NCBI GenBank assembly: GCA_017619375.1
Contig: JAFZSL010000054.1
Coordinates: 1 to 64,000, forward strand
Reading direction: 5' to 3'
DNA: 64,000 bases
Origin: Prevotella sp.
GTDB lineage: Bacteria; Bacteroidota; Bacteroidia; Bacteroidales; Bacteroidaceae
Below, piece by piece: positions 1 to 64,000 of this stretch. Position numbers and translations under genes: made by a program. The notes beneath the pieces are model-generated. The model had not been told where the DNA came from. It worked only from the letters and a program-made list of their open reading frames with translations, and searched no databases. Numbering within the stretch: the stretch's first letter is position 1; the number at the start of each line of letters is the position of its first letter.

Positions 1-137
1 ATCCATAATCATTATATTACAATGTATAACTTATATCTTTTGCAAGATATTATTATAACGGATTATGGAAGAGTAAAATGCAGATTTTTAGTTAATTATC
101 ATTGTTGTTAAGAGTAATTTTTAACTCGGAATAATCC

Positions 138-455
138 ATGTTACACCTAAGTAGGAATAATATGGAAGGTATCACCAAGGGCGTATGCGCCAGAACCGTG
201 CAGATGGACATTCAGATCATGAGGTCTGACAAATTGGGTTACAACGCCCCGATTGTGGTGTACGACAAGATTTACTACACATACGCTGACCCTGACTACT
301 CCATCACAGAGATGCCGTTGTCGATGGATGACTGCTTGCTCATCAAGGAGGCCATCTCCTTGCTCGGCGAAAAGGATAACCTCGACGCAGCAAGGACAAT
401 GAGAGTCCTTGCAAGATTAAAGACAAGGCTGACATCCATCCTTAATTTCGTATGA
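138..455 (+). pseudogene. N-terminal remnant of a WYL-type transcriptional regulator
   Basis: The 105-residue frame carries the stretch that in Bacteroidales WYL-domain regulators follows the first helices: RTVQMDIQIMRSDKLGYNAP, then a KIYYTYADPDYSIT-like segment and a short helix. This is the winged-helix DNA-binding part. The usual ~40 residues before it and the whole ~200-residue WYL ligand-binding part after it are missing; the frame ends shortly after ISLL with unrelated sequence. It is followed at once by a strong terminator and the tRNA array. I read it as a degraded regulator, not a working one. A small stand-alone DNA-binding protein remains possible. Confidence 0.55.
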
Positions 456-456
456 T

Positions 457-493
457 AAACCTCCGATTCCAGTCATTAAGAATCGGAGGTTTT
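457..493 (+). terminator. Rho-independent terminator between WYL remnant and tRNA array
   Basis: A perfect 13-bp stem (AAACCTCCGATTC paired with GAATCGGAGGTTT), 10-nt loop, followed on the plus strand by TTCTTT. It ends the remnant gene and lies 6 nt past the 3' end of the minus-strand tRNA operon, so it probably stops transcription in both directions. Confidence 0.8.
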
Positions 494-498
494 CTTTG

Positions 499-644
499 AG
501 TGAGGAGTCGGATTTGAACCGAGGGAGCAGCGAGAGTAAAAGCAAGCTTGCTTGCATTTTGCCGAGTCGCGTCCGAGGTAGACGAAGTCAACGACGAAAG
601 ACGGTTTTGCAGACCGCCCCCTTAGACCACTCGGGCATCCTCAC
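499..644 (-). tRNA. tRNA-Cys (GCA) interrupted in its T stem by a ~65-bp element
   Basis: Read on the minus strand from 644, the acceptor GTGAGGA pairs perfectly with TCCTCAC at 500-506. The D stem CCC/GGG and the anticodon arm with loop CTGCAAA (anticodon GCA, U33 present) are normal. After the variable bases CTTTC the T stem starts as GTCG, is broken by repeat element A, and resumes as TCGGTTCAAATCCGA. Removing the insert and one copy of the short duplication restores a perfect 5-bp T stem GTCGG/CCGAC and a tRNA of normal size. With the insert, the right-hand copy alone can still form a 4-bp T stem, giving a tRNA with a variable region of about 80 nt. No CCA is encoded. Whether it is functional depends on other tRNA-Cys genes, which cannot be seen here. 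Confidence 0.75.
517..598 (-). repeat. Hairpin element copy A (inside tRNA-Cys)
   Basis: The core is 526-589 (64 bp), with imperfect flanking direct repeats (aaccgaggg at 517-525, aacgacgaa at 590-598). On the plus strand it shares with copy B the blocks AGCAGCGAGAG, GCCGAGTCGCG and AGACGAA(A)GTC. The middle 24 nt differ in sequence but in both copies form a stem: here GCAAGC/GCTTGC flanked by AAAA/TTTT. Outer pairing is GCGA with TCGC. There is no open reading frame and no terminal inverted repeat. Confidence 0.75.
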
Positions 645-651
645 AAGGTTG

Positions 652-724
652 TGCTCCAAGTTGGATTCGAACCAACGACCCGTTCATTAAAAGTGAACTG
701 CTCTGCCAACTGAGCTATTGAAGC
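652..724 (-). tRNA. tRNA-Lys (TTT)
   Basis: Acceptor GCTTCAA pairs with TTGGAGC (one G-U pair), anticodon loop CTTTTAA gives UUU, and the T arm has TTCGAAT with a good stem. It lies 7 nt upstream of tRNA-Cys in the same minus-strand array. Confidence 0.93.
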
Positions 725-730
725 ATTTTG

Positions 731-804
731 CAGTCGGTACGAGACTCGAACTCGTATGGGCAGATTGAAAATCTGCTATCCTGTTCCTGTTAGATGAACC
801 GACC
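731..804 (-). tRNA. tRNA-Glu (TTC)
   Basis: Acceptor GGTCGGT pairs with ACCGACT (terminal G-U). The anticodon loop reads UUC and the T arm is ACGAG/CTCGT with TTCGAGT. Its first bases form one of the two 9-bp direct repeats that flank element copy B, so the element abuts the 5' end of this tRNA without breaking it. Confidence 0.93.
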
Positions 805-879
805 AAGCAGCGAGAGCAGAGCCGAACTTGTTCGAGCTATGCCGAGTCGCGAGGAAGGAAGACGAAAGTCAACCGACCA
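797..879 (-). repeat. Hairpin element copy B (between tRNA-His and tRNA-Glu)
   Basis: The 65-bp core at 806-870 is flanked by a perfect 9-bp direct repeat, AACCGACCA, at 797-805 and 871-879. The first of these is the 5' end of tRNA-Glu. The core shares conserved blocks with copy A at 517-598 in the same orientation. Its hairpin is built from CGAAC-TT-GTTCG, extended by AGC/GCT and GCGA/TCGC pairs. Both insertion sites end in the minus-strand sequence TCGGTT. Confidence 0.75.
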
Positions 880-885
880 TTTGAG

Positions 886-959
886 GGAGTTTGGCTGGTT
901 TCGAACCAGCGACCATCAGATCCACATTCTGACGCTCCACCTGCTGAGCTACAAACTCC
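886..959 (-). tRNA. tRNA-His (GTG)
   Basis: An 8-bp acceptor includes the His-specific G-1:C73 pair, followed by U8 A9 and the D arm. The anticodon loop reads GUG and the T arm has a GCTGG/CCAGC stem. Confidence 0.93.
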
Positions 960-966
960 AAATATC

Positions 967-1037
967 ATGCTTCAGTTGGATTCGAACCAACACCTCCAGA
1001 ACCGAAATCTGGTATGCTACCATTACACCATAAAGCA
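967..1037 (-). tRNA. tRNA-Arg (TCG), built on a Gln-like body
   Basis: Acceptor TGCTTTA pairs with TGAAGCA, the anticodon stem is CCAGA/TCTGG and the loop TTTCGGT gives anticodon UCG, reading CGA-family codons. The U1 start, the TGGTGTAATGGTAGCA D arm and the 71-nt length resemble the neighbouring tRNA-Gln. The Arg identity rests on the anticodon alone. Confidence 0.8.
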
Positions 1038-1043
1038 CTTTAG

Positions 1044-1114
1044 TTGCCCCAGAAGGAGTCGAACCTTCGCTAACAGAGCCAAAACCTGTTGTACTGCCGT
1101 TATACCATAGGGCT
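1044..1114 (-). tRNA. tRNA-Gln (TTG)
   Basis: Anticodon stem with loop TTTTGGC (UUG), T arm GAAGG/CCTTC with TTCGACT, and an acceptor of six good pairs; the terminal 1-72 pair is mismatched, a position that is commonly weak in tRNA-Gln. 71 nt, no encoded CCA. Confidence 0.88.
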
Positions 1115-1122
1115 ACGTTTTG

Positions 1123-1201
1123 TACGGACGGTGGGACTCGAACCCACATACCCCAATTACGTGGTTAATGACACTGTATAAGAGTGCGACGATACGTCCG
1201 T
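1123..1201 (-). tRNA. tRNA-like gene with non-canonical D and anticodon region
   Basis: A perfect 7-bp acceptor (ACGGACG/CGTCCGT), discriminator A and a perfect T arm (GTGGG TTCGAGT CCCAC) place this as a tRNA gene inside the array. The 44 nt between U8 and the T arm do not fold as a normal D arm plus anticodon arm: no GG-containing D loop is visible. The best anticodon-like hairpin is GCACT-CTTATAC-AGTGT (U33 and A37 fit, anticodon would be UAU), but it sits only 7 nt after the acceptor. It could be a decayed or rearranged tRNA, or an unusual one. No amino acid is assigned. Confidence 0.55.
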
Positions 1202-1223
1202 AAATTGTTATTCTCCATTTTCG

Positions 1224-1297
1224 TGACCCGTGAGAGATTCGAACTCCCGACACCGACGTTCGTAGCGTCGTGCTCTGTCCAACTGAGCTAACGAGCC
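1224..1297 (-). tRNA. tRNA-Arg (ACG)
   Basis: Acceptor GGCTCGT pairs with ACGGGTC (with G-U pairs), the D arm is TAGCTCAGTTGGA, and the anticodon loop CTACGAA gives ACG. It is the first gene of the minus-strand array; a -7 box lies about 60 nt upstream. Confidence 0.93.
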
Positions 1298-1355
1298 TAT
1301 TACGGAAGCAGGATGATTCTTAGACCTCTCAGCCATGTTTCCTTGTTTCTGGGTG

Positions 1356-1363
1356 CAAAAGTA
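1356..1363 (-). promoter_or_regulatory. Probable -7 box of the tRNA array
   Basis: The minus strand reads TACTTTTG, matching TAnnTTTG, about 60 nt upstream of the first tRNA. No good -33 TTTG was found at the expected spacing. Confidence 0.45.
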
Positions 1364-1475
1364 TAATGGGTCAATGAAGCCTTTTTTCGTTTATGGATGT
1401 TTTTTGAGATAAAATCTATCATTTTCCCCAAAAATGGCCAAAAATCAACATGAATACGAGGATAAATACGAAAAA

Positions 1476-1510
1476 ATAGGGAGCAACTCCCTTTGAAGCT
1501 GCTCCCCTAT
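1476..1510 (-). terminator. Terminator of hsp20
   Basis: On the minus strand an ATAGGGGAGCA ... TGCTCCCTAT stem is followed by a T run. It lies 22 nt after the hsp20 stop codon. Confidence 0.75.
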
Positions 1511-1532
1511 ACTTGCTGATCTGTTCTTGATG

Positions 1533-1958
1533 CTATGAAATCTCGATGGACTTGGCCACTTTCTTATCCTCTTTCTTCACCTTCGGCAGGGTGACGGTCA
1601 GGATGCCGTTCTCCACCTTGGCGGCGATGCCGGCCTTGTCCACGTCATCGGGAAGCGTGTAGTTCTGCTCATAGTTCGAATACGAGAACTCGCGGCGCAG
1701 ATAGTGGTGCTTCTTGTCCTCATCCTTGTGCTCCATCTTGTTCTCGATGGCGATGCAGAGATTGCCGTCGTCATTGATGCTCACGCGGCAATATTCTTTC
1801 TTGATGCCTGGAGCGGCTAACTCCATCGTGTAGGCACTCTCATCTTCCTTCACATTCACGGCAGGTGCTGTAGTGTTGGCACGAGGCATAAGATCTGTGT
1901 TCAGGAAATCTTCAAACAAGGTTGGAAACCATCCGTTGCGAAACATTACTGGTAACAT
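1533..1958 (-). CDS. Small heat-shock protein, Hsp20/alpha-crystallin family
   Basis: A cytoplasmic ATP-independent holdase of 141 residues that keeps unfolding proteins soluble for DnaK/ClpB. The alpha-crystallin domain covers about residues 30-135, with an AAPGIKKE segment early in the domain and the family signature NGILTVTLPK near the end, followed by a short basic tail ending SIEIS. The start is the ATG giving MLPVMFRN: GGAGG lies 8 nt upstream. A longer in-frame start (ATGGAGG, 15 nt upstream) overlaps that Shine-Dalgarno sequence and is less likely. It stands alone with its own terminator; stress control is expected for the family, but no operator was recognised. Confidence 0.92.
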   Translation of the reverse strand: MLPVMFRNGWFPTLFEDFLNTDLMPRANTTAPAVNVKEDESAYTMELAAPGIKKEYCRVSINDDGNLCIAIENKMEHKDEDKKHHYLRREFSYSNYEQNYTLPDDVDKAGIAAKVENGILTVTLPKVKKEDKKVAKSIEIS

Positions 1959-2129
1959 AATCAATACCTCCAAATTATACTTTTAGTTATACTATGTTGT
2001 TTGAGATGACTTTGGATAACTCCTTGGCTCTCACCCTACTTGTTGCAACAAGCGTGCCATTCGCCTTGAAGTGACAAGATGTCATATTTTTATTGACAAA
2101 ATGGCAAACTCGTTGCATTTGAGTCCTAC

Positions 2130-2294
2130 TTAATCGTAGCCAACGTTTTTCAAGATGTCCACGATATACTGTCCGCGTGAAATGACACCAGCCAAGGCTC
2201 CCTGCAGATAGTCGCCAGAACTCACCATGCCGACATATGACGTGTCGATTTTGGCGATGGCATCTCGCAGTCCCACGAATTTCGTGATAAACAT
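2130..2294 (-). pseudogene. Fragment of a secreted 5'-nucleotidase/metallophosphatase
   Basis: A 54-codon minus-strand frame contains SSGDYLQGALAGVISRGQ followed by YIVDILKNVGYD. This matches the core of the 5'-nucleotidase family, where the GD of (S/A)GD..QG supplies a metal ligand and a (V/I)D.(M/L)N..GYD helix follows. The N-terminal DxH metal motif and everything from GNHE onward are missing, so catalysis is impossible. Codon use is like the neighbours, suggesting a recently deleted native gene. The family assignment is by eye from one motif. Confidence 0.5.
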
Positions 2295-2432
2295 GATTCA
2301 ATTTTCAGGTAAAGTTCAAAAAGGCATTATCCTCATTTATTGGGTGTTCCATGTCATTGAAAAAAATTGATATAAAAAAACGTCAGGTCAGGTGGTGCAA
2401 TTTTTCTGGTAGATTTTTATGGTTGTTCTTCC

Positions 2433-2792
2433 TCAGTGTAATCCATTAACTATCAAATCGTATATGAACAACACGAACAAAAGAAACGCTGAAGGAATGA
2501 TCCATATCAAAATATAGGTCGAAGGCAGAAATATTATAAATAGAATTGTAACTACAATAACTCCAGTGTTGATAAACATATAATTATATTCATTTTTTGC
2601 CATAGAGTAATTCCAATTATTCTTTTTGAGGCTTCGATATATGACAGCTATACCATAGTTAAACATCATCATTCCAACAATATATAATAATTCGATAGCT
2701 GAATCTTTTAAATCTTTATCGCGAAATAGAATTGCCCCGAAAAGTAATATTACGCTAATGATTAATGCATAAAAATTTTGATTTCTTTTCAT
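2433..2792 (-). CDS. Small four-helix membrane protein, unknown function
   Basis: 119 residues, AT-rich compared with the surrounding genes. Hydrophobic segments are visible at about residues 8-24 (ALIISVILLFGAILF), 33-52, 70-90 and 92-115, so four membrane spans are likely, with a basic loop (YRSLKKNNW) between spans 2 and 3. There is no signal peptide and no family I recognise. It stands alone and the flanking DNA holds gene scraps, so it may be a late arrival. Confidence 0.6.
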   Translation of the reverse strand: MKRNQNFYALIISVILLFGAILFRDKDLKDSAIELLYIVGMMMFNYGIAVIYRSLKKNNWNYSMAKNEYNYMFINTGVIVVTILFIIFLPSTYILIWIIPSAFLLFVLFIYDLIVNGLH

Positions 2793-2845
2793 CTTTTTTT
2801 CTTAATGGTTAATCAATTTTTTACAGAAGATAGGTTGCACTAACT

Positions 2846-2947
2846 TTAGAAGAAAGTTGCTTTCTTGATTTCATTAAACTCTCCGTTTATGTATGATGAA
2901 ATATCTTCGGTAATCGAACCCTCTGCCTCGGTGAAACCAGGACGCAT
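2846..2947 (-). pseudogene. Short C-terminal gene scrap, unrecognised
   Basis: Minus-strand frame of 33 codons starting MRPGFTEAEGSITEDISSY and ending KKATFF. It is open a few codons further upstream without a start codon (RTIKS). It looks like the end of a lost gene; no family recognised. Confidence 0.25.
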
Positions 2948-3372
2948 CGACTTTATTGTTCTGTTACTTTCGTTTCAAACCACTCTACTGTTCATGATCT
3001 AATAAGAATATGATTGTTCAATTAAGATGCAAAGGTAATGGAAAAAAGCGACATCAATGCCGTTTCATTAAGATAATCTGAGAAAACCACCATGAGGCGT
3101 GTGGCATGCTTAGGAACACCTGTAGCCTTCCTCGCCTAAGGTTGATTCTTGTTATGATGGAGATAGAATGGAATAAAAGTTGAAGAAGTTGTGGAAAAAG
3201 TAACTTTATTTGACTTTTGTCTTATTTCTTTGAATAGTCATGTCTTTTTGTTTTTTTAAATATTTTTTTAAAAAGATGGATTTTGACCACTTTCCATCTC
3301 TTTTTTTTGTTTTATTTTAACCCAAATAGTGAAAAATATATGGAAAAAGTTGCATTTGTCAATTCTAAATGA
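2948..3372. other. Intergenic stretch before the GH28 gene
   Basis: Very A/T rich, especially 3200-3330, with long T runs. No gene or clear hairpin is seen apart from the scrap at 2846-2947 and the promoter-like box at 3349-3380. Confidence 0.5.
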
Positions 3373-3380
3373 TATATTTG
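3349..3380 (+). promoter_or_regulatory. Probable promoter of the GH28-susCD operon
   Basis: GTTG at 3349-3352 (3 of 4 to the -33 TTTG) and TATATTTG at 3373-3380 (fits TAnnTTTG), spaced 20 nt. Transcription would start near 3387, about 90 nt before the chosen GH28 start. Confidence 0.4.
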
Positions 3381-3478
3381 TCCACACGTTGTTATCACGT
3401 GAAAGCATAAAACCCATAAAAAAACCTAACAACAGAATAAGGGCTGCAAGCCTTGATTTGTTAACCGATAATACAAAA

Positions 3479-4882
3479 ATGGATAGAATACTTGCCGTAT
3501 TGTTGTTCTCGCTGGTCATTTTTCCCGTGGCTGGCCAGAGAATGATAGACCCTGTGGATTATGGTGCACACGCAGACGGAAAGACGGATGATGCTGTAGC
3601 CATACAGCGTGCCATTGACTATTGTTCACAGCAGGGTGGGGGGACTGTTTGGTTGAGTGCCGGACATACCTACCTCTGCGGTCCCGTCAGGCTGAAATCG
3701 AACGTGGAACTTCATTTGGAAGCGACTGCCACATTGCTGGCAAATCCCGACGAGAGTGTCTATCACCTCAGTGCATTCGGTGCCAACGAAGGAGAGGGGA
3801 TGATGTGGCTGTATGCTGACGATGCGGAGAACATCTCCATTACTGGAAGGGGAACCATTCACGGCAACGGTGTTGCTTTCATGGGTAAGGAATTGGAAGA
3901 CTCTTATGAACTCAAACCTATTACCACCTTTGACCCACGCCCCCATGTGCTTACTCTTACAGGCGTGCGCAACCTCATGGTGCGCGACATCACCATTCGC
4001 GATGGGGCATATTGGACTCTTCATCTTGTAGGCTGTGACGGTGCGGTCATCGAGGGTGTCAACCTGCTCAACAATCTCAAGATACGCAATGGAGACGGCA
4101 TCGACATCGACCATTCACGAAATGTGCGTGTGGCAAACTGCCACATTACCAGCGGAGACGACTGCATCTGTTTGAAAAACAGACGTGAGACCGAGAGATA
4201 TGGCTCATGCCACGACATCGTGGTGACCAACTGCGTGATGACAAGTAGGTCGTGTGCCATTAAAATTGGTAGTGAGAACATGGATTCTATTTATAATGTG
4301 GTGTTCGACAACTGTGTCATCACTGCCTCCAATAGGGGACTTGGCATACAAAACCGAGATGAGGGGACGGTAACAGACATCGTTTTCTCAAACATCCTAC
4401 TCGACTGCCGGCTTTGGTCGGATGTGTGGTGGGGAAAGGCAGAACCCATCTATGTCACGTCTTATCCCAGAGCGAATGGAAACCACAAGGATGCCAACTG
4501 GCGCTTTCCAAAAGGACAGACCACGGGACGTTGTGGAGAAGTGTCGCGCATATGGTTCAACAACATTGCCGCAACCAGTGAGAATGGATGTTTCATTGGT
4601 GGCGACACACAGGACAAGGTCAATCACATCTACTTCAACAATGTCACACTCAACATGCGAAAGACCACGGCCTATGAGGGCGGCGTCTACGACAAGCGCC
4701 CCTGCCGCGATGAGGGATTCGTTAGGGACAAAGTGCACGGCATACTCGTGGAGAACGCTTCCGACATCATCATCAACGGCCTCCTTGTAGACTGGGGCAA
4801 AGGCGACTTCCCCAACAAAGGGATGACCCATCGGGAAAAAGACGCCCGCAACTTCATCGTCAAGGACGACCTCGAGTTGTGA
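3479..4882 (+). CDS. Secreted glycoside hydrolase family 28 (polygalacturonase-like)
   Basis: A 467-residue inverting hydrolase of the right-handed beta-helix type, acting on galacturonan or rhamnogalacturonan-like chains. The start MDRILAVLLFSLVIF gives a proper signal peptide ending at VAGQ; an upstream in-frame ATG would bury it 50 residues in. The GH28 signatures are present in order: NGDGIDID (first Asp), GDDCICLK (Asp pair), and RSCAIKIGSE with a following basic residue. The early DYGAHADGKTDDA motif is the usual pectate-lyase-superfamily N-cap. It lies 104 nt before susC with no promoter between, so the enzyme is likely co-transcribed with the transporter. Fine substrate specificity cannot be read from sequence. 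Confidence 0.88.
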   Translation: MDRILAVLLFSLVIFPVAGQRMIDPVDYGAHADGKTDDAVAIQRAIDYCSQQGGGTVWLSAGHTYLCGPVRLKSNVELHLEATATLLANPDESVYHLSAFGANEGEGMMWLYADDAENISITGRGTIHGNGVAFMGKELEDSYELKPITTFDPRPHVLTLTGVRNLMVRDITIRDGAYWTLHLVGCDGAVIEGVNLLNNLKIRNGDGIDIDHSRNVRVANCHITSGDDCICLKNRRETERYGSCHDIVVTNCVMTSRSCAIKIGSENMDSIYNVVFDNCVITASNRGLGIQNRDEGTVTDIVFSNILLDCRLWSDVWWGKAEPIYVTSYPRANGNHKDANWRFPKGQTTGRCGEVSRIWFNNIAATSENGCFIGGDTQDKVNHIYFNNVTLNMRKTTAYEGGVYDKRPCRDEGFVRDKVHGILVENASDIIINGLLVDWGKGDFPNKGMTHREKDARNFIVKDDLEL

Positions 4883-4986
4883 ATGGAGCAATCGGAATAT
4901 CGTAATAACGATATAACGTAATAACGAAAAAATCCAAAAAACAACAATCACAAACCTAAATACCAAAACTCTAATCATTAACAGTT

Positions 4987-7900
4987 ATGCTAAAATTACG
5001 ATTCTTCAATTCAAGGAAACTATCGAAAGCCTTGCTTTTGATGGCATTCTTTGCGTGCAGCATGGCGGCCTTCGCCCAAAGCGAAGTCACCGGCGTCATC
5101 ACCGACGACCAAGGTGAACCTCTCATCGGCGTCACCGTGATGGAAGAAGGCACGCAGAACGGAGCCGTCACCGACATCGACGGCCGCTACAAAATCAATG
5201 TGAAGCCTGGCGCAAAACTCAAAATCAGTTACATTGGCTATGAACCCATGGTTATCAATGCCGGAGAAAGCGTGACCCTCAAAGAGGACAACACCACTCT
5301 CAACGAGGTCGTTGTCGTGGGTTATGGTACCATGCGCCGCAAGGACGTCACCAGTTCCATCACCACCGTCCAAGCGAAGGACCTGAACAAGGGTGTCTTC
5401 TCCGACCCCGCCTCGATGCTTCAAGGCAAGGTGGCCGGCCTCATCGTCACCTCCTCTGGCGACCCTAACGGCTCACCCTCCATCACCCTCCGTGGTGCAT
5501 CCTCATTGCGCAGTGGCGCCATGTCGCCCTACTATGTCATCGACGGCATCCCCGGCGTGGACATCTCCATGGTGGCTCCCGATGACATCGAGAGCATCGA
5601 CGTGCTCCGCGATGCCACCGCCACCGCCATCTATGGCTCGAAAGCAGCCAATGGCGTGATCATCATCACCACCAAGAGCGGCGGAAGGACGGAGCGCACC
5701 AATGTCACCTACAACGGCTACATCGCCATTGACAACATTTCCAAGAAACTCGACATCGCCACCGCCGACGACATCCGCAACTATGTGAAGGCGAACGGGC
5801 TGGATTACGCCTACGACAACCATGGCAACACCGATTGGCAAGATGAAGTGCTTCGCACTGCCATCAGCCACAATCACAACGTGTCCATCAATGGCGGCAA
5901 CCAAAGGACCAAGTACATGACCAGCGTGAACTACGCCGACCGCGAGGGTGTCATCCGCGGCTCGTACAACAACCGTCTGAACTTCCGCTCGTTGCTCTCC
6001 ACCAAGGTGCTGAAAGACCATCTGGAACTTTCTGCAGGATTCAATGCCCTGTATGGAAAATATGTTGGCGTTCCGATGAACAACGAAGGCGCCTCCGTGC
6101 TCGATGCCATGAACTACTTCTCGCCGCTCAATCCCATCAAGAATGACGACGGCACATGGTTCAGAGGCTCTGGCTCGAAGAACTACAACCCCCTGTCGTT
6201 GATCAACGAAGACACATCGGAAAGCATCTGGAAACGCAATCAACTGATTGCCAAGGCATCCTTGCTGATTGTCGATGGCCTTACGCTGAATGCCAACTAC
6301 TCCTTCAACCACTACCAGCAGACCTACAGCGCATACGACACACACCAGACCCAACTCGAGGGCGTCAGCGCATACAACGGCCGCGCCACCCGCAGCACAT
6401 GGTTTGGCGACGAAGACATCTTTGAAATCTACGGCAATTATAACAAGACCTTCAACGACATCCACACCATCGCCCTGATGGCAGGTTACTCATGGGAAGA
6501 GAAGCGTACAGGCGACGGTTTCGGCCTTACCGTCCACGACTTCTACGACGACTACCTGAAATGGAACCAGTTGTCCTATGCCAGCACTATCGACGGCATC
6601 CCCGCCGTGCAGAGCGGCACGAAAGAGACTGTGCGCAACATCTCCTTCTATGGACGTGCCAGTTATTCCTACGCAGGTCGCTACATGTTGCAGGGCACCA
6701 TCCGCCGCGACGGTTCGTCGGTCTTCGGCAAAGACCACCGTTGGGGCACATTCCCCTCTGTCTCCGCAGCATGGAACATCACCGAGGAAGAGTTCTTGAA
6801 GAACCAGCATACTCTTTCCACATTGAAATTCCGCGTAGGCTACGGTATCAGCGGTAATGCCTTGGGCTTCGGTGCTTACACTCCCTACGCTACATACGGC
6901 GCATCAGGCTTCTTCAACTACAATGGCAAGAACTGGCGCACGTTGGCCGCCACGAAGAACGCGAACCCTGACCTGAAATGGGAGAGCACCGGGATGCTGA
7001 ACATCGGTTTCGACTTCGGTTTCTTCAGGAACCGCATCAACGGTACCTTGGAATTCTACCACAAGAAGACAAAGGACCTGATCTGGGACTATCCCGTCTC
7101 CACCAACATCTACCCGTTCGGTTCCATCGCCGCCAATGTGGGTGAAATCACCAACAAGGGTGTCGAGTTGACCATCAACATCGACGCCATCCGCACCAAC
7201 GACTTCAACTGGATGACCACCATCAACCTCTCACACAACAAGAACACGGTGGATAAATTGTCCAACGACAAGTTCGAAGTGGGCACGTTCACCCAAGGCG
7301 ATCCGATGGTTGCAGGTGTCTCCTCCAATGGTTACACGCAGCGCATCATCGAAGGCGAGCCCCTCGGTACGTTCTACACCTATGAGTTCGCCGGCTACAA
7401 GGATGGCAAGTCCACCTATTATGTACGAGACGAGGCCACCGGCGAGCGCACCGGCGAGGTGACCAACGAGCCATCCTTCAAGGACCGCACCATCACAGGT
7501 TGCGCACAACCCAAGTTGAATCTTGGATGGAACAACACGTTCACCTACAAGAACCTCAGCGCTTCGCTCTTCTTCACTGGCGTCTTTGGCAACAAGATCT
7601 ACAACGGTTCGAAAGCCAACTACTCCAGCCCAGAGATGTTCGCCAATGGCAAGAACGTGCTGAAGGAATTCATCACCGACCGTCCTGCCACCGACAACCT
7701 GCCCAACTATCCTTCTGACCGCTATCTGGAGAATGGTTCATATTTCCGTCTCTCTTCAGCCACCCTGGGTTATACCTTCTATAAGTTTAATGACTGGATC
7801 GAGAGCCTCCAACTCTATGCGACCTGCAACAATGTCTTCACCATCACCGGCTACGACGGTCTCGACCCCGAAGTCAACATGGGTGGCATCGACCCCGGTA

Positions 7901-8469
7901 TCGACTACCGCTGGAGCACATATCCCCATACCCGCACGTTGATGGTCGGTGTGAAGGTCAACTTCGGTGGCGGTTCTGACAAGAAAGCACCCGCTGCGGC
8001 CGCCAAGACCGTTTACGTCACCGACAACGCAGAAATCGATCGCCTCAATGGCGAGGTCAATCGTCTGCGTGCAGAGAACGACAACTTGCGCAACCGCAAG
8101 CCTGAGACAACGAAGGAAGTCGTCAACACCAAGGAGTTTGTAACCTATCCTCACTTCGTGAATTTCGCGCTCCGTGAGACGAAGGTGCAAGACCGCGAGG
8201 TTGTCAACTTGAAGTATGTCGCTGAGATGATCAAGTCGGTGCCTGGCAAGAAATTCAGCGTTGTCGGCTATGCTGACAAGCAGACTGGCACTGCAGAAAT
8301 CAACGCCAAGTTGGCCAAGGAACGCGCCCAGAATGTCTATGACATACTCATCAAGCAGTATGGCGTTCCTGCTAACCAGTTGACGCTCGATTCAAAGGGT
8401 GGGGTTGACACGATGTTCTTGAACGACCCGCAACTCTCTCGCTCGGTGATTATCTCGGAAGTCAAATAA
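4987..8469 (+). CDS. SusC/RagA-type TonB-dependent receptor with C-terminal OmpA-like domain
   Basis: An outer-membrane importer barrel of 1,160 residues. Order: signal peptide (1-31), carboxypeptidase-regulatory-like domain (32-105), TonB-box-like EVVVVGYG (107-114), plug (about 115-235) with YVIDGIPGVDIS and GVIIITTKSG, and a 22-strand-type barrel ending at MVGVKVNF (about 993). A normal SusC stops there. Here a GGG linker, a heptad-like coil (IDRLNGEVNRLRAEN, about 1015-1035) and a complete OmpA C-terminal domain (about 1045-1160) follow, with the typical FSVVGYADKQTG, AKERAQNVYD and LSRSVIISEVK segments. The tail resembles that of Bacteroidales OmpA porins, which bind peptidoglycan. It is directly upstream of susD (19 nt). 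The frame is unbroken through the junction. Confidence 0.93.
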   Translation: MLKLRFFNSRKLSKALLLMAFFACSMAAFAQSEVTGVITDDQGEPLIGVTVMEEGTQNGAVTDIDGRYKINVKPGAKLKISYIGYEPMVINAGESVTLKEDNTTLNEVVVVGYGTMRRKDVTSSITTVQAKDLNKGVFSDPASMLQGKVAGLIVTSSGDPNGSPSITLRGASSLRSGAMSPYYVIDGIPGVDISMVAPDDIESIDVLRDATATAIYGSKAANGVIIITTKSGGRTERTNVTYNGYIAIDNISKKLDIATADDIRNYVKANGLDYAYDNHGNTDWQDEVLRTAISHNHNVSINGGNQRTKYMTSVNYADREGVIRGSYNNRLNFRSLLSTKVLKDHLELSAGFNALYGKYVGVPMNNEGASVLDAMNYFSPLNPIKNDDGTWFRGSGSKNYNPLSLINEDTSESIWKRNQLIAKASLLIVDGLTLNANYSFNHYQQTYSAYDTHQTQLEGVSAYNGRATRSTWFGDEDIFEIYGNYNKTFNDIHTIALMAGYSWEEKRTGDGFGLTVHDFYDDYLKWNQLSYASTIDGIPAVQSGTKETVRNISFYGRASYSYAGRYMLQGTIRRDGSSVFGKDHRWGTFPSVSAAWNITEEEFLKNQHTLSTLKFRVGYGISGNALGFGAYTPYATYGASGFFNYNGKNWRTLAATKNANPDLKWESTGMLNIGFDFGFFRNRINGTLEFYHKKTKDLIWDYPVSTNIYPFGSIAANVGEITNKGVELTINIDAIRTNDFNWMTTINLSHNKNTVDKLSNDKFEVGTFTQGDPMVAGVSSNGYTQRIIEGEPLGTFYTYEFAGYKDGKSTYYVRDEATGERTGEVTNEPSFKDRTITGCAQPKLNLGWNNTFTYKNLSASLFFTGVFGNKIYNGSKANYSSPEMFANGKNVLKEFITDRPATDNLPNYPSDRYLENGSYFRLSSATLGYTFYKFNDWIESLQLYATCNNVFTITGYDGLDPEVNMGGIDPGIDYRWSTYPHTRTLMVGVKVNFGGGSDKKAPAAAAKTVYVTDNAEIDRLNGEVNRLRAENDNLRNRKPETTKEVVNTKEFVTYPHFVNFALRETKVQDREVVNLKYVAEMIKSVPGKKFSVVGYADKQTGTAEINAKLAKERAQNVYDILIKQYGVPANQLTLDSKGGVDTMFLNDPQLSRSVIISEVK

Positions 8470-8488
8470 TTATTAAAGAATATAAGAT

Positions 8489-10150
8489 ATGAAAACGAAT
8501 ATAAAGGGACTATTCCTGGCCGGACTGGCCGCATTGGCTGTCGGCTGCACGGATTTGGATGTGGATGTTGATTCCCAATACATAGAATATCCAACTAACG
8601 AGATTGCCGTAGAGGCCAAGATGGCCGACATCTACTATCATTTCAGCGGTACGCTTGGCCGTCGTTACATGGAGGCGATGTGCCTTTCCAGCGACGAATG
8701 GACGGCTGCCTCCTACGGTGGTGGTTGGTACGACGGTGGTGCCTACGCTCACCCCGCCTTGCACAACTATACTTTCGAAGACGCCACACTCGACTGGTTC
8801 GGTTCCATAACAGAGGGCATCTCCAAGGCCAACAAGGCCATTCTCGATCTCGGTGGCAATGATGCAGGCGAGGCCGTCGCCCCTGCACGAGCCATCAGGG
8901 CTTATTTCCACTGGATCATCATGGACGGATGGGGCGACGTGCCCATCCTCGACCGCATCCCGGAGGATGGGGAGACCGTTGCACGCCAACCACGTGCCGA
9001 AGTGGCGAAATGGCTGGAGTCGGAACTCCTGGCTGTAATTCCCGACCTGACCACAGAAGTCAGCGAAAACACCTACGGCAAGCCTACCCGCTGGATGGCA
9101 GAGGCCCTGCTTGCCAAGATCTATATCAACTGGCCGGTTTACACCGCTTCGTCGGTGGAGAGTTATGATGCCGCCACCGCCAAGAACGAGAAGTTGGCCG
9201 ACTGCATCAGGATTTGCGACGACATCATCAACTCTGGCAAGTTCAATCTTGGTTCCATGTCCTATCGTGAGAAATTCTCCTACAACAACGGTCCTGCCGT
9301 GGAGGACTTCATCTATGCCATGCCCTACGACACGAACACACGCCAAGGCATGCAATACGGCCGCAGCCGTTGCTGGAAGAACATCAAGAAGATGTCGAAG
9401 AGTTATTTCGGCATGGCCCTCTCTCAGTCGGGCGGCGGCTACATGACGATGACTCCGGAGTTCAGCAAAATCTTCTACCTACAGGGTGACGAGCGCAACA
9501 AGTGCGTCATCGGCCTCTCCGACAACGTGGATGACTACAGGTATGTGCCAGGCAAGGAGTCGAACACCGTCTATGTCTATAATCCATCCAACCTGCAGAT
9601 GACCAACGAGGTGGCCCGCATAGCAGGTCCCGACAGCGACCCGCTGGTACTCAACATGAACGTGACACTTGCCACACCCGACGACCCAACCCTAGACGTG
9701 GGCGACAACAATACTGGCTATTGCCAAGGCTGCCGCTCCGTGAAGTGGTATGTCATCGACGATGACTTCAAGAACGGACGCAACCAGTCGAACGATGTGC
9801 CACTCTTCCGTTTCGCCGACGTACTGTTGATGAAGGCTGAGGCTCTCACACGCCAGGGTGGCTCTGCAGAGGCATTGAACTTGTTCAACATGATTCGTAC
9901 CTATGCCAAAGCGCCAGCCCTCGATCACAATCCATCGCTGGAAGAGATCTACGAGGAGCGTGGACGTGAGTTCTTCGACGAGAACTGGCGTCGCAACGAC
10001 ATGATCCGTTTCGGACACTTCGAGGACGAGTACTTCCCCCACTACAAGAACTTCCCGACGGCACGTTTCGAGAAGACCTGCCGCGTCTTCCCCATCCACA
10101 AGGATATCTTGAACCTCAACCCGAGTTGGAAACAAAACGCCGGTTATTGA
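8489..10150 (+). CDS. SusD/RagB-family surface glycan-binding lipoprotein
   Basis: The lid and glycan-binding partner of the SusC barrel, 553 residues. The lipobox ALAVGC sets the acylated Cys at 20. The N-terminal TPR-rich helices include YFHWIIMDGWGDVPI, a typical SusD segment, and the C-terminal part has the family signature LFRFADVLLMKAEAL followed by EERGREFFDENWRRNDMIRF. Length is normal for the family. Only 19 nt separate it from susC, and a strong terminator follows 25 nt after the stop, so the pair (with GH28) forms one operon. The bound ligand cannot be predicted from sequence. Confidence 0.94.
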   Translation: MKTNIKGLFLAGLAALAVGCTDLDVDVDSQYIEYPTNEIAVEAKMADIYYHFSGTLGRRYMEAMCLSSDEWTAASYGGGWYDGGAYAHPALHNYTFEDATLDWFGSITEGISKANKAILDLGGNDAGEAVAPARAIRAYFHWIIMDGWGDVPILDRIPEDGETVARQPRAEVAKWLESELLAVIPDLTTEVSENTYGKPTRWMAEALLAKIYINWPVYTASSVESYDAATAKNEKLADCIRICDDIINSGKFNLGSMSYREKFSYNNGPAVEDFIYAMPYDTNTRQGMQYGRSRCWKNIKKMSKSYFGMALSQSGGGYMTMTPEFSKIFYLQGDERNKCVIGLSDNVDDYRYVPGKESNTVYVYNPSNLQMTNEVARIAGPDSDPLVLNMNVTLATPDDPTLDVGDNNTGYCQGCRSVKWYVIDDDFKNGRNQSNDVPLFRFADVLLMKAEALTRQGGSAEALNLFNMIRTYAKAPALDHNPSLEEIYEERGREFFDENWRRNDMIRFGHFEDEYFPHYKNFPTARFEKTCRVFPIHKDILNLNPSWKQNAGY

Positions 10151-10174
10151 TACCGACGCTTGATATGTCTTTTT

Positions 10175-10206
10175 CCCCCCGCTGCTCATTGCAGCGGGGG
10201 ATTTTG
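10175..10206 (+). terminator. Terminator after susD
   Basis: Stem CCCCCGCTGC/GCAGCGGGGG with a 5-nt loop followed by ATTTT. It separates the susCD operon from the downstream hydrolase genes. Confidence 0.8.
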
Positions 10207-10236
10207 AAAAATGGGAACTGGGTTTTACATAAGAGG

Positions 10237-10269
10237 TTTTAGGAGGACTCAAAAAAAGTGCTATCTTTG
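10237..10269 (+). promoter_or_regulatory. Promoter of the GH92-GH92-GH89 gene run
   Basis: The -7 box TATCTTTG is at 10262-10269, with TTTT 21 nt upstream in the -33 position. The gene starts 58 nt downstream. Confidence 0.6.
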
Positions 10270-10327
10270 CATTGTGATAGATAGATGGGAAGAATCCCGT
10301 TTCAACAAACCACACTAACCGACGATA

Positions 10328-12967
10328 ATGACAAGAGCGAGAACATCCATCCTGACTATTTTGTGCTGCCTGTGCCTGGGACTCCACGGCCAGGACGTGT
10401 GCCGCTATGTCAATCCCCGTATTGGCAGCGAAGGAGTGGGACGCACATTCCCTGGTCCATCGATGCCTTTCGGTATGGTCAAACCCGGTCCCGACTGCGG
10501 GGTGAAGCCAAATGCGGGATGGGCGCCCATGCCCGAACCTGTTACGGGATTCTCGCAGACGCATGTCAGTGGTACGGGGGGAGGACAGAAATATGGCAAT
10601 ATCCTCATACAACCCATGGTGGATGATGTCCAGGAACAGTTGCGTACCGAAGAAACCATCCTTCTGGGTTATTATGCCACCACATACGCCAACGGCATAC
10701 GCACTGAGGTGACAACAGCGGAGCGTTGCGCTTTCTACCGCATCCACTACCCTGAACATGGACAACTGCTCGTGGATGCCACACATTATTTGGGCAAAAG
10801 CGACATACCTGACCTGCGTGAGGCGCAACAGTTCGTTGGTGCCGATCTGGAAGTGTTCTCCGATACCGAGGTGAGAGGCTATTCCACCATTCGTGGGGGA
10901 TGGAACAACGGTGATGCCTATACCGTCTATTTCGCCTTGGCTTCCGACAAGCCGTTTACGGCGCAAACCGACCCGTCGCATCAGAAAACCAAACTCTCTT
11001 TCATCGATTCCTGTGTCAACGTGAGGGTGGGCATCTCCTTTGTAAGCACGATGCAGGCAAGACGTAACATTGTAGATGTCACCTTCGAACAGCAGAAGGA
11101 AAGTTTGCTTGAGGCATGGAGGCCATTGCTGAGCAAGGTGACTCTTCGCAATGCTGACGAAAAGTCACTGCGAATGTTTTACACCGCCCTCTACCACACC
11201 ATGCTCATGCCCGTCGACCGTAGTGGCGAGAATCCCAAATGGAGCGACACCCCTTATTATGATGATTATTATGCCATTTGGGATACCTACCGTACCTCCT
11301 CGCCACTGCTTATCTTGATAGCCCCCGACCGACAACGGGACATCATACACTCCATGCTCAACATCTACCGTCGAGAGGGATATCTGCCCGAAGGACGCAG
11401 TGGCAACTGCAACGGCCGCACGCAGGGAGGCAGCAACGCCGAAGTGGTGCTCGCCGACGCCTATGTGAAACACCTCGATGGCATCGACTATGAATGGGCG
11501 CTCGAGGCGATGCTGAAGGACGCCACCGTACCACCTGGAGGCAACGAGGAGAAAGAAGGCAGGGGAGGTCTTGCTTACTATAACACATTGGGCTACATCC
11601 CCTACGGGGTGGACCGCGCCGGCAACCGCACCATCGAGTATGCTCTCGACGACCATTGCATCGCCACCGTGGCGGAGGGGCTCGGATTTGACGACGTCGC
11701 AGCGGAATACAGCAAAAAGGCCACCAACTGGAAGAACCTCTGGCGCAAGGACTACGAATATGATGGCATGCGGGGGTTCGTCATGCCTCGTGACGCTAAC
11801 GGACAGTGGTTGGACAGCGTGCCTTGGGGACACTCCAAAGTGTTCCATCCACGCATACATTATACCCCCACCACGAAGGTGGCACCGTGGTATCTCCCGT
11901 GGTGGTCGACATTTTTTTATGAGGCGACATCGGAGGAATATTCCTTGAGTGTGCCTCATGATGTGCTGGGGCTTGTCGAAGCGTGTGGGGGAGATGAGGC
12001 GTTTCGCAAAAGACTGGATTTGTTCTTCGAGCGAAATTATTACAATGTGGCGAACGAACCTTCCTTCCTTACCCCATGCCTGTACCATTGGATCGGCAGA
12101 CCCGACTTGAGTACGAGAAGGGTGCATGACATCATCAACAAACACTATGGAGACACGCCGGATGGACTGCCTGGCAACGACGATTCGGGGGCCATGTCGT
12201 CATGGCTGGCATTTCACATGATGGGACTGTATCCCAATGCGGGACATGACTATTATCTGCTCAACTTGCCGCTGTTCGACGAGGGCTATCAATTCCTTCT
12301 TCCCAATGGCAATATCCTTCAAGTGGAGACGCGTGGAAAGGGAACGGATTACTCACACGCCACACTCAATGGCGTGCAACTCGCCGACGCGCGCATCACT
12401 CACGACCAACTCCTCGGTGGTGGAAAACTGGTGTATTGGAAGAAAAAGCCTGTCGCTGAAACAGCAGCCACGCCACCATCTTCCATACCTGCCACGCGTG
12501 TCATGCCCAAGAGCAATGACGACCCCGCCTCAATCGCTGCTGTGAAAGGAGAGATTTCCTATACACTCAACAAACAATTCCGCACATGGCCCATCACCAT
12601 GACTTGGAGAGATGATGTGCTTTGTGTGAAGTGCAAGGAAGCCTCCTATTTGATGTCATTCGACACAGTGTCCTCTGCTAATGGCTTCTGTTGGGATAGT
12701 CCGCAGGTCGATGGGGCTTTTTATGAGGCGAAAGGCACTTTCGGCTTTATTTCTCGACAGGCTTTCAACCATCTCCTGAATGATGGATGGTTTGTCTATG
12801 ATGACATCACTTGGCGCGAGACCTCACGCACAGAGGACACCATCACCGTGAGGGCCGACATCGACCGAACGGAAATGACCATCTCGCGAACCCTGCCTCT
12901 GCCTTTGGTGCTTAAGATGCACCGAAACCCTTTGGGAATAGACTGGAATCTCAATGTATATGAATAG
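10328..12967 (+). CDS. GH92 alpha-mannosidase with C-terminal extension
   Basis: An exported calcium-dependent exo-alpha-mannosidase, 879 residues. The signal peptide ends near LGLHGQ. The N-domain signature VNPRIGSEGVGRTFPGPSMP and the GFSQTHVSGTG motif are typical, and the catalytic domain carries NEPS with Glu577 (position of the family acid) and GNDDSGAMSSW with Asp618/Asp619 (base region). GH92 proteins usually end at about 720-770 residues. Here some 150 further residues follow a proline-rich linker (TPPSSIPATR, near 720), forming a mostly beta domain with many Trp and Phe that I do not recognise; it could bind carbohydrate or pack on the enzyme. Its stop overlaps the start of the next GH92 gene, so the two are translationally coupled. 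Confidence 0.9.
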   Translation: MTRARTSILTILCCLCLGLHGQDVCRYVNPRIGSEGVGRTFPGPSMPFGMVKPGPDCGVKPNAGWAPMPEPVTGFSQTHVSGTGGGQKYGNILIQPMVDDVQEQLRTEETILLGYYATTYANGIRTEVTTAERCAFYRIHYPEHGQLLVDATHYLGKSDIPDLREAQQFVGADLEVFSDTEVRGYSTIRGGWNNGDAYTVYFALASDKPFTAQTDPSHQKTKLSFIDSCVNVRVGISFVSTMQARRNIVDVTFEQQKESLLEAWRPLLSKVTLRNADEKSLRMFYTALYHTMLMPVDRSGENPKWSDTPYYDDYYAIWDTYRTSSPLLILIAPDRQRDIIHSMLNIYRREGYLPEGRSGNCNGRTQGGSNAEVVLADAYVKHLDGIDYEWALEAMLKDATVPPGGNEEKEGRGGLAYYNTLGYIPYGVDRAGNRTIEYALDDHCIATVAEGLGFDDVAAEYSKKATNWKNLWRKDYEYDGMRGFVMPRDANGQWLDSVPWGHSKVFHPRIHYTPTTKVAPWYLPWWSTFFYEATSEEYSLSVPHDVLGLVEACGGDEAFRKRLDLFFERNYYNVANEPSFLTPCLYHWIGRPDLSTRRVHDIINKHYGDTPDGLPGNDDSGAMSSWLAFHMMGLYPNAGHDYYLLNLPLFDEGYQFLLPNGNILQVETRGKGTDYSHATLNGVQLADARITHDQLLGGGKLVYWKKKPVAETAATPPSSIPATRVMPKSNDDPASIAAVKGEISYTLNKQFRTWPITMTWRDDVLCVKCKEASYLMSFDTVSSANGFCWDSPQVDGAFYEAKGTFGFISRQAFNHLLNDGWFVYDDITWRETSRTEDTITVRADIDRTEMTISRTLPLPLVLKMHRNPLGIDWNLNVYE

Positions 12968-15900
12968 GACACTGACGTTGTTGTTGGCCATCATGCTCTC
13001 CTCCATGATGATGGCACAACAAAAAACACGGGAGCAGATGGGGGGCGTATATTATGCCTACCCCGTAAGCCATGTGCTCATTCACCCTGATGCTCCAGAG
13101 GGATACACGCCTTTTTACATCTCCCATTATGGTAGACATGGGTCGAGGTTCCTCCCTTCGGACAGTCGATATGAATGGGTTGTCGAACAGTTGGCTGACA
13201 AGCGGAAACTGACAAGGGAAGGAAAGCGCTTGCGGAAACAGATGGGAAAGATATGGCGCCAGGCAAGAGGACATGGAGGACAACTGACACTGCTTGGAGG
13301 GAAGCAACACCAGGCCATCGCCAATCGAATGGTGGAGAACTTCCCAGAGGTGTTCACCAACGACACTCATGTCCGCGCACGTTCCAGTGTGGTCAACCGT
13401 TGTGTGGTCAGCATGGGAAACTTCATTGATGCCTTGCGCCTGCGCTGTCCCCAACTCGACATCGACAGTGCGGCTGATTCGGTGGACATGGGTTATATCG
13501 CCTTTACATCGCCTGAACTCAAGCAAATAGAGAAAGGACCTTTTGTGAAGATGTATGGCACGCCCGACCGCTTGATGCAACTTCTTTTCAAAGACCCCTC
13601 CAGCGTGGAAGACCCCGTGTTGCTCATGGGGGAATTGCACACCATCGCATCCGATATGCAGGATGTTGTCACCCCGTCTTTCCATCAGAACCTTTACTGG
13701 CTCTTCACCGACGAGGAGATGTATGATATCTATGAGTGCAACAACAAACGGATGGCGTATTGCAATGGCAACGACCCACGCACGGGGGGCGAACCTGCCA
13801 GGTCGGCTCTTTCTTTGTGGAACGACATCCTGACAAAAGCGGATGAGGCTGTCGCAAAGACATCACCGTCGGTTGACCTCCGTTTTGGTCATGACACCAA
13901 CCTCTACCGCCTCCTTTCCCTTATGCAGGCTTCCTCGGCTCAGAGTGGCAAGATGGACGAGATTCTTCCGATGGCTGCCAATCTGCAGATGATTTTCTAC
14001 CGTAACACTCAAGGTGATATTTTGGTAAGGCTGTTGCAAAACGAACGAGATTTCACCCTTCCAATTCCTTCCGTTGGAGCGCATTTCTACCGATGGAGCG
14101 ACATCAAGGCATTCATGGCTGACCGTATTCATCGACTGGACCATGAGAAACGTCTCATGAAAATCAATACGATGGTGGGTACGGCTCAAGCCAACACACG
14201 TTCCGCAGGTCTATTCGGAAAAGGCAGTGAGGAACATGGACAGACATTGCCTGCGGTTCTCGTTCCCAATGGACAGAATTTCTGGACACCACAGACACGC
14301 GATACGGAGCAAAAATGTTTGGCGCCTTATTACCATGCCGACTCATTGTGGCAGGGAATGCGCAACTCACACTGGATAGTGGGTGGGTGCACCCAGGATT
14401 ATGGTTCCTTCACCATTGCTGCATTGGGGGGCTCGCTTCGAACAACCCCCGACAGCCGTGCCACGCCTTTCATCCATGCCGACGAGGTGTCGCATCCCCA
14501 TTACTATGGAATCCGTCTACCCGAGGAGCATCTGTTGGTGGAACTGACTGCTTCTGCTCATGGGGCGGTGATGCGCATCACTCCCGACCGTGACCAAATG
14601 GTGCATGTGGTATTTCAACCCAATAGTGATGAGGGTGAGGGAGGAGTGGATATCGACACCGCCGCAGGAACCGTGTGGGGATGCAATCCTGTACACCGCA
14701 TCTATCAAGGATGGGGAGAGAGAGCGGGATTCAGTGGGCATTTGCTGATGCATTATGTCGACACTCCAGTGTCGTATGGCACTTTTGTCGCTGACACCAA
14801 GAAGGAAGGTTCCACGTCTGTGGCTGGAAAGGAGCAGATGGGGGCATGGCTGTCGTTTCATGGCAAGGCACACCAGGCCATCGTCCTTACGTTGGCGTCG
14901 TCGTTCAACAGCCTCGATGGGTGCAGGCGAAATATGGAGGCGGAGGTTGAAGGACTTGGTTTCGAGCAGATGATGCACAAGGCGTCGCAGGCCTGGATAG
15001 ATCGTCTGCACACGATTGACGTGGAGGGCGACGAGGCTGATGTCAACCAATTTTATGGGGCGCTCTATCGTGCCTCCTTCCTGCCGCGGTTGCTAAGCGA
15101 TGCCGATGGGGCATATCCTCGTTTCGCCAGTGGAGCCACCATTCAAGGCACAAGGCCTGTTTATACTGATTTCTCGATGTGGGACACCTACCGAGCCTTG
15201 CATCCTCTTTACCATATCATTGCCCCACGCGAGTCTGCCGACATGATGCAGTCTTTAGTCAATATGGCACAGGAGGGAGGATGGCTGCCCATCTTTCCAT
15301 GCTGGAATTCCTACACGGCTGCCATGATAGGCGACCATTGTGCCGCCACCTTGGCAGATGCCCGTTTGAAGGGTGTTCGGGGCTTTGATGTGGAGAAGGC
15401 TTATCAAGCCATGCGCAGGAATGCTTTTGAGTCACCTGCCTCGGAGCGTGACTACAAGGACGGAATGGGGCGAAGGGCGTTGGAATCATACTTGAAATAC
15501 GGATACATCCCATTGGAGGACTCCGTGCTTGAGGCTTTTCACACGCAAGAACAGACATCGCGCACGTTGGAATATGCTTTCGACGACTTTGCTGTGGCAC
15601 AGATGGCGAAGGCTCTTGGACAGGTGGATGACTACAAGGCGCTGATGGCGCGTTCTGCCAACTGGCGGAATGTCATTAATCCCCGAACGGGTTATGCCGA
15701 TGGCCGTCATGCCGATGGCCGGTTTGAAAACAATATGGATGTCGTCCACCGCAAAAACTTCATCACCGAGGGTGCCACTTGCCACTATACTTGGTATGTG
15801 CCACATGACCCGCAAGGACTCATCGACGTGATGGGAGGGGAGGAGGATTTCGTGGCTCGTCTCGACTCGATGTTCACCGAGGGGCGGTATTGGCACGGCA

Positions 15901-16316
15901 ATGAACCCTGTCATCAGGTGCCTTATATGTTTGACTACGCAGGAAGACCTGACCTCACACAGAAATGGGTGCGTCACATCATGCGCACGGAGTATAACGA
16001 TTCTCCGGGAGGACTGTCGGGCAACGACGATGCCGGGCAGATGTCGGCTTGGTATGTCTTTTCTGCCATGGGATTCTATCCCGTTTGTCCCGCAACCGAC
16101 CAATATATGTTGGGGTCGCCTCTGTTCAGCCTCGTGAAAGTCAATCCTCCAGGTGGTGCCACATTCACCATCGAGGCTCCGGGATGTGATGACAATCATT
16201 TGTATATCCAAGAGGCCACGATGGACGGTAGACCCCTCAAGAACCACGTCCTCACGCAGGGGGACATTGCAAATGGCGCTACATTGCGATTGAAAATGAG
16301 TACCAATCCAAAATAA
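12960..16316 (+). CDS. Fusion of histidine acid phosphatase and GH92 alpha-mannosidase
   Basis: 1,118 residues with a signal peptide ending near MMMAQ. Residues about 25-395 form a histidine-acid-phosphatase domain (clade containing multiple inositol polyphosphate phosphatase and phytases), with the nucleophile motif RHGSR at 59-63 and the proton-donor motif HD at 311-312. Residues about 403-1118 are a full GH92 domain: NGQNFWTPQT, then YTWYVPHDPQG, GNEPCHQ (Glu982) and GNDDAGQMSAW (Asp1023/Asp1024). Both active sites look complete. The ATG at 12960 is preferred over 12954; either overlaps the upstream gene's end. One polypeptide could remove phosphate and then mannose from phosphorylated mannosides. 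That coupling is inference. Confidence 0.88.
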   Translation: MNRTLTLLLAIMLSSMMMAQQKTREQMGGVYYAYPVSHVLIHPDAPEGYTPFYISHYGRHGSRFLPSDSRYEWVVEQLADKRKLTREGKRLRKQMGKIWRQARGHGGQLTLLGGKQHQAIANRMVENFPEVFTNDTHVRARSSVVNRCVVSMGNFIDALRLRCPQLDIDSAADSVDMGYIAFTSPELKQIEKGPFVKMYGTPDRLMQLLFKDPSSVEDPVLLMGELHTIASDMQDVVTPSFHQNLYWLFTDEEMYDIYECNNKRMAYCNGNDPRTGGEPARSALSLWNDILTKADEAVAKTSPSVDLRFGHDTNLYRLLSLMQASSAQSGKMDEILPMAANLQMIFYRNTQGDILVRLLQNERDFTLPIPSVGAHFYRWSDIKAFMADRIHRLDHEKRLMKINTMVGTAQANTRSAGLFGKGSEEHGQTLPAVLVPNGQNFWTPQTRDTEQKCLAPYYHADSLWQGMRNSHWIVGGCTQDYGSFTIAALGGSLRTTPDSRATPFIHADEVSHPHYYGIRLPEEHLLVELTASAHGAVMRITPDRDQMVHVVFQPNSDEGEGGVDIDTAAGTVWGCNPVHRIYQGWGERAGFSGHLLMHYVDTPVSYGTFVADTKKEGSTSVAGKEQMGAWLSFHGKAHQAIVLTLASSFNSLDGCRRNMEAEVEGLGFEQMMHKASQAWIDRLHTIDVEGDEADVNQFYGALYRASFLPRLLSDADGAYPRFASGATIQGTRPVYTDFSMWDTYRALHPLYHIIAPRESADMMQSLVNMAQEGGWLPIFPCWNSYTAAMIGDHCAATLADARLKGVRGFDVEKAYQAMRRNAFESPASERDYKDGMGRRALESYLKYGYIPLEDSVLEAFHTQEQTSRTLEYAFDDFAVAQMAKALGQVDDYKALMARSANWRNVINPRTGYADGRHADGRFENNMDVVHRKNFITEGATCHYTWYVPHDPQGLIDVMGGEEDFVARLDSMFTEGRYWHGNEPCHQVPYMFDYAGRPDLTQKWVRHIMRTEYNDSPGGLSGNDDAGQMSAWYVFSAMGFYPVCPATDQYMLGSPLFSLVKVNPPGGATFTIEAPGCDDNHLYIQEATMDGRPLKNHVLTQGDIANGATLRLKMSTNPK

Positions 16317-16407
16317 AGGCGTCAATAGATAAGAAAGAATTTGCCATATTGATGGATTCGCCTGAAGGCTTCTCATATTTCCCACAAACTTAAAACCAGA
16401 ACACGTT

Positions 16408-18732
16408 ATGAAAAAAATCCTCGGACTTCATCCTACCATTTCCCAACATGGCAGAGTAAGAACAAGTTCTGCTCTTCTCTTTTGGCTTAATCTAATGGTT
16501 CTCATTGTCTTTGGCGTCATGGTCGCGTCCCATGCATTGGCGAACCCAGTGGATGATATGCTGGAGCGCATCGATGCTGGTGCTTCCAAAAAGTTCAAAA
16601 CTCAACTGGTCAAGGCTGATAAGGATTTCTTCGAACTTGACCAAAGCGGAACGAAAGTAGTGGTCAGGGGCAACACCTGGGTCAACATCGCCACAGGTGT
16701 CAATTGGTATCTGAAATACCATGCCGGAATCCATCTTTCATGGAACGGAATGAAGGCGAGGCTGCCGCAAAGGTTGCCTGAGGTGACACGAATCGAGCGC
16801 CATGAGACTGACTTGACATTGCGCTATGATTTCAACTACTGCACATTCTCTTACTCCATGGCTTTCTGGGACTGGGACAGATGGCAGCAGGAAATCGATT
16901 GGATGGCGCTGCACGGTGTCAACATGCCGCTTGCCATCGTGGGTGAGGAATGTGTGTGGCGCAACATGCTCCTGAAAATGGGATATAACGAGGAGGAAGT
17001 GGGGAAGTTCATTGCCGGACCAGCCTTCCTCGCATGGTGGGAGATGAACAATCTCGAAGGTTGGGGAGGACCATTGCCTGCTTCGTGGTATGACAGGCAA
17101 CTACGGCTGCAGCGACAGATCTTGGAGCGCATGAAACAGTGGGGCATGCACCCCGTTCTGCCTGGTTATTCGGGAATGGTGCCTCATGACGCACGCGAGA
17201 GACTCGGACTCAATGTGGCGGATGCCGGACTGTGGAATGGCTTCCAACGACCTGCCAATCTCCTTCCTACAGACCCGCGTTTTGATGAAATCGCACGACT
17301 TTATTATGACGAGTTGACACGACTTTTTGGCAAGGCTGACTACTACTCTATGGACCCCTTCCATGAGAGCAATGATGACAGTAGGATAGATTATGCCGAG
17401 GCGGCAAGGGTGTTGCTGAAGGCCATGAGACGCGCCAACCCTAAGGCGATATGGGTGGTGCAAGGTTGGACGGAGAACCCAAGACCACAGATGCTTCAAG
17501 CACTCAAAGAGGGAGATGTCATTGTGCTTGACCTCTTCAGTGAGTGCCGGCCTATGTGGGGCGCGCCCTCCATCTGGCATAGGGAGAAAGGATACGAGGG
17601 GCATCAGTGGCTGTTCTGTTTGCTCGAGAACTTTGGAGGAAATGTGGGATTGCATGGGCGCATGGACCAACTTATCGACAATTTCTACCTTACCAAGACG
17701 CATCCCATGGCAAGGGGACTGAATGGCATCGGATTCACCATGGAAGGGTCGGAGAACAATCCTGTCATGTTCGAACTGATGAGCGAACTCCCTTGGCGAC
17801 CTGAACGATTCTCAAAGGAACAATGGGTGGCTGATTATGTCAAGGCGCGCTATGGCATCGACAATCCCACCATTCAAAAGGCATGGAAAGTGCTCGCACA
17901 AAGCATCTACAATTGTCCGGTGGGCAACAACCAGCAAGGACCTCATGAGAGCATCTTCTGCGGAAGGCCTTCCCTCAACAATTTCCAGGCATCAAGTTGG
18001 TCGAAGATGCGCAACTACTACGACCCGGAAGCCACTCTGGAAGCGGCGCGTCTCATGGTGTCGGTGGCAGAAAACTTTAAGGGAAACAATAATTTTGAGT
18101 ACGACCTCGTGGACATCACTCGTCAGGCGGTGGCTGACCAAGCTCGTATCCTTTACCAACGCGTCATTGCCGATTACAAGGCGTTTTCCCGCAAGGCGTT
18201 TGAGAATGATTCAAAGCATTTCATCCAACTCCTGATGGCTCAGGACCAATTGCTGGGCACACGTAGGGAATTCCGTGTGGGAAACCGAATCAGTCAGGCA
18301 AGGCAATGTGGTTATTCTCAGGAGGAAAAAGACCTCTATGAATGGAATGCGCGTGTGCAGGTGACTACATGGGGCAACCGTTACTGCGCCGACACGGGAG
18401 GCTTGCGCGACTATGCCCATAAGGAATGGCAGGGAATGCTCTCCGACTTCTATGCTGTGAGGTGGAAAACCTACTTCCGGCTGCTTTCAGAACAAATGGA
18501 GGCGATGACGAATCCCGCACCCGAGATGCTTGGGACAGGGCAACATAGCAACAAGACCGCTGATGAATTGTTCCAGATGGCTCTACCGCAAGAAGTGACT
18601 GTCGACTGGTATGCCATAGAGGAACCTTGGACACTGAGCCGTGACACCTATTCTCCCGAACCTCAAGGCGACCCTGTTGCCATGGCGCAGAAAGTTTTAC
18701 AGGAAATTCAGAACCTTCATTTGAATGAATGA
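16408..18732 (+). CDS. GH89 alpha-N-acetylglucosaminidase
   Basis: An exported exo-enzyme of 774 residues releasing terminal alpha-linked GlcNAc, as in heparan fragments or the GlcNAc-alpha-1,4-Gal cap of gastric mucin. It is homologous to human NAGLU along its full length: NAGLU N-terminal domain, then the TIM barrel with ALHGVNMPLAIVGEE, LPASWYDRQLRLQ and YSGMVPHDA. The acid lies in DPFHESNDD (Glu320) and the nucleophile in FTMEGSENNP (Glu446); the spacing agrees with the family. A hydrophobic stretch at about 24-44 is the signal or anchor, preceded by a longer-than-usual basic N-terminus. It follows the GH92 pair by 91 nt on the same strand. Confidence 0.92.
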   Translation: MKKILGLHPTISQHGRVRTSSALLFWLNLMVLIVFGVMVASHALANPVDDMLERIDAGASKKFKTQLVKADKDFFELDQSGTKVVVRGNTWVNIATGVNWYLKYHAGIHLSWNGMKARLPQRLPEVTRIERHETDLTLRYDFNYCTFSYSMAFWDWDRWQQEIDWMALHGVNMPLAIVGEECVWRNMLLKMGYNEEEVGKFIAGPAFLAWWEMNNLEGWGGPLPASWYDRQLRLQRQILERMKQWGMHPVLPGYSGMVPHDARERLGLNVADAGLWNGFQRPANLLPTDPRFDEIARLYYDELTRLFGKADYYSMDPFHESNDDSRIDYAEAARVLLKAMRRANPKAIWVVQGWTENPRPQMLQALKEGDVIVLDLFSECRPMWGAPSIWHREKGYEGHQWLFCLLENFGGNVGLHGRMDQLIDNFYLTKTHPMARGLNGIGFTMEGSENNPVMFELMSELPWRPERFSKEQWVADYVKARYGIDNPTIQKAWKVLAQSIYNCPVGNNQQGPHESIFCGRPSLNNFQASSWSKMRNYYDPEATLEAARLMVSVAENFKGNNNFEYDLVDITRQAVADQARILYQRVIADYKAFSRKAFENDSKHFIQLLMAQDQLLGTRREFRVGNRISQARQCGYSQEEKDLYEWNARVQVTTWGNRYCADTGGLRDYAHKEWQGMLSDFYAVRWKTYFRLLSEQMEAMTNPAPEMLGTGQHSNKTADELFQMALPQEVTVDWYAIEEPWTLSRDTYSPEPQGDPVAMAQKVLQEIQNLHLNE

Positions 18733-18898
18733 ATCACACGAGAATGGCATTGCGATTTCATGGCTTTACGTTTTCGATGAAGTAGGTGTTCAAAATTTGG
18801 CCATGGTGCACCTGCTGATGGACTTGAATCACAATTTTGAATACCTGCTAAATGGATATCACTGATATTGAATACCTACTTGTCAAAAAAGTTGAAAG

Positions 18899-19984
18899 AT
18901 GAATAGTCAGACCAAAACCTCCTCCCGCTTGTTGTCACTCGACATCCTTCGTGGCTTGACAGTGGCTGGCATGATATTGGTAAACAATGGACATGGAGAG
19001 TCTTTCGAGATGCTAAGACACTCCAAATGGAATGGCATGACACCATGCGACCTTGTTTTCCCATTCTTCCTCTTCATCATGGGTGTCTCCACCTACCTTT
19101 CATTGTCGAAAAGTGGGTTCAAGATGTCGGCACCAGTCGTGAGGAAAATCATACGCCGTACGGTGCTGCTCTTTGTCATCGGCTTGGCAATCAACTGGCT
19201 TGACCACGCCGTGGAGGGAGACCTTCTTTGCTTTGGACACTTGCGAGTTTGGGCGGTGTTGCAACGCATTGCGCTTTGCTATGGCATCGTGTCGGTCTAT
19301 GTGTTGCTCGTCAATCACAAATGGATTGTGCCTACCATTGTCATCCTGCTCGTGGCCTATTCGGCGCTCCTATTGTTTGGGAATGGATACGCCGAGGATT
19401 CCTCAAACATCCTCGCAAGGGTTGACCTGAGTTTGTTTGGCTATGACCATCTCTACCACAAGAGTCCGGTTGATCCTGAGGGATTGGTGGGCACCATCTC
19501 GTCGGTGGCGCATGTGCTCATAGGTTTCCAATGTGGAAAACTCATCAAGCAGCATGCCGAGGTGCGCGACAAAGTGCTGGCTATATTTTTCATGGGGACG
19601 GCGTTGGCTTTGGCTGGTTATCTGCTTTCCTATGGGTTGCCTCTCAACAAGCGTATATGGAGCACGAGTTATGTCATGGTGACCTGTGGCATGGCATCTG
19701 CGCTACTTGCATTGCTGATGACCATCATCGACATTCGAGGCCACAGTCAATGGACCACATTCTTCCGTGTGTTCGGTGTCAACCCGCTTTTCCTTTATGT
19801 GGCGAGCGAGGTTCTCGCCATCATACTTGGCCATATTGGTGTTAGTGACATGGTGTTCAATGCTATTCATTCCGTCATCACACATCCGCAAATGGCATCT
19901 CTATGCTATGCCCTCTATTTCGTGACCCTTCTCTTTGTCTTGGGGTATATCCTCTACAGACGCCGTATTTTCATCAAATTGTAA
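18899..19984 (+). CDS. Heparan-alpha-glucosaminide N-acetyltransferase-like membrane protein (COG4299)
   Basis: A 361-residue polytopic inner-membrane protein with about 10 hydrophobic spans. The family hallmark is at the start: SLDILRGLTVAGMILVNN, then CDLVFPFFLFIMGVS. This is the YeiB/HGSNAT-type acyltransferase superfamily, which moves acetyl groups across the membrane onto amino sugars; the human relative HGSNAT acetylates terminal glucosamine of heparan sulfate. The next-upstream gene is a NAGLU homologue, the enzyme that acts right after HGSNAT in lysosomes. The bacterial substrate is not known from sequence. Confidence 0.85.
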   Translation: MNSQTKTSSRLLSLDILRGLTVAGMILVNNGHGESFEMLRHSKWNGMTPCDLVFPFFLFIMGVSTYLSLSKSGFKMSAPVVRKIIRRTVLLFVIGLAINWLDHAVEGDLLCFGHLRVWAVLQRIALCYGIVSVYVLLVNHKWIVPTIVILLVAYSALLLFGNGYAEDSSNILARVDLSLFGYDHLYHKSPVDPEGLVGTISSVAHVLIGFQCGKLIKQHAEVRDKVLAIFFMGTALALAGYLLSYGLPLNKRIWSTSYVMVTCGMASALLALLMTIIDIRGHSQWTTFFRVFGVNPLFLYVASEVLAIILGHIGVSDMVFNAIHSVITHPQMASLCYALYFVTLLFVLGYILYRRRIFIKL

Positions 19985-20045
19985 TTGCCGCTGATAAGTA
20001 ACCAAGCATCCCGATAAATCGGAATTTAGTGAAGAAGATTTACGT

Positions 20046-21212
20046 ATGAAACAAGTATTAATTGCAGTGTTGTTAATTATATCATCAGTTGTGCAAGCAC
20101 AAAATTGGGAGTGGATTTCCAATCAAGTTGATGTGGAGAACAATGCCGACCCCAATAAGGCGGTGGTCTATGACTTGTGGAAATCATTTATTGAGGCACA
20201 TGATGACACTACGACATGCTTCCCTCAATGGAATGAAGAGGATAGACTCAAATGGAAACAGGCCGATTTGATTAGTTGTGAAGGCTTTCTGAATGCAAAT
20301 CTTTATGCATATCTCAATAAGGTATTGGAGATACGCCCTGAAAACGGCGCGTATGTCATCCGATCCATGTTTTATACACCTTACAATGACGACAAAGCGA
20401 TATTTGTTCTTGCCATTACCAATCATATCGTAAAAAAGGACAAGAGCGGTGCATTCAAGATTCATAATTGGATTGATTATTACACGCGAAAATGGCAGCA
20501 CAAGACAATAGGATTGATAGACTACTGCTTTTACCCGGAATTTCAATTTAACGAGAAGAATGCCCATGCAGCCAATGAACTGATCAGATTGCTGCATGAG
20601 AAGTTAGGCGTGAATCTTCCCGAACATATCACGCAGTATATCGCCCCTAATGTATATGAGCAACAAAAGATGAAAGGCTTTGACTATCTCATCGGAATGG
20701 GCAATGAACAAGGCAATTCTGGTGGCACCTTCGATAGGAGGAATTACATCATATATGGTGATTCCGTTCACGGAGAGAACTACCAGCACGAAATTGCACG
20801 ACTCATCAATCCGACATATCCAAATGCGCATTTTCTTTTCATACAAGGAATATCAGAATATGTGAATACAACACAAAAACAATTCGGCTTATCTCACCGC
20901 ACACATTACGGACGAATGAAAGCATGGCTGGATGCTCACCCTGATGCTGACTTGACAGATATGGATGATAAATTCTACACCATGGACAATCAGACATCTC
21001 CAGCTTATCTGGTTGGAAAGATTGTATGCCATGAATTATTCAAAAGAGGTGGCTATCAAGCACTGAAACGAGCATTGACTACTGATGAAAATGAAGTGGA
21101 ATTCTATAGATTTCTTCAAAATGAGATAGGTATCGGCAAAGGACAATTCAGCCAATGGATGCGTGAAAAGATAGGCATCTATTCTATGGAAGATATCCCG
21201 CCTTTGCAATAA
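20046..21212 (+). CDS. Secreted protein of unknown function, weak peptidase-MA resemblance
   Basis: 388 residues, signal peptide MKQVLIAVLLIISSVVQAQ. Mixed alpha/beta with many aromatic residues. Around residue 240 a GENYQHEIARL stretch recalls the HExxH helix of gluzincin peptidases, but the second His is Arg, and there is no clear downstream Glu ligand, so activity is doubtful. The later RTHYGRMKAWLDAHPDADLT and VGKIVCHELFKRGGYQAL segments suggest helical repeats. It lies 61 nt after the acetyltransferase gene on the same strand but is more AT-rich than the hydrolases. No family assigned. Confidence 0.6.
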   Translation: MKQVLIAVLLIISSVVQAQNWEWISNQVDVENNADPNKAVVYDLWKSFIEAHDDTTTCFPQWNEEDRLKWKQADLISCEGFLNANLYAYLNKVLEIRPENGAYVIRSMFYTPYNDDKAIFVLAITNHIVKKDKSGAFKIHNWIDYYTRKWQHKTIGLIDYCFYPEFQFNEKNAHAANELIRLLHEKLGVNLPEHITQYIAPNVYEQQKMKGFDYLIGMGNEQGNSGGTFDRRNYIIYGDSVHGENYQHEIARLINPTYPNAHFLFIQGISEYVNTTQKQFGLSHRTHYGRMKAWLDAHPDADLTDMDDKFYTMDNQTSPAYLVGKIVCHELFKRGGYQALKRALTTDENEVEFYRFLQNEIGIGKGQFSQWMREKIGIYSMEDIPPLQ

Positions 21213-21348
21213 TATTACAAATTCCGATTTATCTGCTTTTATTACGAGTGTGATTTGTCGGTTTACAATTTTTTTTCTTGTCAGAAATCCCTACAAAAAT
21301 CCGCATAAAATTTCTTTCTGGCAATGAAACAAAAATGATTTTTTTTCG

Positions 21349-21356
21349 TATCTTTG
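21349..21356 (+). promoter_or_regulatory. -7 box upstream of the GH13 lipoprotein gene
   Basis: TATCTTTG followed by CACA, a strong match to the Bacteroidetes -7 consensus. No matching -33 element at the usual spacing. The gene starts 117 nt downstream, so the leader is about 110 nt. Confidence 0.5.
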
Positions 21357-21472
21357 CACATCTATTGTTGCCTGATATAGTCGGCCCGTCAAGAATAATT
21401 GTAAAATCTATTCCAATCCCTCTCCTTGATTGCTAAAACATAGTCTTTATCTCAATTTAAAACCATAAAACG

Positions 21473-22807
21473 ATGAAAAAATTTCTTTTACTGACCTGCG
21501 TTTCTGTGCTGATGCTTGTGGCATGCAACCCCAATAAAAACAAAAAGGCTGGTTTTAAACTGCCTGAGATAGCCGATATCGCGATGTATCAGGTCAACCC
21601 GCGCGTATTCGCCGCCGATCATTCACTCAATGCCGTGGCTGCTCGCATCGACTCCATCCGAGCACTGGGTGTGAATGTGATGTGGGTGATGCCTATATAT
21701 CCCATTGGTGTGGAAAAGGGGAAGAATTCTCCCTACTGCATCAGGGATTACAAGGCAATCGCGCCTGAATTTGGGACAATCGATGAGTTTAAGAACTTGG
21801 TGAAGGTTTGCCATGACCACCAGATGGGCATCATCCTCGACTGGGTGGCCAACCACACGGCGTGGGACCATCCATGGGTGAAAGACCACCCCGACTGGTA
21901 CACACACGATGAGAAGACCGACACCATCATCCATCCACGGCCGTGGGAGTGGTATGATGTGGCTGACCTGAACTACGATAACCAGGAGATGAGAAAAGCG
22001 ATGATCGACGCGATGCTTTTCTGGGTCGTGGAATGTGGTGTCGACGGGTTCCGATGCGACGTGGCGGATGGTGTGCCTGCAGATTTCTGGAAAGAGGCCA
22101 TCGACCAACTTCGCAAAGCGGCCGGCGACCGTCGGATAGTAATGCTGGCAGAAGGCAAGCATGTGGACAATTTCACAACCGGCGGCTTTGACATGAACTA
22201 CGGTTGGGACTATAAGGACTCATTGGTCAACGTGTTCAATAAAGGCTATAGTGCGGAGAACCTGATTGCGGCCGACAAGGCGGAATATGACAGCCTGCCG
22301 GTAGGAAAGGTGAAACTCCGCTTCACGACCAACCACGACCACTCCACGGAAATCACGCCGGTGAAGGAGTTCACCAACGAGCGAGGGTCGATGGCTGCGT
22401 ATGTGGCCTCTGTCTTTCCTCACGGAGGTGCACTAATTTATGGCTCCCAAGAAGTCGGCTTTGAGAATCCCATCAATTTCTTCCATTATGTGCCTGTGGA
22501 CTGGACCGCTCACGCCAATCTTTATAAGGAGTACCAGCACCTCATCGGTCTTTACAACGATTTTCCTGCCCTGCGTAAAGCCCAACCTGTATACTATCCC
22601 AACCATGACATTCTGATGTTTGAAAAGACAGATGATGCAGCCAGTTTCTTGGTGGCAGTGAATGTGAGGAACAAAGAGGCGGAGATGGCACTCCCTGAGG
22701 CATGGCATGGCACGACTGCCATCAACATGGAAACAAGTGAGACCGTACAACTCAATGATCCGTTGCGCCTTCAGCCTTTCGAGTATAAAATATTGAAAAA
22801 GAACTAA
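21473..22807 (+). CDS. GH13 alpha-amylase-family lipoprotein
   Basis: 444 residues, lipobox LMLVAC, so membrane-anchored, probably outer-membrane or periplasm-facing. The four GH13 regions are present: DWVANH (I), GFRCDVADG with nucleophile Asp196 (II), MLAEGKH with acid Glu227 (III) and FTTNHDHS with Asp289 (IV). It acts on alpha-1,4/1,6 glucans. The C-terminal beta domain is short. The acid region lacks the usual bulky loop and there is no starch-binding module, suggesting short malto-oligosaccharides. It has its own -7 box and converges on the next gene, so it is probably a separate unit from the glycan genes upstream. Confidence 0.92.
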   Translation: MKKFLLLTCVSVLMLVACNPNKNKKAGFKLPEIADIAMYQVNPRVFAADHSLNAVAARIDSIRALGVNVMWVMPIYPIGVEKGKNSPYCIRDYKAIAPEFGTIDEFKNLVKVCHDHQMGIILDWVANHTAWDHPWVKDHPDWYTHDEKTDTIIHPRPWEWYDVADLNYDNQEMRKAMIDAMLFWVVECGVDGFRCDVADGVPADFWKEAIDQLRKAAGDRRIVMLAEGKHVDNFTTGGFDMNYGWDYKDSLVNVFNKGYSAENLIAADKAEYDSLPVGKVKLRFTTNHDHSTEITPVKEFTNERGSMAAYVASVFPHGGALIYGSQEVGFENPINFFHYVPVDWTAHANLYKEYQHLIGLYNDFPALRKAQPVYYPNHDILMFEKTDDAASFLVAVNVRNKEAEMALPEAWHGTTAINMETSETVQLNDPLRLQPFEYKILKKN

Positions 22808-22840
22808 GGCCGAACATTATACGACGATGATAGATACTTT

Positions 22841-23374
22841 CTATCTTGCTTTATTTCGTGGCAGTTGAGTCTCATAAATCGAGCTGCCACGGAACTCCCT
22901 GTAGTCCACGTCGGCCAAAGTCAAGGTGAACGGGGATAGCGGGATGGTTTTTATCATTCTCTTGAGTTTGGGAAGACGGATGTTGAAATCTCTCAATCTG
23001 CCTAAGGTGACGTGCAGCATGAAATTGGATTGGATCAAGCACCCTGCTGCTATCATGTCCGCACGGATGGACTCCGTCAATGTGAGGAAGGCCTCTGGCA
23101 CCCGGCTCGCTGACAGATGGAAGATATACCCTGAACTTGTTGAGAAAACATCCAACAGGTCAAAGGTCAGTTCTGGAGCCACCACGTTGGTCAAGTGACT
23201 CTTCAGTATCTGACACATGTCGATGCTCTTTGGCGTGTTGTTGACGAACGCCATCGTGATGTGATAATAATCCTTTTGCCACCTGACAGGTATGTCTGCG
23301 AAAAGACTTCTCAGTTCCTTGAACCAAGGGTCGTCATACTTGATGGGTACTTTTATCTCAAGATAGGTTCTCAT
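22841..23374 (-). CDS. 2'-5' RNA ligase/cyclic phosphodiesterase-like (2H superfamily)
   Basis: 177 residues from MRTYLEIKVP. The two catalytic HxT motifs that define the 2H phosphoesterase fold are visible, YHITMAF near residue 37 and LHVTLGR near residue 125, so the active site seems intact. Family members ligate or open 2',5' or 2',3' RNA or nucleotide phosphodiesters in the cytoplasm (ThpR/LigT type). A start 12 nt earlier is possible. The gene stands alone and converges on the GH13 gene with only 33 nt between stops. Confidence 0.82.
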   Translation of the reverse strand: MRTYLEIKVPIKYDDPWFKELRSLFADIPVRWQKDYYHITMAFVNNTPKSIDMCQILKSHLTNVVAPELTFDLLDVFSTSSGYIFHLSASRVPEAFLTLTESIRADMIAAGCLIQSNFMLHVTLGRLRDFNIRLPKLKRMIKTIPLSPFTLTLADVDYREFRGSSIYETQLPRNKAR

Positions 23375-23401
23375 GCAAAAAGTCAATTATTGAATAAAAC
23401 C

Positions 23402-23444
23402 AAAGAGGTTTTATATGGGCAAGAGGCCACAAGAAGACCTCTTT
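23402..23444 (-). terminator. Terminator-like hairpin after the orphan C-terminal tail
   Basis: Inverted repeat AAAGAGGT/ACCTCTTT with a 27-nt loop, followed on the minus strand by GGTTTTATT. It lies just past the stop at 23449. Confidence 0.4.
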
Positions 23445-23448
23445 AGTT

Positions 23449-23583
23449 TTATTTTATTACTACCATCTTACCGTTATTGATGATAATTCCCTTCTGAGTC
23501 GGTTTGCCAATGTGAATCCGTTGGGCAGGAATGATTGTTCCAATCATTCGCACAACTTCTTCGGTAAAAAAGTGGGCGTAAAG
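23449..23583 (-). pseudogene. Orphan C-terminal tail of a Prevotella-type exported protein
   Basis: The minus-strand frame ends TQKGIIINNGKMVVIK, the same type of C-terminal tail seen on the esterase at 42254 (RPGIYIKGGRKFVVK). Such tails mark many exported Bacteroidales proteins. There is no start codon or domain upstream, so this is the 3' end of a deleted gene. Confidence 0.45.
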
Positions 23584-23589
23584 ATCAAT

Positions 23590-24663
23590 TTAGTATTCTT
23601 CCTGCTCTTTCATGCCACAGCCGCCTTGGAACTCATCAACCAGATTAATGGCATAGGCCTCTTCGCGGGGCACTTCTGTTTTTGTCCAGTCTATTTCTCC
23701 CTCGTGCCCGGCATAGTCGCTGATGCGTACGGAGCAGAGGAAGCCTTCCTCGTTGCGAGTGTATGCACTGCAACCCGACATGGCGATGCGGTTGCGTTCC
23801 TGTTGGCCCTTCTTGGAAACGATATGACACCACTCTATTACGCAGGTCTTGCCGTCATCAATAATGGTTTCGTACCGCATGCCCACACAGGCGGGGATGT
23901 ATGTGGCCAGACCATATCCAAAACGGTGGGCATTACGCGACATTTCCTCTTTGGAGAGAATGGGAGTTCCCCAAGGGTCGTATCCGCCTACGATGCATTC
24001 GTCGGCAAAGGCTGCGTGAATCTTTTCGGGATCGCAGTAGGGCGCATGATGCAAGGCTTCGTAATAGGCACGCATCGCGCCTGTAAGCAAACCAGGGTCT
24101 CCCATCTCGTAATGTGCCGGCTTGAAAATTGGCTTACGGTAAGGCGTAAGACCCGGTATAAAGGAATAGTGCGTGTACATCCTTACTTCTTCAAGCAGTG
24201 AAGGTGTTCGGAGGTCGGTAATGACAAAGAAGGGCACTTCCTCGATGGCCTCATCCACCACGAATTTAAATACGCCTTCCAAGGCAATCCTGCCACCACT
24301 GATGGTTTGGAAAACTGGGGTGAATGTGGCCGACGTGGCATTGAACTTGGATAGGAAGCCCTCGGCAAAAGAACGTATATCTTTCAGTCCTTCATATCGG
24401 CCGTAAGGAGCATCGATAGCCGGTGGCTCGTTCCAGAATAGTTTTTTCTCACGGAACAGACCGGCCACCTCGTCGGCTTTTCCAGCACAAAGGGCATTGA
24501 CAAACGCCATGTCTGGTGTATCCGACCGGATATCCTGAGGCATATCCTTATAGAGCCTCTCCAGGTTGCAGGGTTTGCGCACCGGCAGACTCTTGTCTTT
24601 TACAGATGATTCGCATGCTTGCGTCAGGACAAGGATTGTGCCGGCAAGTAAAAGGGTATACAT
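23590..24663 (-). CDS. Lipoprotein with two NTF2/SnoaL-like domains
   Basis: 357 residues; lipobox region LVLTQAC sets the acylated Cys at about 17. Two alpha+beta halves resemble the NTF2-like (SnoaL) fold: about 50-180, with MAFVNALCAGKADEVAGLF then FFVITDL, and about 205-335, with MRAYYEALHHAPYCDPEKIH, IVGGYDPWGTPILSKEEM and VIEWCHIVSKKGQQE. Such domains bind small ligands or act as accessory enzymes; no catalytic set can be named. The end overlaps closely with the orphan tail downstream. There is no obvious operon partner. Confidence 0.6.
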   Translation of the reverse strand: MYTLLLAGTILVLTQACESSVKDKSLPVRKPCNLERLYKDMPQDIRSDTPDMAFVNALCAGKADEVAGLFREKKLFWNEPPAIDAPYGRYEGLKDIRSFAEGFLSKFNATSATFTPVFQTISGGRIALEGVFKFVVDEAIEEVPFFVITDLRTPSLLEEVRMYTHYSFIPGLTPYRKPIFKPAHYEMGDPGLLTGAMRAYYEALHHAPYCDPEKIHAAFADECIVGGYDPWGTPILSKEEMSRNAHRFGYGLATYIPACVGMRYETIIDDGKTCVIEWCHIVSKKGQQERNRIAMSGCSAYTRNEEGFLCSVRISDYAGHEGEIDWTKTEVPREEAYAINLVDEFQGGCGMKEQEEY

Positions 24664-25158
24664 CTTTTCATACCAGTTGGTTTAGTCTTCATAACTTGTA
24701 GATTTATTCATTCGGTTACAAATATAGATATAATCCGGCAATTATATGCCAGTCGATATAAAGAATTTGTTTTTTAGTTAGTGGAAAGACAGTTAGATGC
24801 CTTATCTTTTGGGAAGTTTACACTTGTTGCCCCGACACTTGCAAGTCATTTGACTATGCCGATGTGTTGTCATTGTCAAGCGTGATTGACCTTGCAGAAT
24901 GGAAACGCAAGCGCAAGGTAAACTGTCAGGAACTTTTTATGCTTTTATCGTTTTTATCTAACGAAAGGGAAGTCATTTTACATCCGATTGAACACACGTA
25001 GCCTCCATACGAGTGAGTATGGAGGCCGCGTTGTTTCAAAAGTTCTGCGGTTCTTGCCGCCATAGGCTATTTCCACGATGAAGAAAAGACAATTTCTCCT
25101 AAAAAACATAAAAACAAGGTGTCACGCCACGGCAGGTTCAAAAAAGTAGTGAATATTT
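24664..25158. other. Intergenic stretch with one strong hairpin
   Basis: No coding frame recognised. It holds a 10-bp perfect hairpin at 25001-25026 (GCCTCCATAC, loop GAGTGA, GTATGGAGGC) without a clear T run, and the promoter of the next gene at its right end. Confidence 0.5.
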
Positions 25159-25191
25159 TTGAACTATCCCATTTTTTTTCCTTAATTTTGC
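25159..25191 (+). promoter_or_regulatory. Promoter of the 674-residue membrane protein
   Basis: TTTG at 25159-25162, a 21-nt spacer and TAATTTTG at 25184-25191: the best full match to TTTG-N19-21-TAnnTTTG in the window. The leader would be about 90 nt. Confidence 0.7.
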
Positions 25192-25285
25192 ATAATCATT
25201 TTCACCGCCAAAGTCATCTCCCAAGGCAAGAAAGAAACCATCTGGTAGGGCAAGGTATATATTGAAAAACAAATTTGATTAAGAA

Positions 25286-27310
25286 ATGACGACACCGAAA
25301 ATAGGACTGAGAATCAGTGGTACAAAGCAGCGTAGGGATGGATTCCAACCCCTCGTGACTGTCGGCGTGTTTCCCTATGGCGAGGCAAAACATATGGATC
25401 GCGTGCCATCAGTAACTGAAAATCCGGTTTATGTGTTGAAGCATGCTTCCGACCATGCGCTCTATATGCTTATTGACAGACGTGTGAAGTCGTTCGATGC
25501 CGATGCTCCGGGCGTGCTCGCCATCGCTCTCTCCATCCCTGGCGACTCACAGTTGGCCGAAAGGAAGAGTCCGTTCACGCTTTTGCATGAGATTTACGAC
25601 ACCTTCAAATCTAAATACATGACACGGCTCTCCGATGGGTGCGACAGTTTCATAGACAAGGAGGTGGAGTTGGGAATCTTCCGGCAAATCATCGACCGTT
25701 ATTCTCTGGAAACCCGCCCAATGCCACTTGTCCCGATGACGCAGCAATGCCCTACAGGTATCCTCAGGGTGCCGAAAGACAAGTTGGAAGGATTCTTCAG
25801 AGACACCAACTACGATGAATTCAAGAATTTCTGCGACATCGAGGTGGGCACGGATTGTGTTTGTTCACCTGGCCTGGACAAGCTTGACATACCAAAGCTC
25901 CCCTTTTACGAACTGTGGTTCAATGGCAAGAGGACAGGAAGGTTTTATCGGCAGAAGCAAGGAGAGGACACGCTGAAGATTGAGAAGAAGGGCAGCCAGC
26001 CGATTTGCATCACACTGAAAGACTTGATGGAAGCTCCCAACCAACGCTTGGGGTTGGATGGCATCACCATCCAACTTGACACGACGAGGGACCGCATTCT
26101 CTTCTGGACACAACAGCAAGGTGTTCCGACACGACTGGCTTTCAAATGGAGTTTCGACAATGAAAATGCCAAAAACGAAGCCATTTCCATGATTGGAAAC
26201 GGAAGGCTGAAAATCAAATTGGGACAAAGGGATGTGTCAAGGTTGGCCGTGTCTGGTGAGCAAACTGAAGTGGACGTTGAAAACATCGACAACATGGCGG
26301 TCGCCATCTCACCGGAAAACACTTCCAAATATGAATTCAATGTTGGCAAGGAAATCATCGAGCAGGAAAACCAGAAACTGCTGCTCATCAACATCAAGGT
26401 GACGACAAAGAGCGCAGATGCTGCCCCTGCTCCTGAACTAAATTTTGAAGAAGATGACATCCCGGAAGGTGGAAAATTTTCCAAGAAAGCCATTATTTAC
26501 ACGCTCTGCGGATTGCTGTTGGGACTTGGAGGAATATTCGCGATTTACAAAATGATTTCCAAACCTGACGAGGAAGTATCAAAGAATGCCCCCAAGAATC
26601 CTCCTGCTTTAATGGTTGATAAAGAAGGGGAGAAATCGAGTGATGTTGCAAATAATGAGCAGAAACAGGAAGACTCCATAGCAAGTCCAGCCGTAATGGA
26701 CAAAGCAGGTAATGATGCCCCAAGCACCGTAGAACCTAAGTCAAAAGTGAAAAAGGATGAAGGTGGAAGATATTATGGTGAAGGTTCGCTTGGTGGAGGA
26801 ACATCTGGTCTGTCATTGTCCAAGGCCGAAGCCATTGACGTCTTGCTCAGTGGACAAGGCGATATGAGCGCGGCTCGAAAAGCCTTGTTACCCCATGAAA
26901 TAAATGATATTGAGGTTGTCGGGGCATTGAACAATAACTCAGATGAAGCAAACCAAATCATCAGCCAATTGAAGTCTGGAGAAATATCTCCTGCAACAGC
27001 AAAAACAAAAATGCAGGAATTGGATAAATCCGGCGGTGCATACAACGGCTATGGTGATGACGGCGATGACGGCCCGATGTCTAAAACTACTGCTATTCGA
27101 ATCTTGCTCGGTGAAAAATTAGGTAGGCCGGAAGATGCGGAAAAGGTGTTGGGGGCAGAAGCAAAGACTGTCAGGAATATAAGAAACCTATACAATCGGT
27201 TGCCTGAAGCAAGGAAAACGGAAGCCGCCCCTGTAATCGAAAAACTTAAAAGTGGTGCCGTGAGTCCGGCTGCTGCTGCACAGAAATTAAGCAATATTAT
27301 AAATGGATGA
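25286..27310 (+). CDS. Single-pass membrane protein with duplicated C-terminal domain, unknown function
   Basis: 674 residues with no signal peptide. Residues 1-405 would be cytoplasmic: an alpha/beta part and an acidic, Lys-rich region with several beta strands. One clear membrane span lies at about 415-435 (IIYTLCGLLLGLGGIFAIY), followed by a low-complexity acidic/Pro linker and a glycine-rich hinge. The C-terminus (about 515-674) contains two copies of a ~75-residue helical unit: AEAIDVLLSG ... LKSGEISPATAKTKM and TAIRILLGEK ... LKSGAVSPAAAAQKL. Orientation suggests N-in, C-out in the periplasm. It has a strong own promoter and no operon partner. I do not recognise the family. A scaffold or signalling protein fits, but this is a guess. 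Confidence 0.7.
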   Translation: MTTPKIGLRISGTKQRRDGFQPLVTVGVFPYGEAKHMDRVPSVTENPVYVLKHASDHALYMLIDRRVKSFDADAPGVLAIALSIPGDSQLAERKSPFTLLHEIYDTFKSKYMTRLSDGCDSFIDKEVELGIFRQIIDRYSLETRPMPLVPMTQQCPTGILRVPKDKLEGFFRDTNYDEFKNFCDIEVGTDCVCSPGLDKLDIPKLPFYELWFNGKRTGRFYRQKQGEDTLKIEKKGSQPICITLKDLMEAPNQRLGLDGITIQLDTTRDRILFWTQQQGVPTRLAFKWSFDNENAKNEAISMIGNGRLKIKLGQRDVSRLAVSGEQTEVDVENIDNMAVAISPENTSKYEFNVGKEIIEQENQKLLLINIKVTTKSADAAPAPELNFEEDDIPEGGKFSKKAIIYTLCGLLLGLGGIFAIYKMISKPDEEVSKNAPKNPPALMVDKEGEKSSDVANNEQKQEDSIASPAVMDKAGNDAPSTVEPKSKVKKDEGGRYYGEGSLGGGTSGLSLSKAEAIDVLLSGQGDMSAARKALLPHEINDIEVVGALNNNSDEANQIISQLKSGEISPATAKTKMQELDKSGGAYNGYGDDGDDGPMSKTTAIRILLGEKLGRPEDAEKVLGAEAKTVRNIRNLYNRLPEARKTEAAPVIEKLKSGAVSPAAAAQKLSNIING

Positions 27311-27410
27311 TAACGGGTGAAATGATTATTGTGAACGGTTCATCGGGGACTGCGGCAATTTCTAAAACATAAGCGAATCATCTTGTCTGAATTGACAACA
27401 AAATAAGTGA

Positions 27411-27450
27411 ACCCACTGATTTTTAGCGGTTACGCCAAAGGTCGGTGGGT
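27411..27450 (+). terminator. Possible terminator after the membrane protein
   Basis: Inverted repeat ACCCAC/GTGGGT, extendable as ACCCACTGATTTTT against AAAGGTCGGTGGGT with mismatches; followed by CTTCTGTT. The rest of the 323-nt gap holds nothing recognised. Confidence 0.35.
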
Positions 27451-27633
27451 CTTCTGTTCCCAAATGAATCAAACGTGCTAACGTGGTAACATTCCCTTTT
27501 GCTCAATGTCCACTTTACAATTTGTCTCTATTTTGGGGAAATAATTGATTACCATTTAAAGAAAAAGGCATTATATTAATGAGAATCAATCTTATTGTGA
27601 AAAATAGTTGTTGGTAATTTATTGAAAAGAGAA

Positions 27634-28713
27634 ATGGAAAAAACTTTTACTTGTACGCAGAATTTGCCTCTGCGGGCGCAAATGAGTGAAGAAGAACTTC
27701 TTAAGATTAGTGAGATCCATTTGAATGGCTTTATCGATGGTGAAGATTTTCTGCTCTTGTCAAAAATGTCAAAGATGGGCAGTTTGAGACTCCTTGATAT
27801 GGGTGGTGTGACAGAGATGGCCGTTTCCGAATTATACAAGTTGGATGATGGAATGTGCTCGGGAAATCACATACCTTTTTATAAGAATGACAGAATAGAA
27901 GAAGTGATTTTTCCTCATGTTGATAGTTTTGATGCGGCGATGTTTGTCTCATGTCCCAATTTGAGAAAAGTGGTAATCCCTAAGACGCTCAAAAGTTTGA
28001 ATAAGGAAATGTTGTTATTCTGCCCCATCATTGAGGAGATTTATGTGCCAAGCAACCTCAATCTGGATACATCTCATTTTTGGCGGTCACCATTCTTTCC
28101 AAGTTATAGTTTTTGGGGAAGCGGAAAGCGGTTCGTATCTGATATTGACGGATGGCCTGATGATGTGGATGAAGATGACGTGAAACCTTGTTTTTTTGCA
28201 TATGATGGCGTATTGTATCATATTGATGGTGGAGGTGAATTGGAACTATATCGTTATCCAGCAGGAGATGAGAGAACCGAATTCGTTGTTCCAGACGGTG
28301 TGACTCATATATGCCAATATGCGTTTTACCAATGTCGGCATCTTAAAAAAGTTACAATCCCCCAAAGTGTGAGTTCTTTTGAAGAAAACCCATTTGGGGA
28401 ATGCCAAGCACTTGAAACCATTGCCTTCAAACAAAATGGAATCCGTATGTTTTCAATGGAAGATGCTGATTATCTTGGAGGCATTCTCGGTCTTAAAGAC
28501 CTTCCTTACATAAAACACATTTTTTTGTATGCCGAAAATCCAGAGGACGTTTGTTTTGATATGTTTGATGGGTTGAAAAATATTGGAGAGGTGACGCTTC
28601 ATGTGCCGCGTTCTTGCAAGAAAAAATACGAGGATTATGGAGTGAAATGGAATAACGGGAGTGTGACAAAGGCATATCTCAGGTTCCATCATATCGAGGA
28701 ATTTGACATGTAG
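27634..28713 (+). CDS. BspA-type leucine-rich-repeat protein (LRR_5), no signal peptide
   Basis: 359 residues from ATG (a TTG 12 nt upstream is also in frame). Repeats of the treponemal/BspA kind are visible: NLRKVVIPKTLKSLNKEML, TEFVVPDGVTHICQYAFYQC, HLKKVTIPQSVSSF and ALETIAFKQNG. These have the consensus L..V.IP..v..I...aF.. and form an extended beta-solenoid for protein binding. BspA proteins are normally exported; this one starts MEKTFTCTQ with no signal or lipobox, so it would stay in the cytoplasm. A middle acidic block (WPDDVDEDDVK) interrupts the repeats. It stands alone. Confidence 0.75.
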   Translation: MEKTFTCTQNLPLRAQMSEEELLKISEIHLNGFIDGEDFLLLSKMSKMGSLRLLDMGGVTEMAVSELYKLDDGMCSGNHIPFYKNDRIEEVIFPHVDSFDAAMFVSCPNLRKVVIPKTLKSLNKEMLLFCPIIEEIYVPSNLNLDTSHFWRSPFFPSYSFWGSGKRFVSDIDGWPDDVDEDDVKPCFFAYDGVLYHIDGGGELELYRYPAGDERTEFVVPDGVTHICQYAFYQCRHLKKVTIPQSVSSFEENPFGECQALETIAFKQNGIRMFSMEDADYLGGILGLKDLPYIKHIFLYAENPEDVCFDMFDGLKNIGEVTLHVPRSCKKKYEDYGVKWNNGSVTKAYLRFHHIEEFDM

Positions 28714-28799
28714 GTGTGCCGCCAGGTGCGTTGCTATCGGATAGAACGGTTGCTATGTTTGAAACTAAACCGCGAAAGTGAAGGCAAGCGCAATACTTT

Positions 28800-28835
28800 G
28801 AGGAAAAGCAGCCTCGACATCGCGTCGAGGCTGCT
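28800..28835 (-). terminator. Terminator of the sigma/anti-sigma operon
   Basis: Perfect 12-bp stem AGCAGCCTCGAC/GTCGAGGCTGCT with a 5-nt loop; on the minus strand it is followed by TTTTCCT. It lies about 65 nt after the anti-sigma stop codon. Confidence 0.75.
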
Positions 28836-28898
28836 CCATGATGAAACGTTAGTGAGAGAGTTTAACGATGTCATCATTTTTATTCTTTCCCATATTTG

Positions 28899-29999
28899 TC
28901 ATAGCAAGCATATTCCTTTTCTCGTGTCGTCATCGGATGCCAATGGGGTGTTTCTGTGCGGGGCCAATAAGTGCTCCTCTCCATAGGTGTCCGACTTTTT
29001 TGTGGTGATCAGTATGATGTCACGGGTGAGTCCCTCAGGGGTTTCCTTGATGGCATCGGCTGTGCCTCTTTTCAGCCTTCGCTTCTCCTTGATGCAATCT
29101 GGAGAGATGCGGTTTGCGGCTTCCTTGCTCACTCTTTTCCCATCAACGACATAGATGACGGAGTCGTCCGGCGTCTCAGAAAGCAACGTCCTCAAGCCAT
29201 TCCCGGAGTTGGCAACGACGTGTTGCGTGGCATTGCTGTTGGATGTGGTCTTGGTGGCGAAAGTGATGTCGCCTGAAGGCACGAGATGATTGCTGCCTTT
29301 ATGTTCTCTGCAGTAATTGGCGGTTGTGACATGCAAGGGGTATCGTTTGTCCTCGGAATCATCAACTGTTGTGGTCGTGAATGCTAATGATGTGTTTGTC
29401 TTTTCTGTTTCCGATGGCTCAATCACAGTCGCCACTTGCTTGTTGTCCTCTCTTATGGACATGTTGGTTTCTTGCATGTCCTTGTCATCAACCAAAGTCA
29501 TCGATTTCTTTGTAGTGTCCCCATTTTCCGCCTTGGCCATTTGGAAATCCGCCTCTCTTTCCTTTTGCTGCGGTTGCTCCTCCAAAGGTGTCGGCAGGGT
29601 AGGGTGGGGCGTCGTGGTGGCAGTCTTTGCATACTGGTGGGTTGCGGGTGCATCTTTCATCGTTTCCTTGGTCGTTAGGCACAAGGCCAGTACGAGGGCG
29701 GCAGCCACAGAAAACGACCATGATATCTTGGATGGAATCCTGTGTGATTTCCAAGCAACTGTTTTCCCCTCCATCATCTTGTCGAATTCAGCCTCCTTTT
29801 CGTCGTTCAACCTGCCAATCTCGATATGACAAGTGGTTGAAAGGACGATGAGCCTCACTTCCTCCTCTTCTGGAGTAAGTTCATCCTCCGTATGCATGAA
29901 GTATTCCAAGAGAAGACGCTCCTCCTCAATGGTGGTTTCTGCTTCAAGATAACGACGGATGAGTTCGTGTCGTTTCTTTTTGTCTTTCATGTCTGTCAT
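28899..29999 (-). CDS. Anti-sigma-like membrane protein with TonB-plug-like C-terminus
   Basis: 366 residues. An acidic N-terminal cytoplasmic region (about 1-90, typical of anti-sigma domains that grip ECF factors) precedes one membrane span (FSVAAALVLALCL, about 97-110), then a long Thr/Glu-rich periplasmic linker. Near residues 285-335 the sequence reads VIYVVDGKRVSKEAA ... RDIILITTKK. This reproduces the start (YVVDG..VS) and end (GVI.ITTKK) of a SusC plug domain, with no barrel. That is unusual for an anti-sigma factor and may mimic the signalling part of a receptor. Its start sits right after the sigma stop codon (TGAAATG), so the two are translationally coupled. A terminator follows. 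Confidence 0.75.
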   Translation of the reverse strand: MTDMKDKKKRHELIRRYLEAETTIEEERLLLEYFMHTEDELTPEEEEVRLIVLSTTCHIEIGRLNDEKEAEFDKMMEGKTVAWKSHRIPSKISWSFSVAAALVLALCLTTKETMKDAPATHQYAKTATTTPHPTLPTPLEEQPQQKEREADFQMAKAENGDTTKKSMTLVDDKDMQETNMSIREDNKQVATVIEPSETEKTNTSLAFTTTTVDDSEDKRYPLHVTTANYCREHKGSNHLVPSGDITFATKTTSNSNATQHVVANSGNGLRTLLSETPDDSVIYVVDGKRVSKEAANRISPDCIKEKRRLKRGTADAIKETPEGLTRDIILITTKKSDTYGEEHLLAPHRNTPLASDDDTRKGICLL

Positions 30000-30000
30000 T

Positions 30001-30501
30001 TCATTTCCTCCTTATATTGATTGTGGTCATCAGTTGTTTCCTTGCAGCGCAAATCATGGCTTTTGCACTTGTTGGTGTAGTGCCACAGGCTGCTGCGATT
30101 TCCTCCATCGTCATGCCCTCGCTCCTCATGGCAAGCATCCGGCATTGTGTTCCAGGCAATTTTTTCATAGCCTGGTCGATTATTCTCTCTGTATCATGGA
30201 AGATGGCTTGATGGTCGGCCTGCAATGGTGCAATCACGCCGATGCCGCCTTCCAGAGGTTCATGCTGGGAACAGGCTTTCTTCAGCATGTCTATGCATAC
30301 GTTCTTGGCGATTTTGATGGCCAATATCTCAGGACTCTGATATTTCTTCAGTCTTTCACGCATCAGCCATAGCCGCAGCAGTGTTTCCTGCACGGCATCC
30401 TCGGCATCGCACGCCAATTCCTGTCGGTCGAAGAAACTCCGACACAAGGAAGTGAGTCTTGGGCGAATCGCCGTCGCTAATTGTATGAAGTCGTTATGCA
30501 T
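30001..30501 (-). CDS. ECF-type sigma-70 factor
   Basis: 166 residues from MHNDFIQL; AAGGAAAC lies just upstream of this ATG, and an earlier in-frame start would lie inside the promoter cassette. Region 2 is at about 15-85 with LACDAEDAVQETLLRLWLM (core binding and -10 recognition helix), and region 4 at about 110-160 with CRMLAMRSEGMTMEEIAAAC and TTPTSAKAMICAARKQL (helix-turn-helix). It is the first gene of the operon with the anti-sigma gene. The upstream region carries the conserved cassette (palindrome at 30627 and ECF-like promoter at 30517) found twice more in this window, so autoregulation is likely. Confidence 0.9.
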   Translation of the reverse strand: MHNDFIQLATAIRPRLTSLCRSFFDRQELACDAEDAVQETLLRLWLMRERLKKYQSPEILAIKIAKNVCIDMLKKACSQHEPLEGGIGVIAPLQADHQAIFHDTERIIDQAMKKLPGTQCRMLAMRSEGMTMEEIAAACGTTPTSAKAMICAARKQLMTTINIRRK

Positions 30502-30516
30502 ATCGTTTCCTTTATT

Positions 30517-30544
30517 TATCACGAATGAGAACGAAAAAGGTAAA
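30517..30544 (-). promoter_or_regulatory. Conserved ECF-like promoter block, copy 1 (sigma gene)
   Basis: The minus strand reads TTTACC, then about 15 nt, then CGTGATA, immediately before the sigma gene's ribosome site. The same block (TTTACCTTTT ... CATTCGTGATA) precedes the sigma pseudogene at 31616-31644 and the barrel gene at 35935-35962. Spacing of ACC to CGT (15 nt) suits an ECF -35/-10 pair. Confidence 0.5.
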
Positions 30545-30626
30545 GTAAAAAATGATAGGCAAAGTAACGACAACTTTGACGAATTGGCCTTCGATGCAGT
30601 TCGAAAGTGGATGCCGAGGGTGAAAG

Positions 30627-30644
30627 TCTGAACAAATGTTCAGA
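30627..30644. promoter_or_regulatory. Palindromic operator, copy 1
   Basis: 18-bp palindrome, TCTGAACA-NN-TGTTCAGA, in the divergent region between the sigma operon and the Crp/Fnr-type gene. Two further exact copies are at 31517 and 35803. Symmetric half-sites of 8 bp with a 2-bp centre suit a dimeric regulator; the nearby Crp/Fnr protein is the obvious candidate. Confidence 0.65.
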
Positions 30645-30924
30645 GTTTTTTCTTTTTTCAGTTGATGGGGAACGAATTGTTATTGGGTATTTCATTTTGT
30701 GTGTTTTACAATTCGTTACTCAACATTATTGCTAAATTACTATGTCAAAACCTTTGTCGGTTGAAAGAAAAGCTGTATTTTCGCAACTAGAATACAATAG
30801 ACAAAGCAACTGATAGGAAATTTCATCCATGGCGAAAGAAATGCATGGAACTCCGCTGACGAGAATGTAACGAATTGCCAAAATCGTTGTCTATTATATA
30901 TGGAATGAGACTATACACGATGAT
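30645..30924. other. Rest of the divergent intergenic region
   Basis: No gene seen. A/T-rich, with TATATG just before the regulator start. It presumably holds the promoter of the Crp/Fnr-type gene; no clean TAnnTTTG box was found. Confidence 0.4.
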
Positions 30925-31497
30925 ATGGAACTAAAATTCGGTTTAAATAACATAGACTTGCAAGAGTTGTATGACTTCTGCGAGCGGGAGGGTGAGACCG
31001 TCGGATATCAGAAAGGAGAGCGGATGGAGTGTGAGGGCGAACCGTCGCGGTGGTTCGGCTTTGTCACCAAAGGATGTTTCAAGTATTTGACACAAGGAAT
31101 CAGTGATGGAAAGGAACACATCACATGGTTTTCTTTCGAGGGCGAGTATGTGGGCGACTATCCCTCTTGTCTTGAAGGAAAACCCTCAATGACCACGATA
31201 GAGGCAATGATGCCCAGCAGCATGTTAAGGGTGAGCGGCGAACAACTGATGCAGTTGTTCAACCAAAATACGAAAACCATGGAACTACGTAGCATCATCG
31301 GGGAACACCTGCTCTGCCAGGCACGTGCCCGTTATCTGGACTTCCACAGTGCCACGCCTCGCGAACGCTATGACCTTTTGCTTCGACGTTGTCCAGGCAT
31401 CGTGGAACACCTGCCTTTGCATGCCATCGCCTCATTCCTGAAATTGACTCCACAACAATTGTCGCGAATTAGAAGGGCTGTCACATTCGAAGTTTGA
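30925..31497 (+). CDS. Crp/Fnr-family transcriptional regulator
   Basis: 190 residues. An N-terminal cyclic-nucleotide-binding-like jelly roll covers about 5-115: YQKGERMECEGEPSRWFGFV, then GCFKYLTQG and GEYVGDYPSCLEGKPS. A dimer helix follows at about 120-145, and a winged helix at about 150-190 with LPLHAIASFLKLTPQQLSRIRR as the recognition unit. The Arg/Ser phosphate cassette of true cAMP binders is absent, so the ligand is open. No Cys cluster is seen, which speaks against an FNR iron-sulfur sensor. The protein is short: it ends just after the recognition helix. It sits between two inverted copies of the palindromic cassette, a strong hint to its binding site. Confidence 0.85.
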   Translation: MELKFGLNNIDLQELYDFCEREGETVGYQKGERMECEGEPSRWFGFVTKGCFKYLTQGISDGKEHITWFSFEGEYVGDYPSCLEGKPSMTTIEAMMPSSMLRVSGEQLMQLFNQNTKTMELRSIIGEHLLCQARARYLDFHSATPRERYDLLLRRCPGIVEHLPLHAIASFLKLTPQQLSRIRRAVTFEV

Positions 31498-31516
31498 CAG
31501 AAAAACGACTTAAAAC

Positions 31517-31534
31517 TCTGAACATTTGTTCAGA
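31517..31534. promoter_or_regulatory. Palindromic operator, copy 2
   Basis: Exact copy of TCTGAACATTTGTTCAGA 19 nt after the regulator's stop codon. The following ~110 nt repeat the upstream region of the sigma gene in inverted orientation (CTTTCACCCTCGGCA, GTTACTTTGCCTATC, CATTCGTGATA). Confidence 0.65.
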
Positions 31535-31615
31535 CTTTCACCCTCGGCACCCACTTTCCTGGCTTGGCCGAGGTTTTTTCGTTATGTTTGATGTTACTTT
31601 GCCTATCATTTTTTG

Positions 31616-31737
31616 TTTCACCTTTTCCCGTCTCATTCGTGATAAGAATAGAAAATGATAGGAGTTGGCCTGCGATGCCGAGGATGCCGTGTAGGAAACG
31701 CTGCGTGGCTGTTGCATGAAAGCCTAAGAAACATTAT
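31616..31737 (+). pseudogene. Decayed second copy of the sigma-factor promoter and gene
   Basis: After the promoter block (31616-31644) comes 31661-31737, which matches the sigma gene around ELACDAEDAVQETLL: TGCGATGCCGAGGATGCCGT is identical in both. It has TAG in place of the CAG codon, and only some 25 codons survive before unrelated DNA. No start codon or ribosome site remains. It is an inverted, truncated duplicate of 30001-30650. The rest of this 317-nt gap holds only the terminator at 31753. Confidence 0.75.
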
Positions 31738-31744
31738 GCTGGAT

Positions 31745-31785
31745 AAAAAAATCCCGTGCCCTGTCATAGACTGCGAGCACGGGGG
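31745..31785 (-). terminator. Terminator of the lipoprotein gene
   Basis: Stem CCCGTGC/GCACGGG with a 17-nt loop. On the minus strand it is followed by ATTTTTTTATCC. It ends the gene at 31815. Confidence 0.75.
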
Positions 31786-31814
31786 AAAGGGTAATTTGAA
31801 TACAATAGTTGTCT

Positions 31815-32465
31815 TTATTCGTATTTCGACTTGAATACACGCTGGAGTTGCATTGGTGCGCTTGAATCCTCGGTGTTGTTGGAAGAGATTTCTTCATCCA
31901 GGTCCATGTAAGTCTTGTTTGCGTAGGAAGCATTTTCCTCTAAATCCATGTGGTTCTGGTTGGCGTTGAAATAGAACCTTTCGCTTCCCCAATAATAAGT
32001 GCTCCAGTTGGGCGAGGAGGTATGGACCAGGCTGAATCTTTGCTTTGTTCCATTGTGCATCTCAATGTATCCGGAGAAGTGGTTGTCGGTGAGACTATAT
32101 TCATAAATTGTCACATGTGTTCTGTCCTCCACGAAACGGATTTTGATGTTTCCATTTATTACTTCCCACTTGATATGGTTTGCGATATAGTTGCGTTCCC
32201 ATCCATAACTTCTGTAGTCGTTGTAGTAATCAATCCAGTAACCGTCACCAGACGCGAATTTAGAAGGATTGCGGAGGAAGCATACTTCTGAATAAGAAGC
32301 GTCATAATAATCTCCCCGACCGTTGATTTGATAAGACACATACATGTTGCCTTTCCAGTTGCCTTCTAATGTCATCGCGATTAATTCATCTTCTTCACAA
32401 CTTGTCATTGTCAACGATAAAAGGGCTGCGACTGCCATCATGATTGATTTTAGATACTTTTTCAT
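31815..32465 (-). CDS. Lipoprotein of unknown function, lipocalin-like beta protein
   Basis: 216 residues; lipobox SLTMTSC places the acylated Cys near 23, followed by EEDE, which favours outer-membrane sorting. The mature protein starts MTLEGNWKGNMYVSYQ, a common opening of lipocalin-like/DUF5004-type domains, with alternating strands rich in Tyr and Trp through about residue 160. The tail has a twice-occurring MDLEE/MDLDEE-type motif (HMDLEENASYANKTYMDLDE). A -7 box TAACTTTG lies on the minus strand at 32527-32534, about 62 nt upstream. No family can be named with confidence. Confidence 0.6.
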   Translation of the reverse strand: MKKYLKSIMMAVAALLSLTMTSCEEDELIAMTLEGNWKGNMYVSYQINGRGDYYDASYSEVCFLRNPSKFASGDGYWIDYYNDYRSYGWERNYIANHIKWEVINGNIKIRFVEDRTHVTIYEYSLTDNHFSGYIEMHNGTKQRFSLVHTSSPNWSTYYWGSERFYFNANQNHMDLEENASYANKTYMDLDEEISSNNTEDSSAPMQLQRVFKSKYE

Positions 32466-32526
32466 TTTTGTATTTTTTTTATGTTTGTTATTTCAATTCG
32501 TTGAAGGTTTTTTCCTTTCTGCGATG

Positions 32527-32534
32527 CAAAGTTA
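32527..32534 (-). promoter_or_regulatory. -7 box of the lipoprotein gene
   Basis: The minus strand reads TAACTTTG then CATC. The remainder of the 309-nt divergent gap (32466-32774) shows no gene; no clear promoter for the plus-strand sigma operon was found there. Confidence 0.45.
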
Positions 32535-32774
32535 TGACGGGTTTTCTCATGGTGGAAATATTTTTGTGCTTTTCATTTGTTATTCTTGCGACAAACGTAT
32601 GCCTATGCGACAAATGGCAGGAAAGGTCTTGAAAAGTGTCGCAAAAGTGGTTCTCTGCACACAAATATACGATTTAAATGGTTGCATGGGATGCAGATGA
32701 AAGGGTGGCAAATATCACATTTCCCAATATGATTTTATTGACTTTGCAATGTTTGACCGCTTTTGCTCGTATCT

Positions 32775-33356
32775 ATGAATAGAATACCAGAAGAATTCAT
32801 GACAGAGACTGAACAGGAACTGATAGAAAAACTTCGACGGCAGGACCCAAAGGCGCAGTGGCTGATGCTGCAACGCTATGGCAATGGCATTTTCGCCCAG
32901 GTGGCGAGATTGGTGCCTGGCAAGGAAGACGCCGAAGAGGTATATCAAGATGTCTTTGTCAAGGCATTCGCCCACATCGGGAAGTATGACGAGGCGCGGT
33001 CGTCGTTACGGACATGGCTCTCACGCATCGCCTATAACGCTGCTGTCGACAGGTTGAGGCTTCAACGGCAACCGGTGGTCTATTTTGAAGACAGAGAGGG
33101 AAAGGCGGAGGCATTATCCGACCATGAGGTGGACGAGACTTTGGGACATCCCAATGACGAAACGGTACAGTTGATACGCGCTGCACTCAAGCACCTGCCA
33201 CCGGAAGAACGGGCCATCATCACCATGTTCTATTATGAGGAGATGAGTTTGAAGGAGATTGCCTTCGTCACTGAGAGCATCCCCACCACCGTCGCTTCGA
33301 AACTGTGCAGAACGAGAAAGAAATTATGCAGAATCATTAAAATGTTACAATCATGA
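32775..33356 (+). CDS. ECF-type sigma-70 factor
   Basis: 193 residues from ATG at 32775; the ATG at 32799 (MTETEQELIEKL, preceded by AGAAG) is an equally good start. Region 2 reads VPGKEDAEEVYQDVFVKAF followed by SLRTWLSRIAYNAAVDRLR. Region 4 reads LKHLPPEERAIITMFYYEEM, LKEIAFVTESIPTTVASKL and RTRKKL. This is the Bacteroidetes RpoE-like type. It overlaps the downstream anti-sigma gene by 4 nt (ATGA), and a third gene for an exported protein follows, making a three-gene operon distinct from the sigma operon at 30001. Confidence 0.9.
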   Translation: MNRIPEEFMTETEQELIEKLRRQDPKAQWLMLQRYGNGIFAQVARLVPGKEDAEEVYQDVFVKAFAHIGKYDEARSSLRTWLSRIAYNAAVDRLRLQRQPVVYFEDREGKAEALSDHEVDETLGHPNDETVQLIRAALKHLPPEERAIITMFYYEEMSLKEIAFVTESIPTTVASKLCRTRKKLCRIIKMLQS

Positions 33357-34135
33357 ACAATGGCAATCTTTCGTTTCAGCAGGATGAAAACCTGCGCGAA
33401 GCACTCAGACAGGAAGAGGCCTCATTGTCGCAGATGTCTGCCGACTTGAATGACCGGCTGATGAAGCGCCTGCGCCATGAGAAGCGGAGACGCCATTTGG
33501 CAGACTGGCCGTGGGTGGCTGCCGCCTGTGTGACCGCAGTAATGGTTGTGTGGCTGCTGCCGCAAAGAGAGACTTGCGACGGGGTAATGATTGGCTCTGG
33601 GGAAATGGCAGGGCAAGGCAGTTCGCTTGCCACTGAAAAGGGCGCTGATAATGGCCTGCAAGAAACAAAGGACATGGCACCCCCTACAATGGTTCAGGAT
33701 GGTCGGATGGCAAATCCTGAAACTCACATCAGCCAGATTGCAAAAACGACAGAACGGGAGCATAAGATGGAAGCCACAACTTCAAATATGCCTATGCAAT
33801 CCTCATCACCCGTTACAAATACGAATAAGAAAGAGCAAAGTGAAACGGCACATAATACCGAGGCGCTTTTAGTGCAGGAAAAACCATCAGGCCTTCCTAA
33901 GGACGTGACCTCAAGTGGTGAAATGGAGCCTGCAGACTTGCCTCGCACACAGGTGAAGCCTCAACAAGTAGTGCTCACAGAGCGAGACATTCCCATCAAC
34001 CGTCCAGAAAACTATCACTATACACCAGAGGAACTCGCCTTGATGCGACGGCAGGCCAATGAAGCCTACGTGAAGTGGATGGAACTGGAATTGGAAATCA
34101 TGAAATATCAATTTGAACAAATAGCAAATCAATAA
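33353..34135 (+). CDS. Putative anti-sigma factor, single-pass membrane protein
   Basis: 260 residues, start overlapping the sigma stop by 4 nt. A charged N-terminal region (about 1-45, EEASLSQMSADLNDRLMKRL) precedes one membrane span (WVAAACVTAVMVVWLLP, about 50-66). A long Gln/Thr/Glu-rich periplasmic part ends in a coil-like segment (YTPEELALMRRQANEAYVKW). There is no zinc-binding HxxxCxxC motif. The role is inferred from gene order and topology rather than from a recognised domain. Confidence 0.65.
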   Translation: MNNGNLSFQQDENLREALRQEEASLSQMSADLNDRLMKRLRHEKRRRHLADWPWVAAACVTAVMVVWLLPQRETCDGVMIGSGEMAGQGSSLATEKGADNGLQETKDMAPPTMVQDGRMANPETHISQIAKTTEREHKMEATTSNMPMQSSSPVTNTNKKEQSETAHNTEALLVQEKPSGLPKDVTSSGEMEPADLPRTQVKPQQVVLTERDIPINRPENYHYTPEELALMRRQANEAYVKWMELELEIMKYQFEQIANQ

Positions 34136-34148
34136 AAACATAAATAAT

Positions 34149-35657
34149 ATGAAACGTATCATCTTCATGCTGCTCATCGCATGCAGCACCCTTGCAACCT
34201 TTGCTGCCACATCTCCCGACCTACCGAAAAAGCCGGAGAAAGTCATCGCCAACCTGAACGCCATCATCGATATCTATGGCCACAAGGCAGGACAGTCGTT
34301 TGCCATCAACAGGAATCCGAACACCAACATCATCGAGTCGAGCGAGAAGATTGCCACCTTCTCATGCAATACGAGTGATCGCTCTTTTGAAACCATTGCA
34401 GAGAGTTTCATGGCCGACGAACCGCTGTGCTATCAGATACTGCACCTGGTGCCCGGCAACAAAGAGGTGTTCAAACTCAAAGTAGTGACCAACGAAGGCT
34501 CAAAGAGCATCTTGCTCCGCTCAAAGAATGAACAGGAAATGTGGCTGATGTGTACGAAGAACCCTGAGAATCCACAACTGCGTGATGCCTATGCCATTGT
34601 CTGGGAAGAGGGTGACTTTTTTGGAGATAAAGAAGTGGAAGGAACGGTCTATATGATTACGTCGCTGCGTCCTGACATCTATGAGAAGAACGCGGAGAGC
34701 AACAAGCGGATGTTCAAGATTGAGGGCCGCGTGGATGCCAACATCGCCGACTCGCTCTACAACATCTACATCGCCGACTCGCGTGATGCCCTCTATGCCT
34801 TGGATGATGATGACTATGTGGCCTGCGTGCCAGTGGTGAACAAGCGCTTCGAGTTTCAGACCGAACTCGACCATCCCATGGTGGGGCGCCTTCGCTGCAT
34901 CTTCCCCGACGGCTCGCTCTGCTCCGCATGGATAGACCTCGATTTCGTGCCTGGCGAGACCTACCGCATCACCGTGCACAATGGCTACTACGACGAAGAC
35001 CGCGACTACGAGCGCCGCGTGGGACGCCAGTCGGGCCGGAGCCTGTTGGTGAAAGATTCCGGAAGGGAGCAGGCTTTTGTGGCTCGTCTCGACTCGATGT
35101 TCACCGAGGGGCGGTATTGGCATGGCAACGAATCCAGTCACCAGGTAGTGGCAGTTGGTAATACTTTGGCCGTGGAGTCTGATAACGAAATGGAATGGTG
35201 GATGAAGACCATCTCTCCCGAACAGAAGATGCGTTTTGAGATGAAAGGGAAGGTGCTTGAAGGCGACATGGAAGCATTGCAAGGAATCTACGAGCAGGTT
35301 GGCGAGAAGTTTAGTGAAGCCCAGGAATTTAATAAAAAGAAGGGCCTTGTGGGTAATGGGATGACTCCCAAATTAGACCCGCTTTATGAGCAGATTGTCA
35401 GTCTGAACAAAAAAATGGATGCCGATATTCAAGACCTCTTGAAAGAAGCAATATCTGCCCATATGCCCGCATCCGGACTAATCGAACTCTATGGTCACAT
35501 GTTGGGAGACACCTACTCGGATCAAAACAAGGCACTGACGGTGATGCTGTTGGCCGACCCCAGCAAAAAAGGGAAGAAAACACAGAAATACGTTCAAAAG
35601 TTGATGGAGAAATACATGGAAGAAATGAATACACTCGTGAATGAACCAAAATGGTGA
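34149..35657 (+). CDS. Exported protein with DUF4369-like domain and an internal GH92-derived segment
   Basis: 502 residues, signal peptide MKRIIFMLLIACSTLATFA. About 195-300 resembles the DUF4369 beta domain (MFKIEGRVDANIADSLYNI ... DFVPGETYRITVHNG). About 365-500 is helical. Between them, residues about 310-331 read FVARLDSMFTEGRYWHGNE followed by SSHQV. This equals the phosphatase-GH92 fusion (FVARLDSMFTEGRYWHGNE then PCHQV), where it is part of the active site. At DNA level 35079-35122 is identical to 15852-15895, in the same frame. No other GH92 sequence is present, so the patch looks transplanted. The gene is 13 nt after the anti-sigma gene, third in the sigma operon. Confidence 0.8.
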   Translation: MKRIIFMLLIACSTLATFAATSPDLPKKPEKVIANLNAIIDIYGHKAGQSFAINRNPNTNIIESSEKIATFSCNTSDRSFETIAESFMADEPLCYQILHLVPGNKEVFKLKVVTNEGSKSILLRSKNEQEMWLMCTKNPENPQLRDAYAIVWEEGDFFGDKEVEGTVYMITSLRPDIYEKNAESNKRMFKIEGRVDANIADSLYNIYIADSRDALYALDDDDYVACVPVVNKRFEFQTELDHPMVGRLRCIFPDGSLCSAWIDLDFVPGETYRITVHNGYYDEDRDYERRVGRQSGRSLLVKDSGREQAFVARLDSMFTEGRYWHGNESSHQVVAVGNTLAVESDNEMEWWMKTISPEQKMRFEMKGKVLEGDMEALQGIYEQVGEKFSEAQEFNKKKGLVGNGMTPKLDPLYEQIVSLNKKMDADIQDLLKEAISAHMPASGLIELYGHMLGDTYSDQNKALTVMLLADPSKKGKKTQKYVQKLMEKYMEEMNTLVNEPKW

Positions 35658-35802
35658 AGGAAGGAGCATGCACAACAACGAAATAATATCGACAGATTTA
35701 AATTCATAAGTACCCGGGACATGGCATGGGGCGCAGTGATGCGTCTCATGCCTTTTGCTTGCAAAATGAAATGATAAGAACGTTTGCTGCTATTCATGAA
35801 TC

Positions 35803-35820
35803 TCTGAACATTTGTTCAGA
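35803..35820. promoter_or_regulatory. Palindromic operator, copy 3
   Basis: Exact copy of TCTGAACATTTGTTCAGA. It lies 287 nt before the barrel gene and 115 nt before the conserved TTTACC block, compared with 83-81 nt in the other two cassettes. Confidence 0.65.
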
Positions 35821-35934
35821 TTTTAGGCCTCTGCACCTACTTTTGGGTTTTCTTCGAGGGTGTTATGAAAAGCAATGTTTACTTTTACAATCTGAAACTT
35901 GCTGCCGAACACTTATGGAAACTCCAAAAAAAGG

Positions 35935-35962
35935 TTTACCTTTTCTGTTTTCATTCGTGATA
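35935..35962 (+). promoter_or_regulatory. Conserved ECF-like promoter block, copy 3 (barrel gene)
   Basis: TTTACCTTTT then CATTCGTGATA with the same spacing as before the sigma gene and its pseudogene. It would link the barrel gene to the sigma factor at 30001. Confidence 0.5.
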
Positions 35963-36089
35963 CTAACAGGAGGATTCGCTTATTTTCCCCCAAGGAAGAT
36001 TTTTCGCCATGGTTAAGAACATTTAACGTCTCATAGATATATATTATAACCAAAACGGCGTATATATAAAAAAGGTAACGATAAAAGAA

Positions 36090-38843
36090 ATGAACAAGCA
36101 AACCATCATCACCATTCTGCTTGCCCTCGTCGCATCATTTGTTGTAGTGTCATCCGCTCATGCTGATGTTATCCGTGGACGCGTTGTGGACTCGGAAACC
36201 AAGGAGGCACTGCCTCAAGCGACAATAAAGATGACGCAGAAAATTGGCGACAATGGCTATATGACGATGACAACAACAGCCGATTCGCTGGGCGTGTTCC
36301 ATGTTCGCGCAGAGGGGAAGTGCAGCATAGAGGCATCCATGCTGGGCTACTATACGAAGAAGAAAACGGTCTTGGCCTTCGGCGACAGTGAGAAAGACAC
36401 GCTCGACATCGGAACGATTGAGTTGAAGATTTCACCTCAAATGTTGAAAATGGTCGAGGTGACAGGCCATGCACGAAGGTTCACAGTAAGAGGCGACACC
36501 ATTGTCTTCCATCCGGAGGCTTTCCACTTGCAGGAGGGAGCACGCCTTGACGAACTCATCCGTCAGTTGCCAGGCGTGGAGGTGGATGGTCAGGGCCGGA
36601 TGACGTGGAACGGCAAGCCCATTCGACTGACGATGGATGGAGAGGGCATGATGGGAGGCGACCAGTTGATGAAACAGTTGCCGGCCGAGGCGGTACAGGA
36701 CATCAAGGCTTACAACAAGGCATCGGAGTTCAGTGAACGCACGGGCAAGGATGACGGCACAGAGGACATGGTGCTCGACCTGACTATCAAGCCTGGATTC
36801 CTCGACCGGTGGTATGGAGATGTGAAGGCAGGCTACCAAACACCCAAATACTACGAGGGGGAACTTTCGATGAACCGTCTGTCCAAGACCGATCCTGTGA
36901 TGGTTTTTGGCAATGCCAACAACATAGACAAAACCATCCGTAAAAGTATGAACGGATGGAGCGCCGGATGGGGCAATGGCTACGGACAGGAACAGGGCGC
37001 CGCCGGTGGCTATCAGCACAAGTGGAAAAGAGAAGAAGGCACACAGGAGATGAGAAGCCAATACACTTTCAGCGGCAACATGGCCCATGATGACAAATGG
37101 GGCACTTCTTACGGAGAGAAAGAGACCTATTTGCCCAATACTGCCGCCACACGCAGCACCAGCGAGACGCATCATCGCACCCACGACTTAAACCCGACGT
37201 TGAATGCCGATATGCGTTGGGCCACCGACACCCTGAATACTTTCTCCCTCCGAGCGAGCGTGGAGCATAAAAAGAAACGCTCGCACAGCAGACAAACCGA
37301 TGAACAGACAATTCAACGGATAGGCGACGGCATGTCGGGAATGGAATCGGATGGCGCATTGGACCCTTCGGGTGGTTTCTTGCCCACTCTTTCGCAATTT
37401 GTTAGTTCCCGCCAGGAAGGCCATACGACCAAACTCAGTTCCATGGCGATGTGGGAACATTACATCAAGGATGGCGGACTCAGCGGCAGCGTCTCATTGG
37501 ACTACACTGAGGGAGAGACCAACCGCTGGACCGACCGAACTGTCACTTCTCACATGGCATCGCTCGCCTCGTCGCAGTTGAGTCAGTCGTCCACTTCCCC
37601 CAACTCTGCACTGTCCACAGAGGCTCAATTCCTTTTCTCCAACTGGCTCACCAAGAAATGGCTGGTGAAAGCACAATACATCTTCATGTATGGCCGAAAC
37701 AGCAACGACTGCGACTTCTTGACCGATGGCGTGGCAGATGCCGCCAATTCCTACCGTGACCGCTCCACCAATCACTCCCATAGCCTGAGAGTCGGTTCCA
37801 CCTTCAACCTCGCACCTGTTCAAATCATGCCCAATGTCACAGCAAACTGGCTGCGTGAAAGCCAGGACTATCAGCGAGGCGTGCTCGATACCGCCGCCGT
37901 GCGCCACAGAATACTCATCCAACCTGACATCCGCGCCACATGGAAACTGAGCAAGACTGTCGGTTTCGAACTGAACTACAACTTCAACACGTCACGACCC
38001 GGAATCATCCAGACCCTCGGCTACCGCGATCTCACCGACCCGCTCTTCATCACCGAGGGGAACCCTGCCCTGAAAGATACCCACAGCCACTACTTCAAAT
38101 TGGCATATAACATGGTGCTCGCCCGCAGCCAGACCTCGCTTGGTGCCAGTGTCGAATATAAGACAAATGACCGCGACCGCGTGACGGCTCTCAGTTATAA
38201 TCCAACGACCGCTGTCTATGTCAGCCGTCCAGAGAACGTCCGCGGCAGCCGCACATGGGAGTTCCGCCTTGACATGGACCAGGCTCTTGGCGAGATGCTC
38301 AGATTGGAGAATGAGTTTCGATTAAATGCCGGGCAACACTACGGCTACTTGACTTTGCTACCTGCTCAGACCGAACGCACGTTGAACAGGCAGACCGATT
38401 TTCACCCTAAAGACCGAATCACCCTGTCTCTTGACATGGACTGGCTCAAAGCCTCTGCCTTTGCCAAAATCGAGGCAGACCGCCTGCGTTTCTCGGCATC
38501 GCCCGAACAAAACACCACGCTTTGGAACAACGATTTCGGCATTACTGCCGAAGCCACTGTGGGAAAGTTTGTTTTTGAGACAGATATTACGGAAATCACC
38601 CGCCGTGGTTATCCCGCTCAGTCGATGAACCGAAACATGCTCCTTTGGAATGCGGGAGCCACGTGGAAGATTCTGAAGAACAAGGCTCGTCTGAAACTCG
38701 AATTTGAGGACATCCTCAACAAGCAGGATGATTTTTGGAGTGAGCGTTCAGCCTACCAGCATTCCACCTCATGGCAGGATTTCCGCCACCACTATGTTAA
38801 CATCAGTTTCATTTACCATTTGGATGCGAAGAAGAAGGACTGA
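36090..38843 (+). CDS. Outer-membrane beta-barrel receptor-like protein with regulatory-like N-domain
   Basis: 917 residues. A signal peptide ends near SSAHA, then a carboxypeptidase-regulatory-like domain (about 26-110: DVIRGRVVDSETKEALPQAT ... FHVRAEGKCSI) and a plug-like region (about 125-225: VEVTGHARRFTVRGDT, LIRQLPGVEVDGQGRMTW). A long barrel follows, ending in VNISFIYHLDAKKKD. The plug and barrel are of the OMP_b-brl_3 type rather than SusC, there is no susD partner, and no clear TonB box was seen. The upstream DNA has the palindrome and promoter block shared with the sigma operon at 30001, so it is the likely target of that sigma factor. Confidence 0.85.
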   Translation: MNKQTIITILLALVASFVVVSSAHADVIRGRVVDSETKEALPQATIKMTQKIGDNGYMTMTTTADSLGVFHVRAEGKCSIEASMLGYYTKKKTVLAFGDSEKDTLDIGTIELKISPQMLKMVEVTGHARRFTVRGDTIVFHPEAFHLQEGARLDELIRQLPGVEVDGQGRMTWNGKPIRLTMDGEGMMGGDQLMKQLPAEAVQDIKAYNKASEFSERTGKDDGTEDMVLDLTIKPGFLDRWYGDVKAGYQTPKYYEGELSMNRLSKTDPVMVFGNANNIDKTIRKSMNGWSAGWGNGYGQEQGAAGGYQHKWKREEGTQEMRSQYTFSGNMAHDDKWGTSYGEKETYLPNTAATRSTSETHHRTHDLNPTLNADMRWATDTLNTFSLRASVEHKKKRSHSRQTDEQTIQRIGDGMSGMESDGALDPSGGFLPTLSQFVSSRQEGHTTKLSSMAMWEHYIKDGGLSGSVSLDYTEGETNRWTDRTVTSHMASLASSQLSQSSTSPNSALSTEAQFLFSNWLTKKWLVKAQYIFMYGRNSNDCDFLTDGVADAANSYRDRSTNHSHSLRVGSTFNLAPVQIMPNVTANWLRESQDYQRGVLDTAAVRHRILIQPDIRATWKLSKTVGFELNYNFNTSRPGIIQTLGYRDLTDPLFITEGNPALKDTHSHYFKLAYNMVLARSQTSLGASVEYKTNDRDRVTALSYNPTTAVYVSRPENVRGSRTWEFRLDMDQALGEMLRLENEFRLNAGQHYGYLTLLPAQTERTLNRQTDFHPKDRITLSLDMDWLKASAFAKIEADRLRFSASPEQNTTLWNNDFGITAEATVGKFVFETDITEITRRGYPAQSMNRNMLLWNAGATWKILKNKARLKLEFEDILNKQDDFWSERSAYQHSTSWQDFRHHYVNISFIYHLDAKKKD

Positions 38844-39188
38844 TGGGTGTGACAAAGATGTTTAAACAATCTGCCAATACGTCCCGATAAATCGGCTACG
38901 AAAGATTAACTCATTTAAAGACCTGTGCTGGAGGGGATTGGTAATCCCCGTCCTCGTCCTCGTCACAATGGCGGGGCGGGCACGAATCAAATGCCACGTC
39001 GAAGGAATATTGGAGATCGACGCGTGGGGCGAACCAATGCTTTGTATGATTCAAAGGTTGGACATAAGGAGCACCTGTTGCGCAATAATCATTGAACCAC
39101 ACACCATTTTCTCTAATCCTTAAGCGCCTTTCTCCATTGTAAAAGGATTTGTCGCTTAGATACCCCGATGCTATTGCTATTTCAGTAA
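38844..39188. other. Gene-poor stretch after the barrel gene
   Basis: No gene is supported. A minus-strand frame at 38911-39185 stays open for about 90 codons (ending DEDEDGDYQSPPAQVFK) but lacks a start and resembles no family; it is probably part of an old insertion scar. Confidence 0.35.
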
Positions 39189-39263
39189 GGAATTACCATC
39201 GAATATTACAACAACCGCCGCTCCCATCAAGGCATCGACCATCAGATTCCTATGGTGCGATGA
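39189..39263 (+). mobile_element. C-terminal scrap of an IS3-family transposase
   Basis: The frame reads EYYNNRRSHQGIDHQIPMVR then stop. This is the end of the DDE integrase domain of IS3-group OrfB proteins, where YYN.RR.H..... follows the catalytic Glu. No start, no upstream catalytic residues and no terminal inverted repeats were found, so this is a relic. Confidence 0.65.
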
Positions 39264-39435
39264 AAACAAGTGGCATGGGCGAAAAAAAACAGAAAAAGTG
39301 ATGGCTTTACGAGAATTATTTGTAAATTTGTCGCATCTATGATAGGATATTGTTTTACATAGTCTGTTGTCTGCCATGTGGGACTGAAGGATTGTGGTTA
39401 TAGCCTTGGCAACATTGGGTAATGGGGTGCTACCA
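39264..39435. other. Stretch between two gene scraps
   Basis: No coding frame or clear regulatory site recognised. Confidence 0.35.
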
Positions 39436-39596
39436 TCTGCTATAAATGCAAGTTGCGAAAGTTGTGGTTCGAACTGGAGAGTAACAGACTAAAGAACGAA
39501 CTGGCAGGGAATATCATCTATAATTGGAATCCACCACATATAGAGATGACTTTGCCATTCAATGAACCAGATGAAAATGAGGTGTGCCTATTCTAA
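39436..39596 (+). pseudogene. C-terminal scrap of an unrecognised gene
   Basis: An open frame without start codon that reads WFELESNRLKNELAGNIIYN and ends NEPDENEVCLF. The composition is protein-like. It is followed by a proper terminator at 39634, supporting a former gene end. Family not recognised. Confidence 0.35.
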
Positions 39597-39633
39597 TGTC
39601 TCATCTACATTTGGTGAATACTAAAAAACAAAA

Positions 39634-39671
39634 GGGAAAGAAGAGTTAAATCTTCATTTCCCTATTTTTTT
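39634..39671 (+). terminator. Terminator after the gene scrap
   Basis: Stem GGGAAAGAAGA/TCTTCATTTCCC with one bulge, followed by TATTTTTTT. Confidence 0.7.
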
Positions 39672-39748
39672 GTCTCACCATTCCTCTTGTTTTTGGGGGT
39701 GATTTTGGGGGTGGTGTTTGTAAATCACTGATAATCAAGCGATGTTGC

Positions 39749-39832
39749 GGAGAGAGAGGGATTCGAACCCCCGGTACCTCTCGGTACGTCGGTTTTCAAG
39801 ACCGATGCATTAGACCACTCTGCCATCTCTCC
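39749..39832 (-). tRNA. tRNA-Ser (TGA)
   Basis: Class II tRNA: acceptor GGAGAGA/TCTCTCC, anticodon loop CTTGAAA (UGA), long variable arm with a GTACC/GGTAC stem, and T arm with TTCGAAT. The IS3 and other scraps lie just beyond its 3' end, a common integration target. Confidence 0.95.
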
Positions 39833-40083
39833 TTGGGTGGTTATTTCAAAAGCGAGTGCAAAATTACTTATTTTTTTTGTGGCGTGCAAATTTTTGGACT
39901 TTTTTTTGTTACTTTTTGGACGAAGTGACTTTTAAGGCTCTCTCTCAGGCCTTATGGTATGAATGATGACACAGTATGAGAACAGGGTGGGGGACAGGTC
40001 TTTGAAAGCGTATGGACAAGGTGGATGGTGTCGGAAGGGAAGAATTTTTGATGCATTTTCATCCCTTTCTAATGGGAAATGAT
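39833..40083. other. Intergenic stretch between tRNA-Ser and the deacetylase gene
   Basis: No gene seen; specifically no trace of a NagB (glucosamine-6-phosphate deaminase) domain, which normally precedes the deacetylase in Bacteroidales. Confidence 0.5.
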
Positions 40084-40091
40084 TAATTTTG
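40084..40091 (+). promoter_or_regulatory. -7 box of the LmbE-like gene
   Basis: TAATTTTG followed by CAC, 46 nt before the start codon. No -33 TTTG at the usual spacing. Confidence 0.5.
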
Positions 40092-40136
40092 CACTATCAA
40101 CCTCAACTATACTCTATTGTACCTCAATTTGACACT

Positions 40137-41351
40137 ATGAACCTCAACCTCACTTCAACCATTACGATGCCTGAGCACAAGTTGCGCCGGGAAGTCATCG
40201 AACTATGCCGTTTGACCGGCAAACCCCTTCTGAAGTTGTCCACCAAAGACTATGTTGAGAATGGCATGCGACACTGGGTGGAGCAGTTTGGCTCTGCTGG
40301 TCTGGTGAACATTGAGGTGTTCAACGAGTTGCAGCATACCATCACGGGATGGCCGGGGGGCAAGCCCAACTCCGATGACACCTTTCGACCGGAGCGTTCG
40401 AAGCCTTTCCCTAAGCGGGTGGTGGTGTTCTCGCCACACCCCGACGACGATGTCATCTCCATGGGAGGGACAATCCGACGGCTTATCCAACAAGGGAATG
40501 ATGTCCACATCGCCTATGAGACAAGTGGCGACATTGCTGTCAACGACGACGAGGTCACTCGTTTCATGCATTTCATCAATGGTTTCAACCGGCTGTTTGC
40601 CGATGATGCCGACGAGGCCATCAACCATACATACATATTGGTGAAACAATTCATGCAAAAGAAGAGGCGGGCGGAGTTGGATGCCTATGGTGACAACAAA
40701 TACCTGCATCCCGTGCCGATGGAACCCGTGATGAACGACATCCCGGAAGTGCTCACGTTGAAAGGCTTGATACGTCGAGGCGAGGCCCGTCTGGCGTGTT
40801 CCTACAACAACATCCCAAGCGACCACATTCATTTCCTTGACCTGCCGTTCTATGAGACGGGAACCATAGAGAAACTACCCATGACGGAGCATGATGTCCG
40901 TCCCATCCAGGAACTGCTCTCCACCATCCGTCCTCATCAAGTCTATGTGGCAGCCGATTTGGCCGACCCGCATGGCACCCATCGCAAGTGCACTGACGCC
41001 GTGCTTGCCGCCATCGATGAGGAAAAGTCAGCCGGTGCCGGATGGCTATCGGATTGCCGCGTGTGGATGTATCGTGGCGCTTGGGCCGAGTGGGACATTG
41101 CCGATATAGAGATGTGCGTGCCCATGAGCCCCGAGGAGTTGCGTGAAAAGCGCAATGCCATCCTCAGACATCAGAGTCAGATGGAGAGCGCACCGTTTCT
41201 CGGCAATGACGAACGCCTGTTCTGGCAGCGCGCCGAGGACCGCAACCGGGAGACTGCCCGGAGGTATGACGAATTGGGACTGGCTTGTTACGAGGCGATG
41301 GAGGCCTTTGTGGAATATCGGTTCCAGCCAGCCTCCGCTCGCCATGGATGA
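40137..41351 (+). CDS. LmbE/PIG-L-type deacetylase, stand-alone C-terminal half of a NagB-LmbE protein
   Basis: 404 residues from MNLNLTSTIT; a TTG 48 nt earlier is in frame but overlaps the -7 box. The zinc deacetylase motif SPHPDDDVISMGGT (about 103-116) and the later DPHGTHRKC (His ligand) mark the LmbE/PIG-L fold, which removes N-acetyl groups from GlcNAc derivatives. In Bacteroidales this domain is normally the second half of a ~660-residue protein whose first half is a NagB-like glucosamine-6-phosphate deaminase. The linker part (LCRLTGKPLLKLSTKDYVEN, GWPGGKPN, RPERSKPFPKRV) is kept here but the NagB half is gone. The gene has its own -7 box, so it can be expressed alone. Confidence 0.85.
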   Translation: MNLNLTSTITMPEHKLRREVIELCRLTGKPLLKLSTKDYVENGMRHWVEQFGSAGLVNIEVFNELQHTITGWPGGKPNSDDTFRPERSKPFPKRVVVFSPHPDDDVISMGGTIRRLIQQGNDVHIAYETSGDIAVNDDEVTRFMHFINGFNRLFADDADEAINHTYILVKQFMQKKRRAELDAYGDNKYLHPVPMEPVMNDIPEVLTLKGLIRRGEARLACSYNNIPSDHIHFLDLPFYETGTIEKLPMTEHDVRPIQELLSTIRPHQVYVAADLADPHGTHRKCTDAVLAAIDEEKSAGAGWLSDCRVWMYRGAWAEWDIADIEMCVPMSPEELREKRNAILRHQSQMESAPFLGNDERLFWQRAEDRNRETARRYDELGLACYEAMEAFVEYRFQPASARHG

Positions 41352-41358
41352 TGGTAGG

Positions 41359-42213
41359 TCATTCCAATATCTTGGTGACCTCGGCTATGCTCTTCGCCTC
41401 GACGCTTGAACTGTTCTTGCCTTTCACATAGACACGCCCGGCCTCGTTGTCCACATGGGTCACGACATAATTGGGGCGATAGGTGTTGACCCATGTCGCC
41501 CAGACTTCGTCGCCAACCTTGATTTTCTCCTTGAAGGGGATGAGGCGCACATCGGCCTTGTCGTAAGCCTCGATCTTGCTGCCGAATCCCAGTACCAACA
41601 CCTTGTTGCCTTCCACGTGGATGAGCGTCCCTGCCAACCATTCGTCGCCCTTTTGGATGGCAACTTGGGCGCCGCTCTGCCATTGCTTGTCTTTGATGAC
41701 GGCGAATGTTGACGGTTTCAATGCCTCACCTTTTTTCTTCTCTGCCACCTTGGGGCTTTCGGGGTTGTCGGGCCAGGTCTTGTCGAGGTAGCACACTTTC
41801 GGTTCGAGTGGGTTGCTGTCGTCTACGACGATGGCTCTTTGCAAGCCACTTCCGCTCTGCCACCACGTAAGCACCACGTCGCCCTTCTTCGCCTTGGCGT
41901 TATTGGGCAATGGGATGATCAGCGCGTTGGGTATCTCCACCTCGCCGTTGTAGGTGGCAAGTATGGATTTCTCCTCACTTACGTTTTTGACCGTTGTGTC
42001 ATAAAAGATGAGCACCGCTTCCTTGAGTGGTTTGCCCTCCTTCACGGTTTCGGGATAGTAGGTGTAGGGACTGAGGACGGTCTGACCCTCTGCGATTTTC
42101 ACTTTCACTTGTTGGGGAAAATCCCATGGCCAGGTATCGTTGTCCTGGGCGATGGCCGGCATCACTATGGCCCATGCCATCAAACAGAAAAATGCTCTTG
42201 CGAATGGTTTCAC
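41359..42213 (-). CDS. Exported protein with SH3/Tudor-like beta repeats
   Basis: 284 residues if started at GTG 42213 (VKPFARAFFCLMAWAIVMPAIAQ gives a signal peptide). A longer open frame reaches into the neighbouring gene and is less likely. Repeated barrels of ~60 residues are visible: KKGDVVLTWWQSGSGLQRAI, then SGAQVAIQKGDEWLAGTLIH and VGDEVWATWVNTYRPNYVV. Each has the G(D/A)xV...W..G...A pattern of Agenet/Tudor-like or SH3-like folds. The function is unknown; similar modules bind peptides or glycans. It follows the esterase gene by 41 nt in a minus-strand run. Confidence 0.65.
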   Translation of the reverse strand: MKPFARAFFCLMAWAIVMPAIAQDNDTWPWDFPQQVKVKIAEGQTVLSPYTYYPETVKEGKPLKEAVLIFYDTTVKNVSEEKSILATYNGEVEIPNALIIPLPNNAKAKKGDVVLTWWQSGSGLQRAIVVDDSNPLEPKVCYLDKTWPDNPESPKVAEKKKGEALKPSTFAVIKDKQWQSGAQVAIQKGDEWLAGTLIHVEGNKVLVLGFGSKIEAYDKADVRLIPFKEKIKVGDEVWATWVNTYRPNYVVTHVDNEAGRVYVKGKNSSSVEAKSIAEVTKILE

Positions 42214-42253
42214 TTTGTTTTTTTTAAGATGAATAGTGTTAACTGTGATAATG

Positions 42254-43663
42254 TTATTTGACGACGAACTTCCTTCCACCCTTGATGTATATTCCGGGAC
42301 GCAGGTTGCTGCCATCCACACGGCGGCCGAGCAGGTCGTATGTGCTTACGTCATCACTCCTGCTTGAAGAAGGGACGGTGGTGATACCGGTGACCTTCTC
42401 AGTGGTGCAGAAAGTGAAATATTTCGGGGTGTCGTATTTCGCTGGGGAACTGTCGTGGAGATAGAGGCCCGTGCCTACGTTTTTCAATGAGAAGCCTTTG
42501 CCATCCACATATTCTATTTCCCATACGGCACCATTCCTGATATCTTGTCCGTTCTGGTTGTTCAGACCTAAGATGAAGCAGCACCAACCATCGACAGGTT
42601 GGGAGTTGAGATATCCGGGACTGCCCCAGATGCTATACTCGGTGTTGTCTGGCGTCATCAGGCGCAGCAGCCAACAGTTGGCGACGCTGCTGTTCACCAG
42701 TTTGAAGTGGTAGCCCGTGTTGTCGTCGCTGAAAGCATCGGAATATTCGCTATAGCCCAGGTTCTGGTTGTCGATGCCATGGAATGCCAATCCCTCCTCC
42801 TCGTTGACGATGGCGAATGACTTGCCTTTCGCCTCATTGAGGCTCGTGAACCTTTGGTCGATTTGCACAACAGGTTTCTCGATGGGGTAGGTGACGTCCA
42901 CCGAATAACGGCTGCAGAACTTCCATATTTCATCTCCGGTGAGCACACCGTAGTCGTTGGAAATCCAGTGACCCTTGTTGGCCATCTCCATCAGCACCAC
43001 CTCGACTCCTTCGTTACCCGGTCCCCACACATGGCGTGTGATGTGGGGCGCGCCGCGGTAGTTGTGTGTCACTTGGGCGGTGGACGGACAGCCGTTGTGC
43101 CTGATCCACACGTTCAGGTTGCTTTGGACATTGGCGAATGTCACTACGTCGTCACTTGTTCCGTGGGTGTGGATGATGGGGATGGGACGCACGTTGGGGT
43201 TGGCAGTGGCACCGCCCATCGGATAGCCGCTGATGGGTGCGAAGGCGGCGATGCGGTCGGCTATCTTGTTCATTGCGTGGTAGGTGAACATTCCGCCCAT
43301 GGAGAAGCCGGAGAGATAGACACGGCAGGGGTCGATGGAATACTTCTCCACCATCTCGTCGATGAGGGCGAGCATGAAGTTGATGTCACGATTGCCGGAA
43401 ATATCCCATGACTTGTCGATGCCCTCGGGGAAGACGGTGACAAACTTGGCGGTGTCGGCCACGGTCTCTATCTTCAGCATCCCTTTCTGGTAGTTGGCGT
43501 CCTGGTTCATGCCGTGGCATGAGATAAGCAGCGGACGGTTGGTGCCAAGGTTCCTTGGTACATAGGTGATGTAACTACGGTTCAGTTGCCCCACGCGGAT
43601 GCTCTCAGCCGACAAGGGAAGGAGGCTCAAAGCCATGGCGAAGATGATCAGTAAACGTTTCAT
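42254..43663 (-). CDS. CE1-type secreted esterase (PHB-depolymerase/feruloyl-esterase-like)
   Basis: 469 residues, signal peptide MKRLLIIFAMALSLLPLSAE. The alpha/beta-hydrolase domain (about 25-260) has the oxyanion region LISCHGMNQ, nucleophile GFSMGG (Ser121), Asp in HTHGTSDD (171/172) and His in NKGHW (His232). Such enzymes remove feruloyl or acetyl esters from plant or other polysaccharides. About 275-420 is a beta-rich module of unclear type that may be carbohydrate-binding. The last residues (STYDLLGRRVDGSNLRPG, then IYIKGGRKFVVK) form the C-terminal tail common on exported Bacteroidales proteins. It is upstream of the Tudor-like gene, same strand. Confidence 0.85.
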   Translation of the reverse strand: MKRLLIIFAMALSLLPLSAESIRVGQLNRSYITYVPRNLGTNRPLLISCHGMNQDANYQKGMLKIETVADTAKFVTVFPEGIDKSWDISGNRDINFMLALIDEMVEKYSIDPCRVYLSGFSMGGMFTYHAMNKIADRIAAFAPISGYPMGGATANPNVRPIPIIHTHGTSDDVVTFANVQSNLNVWIRHNGCPSTAQVTHNYRGAPHITRHVWGPGNEGVEVVLMEMANKGHWISNDYGVLTGDEIWKFCSRYSVDVTYPIEKPVVQIDQRFTSLNEAKGKSFAIVNEEEGLAFHGIDNQNLGYSEYSDAFSDDNTGYHFKLVNSSVANCWLLRLMTPDNTEYSIWGSPGYLNSQPVDGWCCFILGLNNQNGQDIRNGAVWEIEYVDGKGFSLKNVGTGLYLHDSSPAKYDTPKYFTFCTTEKVTGITTVPSSSRSDDVSTYDLLGRRVDGSNLRPGIYIKGGRKFVVK

Positions 43664-43687
43664 ATTTGTTTGTAATGGATTAGCGCG

Positions 43688-44317
43688 TTATTTGATATCT
43701 ACGGACTTGACGATGGATGGGAAATACTTCTCGAAGTCCTTTGCTCTCGAACTTCTGAAAAAGTATTTGCCCACCACGCCGGTCGTCGCGTCTTTCTTCA
43801 CTACGAAATACATGCAGGTCTCCCCGAGGTTGGTCGATTTCATCGTCATCACATTGCCGCTGACCTTGGGCTTTTCGAAGACCTCGTCCTCGCTGCCTTC
43901 CTGCTTGAACTTCTCCGCACATTCGTTGAGGTCGGCAAAAGTACCATCTGTCTCGTATTTCACGTTCATGCGGCTGTTCTTGTCGTTGGTCTCCGCTGTG
44001 AACGTGGTCTCGTCGGTGAATCTCTCCTTCAGTGCTTCCGGATAGCCGATGGTGAAGCGGTGGCTGTAGAAGGTGTTCTTCAACCCGGCACTTCCCTCGG
44101 CCCTTTTGGCTGCGGCTTCGGCAGCCTCTGCCTCCGCAGCCTCCAATGTCTTCCCTGCATCCTTGGCTGATGTTCCTGACGTTTCAGATGCCATTTCACT
44201 TCCTTCAGACGCTTCGGTTTCCACCCAAGGGAGTGGGTTCTCGTTGGCTTTCTCCTTACAAGAGGAAAGGACGATGGCGGTTAAGACCATCGTCATTAAG
44301 ATCATCACTTTTCTCAT
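43688..44317 (-). CDS. Lipoprotein of unknown function
   Basis: 209 residues; lipobox IVLSSC with acylated Cys about 20. A Ser/Glu/Ala-rich linker with an alanine-glutamate coil (EAAEAEAAEAAAKRAEG, about 58-75) precedes a compact alpha/beta domain (about 80-209: FYSHRFTIGYPEALKERFTD ... CMYFVVKKDATTGVVGKYF). The domain looks like a PsbP/DUF1795-type ligand-binding fold, but this is only an impression. 24 nt upstream of the esterase gene start, same strand. Confidence 0.6.
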   Translation of the reverse strand: MRKVMILMTMVLTAIVLSSCKEKANENPLPWVETEASEGSEMASETSGTSAKDAGKTLEAAEAEAAEAAAKRAEGSAGLKNTFYSHRFTIGYPEALKERFTDETTFTAETNDKNSRMNVKYETDGTFADLNECAEKFKQEGSEDEVFEKPKVSGNVMTMKSTNLGETCMYFVVKKDATTGVVGKYFFRSSRAKDFEKYFPSIVKSVDIK

Positions 44318-44357
44318 AGGTGTTGAAGAGGGTTGAAACTTGGATATGAGGCATGGA

Positions 44358-44990
44358 TCATTCGGAATAGTTGTACAAAACCTCTTCCATGGATTTGAAC
44401 ATCTTCATAAAGCCCTTCGACTTGGCGATAAAGCCTTGGTAAAACTCCTGATGAGCCTTTCTCACGGTGGTGCCGGAATATTCCTCCACGAAGTTGTTCT
44501 CGCCAATGGGACTTTTCTTGACGATGGTGTTGATTAACTTGCCTTTGTTGAAATAAAACCTGAACTCATAGTCCAAATCTTTGTCGCCGTTGATGTCAAG
44601 CCAGGGTTGAAGGGCATAAATGAAGGCGATGTTGCCGTCTTCATCGTATAGGTATTCTTCGTAATATTCACGCACGGCATAATTGTATTTCGTGGTGACG
44701 AATTTCAAGAAGTGCTGTGCATAGATGAGGTCGTTGGGGTTCTCCTTCTCACCGAAATACATGTACACGTCTTCCTTGTGGCCGCCGGTGGCGGGGAGGA
44801 AATGGCGTGCTTCCACATGGTAGCATTCCATCCATTCGGCGCCGTCGTTGTCATTGGTGCCGTTGTGGGTGTTGATATACTCCTTCATGTCCGCATAGCG
44901 CTGCCTGATGCTGGCCATCGTGTTTTGTGCCCAGCCCCACTGTACGTTTGCAGCAAGGCATAACATAATGATTGTCAAGGTCTTTTTCAT
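44358..44990 (-). CDS. Exported protein of unknown function
   Basis: 210 residues with signal peptide MKKTLTIIMLCLAANVQWGWAQ. Mature protein: helical start (ASIRQRYADMKEYI), then a strand-rich middle with many Tyr and acidic residues (YMYFGEKENPNDLIYAQHFL, EEYLYDEDGNIAFIYALQPW) and a helical end. No known domain recognised. First gene of the minus-strand run 44990-41359, with a good promoter upstream. Confidence 0.65.
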   Translation of the reverse strand: MKKTLTIIMLCLAANVQWGWAQNTMASIRQRYADMKEYINTHNGTNDNDGAEWMECYHVEARHFLPATGGHKEDVYMYFGEKENPNDLIYAQHFLKFVTTKYNYAVREYYEEYLYDEDGNIAFIYALQPWLDINGDKDLDYEFRFYFNKGKLINTIVKKSPIGENNFVEEYSGTTVRKAHQEFYQGFIAKSKGFMKMFKSMEEVLYNYSE

Positions 44991-45062
44991 AACAATATTG
45001 TCTTTTTTGTTTCTAACTTATCTTTTTGTCTGCAATACCTGAGGGCTCTTGCATTTACGCCG

Positions 45063-45094
45063 CGAAGATAAGCATTTCTAACGACTTTTCCAAA
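45063..45094 (-). promoter_or_regulatory. Promoter of the 44990 gene run
   Basis: On the minus strand TTTG (45091-45094), a 20-nt spacer and TATCTTCG (45063-45070), one base off the TAnnTTTG consensus. Confidence 0.55.
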
Positions 45095-45134
45095 TTATTG
45101 GTGATGGAGAAAGTTTCATAATGATTTTTTTTCT

Positions 45135-45142
45135 TAATTTTG
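45135..45142 (+). promoter_or_regulatory. -7 box in the divergent region, plus strand
   Basis: TAATTTTG followed by CAGC. It would give the downstream sigma gene a leader of about 330 nt that includes the hairpin at 45312. Confidence 0.45.
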
Positions 45143-45311
45143 CAGCAGATTCGATCATTAGTACTTTATGCAAAGTCATTGGTTGTTTCATGGTCAAAAC
45201 CCATTTCGTTCACTCAACTATCGCAAATAAAAAGATGATGGAATAAAAAAGGGCAATATTATAAATAAAGGTGCAGATTAAAAATGGTGATGAAGTGGAC
45301 ATACGTCCCTT

Positions 45312-45362
45312 TAACTTCTCCCCCTCTGCCTGACGCAGGCCGGGGGCGAGGGAGAACTCCTC
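45312..45362. repeat. GC-rich imperfect palindrome in the sigma operon leader
   Basis: AACTTCTCCCCC ... GCCTG-ACG-CAGGC ... GGGGGCGAGGGAGAACTCC forms a long interrupted hairpin, much more GC-rich than the flanks. It could be an attenuator or a REP-like element; no second copy was seen in the window. The rest of the 45143-45481 leader shows no gene. Confidence 0.45.
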
Positions 45363-45481
45363 TTTAACTCCTGAAAATTGAGCGAATATGAAACTTGAGT
45401 CATTAATTTCAAAAAAATCTGCTTTCAGGGGTGATGATTCTTCACACTCGGCTGTATATAGGATAAAACAGCGAACAAAAG

Positions 45482-45991
45482 ATGCAAGACAGAGAACGAC
45501 AGTTTGAGCGACTTTTCCATTCGGAATATGGCAGGATGTACAGGGCGGCCCACATCCTGCTCGGTGACGAAGACGAGGCCAAGGATGCCGTGCAGGACGT
45601 GTTCGCACGTCTCTGGGACGGCAACGTGACTCTACGCGAGGAGTCGCAACGGGCGTTCATGCTCACCTGCGTCAGAAATCGCTGCCTCAACATCATTGCA
45701 CAAAGGCGAAGCCAACAAGAATCCACGTTGCAAGTCGCGATGGATTCCACTGAAGGAGAAACGGAGACATGGCAGGATATGTCTGACGATGAACTGACGA
45801 TGATGGTGCAACAATACATCGACGAAAGGCTCACTCCACAGACAGGACGCGTCATCCGCATGCGCTTCGACGACGAGAAGTCATACAAGGACATCTCAAA
45901 TTCCCTCGGCATCAGCCTCTCCGCCGTCAACAAACACATCGTGCAAGGACTGAGGAAACTGCGTCATCAATTCAACAAACGAGAAGTATGA
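45482..45991 (+). CDS. ECF-type sigma-70 factor
   Basis: 169 residues, the Bacteroidetes type that pairs with FecR-like anti-sigma factors. Region 2: YRAAHILLGDEDEAKDAVQD, then VFARLW and RAFMLTCVRNRCLN. Region 4: TGRVIRMRFDDEKSYKDIS, then LGISLSAVNKHIVQGLRKLR. It overlaps the next gene by 4 nt. The three-gene order sigma, anti-sigma, STN-barrel is the classic surface-signalling operon. Confidence 0.92.
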   Translation: MQDRERQFERLFHSEYGRMYRAAHILLGDEDEAKDAVQDVFARLWDGNVTLREESQRAFMLTCVRNRCLNIIAQRRSQQESTLQVAMDSTEGETETWQDMSDDELTMMVQQYIDERLTPQTGRVIRMRFDDEKSYKDISNSLGISLSAVNKHIVQGLRKLRHQFNKREV

Positions 45992-46575
45992 AGAACAAAG
46001 ACCGAATCCGCATGCTCCTCCACCCGGAGCAATACACCGACGAGCAACTAGACCAGATGCTCGACAAGACAAACGTCCCCGTCCCTGATGTGGAGGAGGA
46101 GTGGTTGCAATTCAAGGCGAAACACCAGCACCACAGACGACAAAACCCGACGATGCGATGGGCAGCCATCATCGTAACCGTGGCTGCACTTTCAGGCATC
46201 ACCTACGCTGCCATCCTGCATTTCTGGAACACCAACGACGTGAAGGAAGAGACTCCGGCCGCCGCTACCCAATCAAAACCGACCGTGCTGGAAACGGAAG
46301 ACCAGGAGTCTGCTTACGGCGTGGCACCTGCAGTGGAAGTGAATGACACCATCAGGCAGGACCAACAGTTCAACAATGTAGAGTTGCAAAAGATCATGCA
46401 GCAACTCAGCAAGGATTATGGAGTGAAAGTGGTGTTCAAGAATGAATCCACACGCACACTGCGCTTCTACCTGAAATGGGAGGCCAACGACTCCATCCAG
46501 GACATCCTCAACCGCATCAACCATTTCGAGAAAGTGCACCTCACGCTTTCCGAAGAAACCATCACCATCGAATAG
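45988..46575 (+). CDS. FecR-like anti-sigma factor with DUF4974-type C-terminus
   Basis: 195 residues; starts within the sigma stop (ATGA). Cytoplasmic N-terminus (about 1-55), one membrane span (WAAIIVTVAALSGITYAAIL, about 58-78), and a periplasmic C-terminal domain (about 125-195: FNNVELQKIMQQLSKDYGVK, then SIQDILNRINHFEKV) of the DUF4974/STN-like type that contacts the receptor's signalling domain. The central FecR beta domain found in full-length members is missing, so this is a short form. Confidence 0.85.
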   Translation: MKNKDRIRMLLHPEQYTDEQLDQMLDKTNVPVPDVEEEWLQFKAKHQHHRRQNPTMRWAAIIVTVAALSGITYAAILHFWNTNDVKEETPAAATQSKPTVLETEDQESAYGVAPAVEVNDTIRQDQQFNNVELQKIMQQLSKDYGVKVVFKNESTRTLRFYLKWEANDSIQDILNRINHFEKVHLTLSEETITIE

Positions 46576-46584
46576 ACCATCATC

Positions 46585-49131
46585 ATGAGACATTTTCTTA
46601 TCTTCATAATGTGCCTCGTCGCCACGACGGCAGGGGCGCAGCAACTAACACATGATTTCAGGAACACCTCCCTCTCCGAGGCGCTCATCTGGATCGACAA
46701 CGCACAAAGCAGTTACAAGATCAACTTCATCTTCGACGAACTAGAGGACTTCACCGTCACCACCTCGCTGAGAAACACCTCGGTGAAAGATGCCGTCAGG
46801 CAAGTGGTGGGGTTCTATCCCATGCGTGTCAGCTCTGAGAACAGGGACATCTACGTGGAATGTATGCAGAAGGCAGACACCAAGTTAACGGGACATGTCA
46901 TCGACGAACACGGAAAGCCGTTGCCCTATGTCACCGTGTCGCTCCTTGCTCCCAACGACTCCACCTTCATCACAGGAGGCGTGAGCAACGAGAACGGCGA
47001 CTTTGTCATCCCATGCCAATCACGTCAACTCATCGTCAAACTCACCTATGTCGGTTACAAGACTGTGACAAGGAACGCTCCGGTGGGACGTCTCGGCACC
47101 ATCGCCATGCAACCGGACACTTATTTGATACAGGGTGTCACGGTCAAGGGGGAGGTCCCGCAGTACAAGATGACCTCGGGCGGTATGACCGTCGAGGTGC
47201 AGCACTCCATCCTCCACGACGTAGGCTCTGCCAACGACGTGCTTTCAATGATGCCGATGGTTCAGGAACGAGATGGAAAGTACGAGGTGTTGGCCAAGGG
47301 CGAGCCGGAGATATACATCAATAACAAGAAAGTGACGAACACCAACGAACTGAAGCTGTTGAAGTCGGTTGACATCAAGAGCGTGGACATCATCACCGCT
47401 CCGGGTGCCCAGTACAACGCCGAGGTGGATGCCGTCATCCGCATTAAGACATTGAAAGCCCAGGGCGACGGATTCAGCGTGATGGCCACCAGTCAGACAT
47501 GGCGTAACAACAAGTGGAACAACTACGACGACCTCACGCTGAAGTACCGCACGGGCGGACTGGAGGCTTTCGCCAACGTTGCGTTTGACTACGGCCACTA
47601 CAGCAATGACCAGGACTTGGGACAGGAACTCCACATCAGCAAGGATTTTTTTGATATCCATGCAGATTTACCCTTAAGAAGTCGATGGGCGAATTTTCAG
47701 TACAAGGCTGGCCTCAGTTACGATTTCAACACCGACCATTCTGTAGGTCTGAGCTTCTCGTCACAAAAAAGTCTTTTTGGACATATGAAGACCAAAATGA
47801 ATCAGAACTATCAGAAAAACGGAGCCTTCTATGGAGACATCGTCCTGGAAACGGCTGCCGATGAACCAGACAAACCAGTATGGGAACTGAATACATATTA
47901 TATAGGAAAGGTAGGGAATCTAGGTATCGACCTGAACACCACATGGCTCCACCGCGAATCGGAAGACCAACTCTTCCAACAGGAGTATAGTAAAGAACTT
48001 GGCGACCGCCCTATCACAACAACCAACGCGGAGAAAAACACGATGGTGGCAGGTAAACTGGTGCTGACTTATCCCATTTGGAAAGGTATGCTGAGTGGTG
48101 GGTCGGAGGTGACTTCCACACAAAGCCACGGCCGCAATTTCAATCAGGAAAACATCATACCCGAGGCCGACAACGAGATGAAGGAAAAGAATATCGCGGG
48201 CTTTGCCGAATATGAGTTGCAGTTAGGACAGTGGCACTTGAATGCCGGGTTGCGCTACGAGCATGTCGCGGCGGACTACAGTTCGTTTGGCATCTGGCAA
48301 CCGGAGCCTAGTCGCACTTATGACGATTGGTTCCCCAACCTCTCGGCAGCATGGCAGAAAGGCAAATGGGGTGTACAACTGAGTTACAGCAAGCGCATCA
48401 CCCGTCCACCCTATAATATGTTGAGTTCCATCGTGATTTACGACAGCCGTATGCTCTATGAGGGCGGCAACCCGCTGCTGCGCCCTTCGGTTCGCCAGAG
48501 CATCGACTTCAACCTGACCTATTCTTGGTTGAACTTCATGGCTGGTTTCACTCGTGAGAACGACTTCTTCACACATATTGGTCAAGTATATGATGAGGAA
48601 AAAGAGATAGGCATATTCCGACCGGCAAACTTCGACCATCAGGACCGTGTTTATGCCACACTCGTCGCATCACCAAAGTTTGGATTCTGGTTGCCATCCG
48701 CCACGTTGCATTATTATCAACAAATGTTTGATGCAGAAGCATACGGTGCACCGAAGAAACTGAATAAACCCGAATTCTCCTTCGACTTGAAGAGTTGGTT
48801 TGTCATTAATCCAACAACAAAAGCCTTGGTTCAAGTCAGTTATACGGGCAGCAATCACTGGGGATTCATGTACCGTGGCAGTAATTTCATGGCGAACGCC
48901 CGACTGCAAAAGTCTTTTTGGAATGAACGGATGACATGCACGCTTTACGCCAATGATATCTTCCGCTCATACAAAACCAAAGTGACCACTTACTATGAAA
49001 TAGGCAAGACAACCCAGGACCTATACAGTTATACACAATGTGTGGGACTGACCTTGACCTACAATTTCAACGCCTCGCGTATGAAATACAAAGGCACTGG
49101 TGCCGGTAACGAAGAAAAGGCTCGTCTGTGA
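46585..49131 (+). CDS. Outer-membrane receptor with N-terminal STN signalling domain
   Basis: 848 residues. A signal peptide ends near TAGAQ, then an STN domain (about 20-92: QLTHDFRNTSLSEALIWI ... VRQVVGFYPMRVSSE), a carboxypeptidase-regulatory-like domain (about 95-170), a plug-like region (about 175-290: ITAPGAQYNAEVDAVIRIKT) and a barrel ending VGLTLTYNFNASRMKYK. The STN domain passes ligand occupancy to the anti-sigma factor encoded just upstream (9 nt), which then frees the sigma factor. The last codons lie inside the terminator hairpin. Confidence 0.88.
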   Translation: MRHFLIFIMCLVATTAGAQQLTHDFRNTSLSEALIWIDNAQSSYKINFIFDELEDFTVTTSLRNTSVKDAVRQVVGFYPMRVSSENRDIYVECMQKADTKLTGHVIDEHGKPLPYVTVSLLAPNDSTFITGGVSNENGDFVIPCQSRQLIVKLTYVGYKTVTRNAPVGRLGTIAMQPDTYLIQGVTVKGEVPQYKMTSGGMTVEVQHSILHDVGSANDVLSMMPMVQERDGKYEVLAKGEPEIYINNKKVTNTNELKLLKSVDIKSVDIITAPGAQYNAEVDAVIRIKTLKAQGDGFSVMATSQTWRNNKWNNYDDLTLKYRTGGLEAFANVAFDYGHYSNDQDLGQELHISKDFFDIHADLPLRSRWANFQYKAGLSYDFNTDHSVGLSFSSQKSLFGHMKTKMNQNYQKNGAFYGDIVLETAADEPDKPVWELNTYYIGKVGNLGIDLNTTWLHRESEDQLFQQEYSKELGDRPITTTNAEKNTMVAGKLVLTYPIWKGMLSGGSEVTSTQSHGRNFNQENIIPEADNEMKEKNIAGFAEYELQLGQWHLNAGLRYEHVAADYSSFGIWQPEPSRTYDDWFPNLSAAWQKGKWGVQLSYSKRITRPPYNMLSSIVIYDSRMLYEGGNPLLRPSVRQSIDFNLTYSWLNFMAGFTRENDFFTHIGQVYDEEKEIGIFRPANFDHQDRVYATLVASPKFGFWLPSATLHYYQQMFDAEAYGAPKKLNKPEFSFDLKSWFVINPTTKALVQVSYTGSNHWGFMYRGSNFMANARLQKSFWNERMTCTLYANDIFRSYKTKVTTYYEIGKTTQDLYSYTQCVGLTLTYNFNASRMKYKGTGAGNEEKARL

Positions 49132-49147
49132 CGAGCCTTTTCTTTGA
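49115..49147 (+). terminator. Terminator overlapping the barrel gene's stop codon
   Basis: Stem AAAAGGCTCGTC/GACGAGCCTTTT with a 3-nt loop, then TCTTT. The TGA stop (49129-49131) sits in the hairpin. Confidence 0.8.
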
Positions 49148-49159
49148 AAACCATAGGGT

Positions 49160-49240
49160 TATGGTCTCTATAGTTTCTGTAGTTTCTATGGTCTCTATGA
49201 TCTCTATGGTCTCTATAGTTTCTATAGTTTCTATGGTCTA
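49160..49240. repeat. Nine imperfect 9-bp tandem repeats
   Basis: Units alternate TATGGTCTC and TATAGTTTC with single changes, 9 units, ending just before the flavodoxin gene's stop codon. Non-coding. Confidence 0.8.
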
Positions 49241-49248
49241 CTTGCCAT

Positions 49249-50046
49249 CTATCTCACCACTTGCGTGAATTCCGGCTGTGCTCCTTGATTTGCAATCACG
49301 TAGATGGAGGAGGTGGACTCTTTCCCGTCGAAGCCGCGACCCTTGACGGTGAAAAGGTATTCCGTGCCGTCAGGTGTCTGGCGCTTGCCCACGGTCGATG
49401 GAGTGCCGAGCGGCATTTGGTAACTGGAGCAGGCGGCATCGAAGATGGCTTTTTCTGCATCTGTCACGGGTTGCTGTGCTGAAAAATCGGGTAGGGGAGC
49501 GACGGTGCCTTCCTTGAACCCGTTTGTCTTGAGGAATCTGTCGATTTCCTTCGCTGCTGAAGCGACCCTTGCCTGGCGCACGCCGTAACCTTCCATGATT
49601 TTGGCTTTGGGCAATGCTTTCTTGAGGGCGTCGGAGGAAGTGTTCAGACCGCCGCTGCCGAAAGTGCAGAAGGGGACGATGGTCTTTCCGGCGAAGTCAT
49701 TGTCTTTCAGAAGGGAGAAAATCGGGTTGGCGTAGGTGCCGAACCAGATGGGGTAGCCGAGGAAGATGACGTCATAGTCGGAGATCTTCTTCTTCAGAGG
49801 TTTGAGTTCAGGCCACTCGTTGCTCTGCATCTCTTTCTGGCCGCGCTGAATGGTCTCTTGGAAATTCCCTGTATAGGGCTGGACGCATTCGATGCTTTCG
49901 ATGTCGGCGTTGAGTTGTTTCTGAAGTTCTTCAGCCACAGTCTTGGTCGTTCCTGATTCTGAATAGTAAAGCACAAGCGTTTTCTGTGCGTGGCAAGTGC
50001 CGAAGGTTGCAATCATTGCAATGGATAATAATAATGTTTTCATCAT
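49249..50046 (-). CDS. Exported flavodoxin-domain protein
   Basis: 265 residues with a clear signal peptide (MKTLLLSIAMIATFGTCHAQ; start may be the second Met). About 22-165 is a flavodoxin fold: the FMN phosphate loop YYSESGTTKTVAEEL, then IFLGYPIWFGTYANP (the ring-stacking loop) and FCTFGSGGLNTSSDALKK. Flavodoxins are usually cytoplasmic; the export signal suggests periplasmic electron transfer or quinone/thiol reduction. About 185-265 is a second small beta domain (GTEYLFTVKGRGFDGKESTS). The gene is flanked on both sides by short tandem repeats. Confidence 0.85.
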   Translation of the reverse strand: MMKTLLLSIAMIATFGTCHAQKTLVLYYSESGTTKTVAEELQKQLNADIESIECVQPYTGNFQETIQRGQKEMQSNEWPELKPLKKKISDYDVIFLGYPIWFGTYANPIFSLLKDNDFAGKTIVPFCTFGSGGLNTSSDALKKALPKAKIMEGYGVRQARVASAAKEIDRFLKTNGFKEGTVAPLPDFSAQQPVTDAEKAIFDAACSSYQMPLGTPSTVGKRQTPDGTEYLFTVKGRGFDGKESTSSIYVIANQGAQPEFTQVVR

Positions 50047-50075
50047 TTTTATATTTTGAATAGTTGAAATTTTTA

Positions 50076-50115
50076 CTAGGAGATTCTAGGAAGTTCTAGG
50101 AGATTCTAGGAAAAC
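50076..50115. repeat. Four imperfect 10-bp tandem repeats
   Basis: CTAGGAGATT, CTAGGAAGTT, CTAGGAGATT and CTAGGAAAAC in a row, 30 nt upstream of the flavodoxin start and 32 nt from the DUF4139 gene's stop. Confidence 0.75.
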
Positions 50116-50146
50116 TAGAAAAACAACAAATCCCATGGTCCCTGGA

Positions 50147-52060
50147 TCATTCTATGACCAATCGCCTGTTCTTCGGGTATTTCACGCGATATTGCACCAG
50201 AAGGTCCTTTTGCTCGTTGGGCTGGAGGTTGATGTTCCAGGTGACGATGCCTTTTTCCTTGTCGAGGTTGCCGCCGCTCAACTCCTCCGTCGTCACGGTG
50301 ATGCCCGAGTTCTGGGAAACGGGAATCTGGTCCTTGAGTATCATGTTGATGGCCTCGTTGCGGGTGTTCTTCAAGGTGATGCGCCATGTCATGGTCTGTT
50401 CCTGGTGTGAGGCGAGCAGTTTGCGTGTGGACTTGTCGGCCACCTTGGTGCGTTGTATGCGTATGCCGTTGTCACGTCCGAGGGAGAAGTGCAGGGTGTC
50501 ACTGGGCACGTTGGGGTCGATGATGGTCTTTCCCACGAAAGAATTGTCGAAATAGATGTTGGCCTCGCCTTCAAGGAGGCTGTAGCTGGTCCATCCTGTG
50601 GCATCTGCCACGAGGAAGGCTTCCTTGTCAGCCCTGGGCACACCCACGTATTGATAGGCGGCGGGCAATTGGTAACGGGCAATTTCCGTGACGGTTACCT
50701 TGCCATTGGAAAGTAGTGTAAGTGGTTGTTTGATGTCGAACTCATAGCCGAACTGTGCCTTTTGCTCCTCCACTTGCATAATCTCGCTTTCATCGAGTTT
50801 CAGTTCTTCATCTTTTTTTATTATAGGTGCTGTAAATTTTTGACTTCGTCTTGATGAAGAGTTGGAGACACTCAACCCTGCGACTCTACCTTGAAGGGCA
50901 TCTTCCACTTCATATCCGACGACTGTGACTTCGTTCAATGCGACGTTGTCCTCTTTCATCTTGACGTTCAGCGTAGGACCTGTCACTCGCAGCGTTTGTT
51001 GGACATACCCGATATAGGTAAAGCGCAACTGCTTGTTGTCCTTGGGCAATGTGATGGAGTAGTGGCCTTCAAAATCGGTTACCGTGCCGAGTTTTGTTCC
51101 CACGACAGTCACCGTGGCGCCAATGATCGGATCTCCCATCTCGTCCGTCACTACACCTGAAACACCGTTGTCGTTGTCGCTTTGGTCATAACGAGGTGCT
51201 TGACGGCCATAGTCGAGCCAGTAGGTGCGTAGTTCGGGAGCGATATTCGAGCGGTTGGGGTTGGCGGAGGAGAGTGTCACTGGTACCTTGTCCCATTTTT
51301 CCTTGGTATTTTGGAAGACATTGGCCTTGTAGGAGAGTTGCAGGGGGTGCGAGGTGCTTTCCGACCTTACGTCGTAGGTGGGATACCACCCGGCGTTCTT
51401 CACATAATAGGAGAAATCGAACTCCGCCCGACATGCCTGTGGAACTTCCACTTTAACGTCCACTTCTGTGACGGTGGTGAGCTTCAGATGGGCGATGGAG
51501 TCGGCGGTTTTGTCCAATCGTAGCATTTCCTCGGTGGCTTTCTCTATCTCCTCGTCGATGGAGATGATTTTCTTCTTCAAGGCGAGGAGTTCCTGGGAAT
51601 AGTAGTCGTTGAGTTCCTTGATGCCGGCAAGCGGGGTGACGGCGGTGCGGTTGCCCACGGAGCAGTTGGTCTTCACCATCTCCAGTTGCGACTCCACCAC
51701 TTCACGCTGGGCTTTCAGTTGGTGTATCTTGTCGTCAGCGGCTTTCACTTTTTTCTGTGCATCTTTCCAAGTTTGTATTTGCTTTGCGCTGTCCGGGTGG
51801 GCTTTGCGGTAGTTCACCCCGATGACGGTCAATTTACCATGAGCCCTCAACTGCAAACTTTTCGTGTCTGCATAGGGCGACAGTCCGGTGAAGGTGATGA
51901 CTTGTTCGCCTGCCGTGAGGTTGAGTGACATTGACCGCTCCACTTGGGCACCATTGGTGAAAACAGTAACGTGCTTGATAGGGGGCTCGTGCTTGTCGTC
52001 TGCATGGACGGCAATGCCCGCAAGCAGGAATGAAATGATGATAATAAGTCTTGTCTTCAT
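50147..52060 (-). CDS. DUF4139-family exported protein with a SusC-like N-terminal insert
   Basis: 637 residues, signal peptide ending near GIAVHA. N-terminal DUF4140-like part (about 28-125, KHVTVFTNGAQVERSMSLNL) and a coiled coil (about 95-200) precede the DUF4139 beta domain, which starts near 215 (FDFSYYVKNAGWYPTYDVR). The domain is split: about 298-400 is a complete carboxypeptidase-regulatory-like unit (GVSGVVTDEMGDPIIGATVT ... LRFTYIGYVQQ) followed by NEVTVVGYE and LQGRVAGLSVS. That is the same order as the start of SusC proteins (TonB-box-like motif and first plug residues). DUF4139 then resumes to the end (WRITLKNTRNEAINMILKDQ). Function unknown. It has its own -7 box upstream. Confidence 0.8.
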   Translation of the reverse strand: MKTRLIIIISFLLAGIAVHADDKHEPPIKHVTVFTNGAQVERSMSLNLTAGEQVITFTGLSPYADTKSLQLRAHGKLTVIGVNYRKAHPDSAKQIQTWKDAQKKVKAADDKIHQLKAQREVVESQLEMVKTNCSVGNRTAVTPLAGIKELNDYYSQELLALKKKIISIDEEIEKATEEMLRLDKTADSIAHLKLTTVTEVDVKVEVPQACRAEFDFSYYVKNAGWYPTYDVRSESTSHPLQLSYKANVFQNTKEKWDKVPVTLSSANPNRSNIAPELRTYWLDYGRQAPRYDQSDNDNGVSGVVTDEMGDPIIGATVTVVGTKLGTVTDFEGHYSITLPKDNKQLRFTYIGYVQQTLRVTGPTLNVKMKEDNVALNEVTVVGYEVEDALQGRVAGLSVSNSSSRRSQKFTAPIIKKDEELKLDESEIMQVEEQKAQFGYEFDIKQPLTLLSNGKVTVTEIARYQLPAAYQYVGVPRADKEAFLVADATGWTSYSLLEGEANIYFDNSFVGKTIIDPNVPSDTLHFSLGRDNGIRIQRTKVADKSTRKLLASHQEQTMTWRITLKNTRNEAINMILKDQIPVSQNSGITVTTEELSGGNLDKEKGIVTWNINLQPNEQKDLLVQYRVKYPKNRRLVIE

Positions 52061-52094
52061 AATGAATGGTTTTTATTGCGTCTCTTTTTCTTTG

Positions 52095-52102
52095 CAAAAA
52101 TA
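52095..52102 (-). promoter_or_regulatory. -7 box of the DUF4139 gene
   Basis: The minus strand reads TATTTTTG then CAAAG, 34 nt before the start codon. Confidence 0.5.
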
Positions 52103-52176
52103 TAAAATGAGGGGTGAAGTGCAAAACAAAACGCAAAGATTTAGTTTTCTTTCACGAATACATTATTATAGGGCCT

Positions 52177-53307
52177 TTAGGCCTTCTGCTCTTCCATTTT
52201 TTTGCTCTTGATGAGTTTGATGATGAGGTTGGAGGTTTTCTTTCCCACGACGTTGCTTCCTGAAGCCACAATGACGGGGATGGTGACGAGGGCGTCTTTC
52301 ATCGCCTGCCATTTCACCGCCCGTTTGTTCTTGATGCCTGTCAGGGCCTGTTCGCCTTGCTGTAGGTATGTGCGGGTGATGTATCCTATGCGGAGTGTCA
52401 TCAGCGCGTTCACCGTGCCGTCAAGGGCGGAGCCCACCACGACACCCGGAATCTTTATACGCCGCAGGATGGAATATACCGACAATCCCTCGCTGTTGGT
52501 CAACTGTTCGTCGAAACCGACATCATCCGGGTCTATGCCCGCTGTTGCGCCTTCCATGGCATCCACGTCGGCGGCGTCGCTTGCGGCATCTGTCCCGCTG
52601 TCGTGGAGGTCTCCAAAGTCGAAGGGTGCGATTGCACTTGTTTTTGTTAAAGCCTCCGACATTGCGTAAGTGATCAATGCAGTGGTCAGGATGTCACGGT
52701 AGATTTTGAACATCTGGCGGTTGTTGGGACGGAAGCCGGAGGCCAGCACCAAACTTTCTATCATCTTGTAATTGAGCCACATTACACTGATGGTGTCGAA
52801 TCGGCTGTTCTGTGAGATGGCGGAGATCATGAAGACGGTTTTCGCCCATTCCTTGATTTGCCCGTTGATGCCGAGGACGCCATGGGCCTTGTCGCCGTCA
52901 TATCGCAGGGTCATTTCCTGTCGGAGGACCTCTAGCAATTGAGAGCGGCTTCCAGAGGCGTGTAGCAGGCTGGTTTCCAATGTCTTTTGGTGCTCCTTCC
53001 TCTTTTGAGTGTCTTCGATGAAGTCGCAATGTTCCACAAGTCTCTGTCCATAGTCTCTGAGTTGTTCCTCACTGGCCTCCTCGTCAACGGACAGTGCAGG
53101 AAAGGCTGGACTGCGGTGTACACGCCAGACTGGAAGGAGGATGTAATAGGAGAAGATGCCGAGCAAAAGAGCATAAAACACCCATTCCAACCACCACAGG
53201 TGGGTGATACTGGCGATTTTCTCACCGATGATGATGATGTTGCCCGACACCATCAAGGCCAGGATGCCGAGAAAGATGCAGGCGATGATGATCAAGTTGC
53301 GTCTCAT
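52177..53307 (-). CDS. Membrane partner of the dynamin-like GTPase (DUF697/YcjF-like)
   Basis: 376 residues. Two adjacent membrane spans at the N-terminus (about 4-27 and 36-60), a coil-like region (about 75-130), then a C-terminal helical domain (about 140-370). The last includes glycine-rich hydrophobic helices (IPGVVVGSALDGTVNALMTL, then TIPVIVASGSNVVGKKTSNL) of the kind seen in DUF697/YcjF proteins, and an acidic stretch (about 235-265). Its start overlaps the GTPase stop by 4 nt, so the two are made together. The likely role is to place the GTPase at the inner membrane. Confidence 0.7.
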   Translation of the reverse strand: MRRNLIIIACIFLGILALMVSGNIIIIGEKIASITHLWWLEWVFYALLLGIFSYYILLPVWRVHRSPAFPALSVDEEASEEQLRDYGQRLVEHCDFIEDTQKRKEHQKTLETSLLHASGSRSQLLEVLRQEMTLRYDGDKAHGVLGINGQIKEWAKTVFMISAISQNSRFDTISVMWLNYKMIESLVLASGFRPNNRQMFKIYRDILTTALITYAMSEALTKTSAIAPFDFGDLHDSGTDAASDAADVDAMEGATAGIDPDDVGFDEQLTNSEGLSVYSILRRIKIPGVVVGSALDGTVNALMTLRIGYITRTYLQQGEQALTGIKNKRAVKWQAMKDALVTIPVIVASGSNVVGKKTSNLIIKLIKSKKMEEQKA

Positions 53308-55190
53308 ATCTGGTCTCTGGTTTTGATAAGTTCTTGTTTTAGTTTTTCCAGCTGTCCGCTCTCTGCATCAAAGGCTTCCTTGTCGGCGATGATGCTCCCA
53401 AGGATAGTGTCGCGGCTTTGCTGCCAATATTCCTTGCAGAGAGTGGCGTATGTTTGCGAAACCTCCTCCATGAGTTGGTTGACTTGGTCAAGCAGAGGCC
53501 GCAGGGCGCCTCCTTCCTTCTCCAAGTATCCTTCAAGATTTTGGGCGTCGCCAGGCTGTGAGCCGGCAAGTCGCTCTGCCGCCTTGTTGATATATCCCAC
53601 CACGTCTTCTGCGGAGTGGCCGCCAAAACGGGCGAACAGCAGTGGGAACATGGGTTTGCGTGGGATGAGCAGTTCAAAGTCTATCCCTGGGGACAAGGAG
53701 ATGTCGGGAATATCGTTGACTGGCTGCCGGTTGACAGTGATGGGCAGCGGCTGCGAATGACACCGTATGGCGGTTTCCTTGATGTCTCCGATGCGCTTTT
53801 TGCATTCCAGGAACAGCCCTTCTTCGATGTGGCTCAAGGATAGGCTTCTGTCGAAAGAGGCGGTGATGCTTTTCTCGCAATCTTCCACGAAGTTCATGAC
53901 AATTCTTCTCGCTTCGCTGTTGCTCTTGTGGTTGTTGTCTGTCTCCACCAGCATGATGCGGCTTTTGGCCTCATTGCGGATGATTTGCTTCAACGATGCA
54001 AAATCGGCTTTCATAAGTTGGTGTTCGGAGAGGTCCCCTGAAGAGGCTTCTGTCTTGGCAAACTCATTGACGACGCTTTGGTATCGCTCCGTCAGTTGGG
54101 CGCGATGCGCCAACTCGTCGTCGATGGCGGCCATGCATTTGTCTATCTGTTGACGGGTCCTTCCCAGGCAGACGCTCAGACGCATGGCGTCACGGCAGTT
54201 GATGACCCTGTCGTAGAGGATGTCTTCAAGTTTCTCATATTCCTCCACTTCGCGCTGGAGGGCAGGCGTTTCCAGGTAGGCTTGTTTGCGGCCGTCCTCT
54301 ACTTTCCCCAGGTTGATGCAGAAACATTGGTCTTCATCGATGTGGAAGCCTTGCTTGCGTATTTCCTTGATGGCGATTCCTTTCTGGATGGCGACGGCGG
54401 CGGCACGTTCTTCCTCCGAGCGCCACCATGAAGAGTCGAACACGTTGTGTATCAGACACACCGGCACGTCTTTGTTGTTGTCGGACAACATCTTGAGGAA
54501 CTGCCACGACACCTTTGATATGGCGGAATTTGAACTCTGCACGAAGATGATGAGGTCGGCGCGCTGGGCGATGGTGTCATAGACCGGATTGTCTATGTTG
54601 GCGTGTTCACCGTCGAATCCGGGCATGTCGATGATGAACACATCCTTTTTCATCAATTTTCCGCCCGGTGTGGTGATGGAGGTCACCAGCGTCGAGGAGG
54701 TGAGGCTATCATCCAGGTTCAATTCCACCTTGTTCTTGATGTTCTCAGGTGTCAGCGCGTGTTCCGACTTGGTGATGCCGACCAACTCTCCTTCTTTCTC
54801 AATGCCACGGATGCAGTCGATGATGGCGTCTATCTGCTCAGTGTGGTTCGAGGCATCCTCGCTGGTGAACACCGTGATTTTGCATTCCTCACCTTCACGC
54901 CGTTGGGAGATGATGGAAGGGCGGACGGTGCATTCCAGGAAATGTGTCGGGCTGACATAGGCATTGGCGATGAGGTTGACCAAAGTGCTTTTGCCTGACT
55001 TCACTGGACCAACCACCAAGACGATGAAAGAACCGTTCTCATACTCTTTGCTGCGGTTCTCCGTCTTTGACAACTGAGCAGCGATGGCCGGACAACTGCC
55101 TTCCATCGACTTGTATTGTTCCACAAGCAGCGAAATCCTTCGGTTGGTTATCGCGCATTTGTTGATCAACAACTTGTCTTCTGTAGTCAT
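53304..55190 (-). CDS. Dynamin-superfamily GTPase
   Basis: 628 residues, cytoplasmic. P-loop GPVKSGKS (61-68), Thr-containing switch I region near 88, switch II DMPGFDGE (188-195) and an HNVFD segment (248-252) at the position of the (N/T)KxD motif, lacking the Lys. Then a long helical stalk (about 330-620) with coil-like stretches. This is the layout of bacterial dynamin-like proteins, which remodel or guard membranes. It shares a 4-nt overlap with a DUF697-like membrane protein. A -7 box TAATTTTG lies 37 nt upstream on the minus strand. Confidence 0.82.
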   Translation of the reverse strand: MTTEDKLLINKCAITNRRISLLVEQYKSMEGSCPAIAAQLSKTENRSKEYENGSFIVLVVGPVKSGKSTLVNLIANAYVSPTHFLECTVRPSIISQRREGEECKITVFTSEDASNHTEQIDAIIDCIRGIEKEGELVGITKSEHALTPENIKNKVELNLDDSLTSSTLVTSITTPGGKLMKKDVFIIDMPGFDGEHANIDNPVYDTIAQRADLIIFVQSSNSAISKVSWQFLKMLSDNNKDVPVCLIHNVFDSSWWRSEEERAAAVAIQKGIAIKEIRKQGFHIDEDQCFCINLGKVEDGRKQAYLETPALQREVEEYEKLEDILYDRVINCRDAMRLSVCLGRTRQQIDKCMAAIDDELAHRAQLTERYQSVVNEFAKTEASSGDLSEHQLMKADFASLKQIIRNEAKSRIMLVETDNNHKSNSEARRIVMNFVEDCEKSITASFDRSLSLSHIEEGLFLECKKRIGDIKETAIRCHSQPLPITVNRQPVNDIPDISLSPGIDFELLIPRKPMFPLLFARFGGHSAEDVVGYINKAAERLAGSQPGDAQNLEGYLEKEGGALRPLLDQVNQLMEEVSQTYATLCKEYWQQSRDTILGSIIADKEAFDAESGQLEKLKQELIKTRDQI

Positions 55191-55226
55191 GATGGCTTTG
55201 TTTTGTTCTTTTTACTTTGGTGGAGC

Positions 55227-55234
55227 CAAAATTA
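55227..55234 (-). promoter_or_regulatory. -7 box of the dynamin-like operon
   Basis: The minus strand reads TAATTTTG then GCTC, 37 nt before the GTPase start. Confidence 0.5.
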
Positions 55235-55339
55235 TATAAAAAAGCGCATTTATGAACTTGATGAAGACACAATTTAAGTTTTTTTTGTGGTAAGGCAAAA
55301 AAATGGCTCTTTTACACTGCTATGTTTGATTTTTTTCCT

Positions 55340-55347
55340 TATATTTG
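55340..55347 (+). promoter_or_regulatory. -7 box overlapping the start of the YiiX-like gene
   Basis: TATATTTG ends only 6 nt before the ATG at 55354. Transcription should begin at or within a base or two of the start codon, giving a leaderless or nearly leaderless mRNA. Confidence 0.5.
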
Positions 55348-55353
55348 CAACGG

Positions 55354-55992
55354 ATGAAAACAACTCCTCTGCGTCTCGCTATTTTTTGCCTTGCAGCCAT
55401 TCTGGTGACTGTCACCATGGTTGGTGCATGTTCCGATAACGTTGCTCCGAGGTGCATCTTGCCTGCAGATTGCATTTTGCAAACCGGCGACGTGGTGTTC
55501 AGACGAGGAAGTGGTGTGACCAGCCGCACCGTTATCGCACTTGACCAAAAGGGCGAATATTCCCACGTGGGCATCGTGGTGGATTCCGCTGGGGTGAAGA
55601 TGGTGGTGCATGCCGTTCCTGGCGAACCTGACTTCGAAGGTGATCCCGACCGTGTGAAGATGGACACCCCGGAAACATTCTTCTCCTCTGTTTATGCACA
55701 ATTGGGGGAGGTGTGCCGGCCAAAGGACTCCTTGTCGGCTGTCAGGGCGGCGGAGGAGGCGTTGAAGGTGTATCGCCGCCATACGCTCTTCGACCATGAC
55801 TATGATGACAGCGATACCACACGCATGTATTGCACGGAATTGGTGGTGCACGCCTTCCGCAAGGCAGGGGTGGAACTGGTGGGAAAGGAGAGGCATCGGG
55901 TGAATGTTCCCATATTGGAGGTGGAATGCATGTTCCCCTCTGACTTGTTGGACTCAGATTACTTGGAATCTGTTACAGGCAAGTTCCATTGA
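55354..55992 (+). CDS. YiiX-type NlpC/P60-superfamily lipoprotein (permuted papain-like)
   Basis: 212 residues from MKTTPLRLAI; lipobox TMVGAC with Cys26. The permuted papain-like core shows GDVVFRRG, then SHVGIV (catalytic His71) and MYCTELVVHAF (catalytic Cys160), in the His-before-Cys order typical of YiiX/YebB-like proteins. These cleave or transfer peptide or lipid amides at the cell envelope; the substrate is open. The in-frame TTG at 55345 lies inside the promoter and is not used. The -7 box placement implies a leaderless transcript. Confidence 0.82.
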   Translation: MKTTPLRLAIFCLAAILVTVTMVGACSDNVAPRCILPADCILQTGDVVFRRGSGVTSRTVIALDQKGEYSHVGIVVDSAGVKMVVHAVPGEPDFEGDPDRVKMDTPETFFSSVYAQLGEVCRPKDSLSAVRAAEEALKVYRRHTLFDHDYDDSDTTRMYCTELVVHAFRKAGVELVGKERHRVNVPILEVECMFPSDLLDSDYLESVTGKFH

Positions 55993-56039
55993 TGGTGATG
56001 AAATAATCATATATGTTTAACCAATAAAGAATTACGAAA

Positions 56040-56426
56040 ATGAAAAAAATGATGTGGATGGCATGCTTGGTCATGCTGACAATGTTGTTCGTGGGCTGCA
56101 AGAAAGGCAGCGAAACCCAAAAGGTGGCTGAGAAGTATATGGAACTCAACCAGAAAGAGGATGTCGATGGCATGTTCGACATAATGTATTTTGAGAAACA
56201 GTCAACCAAGGAGAGCATGAAGGCGATGGTGAAAGAGAAAATTGCCAATAAGCCTGAGCAATTCAAGAAAATCAAGAGCTATGAGTTTGTCGATGAGACC
56301 CTGGACGAGGACAAGGGCACTGCAGTCGTGAATTTCAAGGTCGTATACGTAAACGACAGCACCGCGAACAATACTGTGAAACTGAAGAAGGTTGATGACA
56401 AGTGGTTGGTCGACTCAGGGAAATAA
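56040..56426 (+). CDS. Small DUF4878-like lipoprotein
   Basis: 128 residues, lipobox MLFVGC (Cys20). The mature part follows the DUF4878 pattern (NTF2-like): KVAEKYMELNQKEDVDGMFD, then IKSYEFVDETLDEDKGTAVV and VKLKKVDDKWLVDSGK. Function unknown. It is 47 nt after the YiiX-like gene, likely co-transcribed, and ends at a strong terminator. Confidence 0.75.
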   Translation: MKKMMWMACLVMLTMLFVGCKKGSETQKVAEKYMELNQKEDVDGMFDIMYFEKQSTKESMKAMVKEKIANKPEQFKKIKSYEFVDETLDEDKGTAVVNFKVVYVNDSTANNTVKLKKVDDKWLVDSGK

Positions 56427-56451
56427 GTTCCAGTAGTTTGTTCAATGATAT

Positions 56452-56476
56452 AAGGGGGCTTCTGCCCCCTTTTATT
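56452..56476 (+). terminator. Terminator after the DUF4878-like gene
   Basis: Stem AAGGGGGC/GCCCCCTT with TTCT loop, then TTATT. Confidence 0.85.
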
Positions 56477-56738
56477 ATGATAACATCAATATTCAAATTG
56501 TTCCGTTTTTCTCTTTAATTGTTTTGTTCTTTACCAAATGTCTAGTTTGTTTCTAAAATAGTAGTATTTATGCTCAAAAACAGTTAAATTTGCATTTTAA
56601 TACCACTTGTAGAAAGTACCGCGTCGGTCGCGTTAAATGGTATATTCATTCCCGTATCAATGGCATTTAGGAAATATGGTGACCAAATTGAAAAGTCACC
56701 TTCTGGAATTGAAAGATTAACATCAAAATATGACATTT
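56477..56738. other. Intergenic stretch with the promoter of the giant gene
   Basis: Holds a -7 box TAAATTTG (56585-56592, followed by CATT); no good -33. A leader of about 145 nt would follow. No gene seen. Confidence 0.4.
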
Positions 56739-59700
56739 ATGAAGAAAATGTATCACGAACATTTACGGGTCGGATGGTTTGCCCTGTTGCTCACCATCTT
56801 GGCCACTGCTTTGCCCGGCGGCATCCATGCTGAGAACTGGGTCGGACAGCCCGGAAATTTCACCATCCGGCAAGAGGCGGAAGGAGTGTTGAGATTCGAA
56901 CTTCCAGTCTATGACCAGGAAGGCTCCGACACCTGGATTACTTCTGGAAAGATTTTCTTTGAAGGACCAGGTGTGTCGAAAAGTCAGTTTATCGAATGGT
57001 ATGCCCATAACTACAACAATGACATACCTTCCGGCCAGAAATATACAAACACCCGTGTCAATTTGCAGGTTGATGGAACTGCTACGGTGATACGTTCAGA
57101 GAATTCCTCGTATCCCGATAGCGACATCGAACTGAACAAAGGTGCTGAAAATTACTTCAACACATGGCGTTATGCACAAACTGAGCACATGGTCTTGGTG
57201 CTCAACTGGAAGGTGCCACTTGAGTTGAGGGGAAAGACGCTGACCTTTTCTTTCGACGTGAAAGGCAAGGGAAATGGAAATTATCAAAACATCTATACCA
57301 TCAACGTACCGCAGAAGACCATCGACATGATGGCTGCACCCACGGTGATGAAACCCATGGTGACACAGGCCATGGTGATGGAGGATGCTGAGTACCAAGG
57401 CTATCTTGTTGTGCCATGGATGATCCCCGTAGATTCCTCAAAAGTCACCAAAGTGTGGTATAAATACAAGAATGGCAATGGTAACTACAGGACACAGGAT
57501 TTGGAAACCAACTCCTCCGGCTTTGCCAAATTGTATCCTGACGATGCCTACCGAGAGTTCCAGATCATCTGTGATTACATTGACACCGAAGGCAACCAGA
57601 TGACTGGTATTGCAAGCGACCCCGAAGACATCTCCATGATACACAGGGCGGAAGATTTCAAGGCCAAGGCGAAGAATGATGCAAAGGCCACCGTCAACAT
57701 TTCATGGAATGTGAAAGAGACGGAATATGAAGACTTCATGGAAGGAGATGTGTTCCAAATACAAAGGTCGATGACCGGCAGGGATGAAGACTTTGTGGAC
57801 TTGGGCTTCGAAATGTACGAGCAAGGGAAGGGACAATACGCTTATGTTGACTCCACGCTTGTTGAAGCACTTCGGACCTACAATATCGACCAAGCAACAG
57901 GAAAGGTCGATGTGTCCTACCGCATCCGACGTGGCGTTTCCAGCCTTTGGGGCTGGGAATGGGGGAGGGCTTACAACCCCACGGTGGCCAAGGCAAGCCT
58001 GGAAGGCCAGCGACCTATCAAACTGATGGAGGTGAGTGACGCTTCCACCAATTGGGTTAGCAAGGATGATCACACCATATATGTCAAATGGCAATATGTT
58101 TCCAATGACAAGTATGACCTTGTGTGGGACGACAGGGCGGAATTCGAATTGTCCGTGTTGATGTACAACCGGGATAATGAGTTGGTCGATTCCATCATCT
58201 ATGATATTTCTGATAGTGAAAAGGCGGCCAAGAGAATCAACCTCACCTTGCCTCGCTCATGCGTCACCTACAAGCTCTTTTTCCACACCAAGAAAGGACA
58301 GTCGCCCATTCCTTATGAGGGTTTTGTACCCGTGGCTTCGGCAGAGGATTGGGAAGTCGTGGCCAAGAGAGTGCTCAATGGTGAAAAAGCCGTCAAGGTT
58401 TCGCTTGTCTCGAACATCCAGTTGCCTGAGAATTTCACGCCTTTAGGAAAGGATTTTTATACTCCTTTCGAAGGAACAATCAATGGCAATGGATTCACCA
58501 TCACCATTGATGCACAAAAGCCGCTGATCACCTATGCCAACAACATCACCGTGCAAAACCTCATCATCGACGGACGTTTCACCTGCATGAGGGGCTCGGC
58601 GTTGGCCAAAGAGATTTATAACAGTGAGATAAAGAATTGTGTCGTAAAGGTGGATTTCACCAATGAGAATCCTTTCTTTTCTTCAACTTATGAACCTAGT
58701 TCCCTCTCTGTGTTCTCCATGGAATCGTATGATGTGAAATATAGCAACTGCCTTTTCACGGGAAAGATTCCAGATGTCTATTACTGGTATGGCTTTGATG
58801 CAAAACCAAACTCCAAAACCAGTTTCCACAGTTGTGTGAATGCACCGGAAGAGTGCAATGCAGGACCAAGCAATTTTGACTTCTATCAATATGGAAGTGT
58901 CTATAATTTGACAATGGAGAATTGCTTCTATTCCTCCACATCACAGATGAACCATCAGGACGCTTCAGAACTGCCTGAAAACGTGAACGTGCTCTTAAGT
59001 TTCCTGGGTAAAGACTGGATGGAATGCGCCGAGCAACCGGGCGTCAAACCCATCATGACCCTGTCAAGGAACATGGATGGTACTTCATACGAGGTTTTCA
59101 ACTGGGACAATGATAAATTCTACTTCGAATCTTCTGGCAAGGTGTTGAAGAACTCCCTTGTCGCCCAGACCCGTCATAGCAGTGTCTATCTCACTTGGGA
59201 TACCGACGGTGGCCCCATAGACTATTTCCAGGTCATGCGTCGTGAGAAGAACAGTAAATCATGGACCATAGTGGAACCCAACCTTGCCGAGATGTCCTAT
59301 GAAGACACATCCGTGTCGCCCATTATCGATTATATATATAAGGTGCGCTCCGCTGTTGACTGCGAGGGCACACACTATGAAGAGACCGATTCGGTGCCAG
59401 GTGCCTGCAAGCATGTCGGAAAAGTGGAAGGATACCTGCGTTACATGGATGGAACCGCCGTTTCCGAAATGGAAGTCATTGTCCAACGTGGCGGACAGAC
59501 GGTGGCGCATACCTACACTGACATCAACGGACACTATGTGATTGATGACATTCCATACGATGGACAACCTTCAATCACCTACACCATCGCTCCCATCAGC
59601 AACCCGCAGATACATGGTTCGGTCACATTTGAGAAAGGCTCATACCAAGTCACCTTCAACGAAAAGTCCAACTATACCGAAGTGCCAGACTTCGTAGTCA

Positions 59701-62700
59701 CCTCTGGTGTGACTTTCTCGGGATATGTGTTCTACGAAGGAACAAAGATTCCTGTAAGAGGTGTTAACTTCATAGTCAACAATAGGCAGGTAGGCACAGC
59801 TTCAGGTACCAGTCTGGAAACAGACCACGATGGCAAGTTCTCCTTCTATGTGCCCACGGGCATCAACTTGGAGATTAGACCTGTCATGGCTGGACATAAG
59901 TTCGAAGACACACAGGTTTACAACCATCTGTTCACCCAAAAGGTGGATGAGTATTTCTTCTATGACGACACCAAGGTGAAACTCATCGGCCGTATGGTGG
60001 GTGGTATGGACCAAGGTGGCTTGCCACTCGACAACAGTCTCTCGCGCAACAACCTGGGCGACAACCTAACGATGACCCTCGCTCTGGAAGGAGACAATGG
60101 TTCGCAACTCGTCTATGATGTGCTGAACCCCTCCAAGAGTGAGCGCGACACCGTGTTCGTCCACAATTCCCACGACGGGAAGACCTATAAGACTTCCATG
60201 CACACCACACGCCGGCAAATCACCATTCATCCCGACCAGACCACGGGTGAATACGTCGCATATCTCCCACCGGTGAAATGGAAAGTGCAACACCTCTCGT
60301 GTTCCGGTTACTCCACGCTCTTCCCAGAAGGGAAGATCAGCGACGTCATCGACCTCACCGACGCGCTCAACAAGGATACAGTTATCGTGGAAGGAGACTT
60401 CCCCATCCTCTCTGGCAAGGAAATCATCCATGACCCAATGGTGGTGTACAATGCCATCTACAACTGCATCTACCACACGCCCACGCTGCTCACCTACAAG
60501 CAGATGGGTATGGATAATTTCGGTTACTTAGGCGACCTGAATTATGTCGCTCGCAACATGTCGGGCGACAAGGTGACAGTCCCGTTGGTTTATCAGGTGG
60601 AAACACATCCCAACAACCCCAATGACACCACTGTTGTCATGCAGACGAAGTACACCTTCGGCTATCCGGTTTTCAGCATCGAGAAGAAATACCCCTTCCG
60701 CATAGCTGCCGTGGAGAAGTATTATTGGAACAACAATCTCTCCAGCGACACGGTTGATGTCGTCAGACTCAGTGGTGGCAAGGTGACCATCCACAATGGC
60801 ATGGTAAGCTCTACACATAACGAGACGGTGGAGCTCGACTCCATCGGACAGGCCATCGTCAAGATTGGTGCGGAGAAGATACCTTATCTGCTCACCCAGA
60901 AGGACGCCCTGCGCACTGTCAACATGACTTTGGAAAGGGATGGCACCATCTATGAGGCCGAACCTTTGAGGGCTTACGTCTTCAACATTTATCCAATGAA
61001 GAACGGGACCGACATCCTCAGTGTCAACCAACCCGTACTTGTAGATATCCTTCGCGACCCGCCGGGAAGCGGAAGCTCCGCCAAACTTAGCAAGGGCTCC
61101 ACGCTCAAATACTCCTATTCCATGGATATGAATTGGGCGGCAGGACTTGAGTTCTCCATCAAGAAAGGCACCGCACTGGCCTCCTTCTATGGAGCCGTGG
61201 CGGCACCGATGGGCGCCGGTGTGACTTCAGGTGTCAACACAGGAGCCGAAACATCCTTCGAAGTAGGCATCAACCTTGTGTTCTCCGGGAGTGGCAAACG
61301 TGCTTTCGAGTATTCCATGACCGCCACCGAAGACATTTCCACCAATAGCTCTGGCGACGTAGTGGGTGCCGACGGCGACGTGTATATCGGCGTCGAGCAA
61401 AACATTGTGGTGAAGCCTGCGTACACCATTAGGGCCATCCCCGACAGTCACTTCAAGCAGATGGGTGGACAGCTGGCCGCCAACCGCATGGTGGAAATCG
61501 CACAAGGTACGGATGAGAACGACTCCATCTATCACCTCGTACGCGATGAGTCGCTTACCTATGGACCGACCATCAAGTCGTCATTCCACCACTCTCAATT
61601 GTATATCATCTCCACCCTCATTCCAGAATTGGTCAACCAATGCAAGTCGTTGATGTTCACAGGTACCATGGCAGAGGCCAAGGCACAAGCCGACTACACG
61701 GGCAAGCCCGTCTATCTGGCTCTCGTCAGCCCGGATGATGAGGAACACTTCGGAGTGATGAACAAGAAAAACGGCCAATACTACCGTTACACCAGCACCA
61801 TGCCCGACGAGGAAGGCATGAACTACCGCATTGTGATGCCATCCGGTGCCAAGCCCGAAGAACTCGTCGATGAGGTGCAGCAGTATTGCGCCAGCCTCCA
61901 GTCTTGGATTGGCATGATCGCACAGAACGAAGGTGAGAAACTGTCTGCTACCGAACTGGTCAGCAACTACGTCGTCGATGGCGGCGTGGGAGACGTCAAT
62001 TATGAAGAGGAATACAGTAGCGAATACTCTTGCATGAACTCCATGGTGTGGCCTGTATCAGGACTCACCGATGAATATTTTGACAGCACGGGTGCAAATA
62101 CCGCCCTCACCATCGTACAGGTGGTCGGGCCTGTTGTCGCCAAGTTCCTTGGCAGCATCTTGAGCACTTCCACAGGCGGACTCAACTCAGGTTCAGAAGT
62201 GGGGGCCAAAGTGGAGTTCATAGGAGCACTCTTCGAGTTCGGTCTCGTACCTGCACTTTCCTACGAAGTCAAACCCGAATGGGAAACTACCAATTCCTAT
62301 AGCCGAAAGGAAAGCTTCTCCATCAGCATGGACCTCAAGAGTCACCTGAGTGTGGATGTCTATCGCGTGAAGAACGAGCCGCCTAAAGACTTGGCGAATG
62401 GCGCTTTGGATGTGTGCACCAGCGATAACTTCTACGACCAGGTGGAATATAATGAAGATTACCTCAAGCGTCATCTCGACATGGACGATTTACGATACTC
62501 CAGGGGCTTTGTCTATCGCACACGCGGTGGTGCCACCTGCCGTCCGTGGGAGGATGAGCGCAGGACACTCTTCTATCAGCCGGGACAAATTCTCGATGAG
62601 GCCACCAAGAAGATAGAGAACCCGGGCATCAAGCTCGACAAACAATCCATCAGTGGTGTGCCACATAACGAACCTGCTCGATTCAAGATCTACCTCACCA

Positions 62701-64000
62701 ATGAGACCCAGCAGCCGGAAAACACCTACGACTACTACCATCTCTACATGGAGGAGGCAACCAATCCCAAGGGTGCCAAGCTCATGGTCGATGGCATGCC
62801 GCTTACAGGTACTGGACGTGTCGTCAAGGTGCTGCCCGGAGAGGTGACTGAGAAAGTGCTCGAGGTATATGCAGGAGAAGATTTCGATTATGAAAACATC
62901 GTCATCGGCCTCAGTAGCACGGAAGGTGAGAAATTCGCAGACAGCGAAGCTTCCTTCGACGTGCATTACCTCCGAGAAGCAGGTTATGTCAACATCTCGA
63001 CACCGGGTGACAAGTGGATTCTCAACACCGATGCACAGTACGACGAGAAGTTCGGCTACTTCCTTCCCGTGGTCATCGACGGGTTCGACAAGCATCAGAA
63101 GAATTTCGACCACATCGAGTTCCAATACAAGGAAACCACTCGTGGAGATGAGTACTGGACCAACCTATGCTCCTATTATGCCAGCGACTCGCTCTTTGTT
63201 TTGGCCAATGGCGTGAAAGAGATGATACCTGAAAACGGGCATATCACCACACAGTTCTTCGGAGAGAAGATTGTCATGGAGAAGGCATACGACCTCAGGG
63301 CCGTGCTCTTCTGCCGCAACGGCAATAGTTTCCTCACCTCTTCGTCGAAGGTGCTCAGCGGTATCAAGGACACCAGGAGACCTCAAATCTTCGGTACACC
63401 GGAACCCAAGGACGGCGTCATCGACATCGGAGACGACATTGTGTTCAATTTCTCCGAGGACATCGAGTACAACTACTTGAACACTGCCAATTTTGAAGTC
63501 AAGGGCGAAGTCAACAACAACTACCTCACCGAGGATGTTTCCATCAGATTTGACAACAAGGCCAGCCTTGAAACCTCCGCACGGCGCAACTTCAACGCCA
63601 AGGATATCACCCTCGAGGTGATGATCAAACCCGACGACACAGGCAAAGACATGCCAATCTTCTCCCATGGCACCAATGGCAAGAAACTACAACTCTGGTA
63701 CACCAAGGAACACCAGCTCCGGGCTGTGGTCGATGACAAGGTCTTTACTACCGCTGCCACTCTCACGCCCAATGTCTTCACACCGGTGGCCTTGGTGCTC
63801 AGACATCTCACCGAGTCAAAGGAAGACAGCTGCCAGATTGAGCTTTACAACGGTGGGACAAGACTCCTCTTAGAAAAATTGGAGGAACCCTACACCAGCA
63901 CCAGCACCCTCGTCTTCGGACGCACCAACGAGGTGGATCGCAACACCAGCAAATTCTACCAGGGAAATATGATGGAGGCTCGTCTGTGGTACCGTGCACT
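56739..64000 (+). CDS. Giant exported multidomain protein, incomplete at the window edge
   Basis: An uninterrupted frame of 2,420 codons from ATG at 56739, still open at 64000. A signal peptide ends near GGIHA. Visible modules: a beta-rich N-part (about 30-560); a short right-handed-helix-like stretch (about 575-690: GTINGNGFTITI, VQNLIIDGRF); a fibronectin-III-like domain (about 815-885, SSVYLTWDTDGGPIDYFQVM); carboxypeptidase-regulatory-like units (about 895-1,010, VEGYLRYMDGT, SGYVFYEGTKIPVRG); a glycine-rich segment with hydrophobic helices (about 1,450-1,510 and 1,785-1,850); an Ig-like piece (about 2,225-2,270); and a laminin-G-like domain from about 2,280 (ITLEVMIKPDDTG ... NMMEARLWYRAL). 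This fits a very large surface adhesin or scaffold. Its C-terminus, and so any sorting tail, is outside the window. Confidence 0.85.
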   Translation, partial: MKKMYHEHLRVGWFALLLTILATALPGGIHAENWVGQPGNFTIRQEAEGVLRFELPVYDQEGSDTWITSGKIFFEGPGVSKSQFIEWYAHNYNNDIPSGQKYTNTRVNLQVDGTATVIRSENSSYPDSDIELNKGAENYFNTWRYAQTEHMVLVLNWKVPLELRGKTLTFSFDVKGKGNGNYQNIYTINVPQKTIDMMAAPTVMKPMVTQAMVMEDAEYQGYLVVPWMIPVDSSKVTKVWYKYKNGNGNYRTQDLETNSSGFAKLYPDDAYREFQIICDYIDTEGNQMTGIASDPEDISMIHRAEDFKAKAKNDAKATVNISWNVKETEYEDFMEGDVFQIQRSMTGRDEDFVDLGFEMYEQGKGQYAYVDSTLVEALRTYNIDQATGKVDVSYRIRRGVSSLWGWEWGRAYNPTVAKASLEGQRPIKLMEVSDASTNWVSKDDHTIYVKWQYVSNDKYDLVWDDRAEFELSVLMYNRDNELVDSIIYDISDSEKAAKRINLTLPRSCVTYKLFFHTKKGQSPIPYEGFVPVASAEDWEVVAKRVLNGEKAVKVSLVSNIQLPENFTPLGKDFYTPFEGTINGNGFTITIDAQKPLITYANNITVQNLIIDGRFTCMRGSALAKEIYNSEIKNCVVKVDFTNENPFFSSTYEPSSLSVFSMESYDVKYSNCLFTGKIPDVYYWYGFDAKPNSKTSFHSCVNAPEECNAGPSNFDFYQYGSVYNLTMENCFYSSTSQMNHQDASELPENVNVLLSFLGKDWMECAEQPGVKPIMTLSRNMDGTSYEVFNWDNDKFYFESSGKVLKNSLVAQTRHSSVYLTWDTDGGPIDYFQVMRREKNSKSWTIVEPNLAEMSYEDTSVSPIIDYIYKVRSAVDCEGTHYEETDSVPGACKHVGKVEGYLRYMDGTAVSEMEVIVQRGGQTVAHTYTDINGHYVIDDIPYDGQPSITYTIAPISNPQIHGSVTFEKGSYQVTFNEKSNYTEVPDFVVTSGVTFSGYVFYEGTKIPVRGVNFIVNNRQVGTASGTSLETDHDGKFSFYVPTGINLEIRPVMAGHKFEDTQVYNHLFTQKVDEYFFYDDTKVKLIGRMVGGMDQGGLPLDNSLSRNNLGDNLTMTLALEGDNGSQLVYDVLNPSKSERDTVFVHNSHDGKTYKTSMHTTRRQITIHPDQTTGEYVAYLPPVKWKVQHLSCSGYSTLFPEGKISDVIDLTDALNKDTVIVEGDFPILSGKEIIHDPMVVYNAIYNCIYHTPTLLTYKQMGMDNFGYLGDLNYVARNMSGDKVTVPLVYQVETHPNNPNDTTVVMQTKYTFGYPVFSIEKKYPFRIAAVEKYYWNNNLSSDTVDVVRLSGGKVTIHNGMVSSTHNETVELDSIGQAIVKIGAEKIPYLLTQKDALRTVNMTLERDGTIYEAEPLRAYVFNIYPMKNGTDILSVNQPVLVDILRDPPGSGSSAKLSKGSTLKYSYSMDMNWAAGLEFSIKKGTALASFYGAVAAPMGAGVTSGVNTGAETSFEVGINLVFSGSGKRAFEYSMTATEDISTNSSGDVVGADGDVYIGVEQNIVVKPAYTIRAIPDSHFKQMGGQLAANRMVEIAQGTDENDSIYHLVRDESLTYGPTIKSSFHHSQLYIISTLIPELVNQCKSLMFTGTMAEAKAQADYTGKPVYLALVSPDDEEHFGVMNKKNGQYYRYTSTMPDEEGMNYRIVMPSGAKPEELVDEVQQYCASLQSWIGMIAQNEGEKLSATELVSNYVVDGGVGDVNYEEEYSSEYSCMNSMVWPVSGLTDEYFDSTGANTALTIVQVVGPVVAKFLGSILSTSTGGLNSGSEVGAKVEFIGALFEFGLVPALSYEVKPEWETTNSYSRKESFSISMDLKSHLSVDVYRVKNEPPKDLANGALDVCTSDNFYDQVEYNEDYLKRHLDMDDLRYSRGFVYRTRGGATCRPWEDERRTLFYQPGQILDEATKKIENPGIKLDKQSISGVPHNEPARFKIYLTNETQQPENTYDYYHLYMEEATNPKGAKLMVDGMPLTGTGRVVKVLPGEVTEKVLEVYAGEDFDYENIVIGLSSTEGEKFADSEASFDVHYLREAGYVNISTPGDKWILNTDAQYDEKFGYFLPVVIDGFDKHQKNFDHIEFQYKETTRGDEYWTNLCSYYASDSLFVLANGVKEMIPENGHITTQFFGEKIVMEKAYDLRAVLFCRNGNSFLTSSSKVLSGIKDTRRPQIFGTPEPKDGVIDIGDDIVFNFSEDIEYNYLNTANFEVKGEVNNNYLTEDVSIRFDNKASLETSARRNFNAKDITLEVMIKPDDTGKDMPIFSHGTNGKKLQLWYTKEHQLRAVVDDKVFTTAATLTPNVFTPVALVLRHLTESKEDSCQIELYNGGTRLLLEKLEEPYTSTSTLVFGRTNEVDRNTSKFYQGNMMEARLWYRA

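Follow-up and report, generated by a model that had tools for sequence, protein, structure and literature searches.

A SusC-type TonB-dependent receptor of Prevotella with a C-terminal OmpA domain, probably an importer tethered to peptidoglycan

SusC/RagA proteins usually end at the last strand of their barrel, and SusC functions as a SusC2D2 dimer. The OmpA domain of A. baumannii holds diaminopimelate through one Asp and one Arg. We know of no settled answer to the question of how a barrel pulled by TonB resists that pull, and the means by which Bacteroidota fasten their outer membrane to the wall are not settled either; the fusions described here touch both questions. In F. johnsoniae, according to one report, the SusC barrel has 22 strands and OmpA anchors the outer membrane to the cell wall, SusC being a separate protein (PMC12611786). 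One survey detected no pal genes, and PorE has so far the standing of a proposed Bacteroidota tether (PMC12204202). In B. thetaiotaomicron, a TonB-dependent receptor and a porin that has a peptidoglycan-binding domain are reported to stay in the membrane and to be absent from vesicles (PMC6222051). In open-licence PubMed Central we found no paper on a TonB-dependent receptor fused to OmpA.

Such a fusion is encoded in the window, by which we mean the whole 64,000-nucleotide stretch analysed here (Prevotella sp., assembly GCA_017619375.1, contig JAFZSL010000054.1). A single open frame on the + strand, 4987-8469, encodes 1160 aa with the following features.

4987..8469, + strand: SusC/RagA TonB-dependent receptor with an OmpA C-terminal domain, 1160 aa (NCBIfam, Pfam)
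4987..5079, + strand: signal peptide region, residues 1-31, ending AFAQ (by eye; pLDDT below 50 for 1-31)
5086..5316, + strand: CarbopepD_reg_2, carboxypeptidase-regulatory-like N-terminal extension, residues 34-110 (PF13715)
5338..5658, + strand: plug domain, residues 118-224 (PF07715)
5659..7965, + strand: SusC barrel, last predicted strand 982-993 = 7930-7965 (TIGR04056 to residue 993; structure model)
7966..8028, + strand: linker, GGGS then Lys/Ala/Pro-rich, residues 994-1014 (pLDDT below 50 for 995-1017)
8029..8091, + strand: predicted 21-residue helix, heptad-like EIDRLNGEVNRLRAENDNL, residues 1015-1035 (model; heptad reading by eye)
8152..8466, + strand: OmpA-like domain, residues 1056-1160 (PF00691; modelled OmpA-type fold 1056-1159)
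8275..8277, + strand: Asp1097, corresponding to the Asp with which OmpA binds diaminopimelate (invariant in A1, A2 and A3; aligned with 3td3)
8323..8325, + strand: Arg1113, corresponding to the Arg with which OmpA binds diaminopimelate (invariant in A1, A2 and A3; aligned with 3td3)

The SusC/RagA model TIGR04056 covers residues 33-993 at 787.2 bits (cut-off 368.25), from position 2 to the end of its 981-position profile, and the SusC/RagA signature TIGR04057 lies at residues 200-230 (62.4 bits, cut-off 46.2). The Pfam barrel match spans residues 393-950. The barrel matches SusC in both NCBIfam and Pfam and is not the 8-strand N-terminal barrel of an OmpA porin. Residue 993 is the Phe that closes the last predicted strand, and codon 994 begins at 7966. 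The protein then runs on for 167 residues past the point at which members usually, though not by requirement of the models, come to an end. Within this tail PF00691 matches residues 1060-1150 (E 1.4e-10, 41.9 bits, gathering cut-off 27.2), and the nearest solved chain to the domain is 9uu2, 'Major outer membrane protein' (profile E 1.5e-26). A Pfam scan of the protein at E up to 0.1 gave no SLH match. The predicted structure is of moderate quality (mean pLDDT 72.6, pTM 0.64) and leaves the placement of linker and domain loose. The preliminary description had put the start of a SusC and OmpA fusion at 7966, which is exact to the base, and the order it gave for the tail, a Gly linker, a coiled coil and an OmpA domain, agrees with the GGGS stretch, the modelled helix at 1015-1035 with its heptad read by eye, and the modelled OmpA-type fold at 1056-1159.

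The setting of the gene looks like a polysaccharide utilisation locus (PUL), as judged from the predicted products of its neighbours.

3329..4882, + strand: GH28 polygalacturonase-like, upstream gene of the locus (PF00295)
8489..10150, + strand: SusD-like lipoprotein, partner gene (PF07980, E 4.5e-26; PF14322)
10328..12967, + strand: GH92 alpha-mannosidase-like (PF07971, PF17678)
12954..16316, + strand: histidine phosphatase domain fused to GH92 (PF00328, PF07971, PF17678)
16408..18732, + strand: alpha-N-acetylglucosaminidase (NAGLU, GH89)-like (PF05089, PF12972, PF12971)

The SusD-like gene starts 19 bases past the stop of the fusion gene. The product of 12954-16316 is a single 1120-aa protein with the PF00328 phosphatase ahead of a full alpha-mannosidase-like GH92. 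After the NAGLU gene, and in the direction of the fusion gene, 18899-19984 gives a weak DUF5009 match (23.2 bits, cut-off 25). Farther along, on the - strand, lie a DUF4140/DUF4139 protein (50147-52060), in which a carboxypeptidase-regulatory-like domain (residues 300-380) falls within the DUF4139 match (residues 215-630), and a dynamin-family GTPase (53304-55190, PF00350). The host genome holds seven PF00691 matches, of which only the window's own lies in a frame longer than 700 aa; its OmpA-domain proteins include three of OmpA type with lengths of 371-387 aa.

A joined gene in an assembled genome could be a chimera or a misjoined contig, and the named comparison genomes with the window's tail are themselves metagenome assemblies. 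The same junction is nevertheless present in two assemblies that bear separate names and are the nearest relatives of the window's genome: L038 (RUG13201), labelled Prevotellaceae, and L039 (RGIG6036), a metagenome-assembled genome from sheep omasum labelled Prevotella. Both share 96% identity with the window gene over barrel and tail. The SusD gene lies directly 3' of the fusion, and divergence is similar on either side of the junction. We computed dN/dS for seven pairs. In the three closest, the window with L038, L041 and L042, values for the OmpA domain (0.043, 0.061, 0.085) were as low as those for plug plus barrel (0.046, 0.078, 0.075), and the tail is thus about as constrained as the barrel in these pairs. 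The other four pairs gave higher values, 0.179-0.297 for plug plus barrel and 0.112, 0.213, 0.271 and one saturated value for the OmpA domain. Since the OmpA domain is as constrained as the barrel in the closest pairs, the tail is very likely translated and under constraint. Given the repeated junction, the SusD-like neighbours and the dN/dS values, we reject an assembly artefact, whose probability we regard as negligible, and the fusion at 4987-8469 is confirmed as genuine, as the preliminary description had supposed.

The architecture is not confined to this gene. With the window's tail as query against 299 genomes of the genus, tails at least 54% identical (type 1) were found in 39 places in 31 genomes; 37 of the 39 lie in open frames of 1164-1313 aa, and the other two begin at a contig edge. 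The protein beside a type 1 tail was read in the 30 places that were fetched and is represented elsewhere by frame length alone. Type 2 tails, 35-36% identical to that of the window, occur on SusC proteins in 4 of 298 genomes, and a type 3 tail is carried by an Oar-like receptor (L122). At E up to 1e-24, 17 of 298 genomes had type 4 tails, which carry the motif AYASPEG, in a total of 22 places: 20 lie in frames longer than 1100 aa (17 fetched), one in a 466-aa fragment and one in a 393-aa porin. By hand count about 47 of about 299 genus genomes have at least one receptor-OmpA fusion, type 1 being present in 31, type 4 in 16 (counting the 466-aa fragment) and type 2 in 4, with four genomes having both types 1 and 4. 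The 'new design' of the preliminary description is therefore not unique to this strain, although its novelty stands in so far as no earlier description was found in the literature searched; we regard the receptor-OmpA architecture as real, recurrent, undescribed as far as searched, and built from two well-known families.

We also looked outside the genus. In the family sample, frames of 1235-1259 aa occurred in three genomes from a different genus. Among the 295 genomes of the order sample (tail profile, E up to 1e-26) the only long frame was the window's own match, and the remaining 18 matches lay in frames of 374-443 aa. A PF00691 search of 31 genomes of the phylum showed no frame of 1000-1350 aa among the matches listed, which is a weak indication, as the window's own match was also not among them. 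An architecture ordinary throughout the phylum was thus not seen in the order sample or, weakly, in the 31-genome list. Among the 80 relatives kept of at least 216 confirmed, 58 have tails at least 53% identical to that of the window; 55 of these 58 loci are labelled Prevotella or Prevotellaceae, and many titles among the 80 name rumen, omasum or other ruminant samples. The source of the receptor is probably a ruminant-gut Prevotella.

Some individual loci are worth recording. Two single genomes (G283 and G095; L162-L166 and L141) each carry three different SusC-like receptors bearing type 4 tails. In L124 (G411) the last-strand residues just before the tail are missing, unlike in its close relative L125, which reflects either a deletion or an assembly fault. 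At L095:8678-10477 a window-type tail stands in a frame of 600 codons with no contig edge near, so that this is an interrupted receptor gene.

The 81 fusion rows, six of which are repeats (L125, L126, L157, L158, L160, L161), fall into 11 receptor families whether barrels are grouped at 40, 45 or 50% identity; six families are single proteins, one of them that of L094. Four OmpA tail types are spread over these 11 families, and the domain order, which the preliminary description had proposed to look for in other genomes, recurs on many unrelated receptors. Three families carry two tail types each, A and B having types 1 and 4 and E having types 1 and 3. An NCBIfam scan of six fusion proteins placed four above the SusC cut-off, the exceptions being L054, which matches the barrel PF25183, presumably Oar-like, and L122, a 53% relative of the L054 group. 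Across L038-L095, leaving aside six Oar-like and two porin loci and including four whose barrels are too short to classify (L095 among them), the next gene falls in one SusD-like similarity cluster at 49 of 50 loci; at the fiftieth, L094, it weakly matches the window's SusD (E 2.5e-5). The six Oar-like loci with the window's tail type (L054, L056, L065, L070, L085, L089) are followed by a shared lipoprotein-like family outside the SusD-like cluster, which is BACON-like by eye.

We compared trees of tails and barrels. The tail tree had 68 rows, which were the window, 59 tail rows and 8 outgroup porins chosen from 22. Its window-type tails make up a single clade (99/97) within which barrel families are interspersed, and the starred branches call for label changes numbering at least four for family A, at least three each for B and E, and at least two for C. 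A single old fusion followed by vertical inheritance is incompatible with the tail and barrel trees. The DNA points the same way. The last 125 codons of L061 (SusC family B) and L048 (SusC family C) are 89% identical in DNA, against mostly 40-60% upstream; for L080 (SusC) and L054 (Oar-like) the identity is 84% in the tail and drops to 35-48%, the background level, from 140 residues upward. In six pairs the step in DNA identity falls some 100-160 residues before the C-terminus, in the region of the helix and the beginning of the OmpA domain. These patterns support an exchange of tails between unrelated barrels by recombination. The preliminary description had likewise proposed recombination, with an ompA-like gene as the source; acquisition by recombination is upheld by the trees and the DNA step, and the strain's own ompA-like genes drop out as donors, because 7966-8469 compared by blastn with the six other OmpA-domain loci of its genome gave chance-level matches only (best E 0.4). 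Recent exchange with, or conversion from, those genes is thus not supported and we reject it.

The window-type clade also includes two stand-alone OmpA porins of 422-426 aa from Bacteroidaceae-labelled metagenome-assembled genomes, L087:9170-10435 and L088:9158-10435, the latter from sheep omasum. They may possibly represent the donor lineage or relatives of the donor. When all tail types are put into one tree, type 4 tails join the L007-type porin of the window's own genome (100/99), and types 2 and 3 are weakly placed on long branches. That OmpA tails were added repeatedly after the last strand, to receptors which otherwise stop at that point, is a clear instance of domain shuffling, and in this genus these tails constitute a swappable module.

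Even on one receptor, the state of the tail varies. Orthologues of the window's barrel are tail-less, carry the window's tail or carry a type 4 tail, which is attached at the same point through a similar GGG-KKK linker. In a tree of 46 barrels, made by a quick method with looser support and omitting L157, L158, L160 and L161 (copies of L044, L078, L079 and L092), 20 are tail-less, 16 have type 1 and 10 have type 4; these states need nine changes, and the starred branches force at least six for the tail-less state. One tail-less orthologue (L127, G013) is 82% identical and ends VGAKINF followed by the stop. Since tail-less orthologues are this common, the receptor as such can do without a tail. 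Two others (L147 and L149) keep a short GGSKKK or GDGKKK end, a remnant-like feature that looks like tail loss, and tails were probably lost at times. Taken with the interrupted frame at L095, the repeated changes of state and the remnant-like ends are what one would expect if tails were near-neutral passengers of frequent recombination among outer-membrane protein genes. We consider this account very improbable, as dN/dS in the three closest pairs is as low for the OmpA domain as for the barrel, and as 37 of 39 places show one uninterrupted frame running from the barrel into the tail, while the remaining two lie at contig edges.

What the tail might do is suggested by its conserved residues. 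Profile alignment places Asp1097 and Arg1113 on the Asp and Arg positions of 3td3 with a one-residue insertion between them, and we take these positions to be the diaminopimelate-binding pair of OmpA. The spaced motif is kept in all 60 window-type rows, which include one repeat and two porins, and in 5 of 5 type 2 and type 3 tails. On group A receptors with type 4 tails, a Ser replaces the Asp in 10 of 10 by eye, so wall binding cannot be assumed for type 4 tails. The helix ahead of the domain is strongly conserved in window-type tails, with invariant E, R, L, N and E columns in 18 rows; as its motif is also present in the stand-alone porins L087 and L088, it may simply have come along. The two tails of a SusC2D2 dimer would emerge next to each other, close enough that they could pair.

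The conserved Asp and Arg, the heptad-like helix and the SusC2D2 arrangement together lead us to read the protein as a SusC-type TonB-dependent importer tethered to peptidoglycan by its C-terminal OmpA domain, which we hold with moderate confidence; as far as the sequence can tell, wall anchoring is likely. The tail would exit at the periplasmic end of the last strand through the flexible linker, the short coiled coil would probably pair the tails of the two SusC copies in SusC2D2, and the two OmpA domains would then hold wall diaminopimelate. Such a tether could offer the barrel a fixed footing while TonB pulls the plug, and could keep the importer on the cell. We infer all four elements, wall binding, coiled-coil pairing, the mechanical role and retention on the cell. 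Several points count against the tether: the Ser of type 4 tails, the many tail-less orthologues, the helix motif in stand-alone porins, the interrupted frame of L095, the moderate model, which leaves the place of the tail loose, and the title of one paper, which speaks of an absence of long-range OmpA diffusion.

Two other functions have to be weighed. Because type 4 tails lack the Asp and a conserved heptad-like helix precedes window-type domains, the OmpA domain could have a job other than holding the wall; it might, for example, bring receptors together in pairs, or serve as a docking site for a periplasmic enzyme or a part of the TonB system. The Asp and Arg retained in 60/60 window-type rows and in 5/5 type 2 and type 3 tails argue otherwise, as does the presence of four OmpA tail types on receptors, which points to a property common to OmpA domains, and we find such a job quite unlikely. 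Alternatively, the tail may hold the wall, the receptor serving mainly as a structural tether, an abundant extra anchor between outer membrane and wall in a phylum without a recognised Pal and with no gain for transport. Many unrelated receptors bear tails, as if the substrate of the barrel were irrelevant, and OmpM unites tethering with uptake elsewhere (PMC10628300). The genome, however, already has its three 371-387 aa OmpA-type proteins and other OmpA-domain proteins, and the window's receptor alone among its seven PF00691 matches has a frame above 700 aa. Moreover, expression of PUL receptors is usually limited to times when their glycan is present, which makes them ill suited to serve as a permanent anchor. 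We therefore give a purely structural role some weight, while considering it unlikely.

If the wall-tethered importer is accepted, a broader picture can be offered, tentatively and as a possibility on which we would not insist: ruminant Prevotella may have evolved wall-anchored TonB-dependent importers, with OmpA tails as interchangeable anchor cassettes that pass from one receptor gene to another and let each cell tune which importers are pinned, and with a SusC2D2 dimer, held by a two-stranded coiled coil, giving TonB a fixed counterforce. Taken together, the gain, exchange and loss of tails suggest that the cell wall holds some nutrient importers in place. The natural pairs of close receptors with and without a tail make the questions of wall attachment and of resistance to the pull testable by comparing orthologues.

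The fusion shares with SusC/RagA proteins (TIGR04056) the N-terminal extension, plug, barrel, signature motif, SusD partner and PUL-like setting; usual members, and also the tail-less orthologues, end at the last strand, whereas here 167 residues with an OmpA domain follow. With OmpA/OprF-type porins, 9uu2 included, it has in common the C-terminal OmpA domain with its Asp and Arg, but OmpA itself has a small 8-strand barrel without TonB coupling in place of the SusC-class barrel found here. PorE (PMC12204202) also belongs to Bacteroidota, has a C-terminal Pal/OmpA-type domain and is a proposed outer-membrane tether; it is, in contrast, a lipoprotein with CpoB-, TolB- and carboxypeptidase-like domains and without a transport barrel. 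The OmpM proteins of diderm Firmicutes (PMC10628300) likewise bring nutrient uptake and outer-membrane tethering together in one protein, although OmpM is a trimeric porin with an N-terminal SLH domain, whereas the protein described here is a TonB-dependent receptor with a C-terminal OmpA domain.
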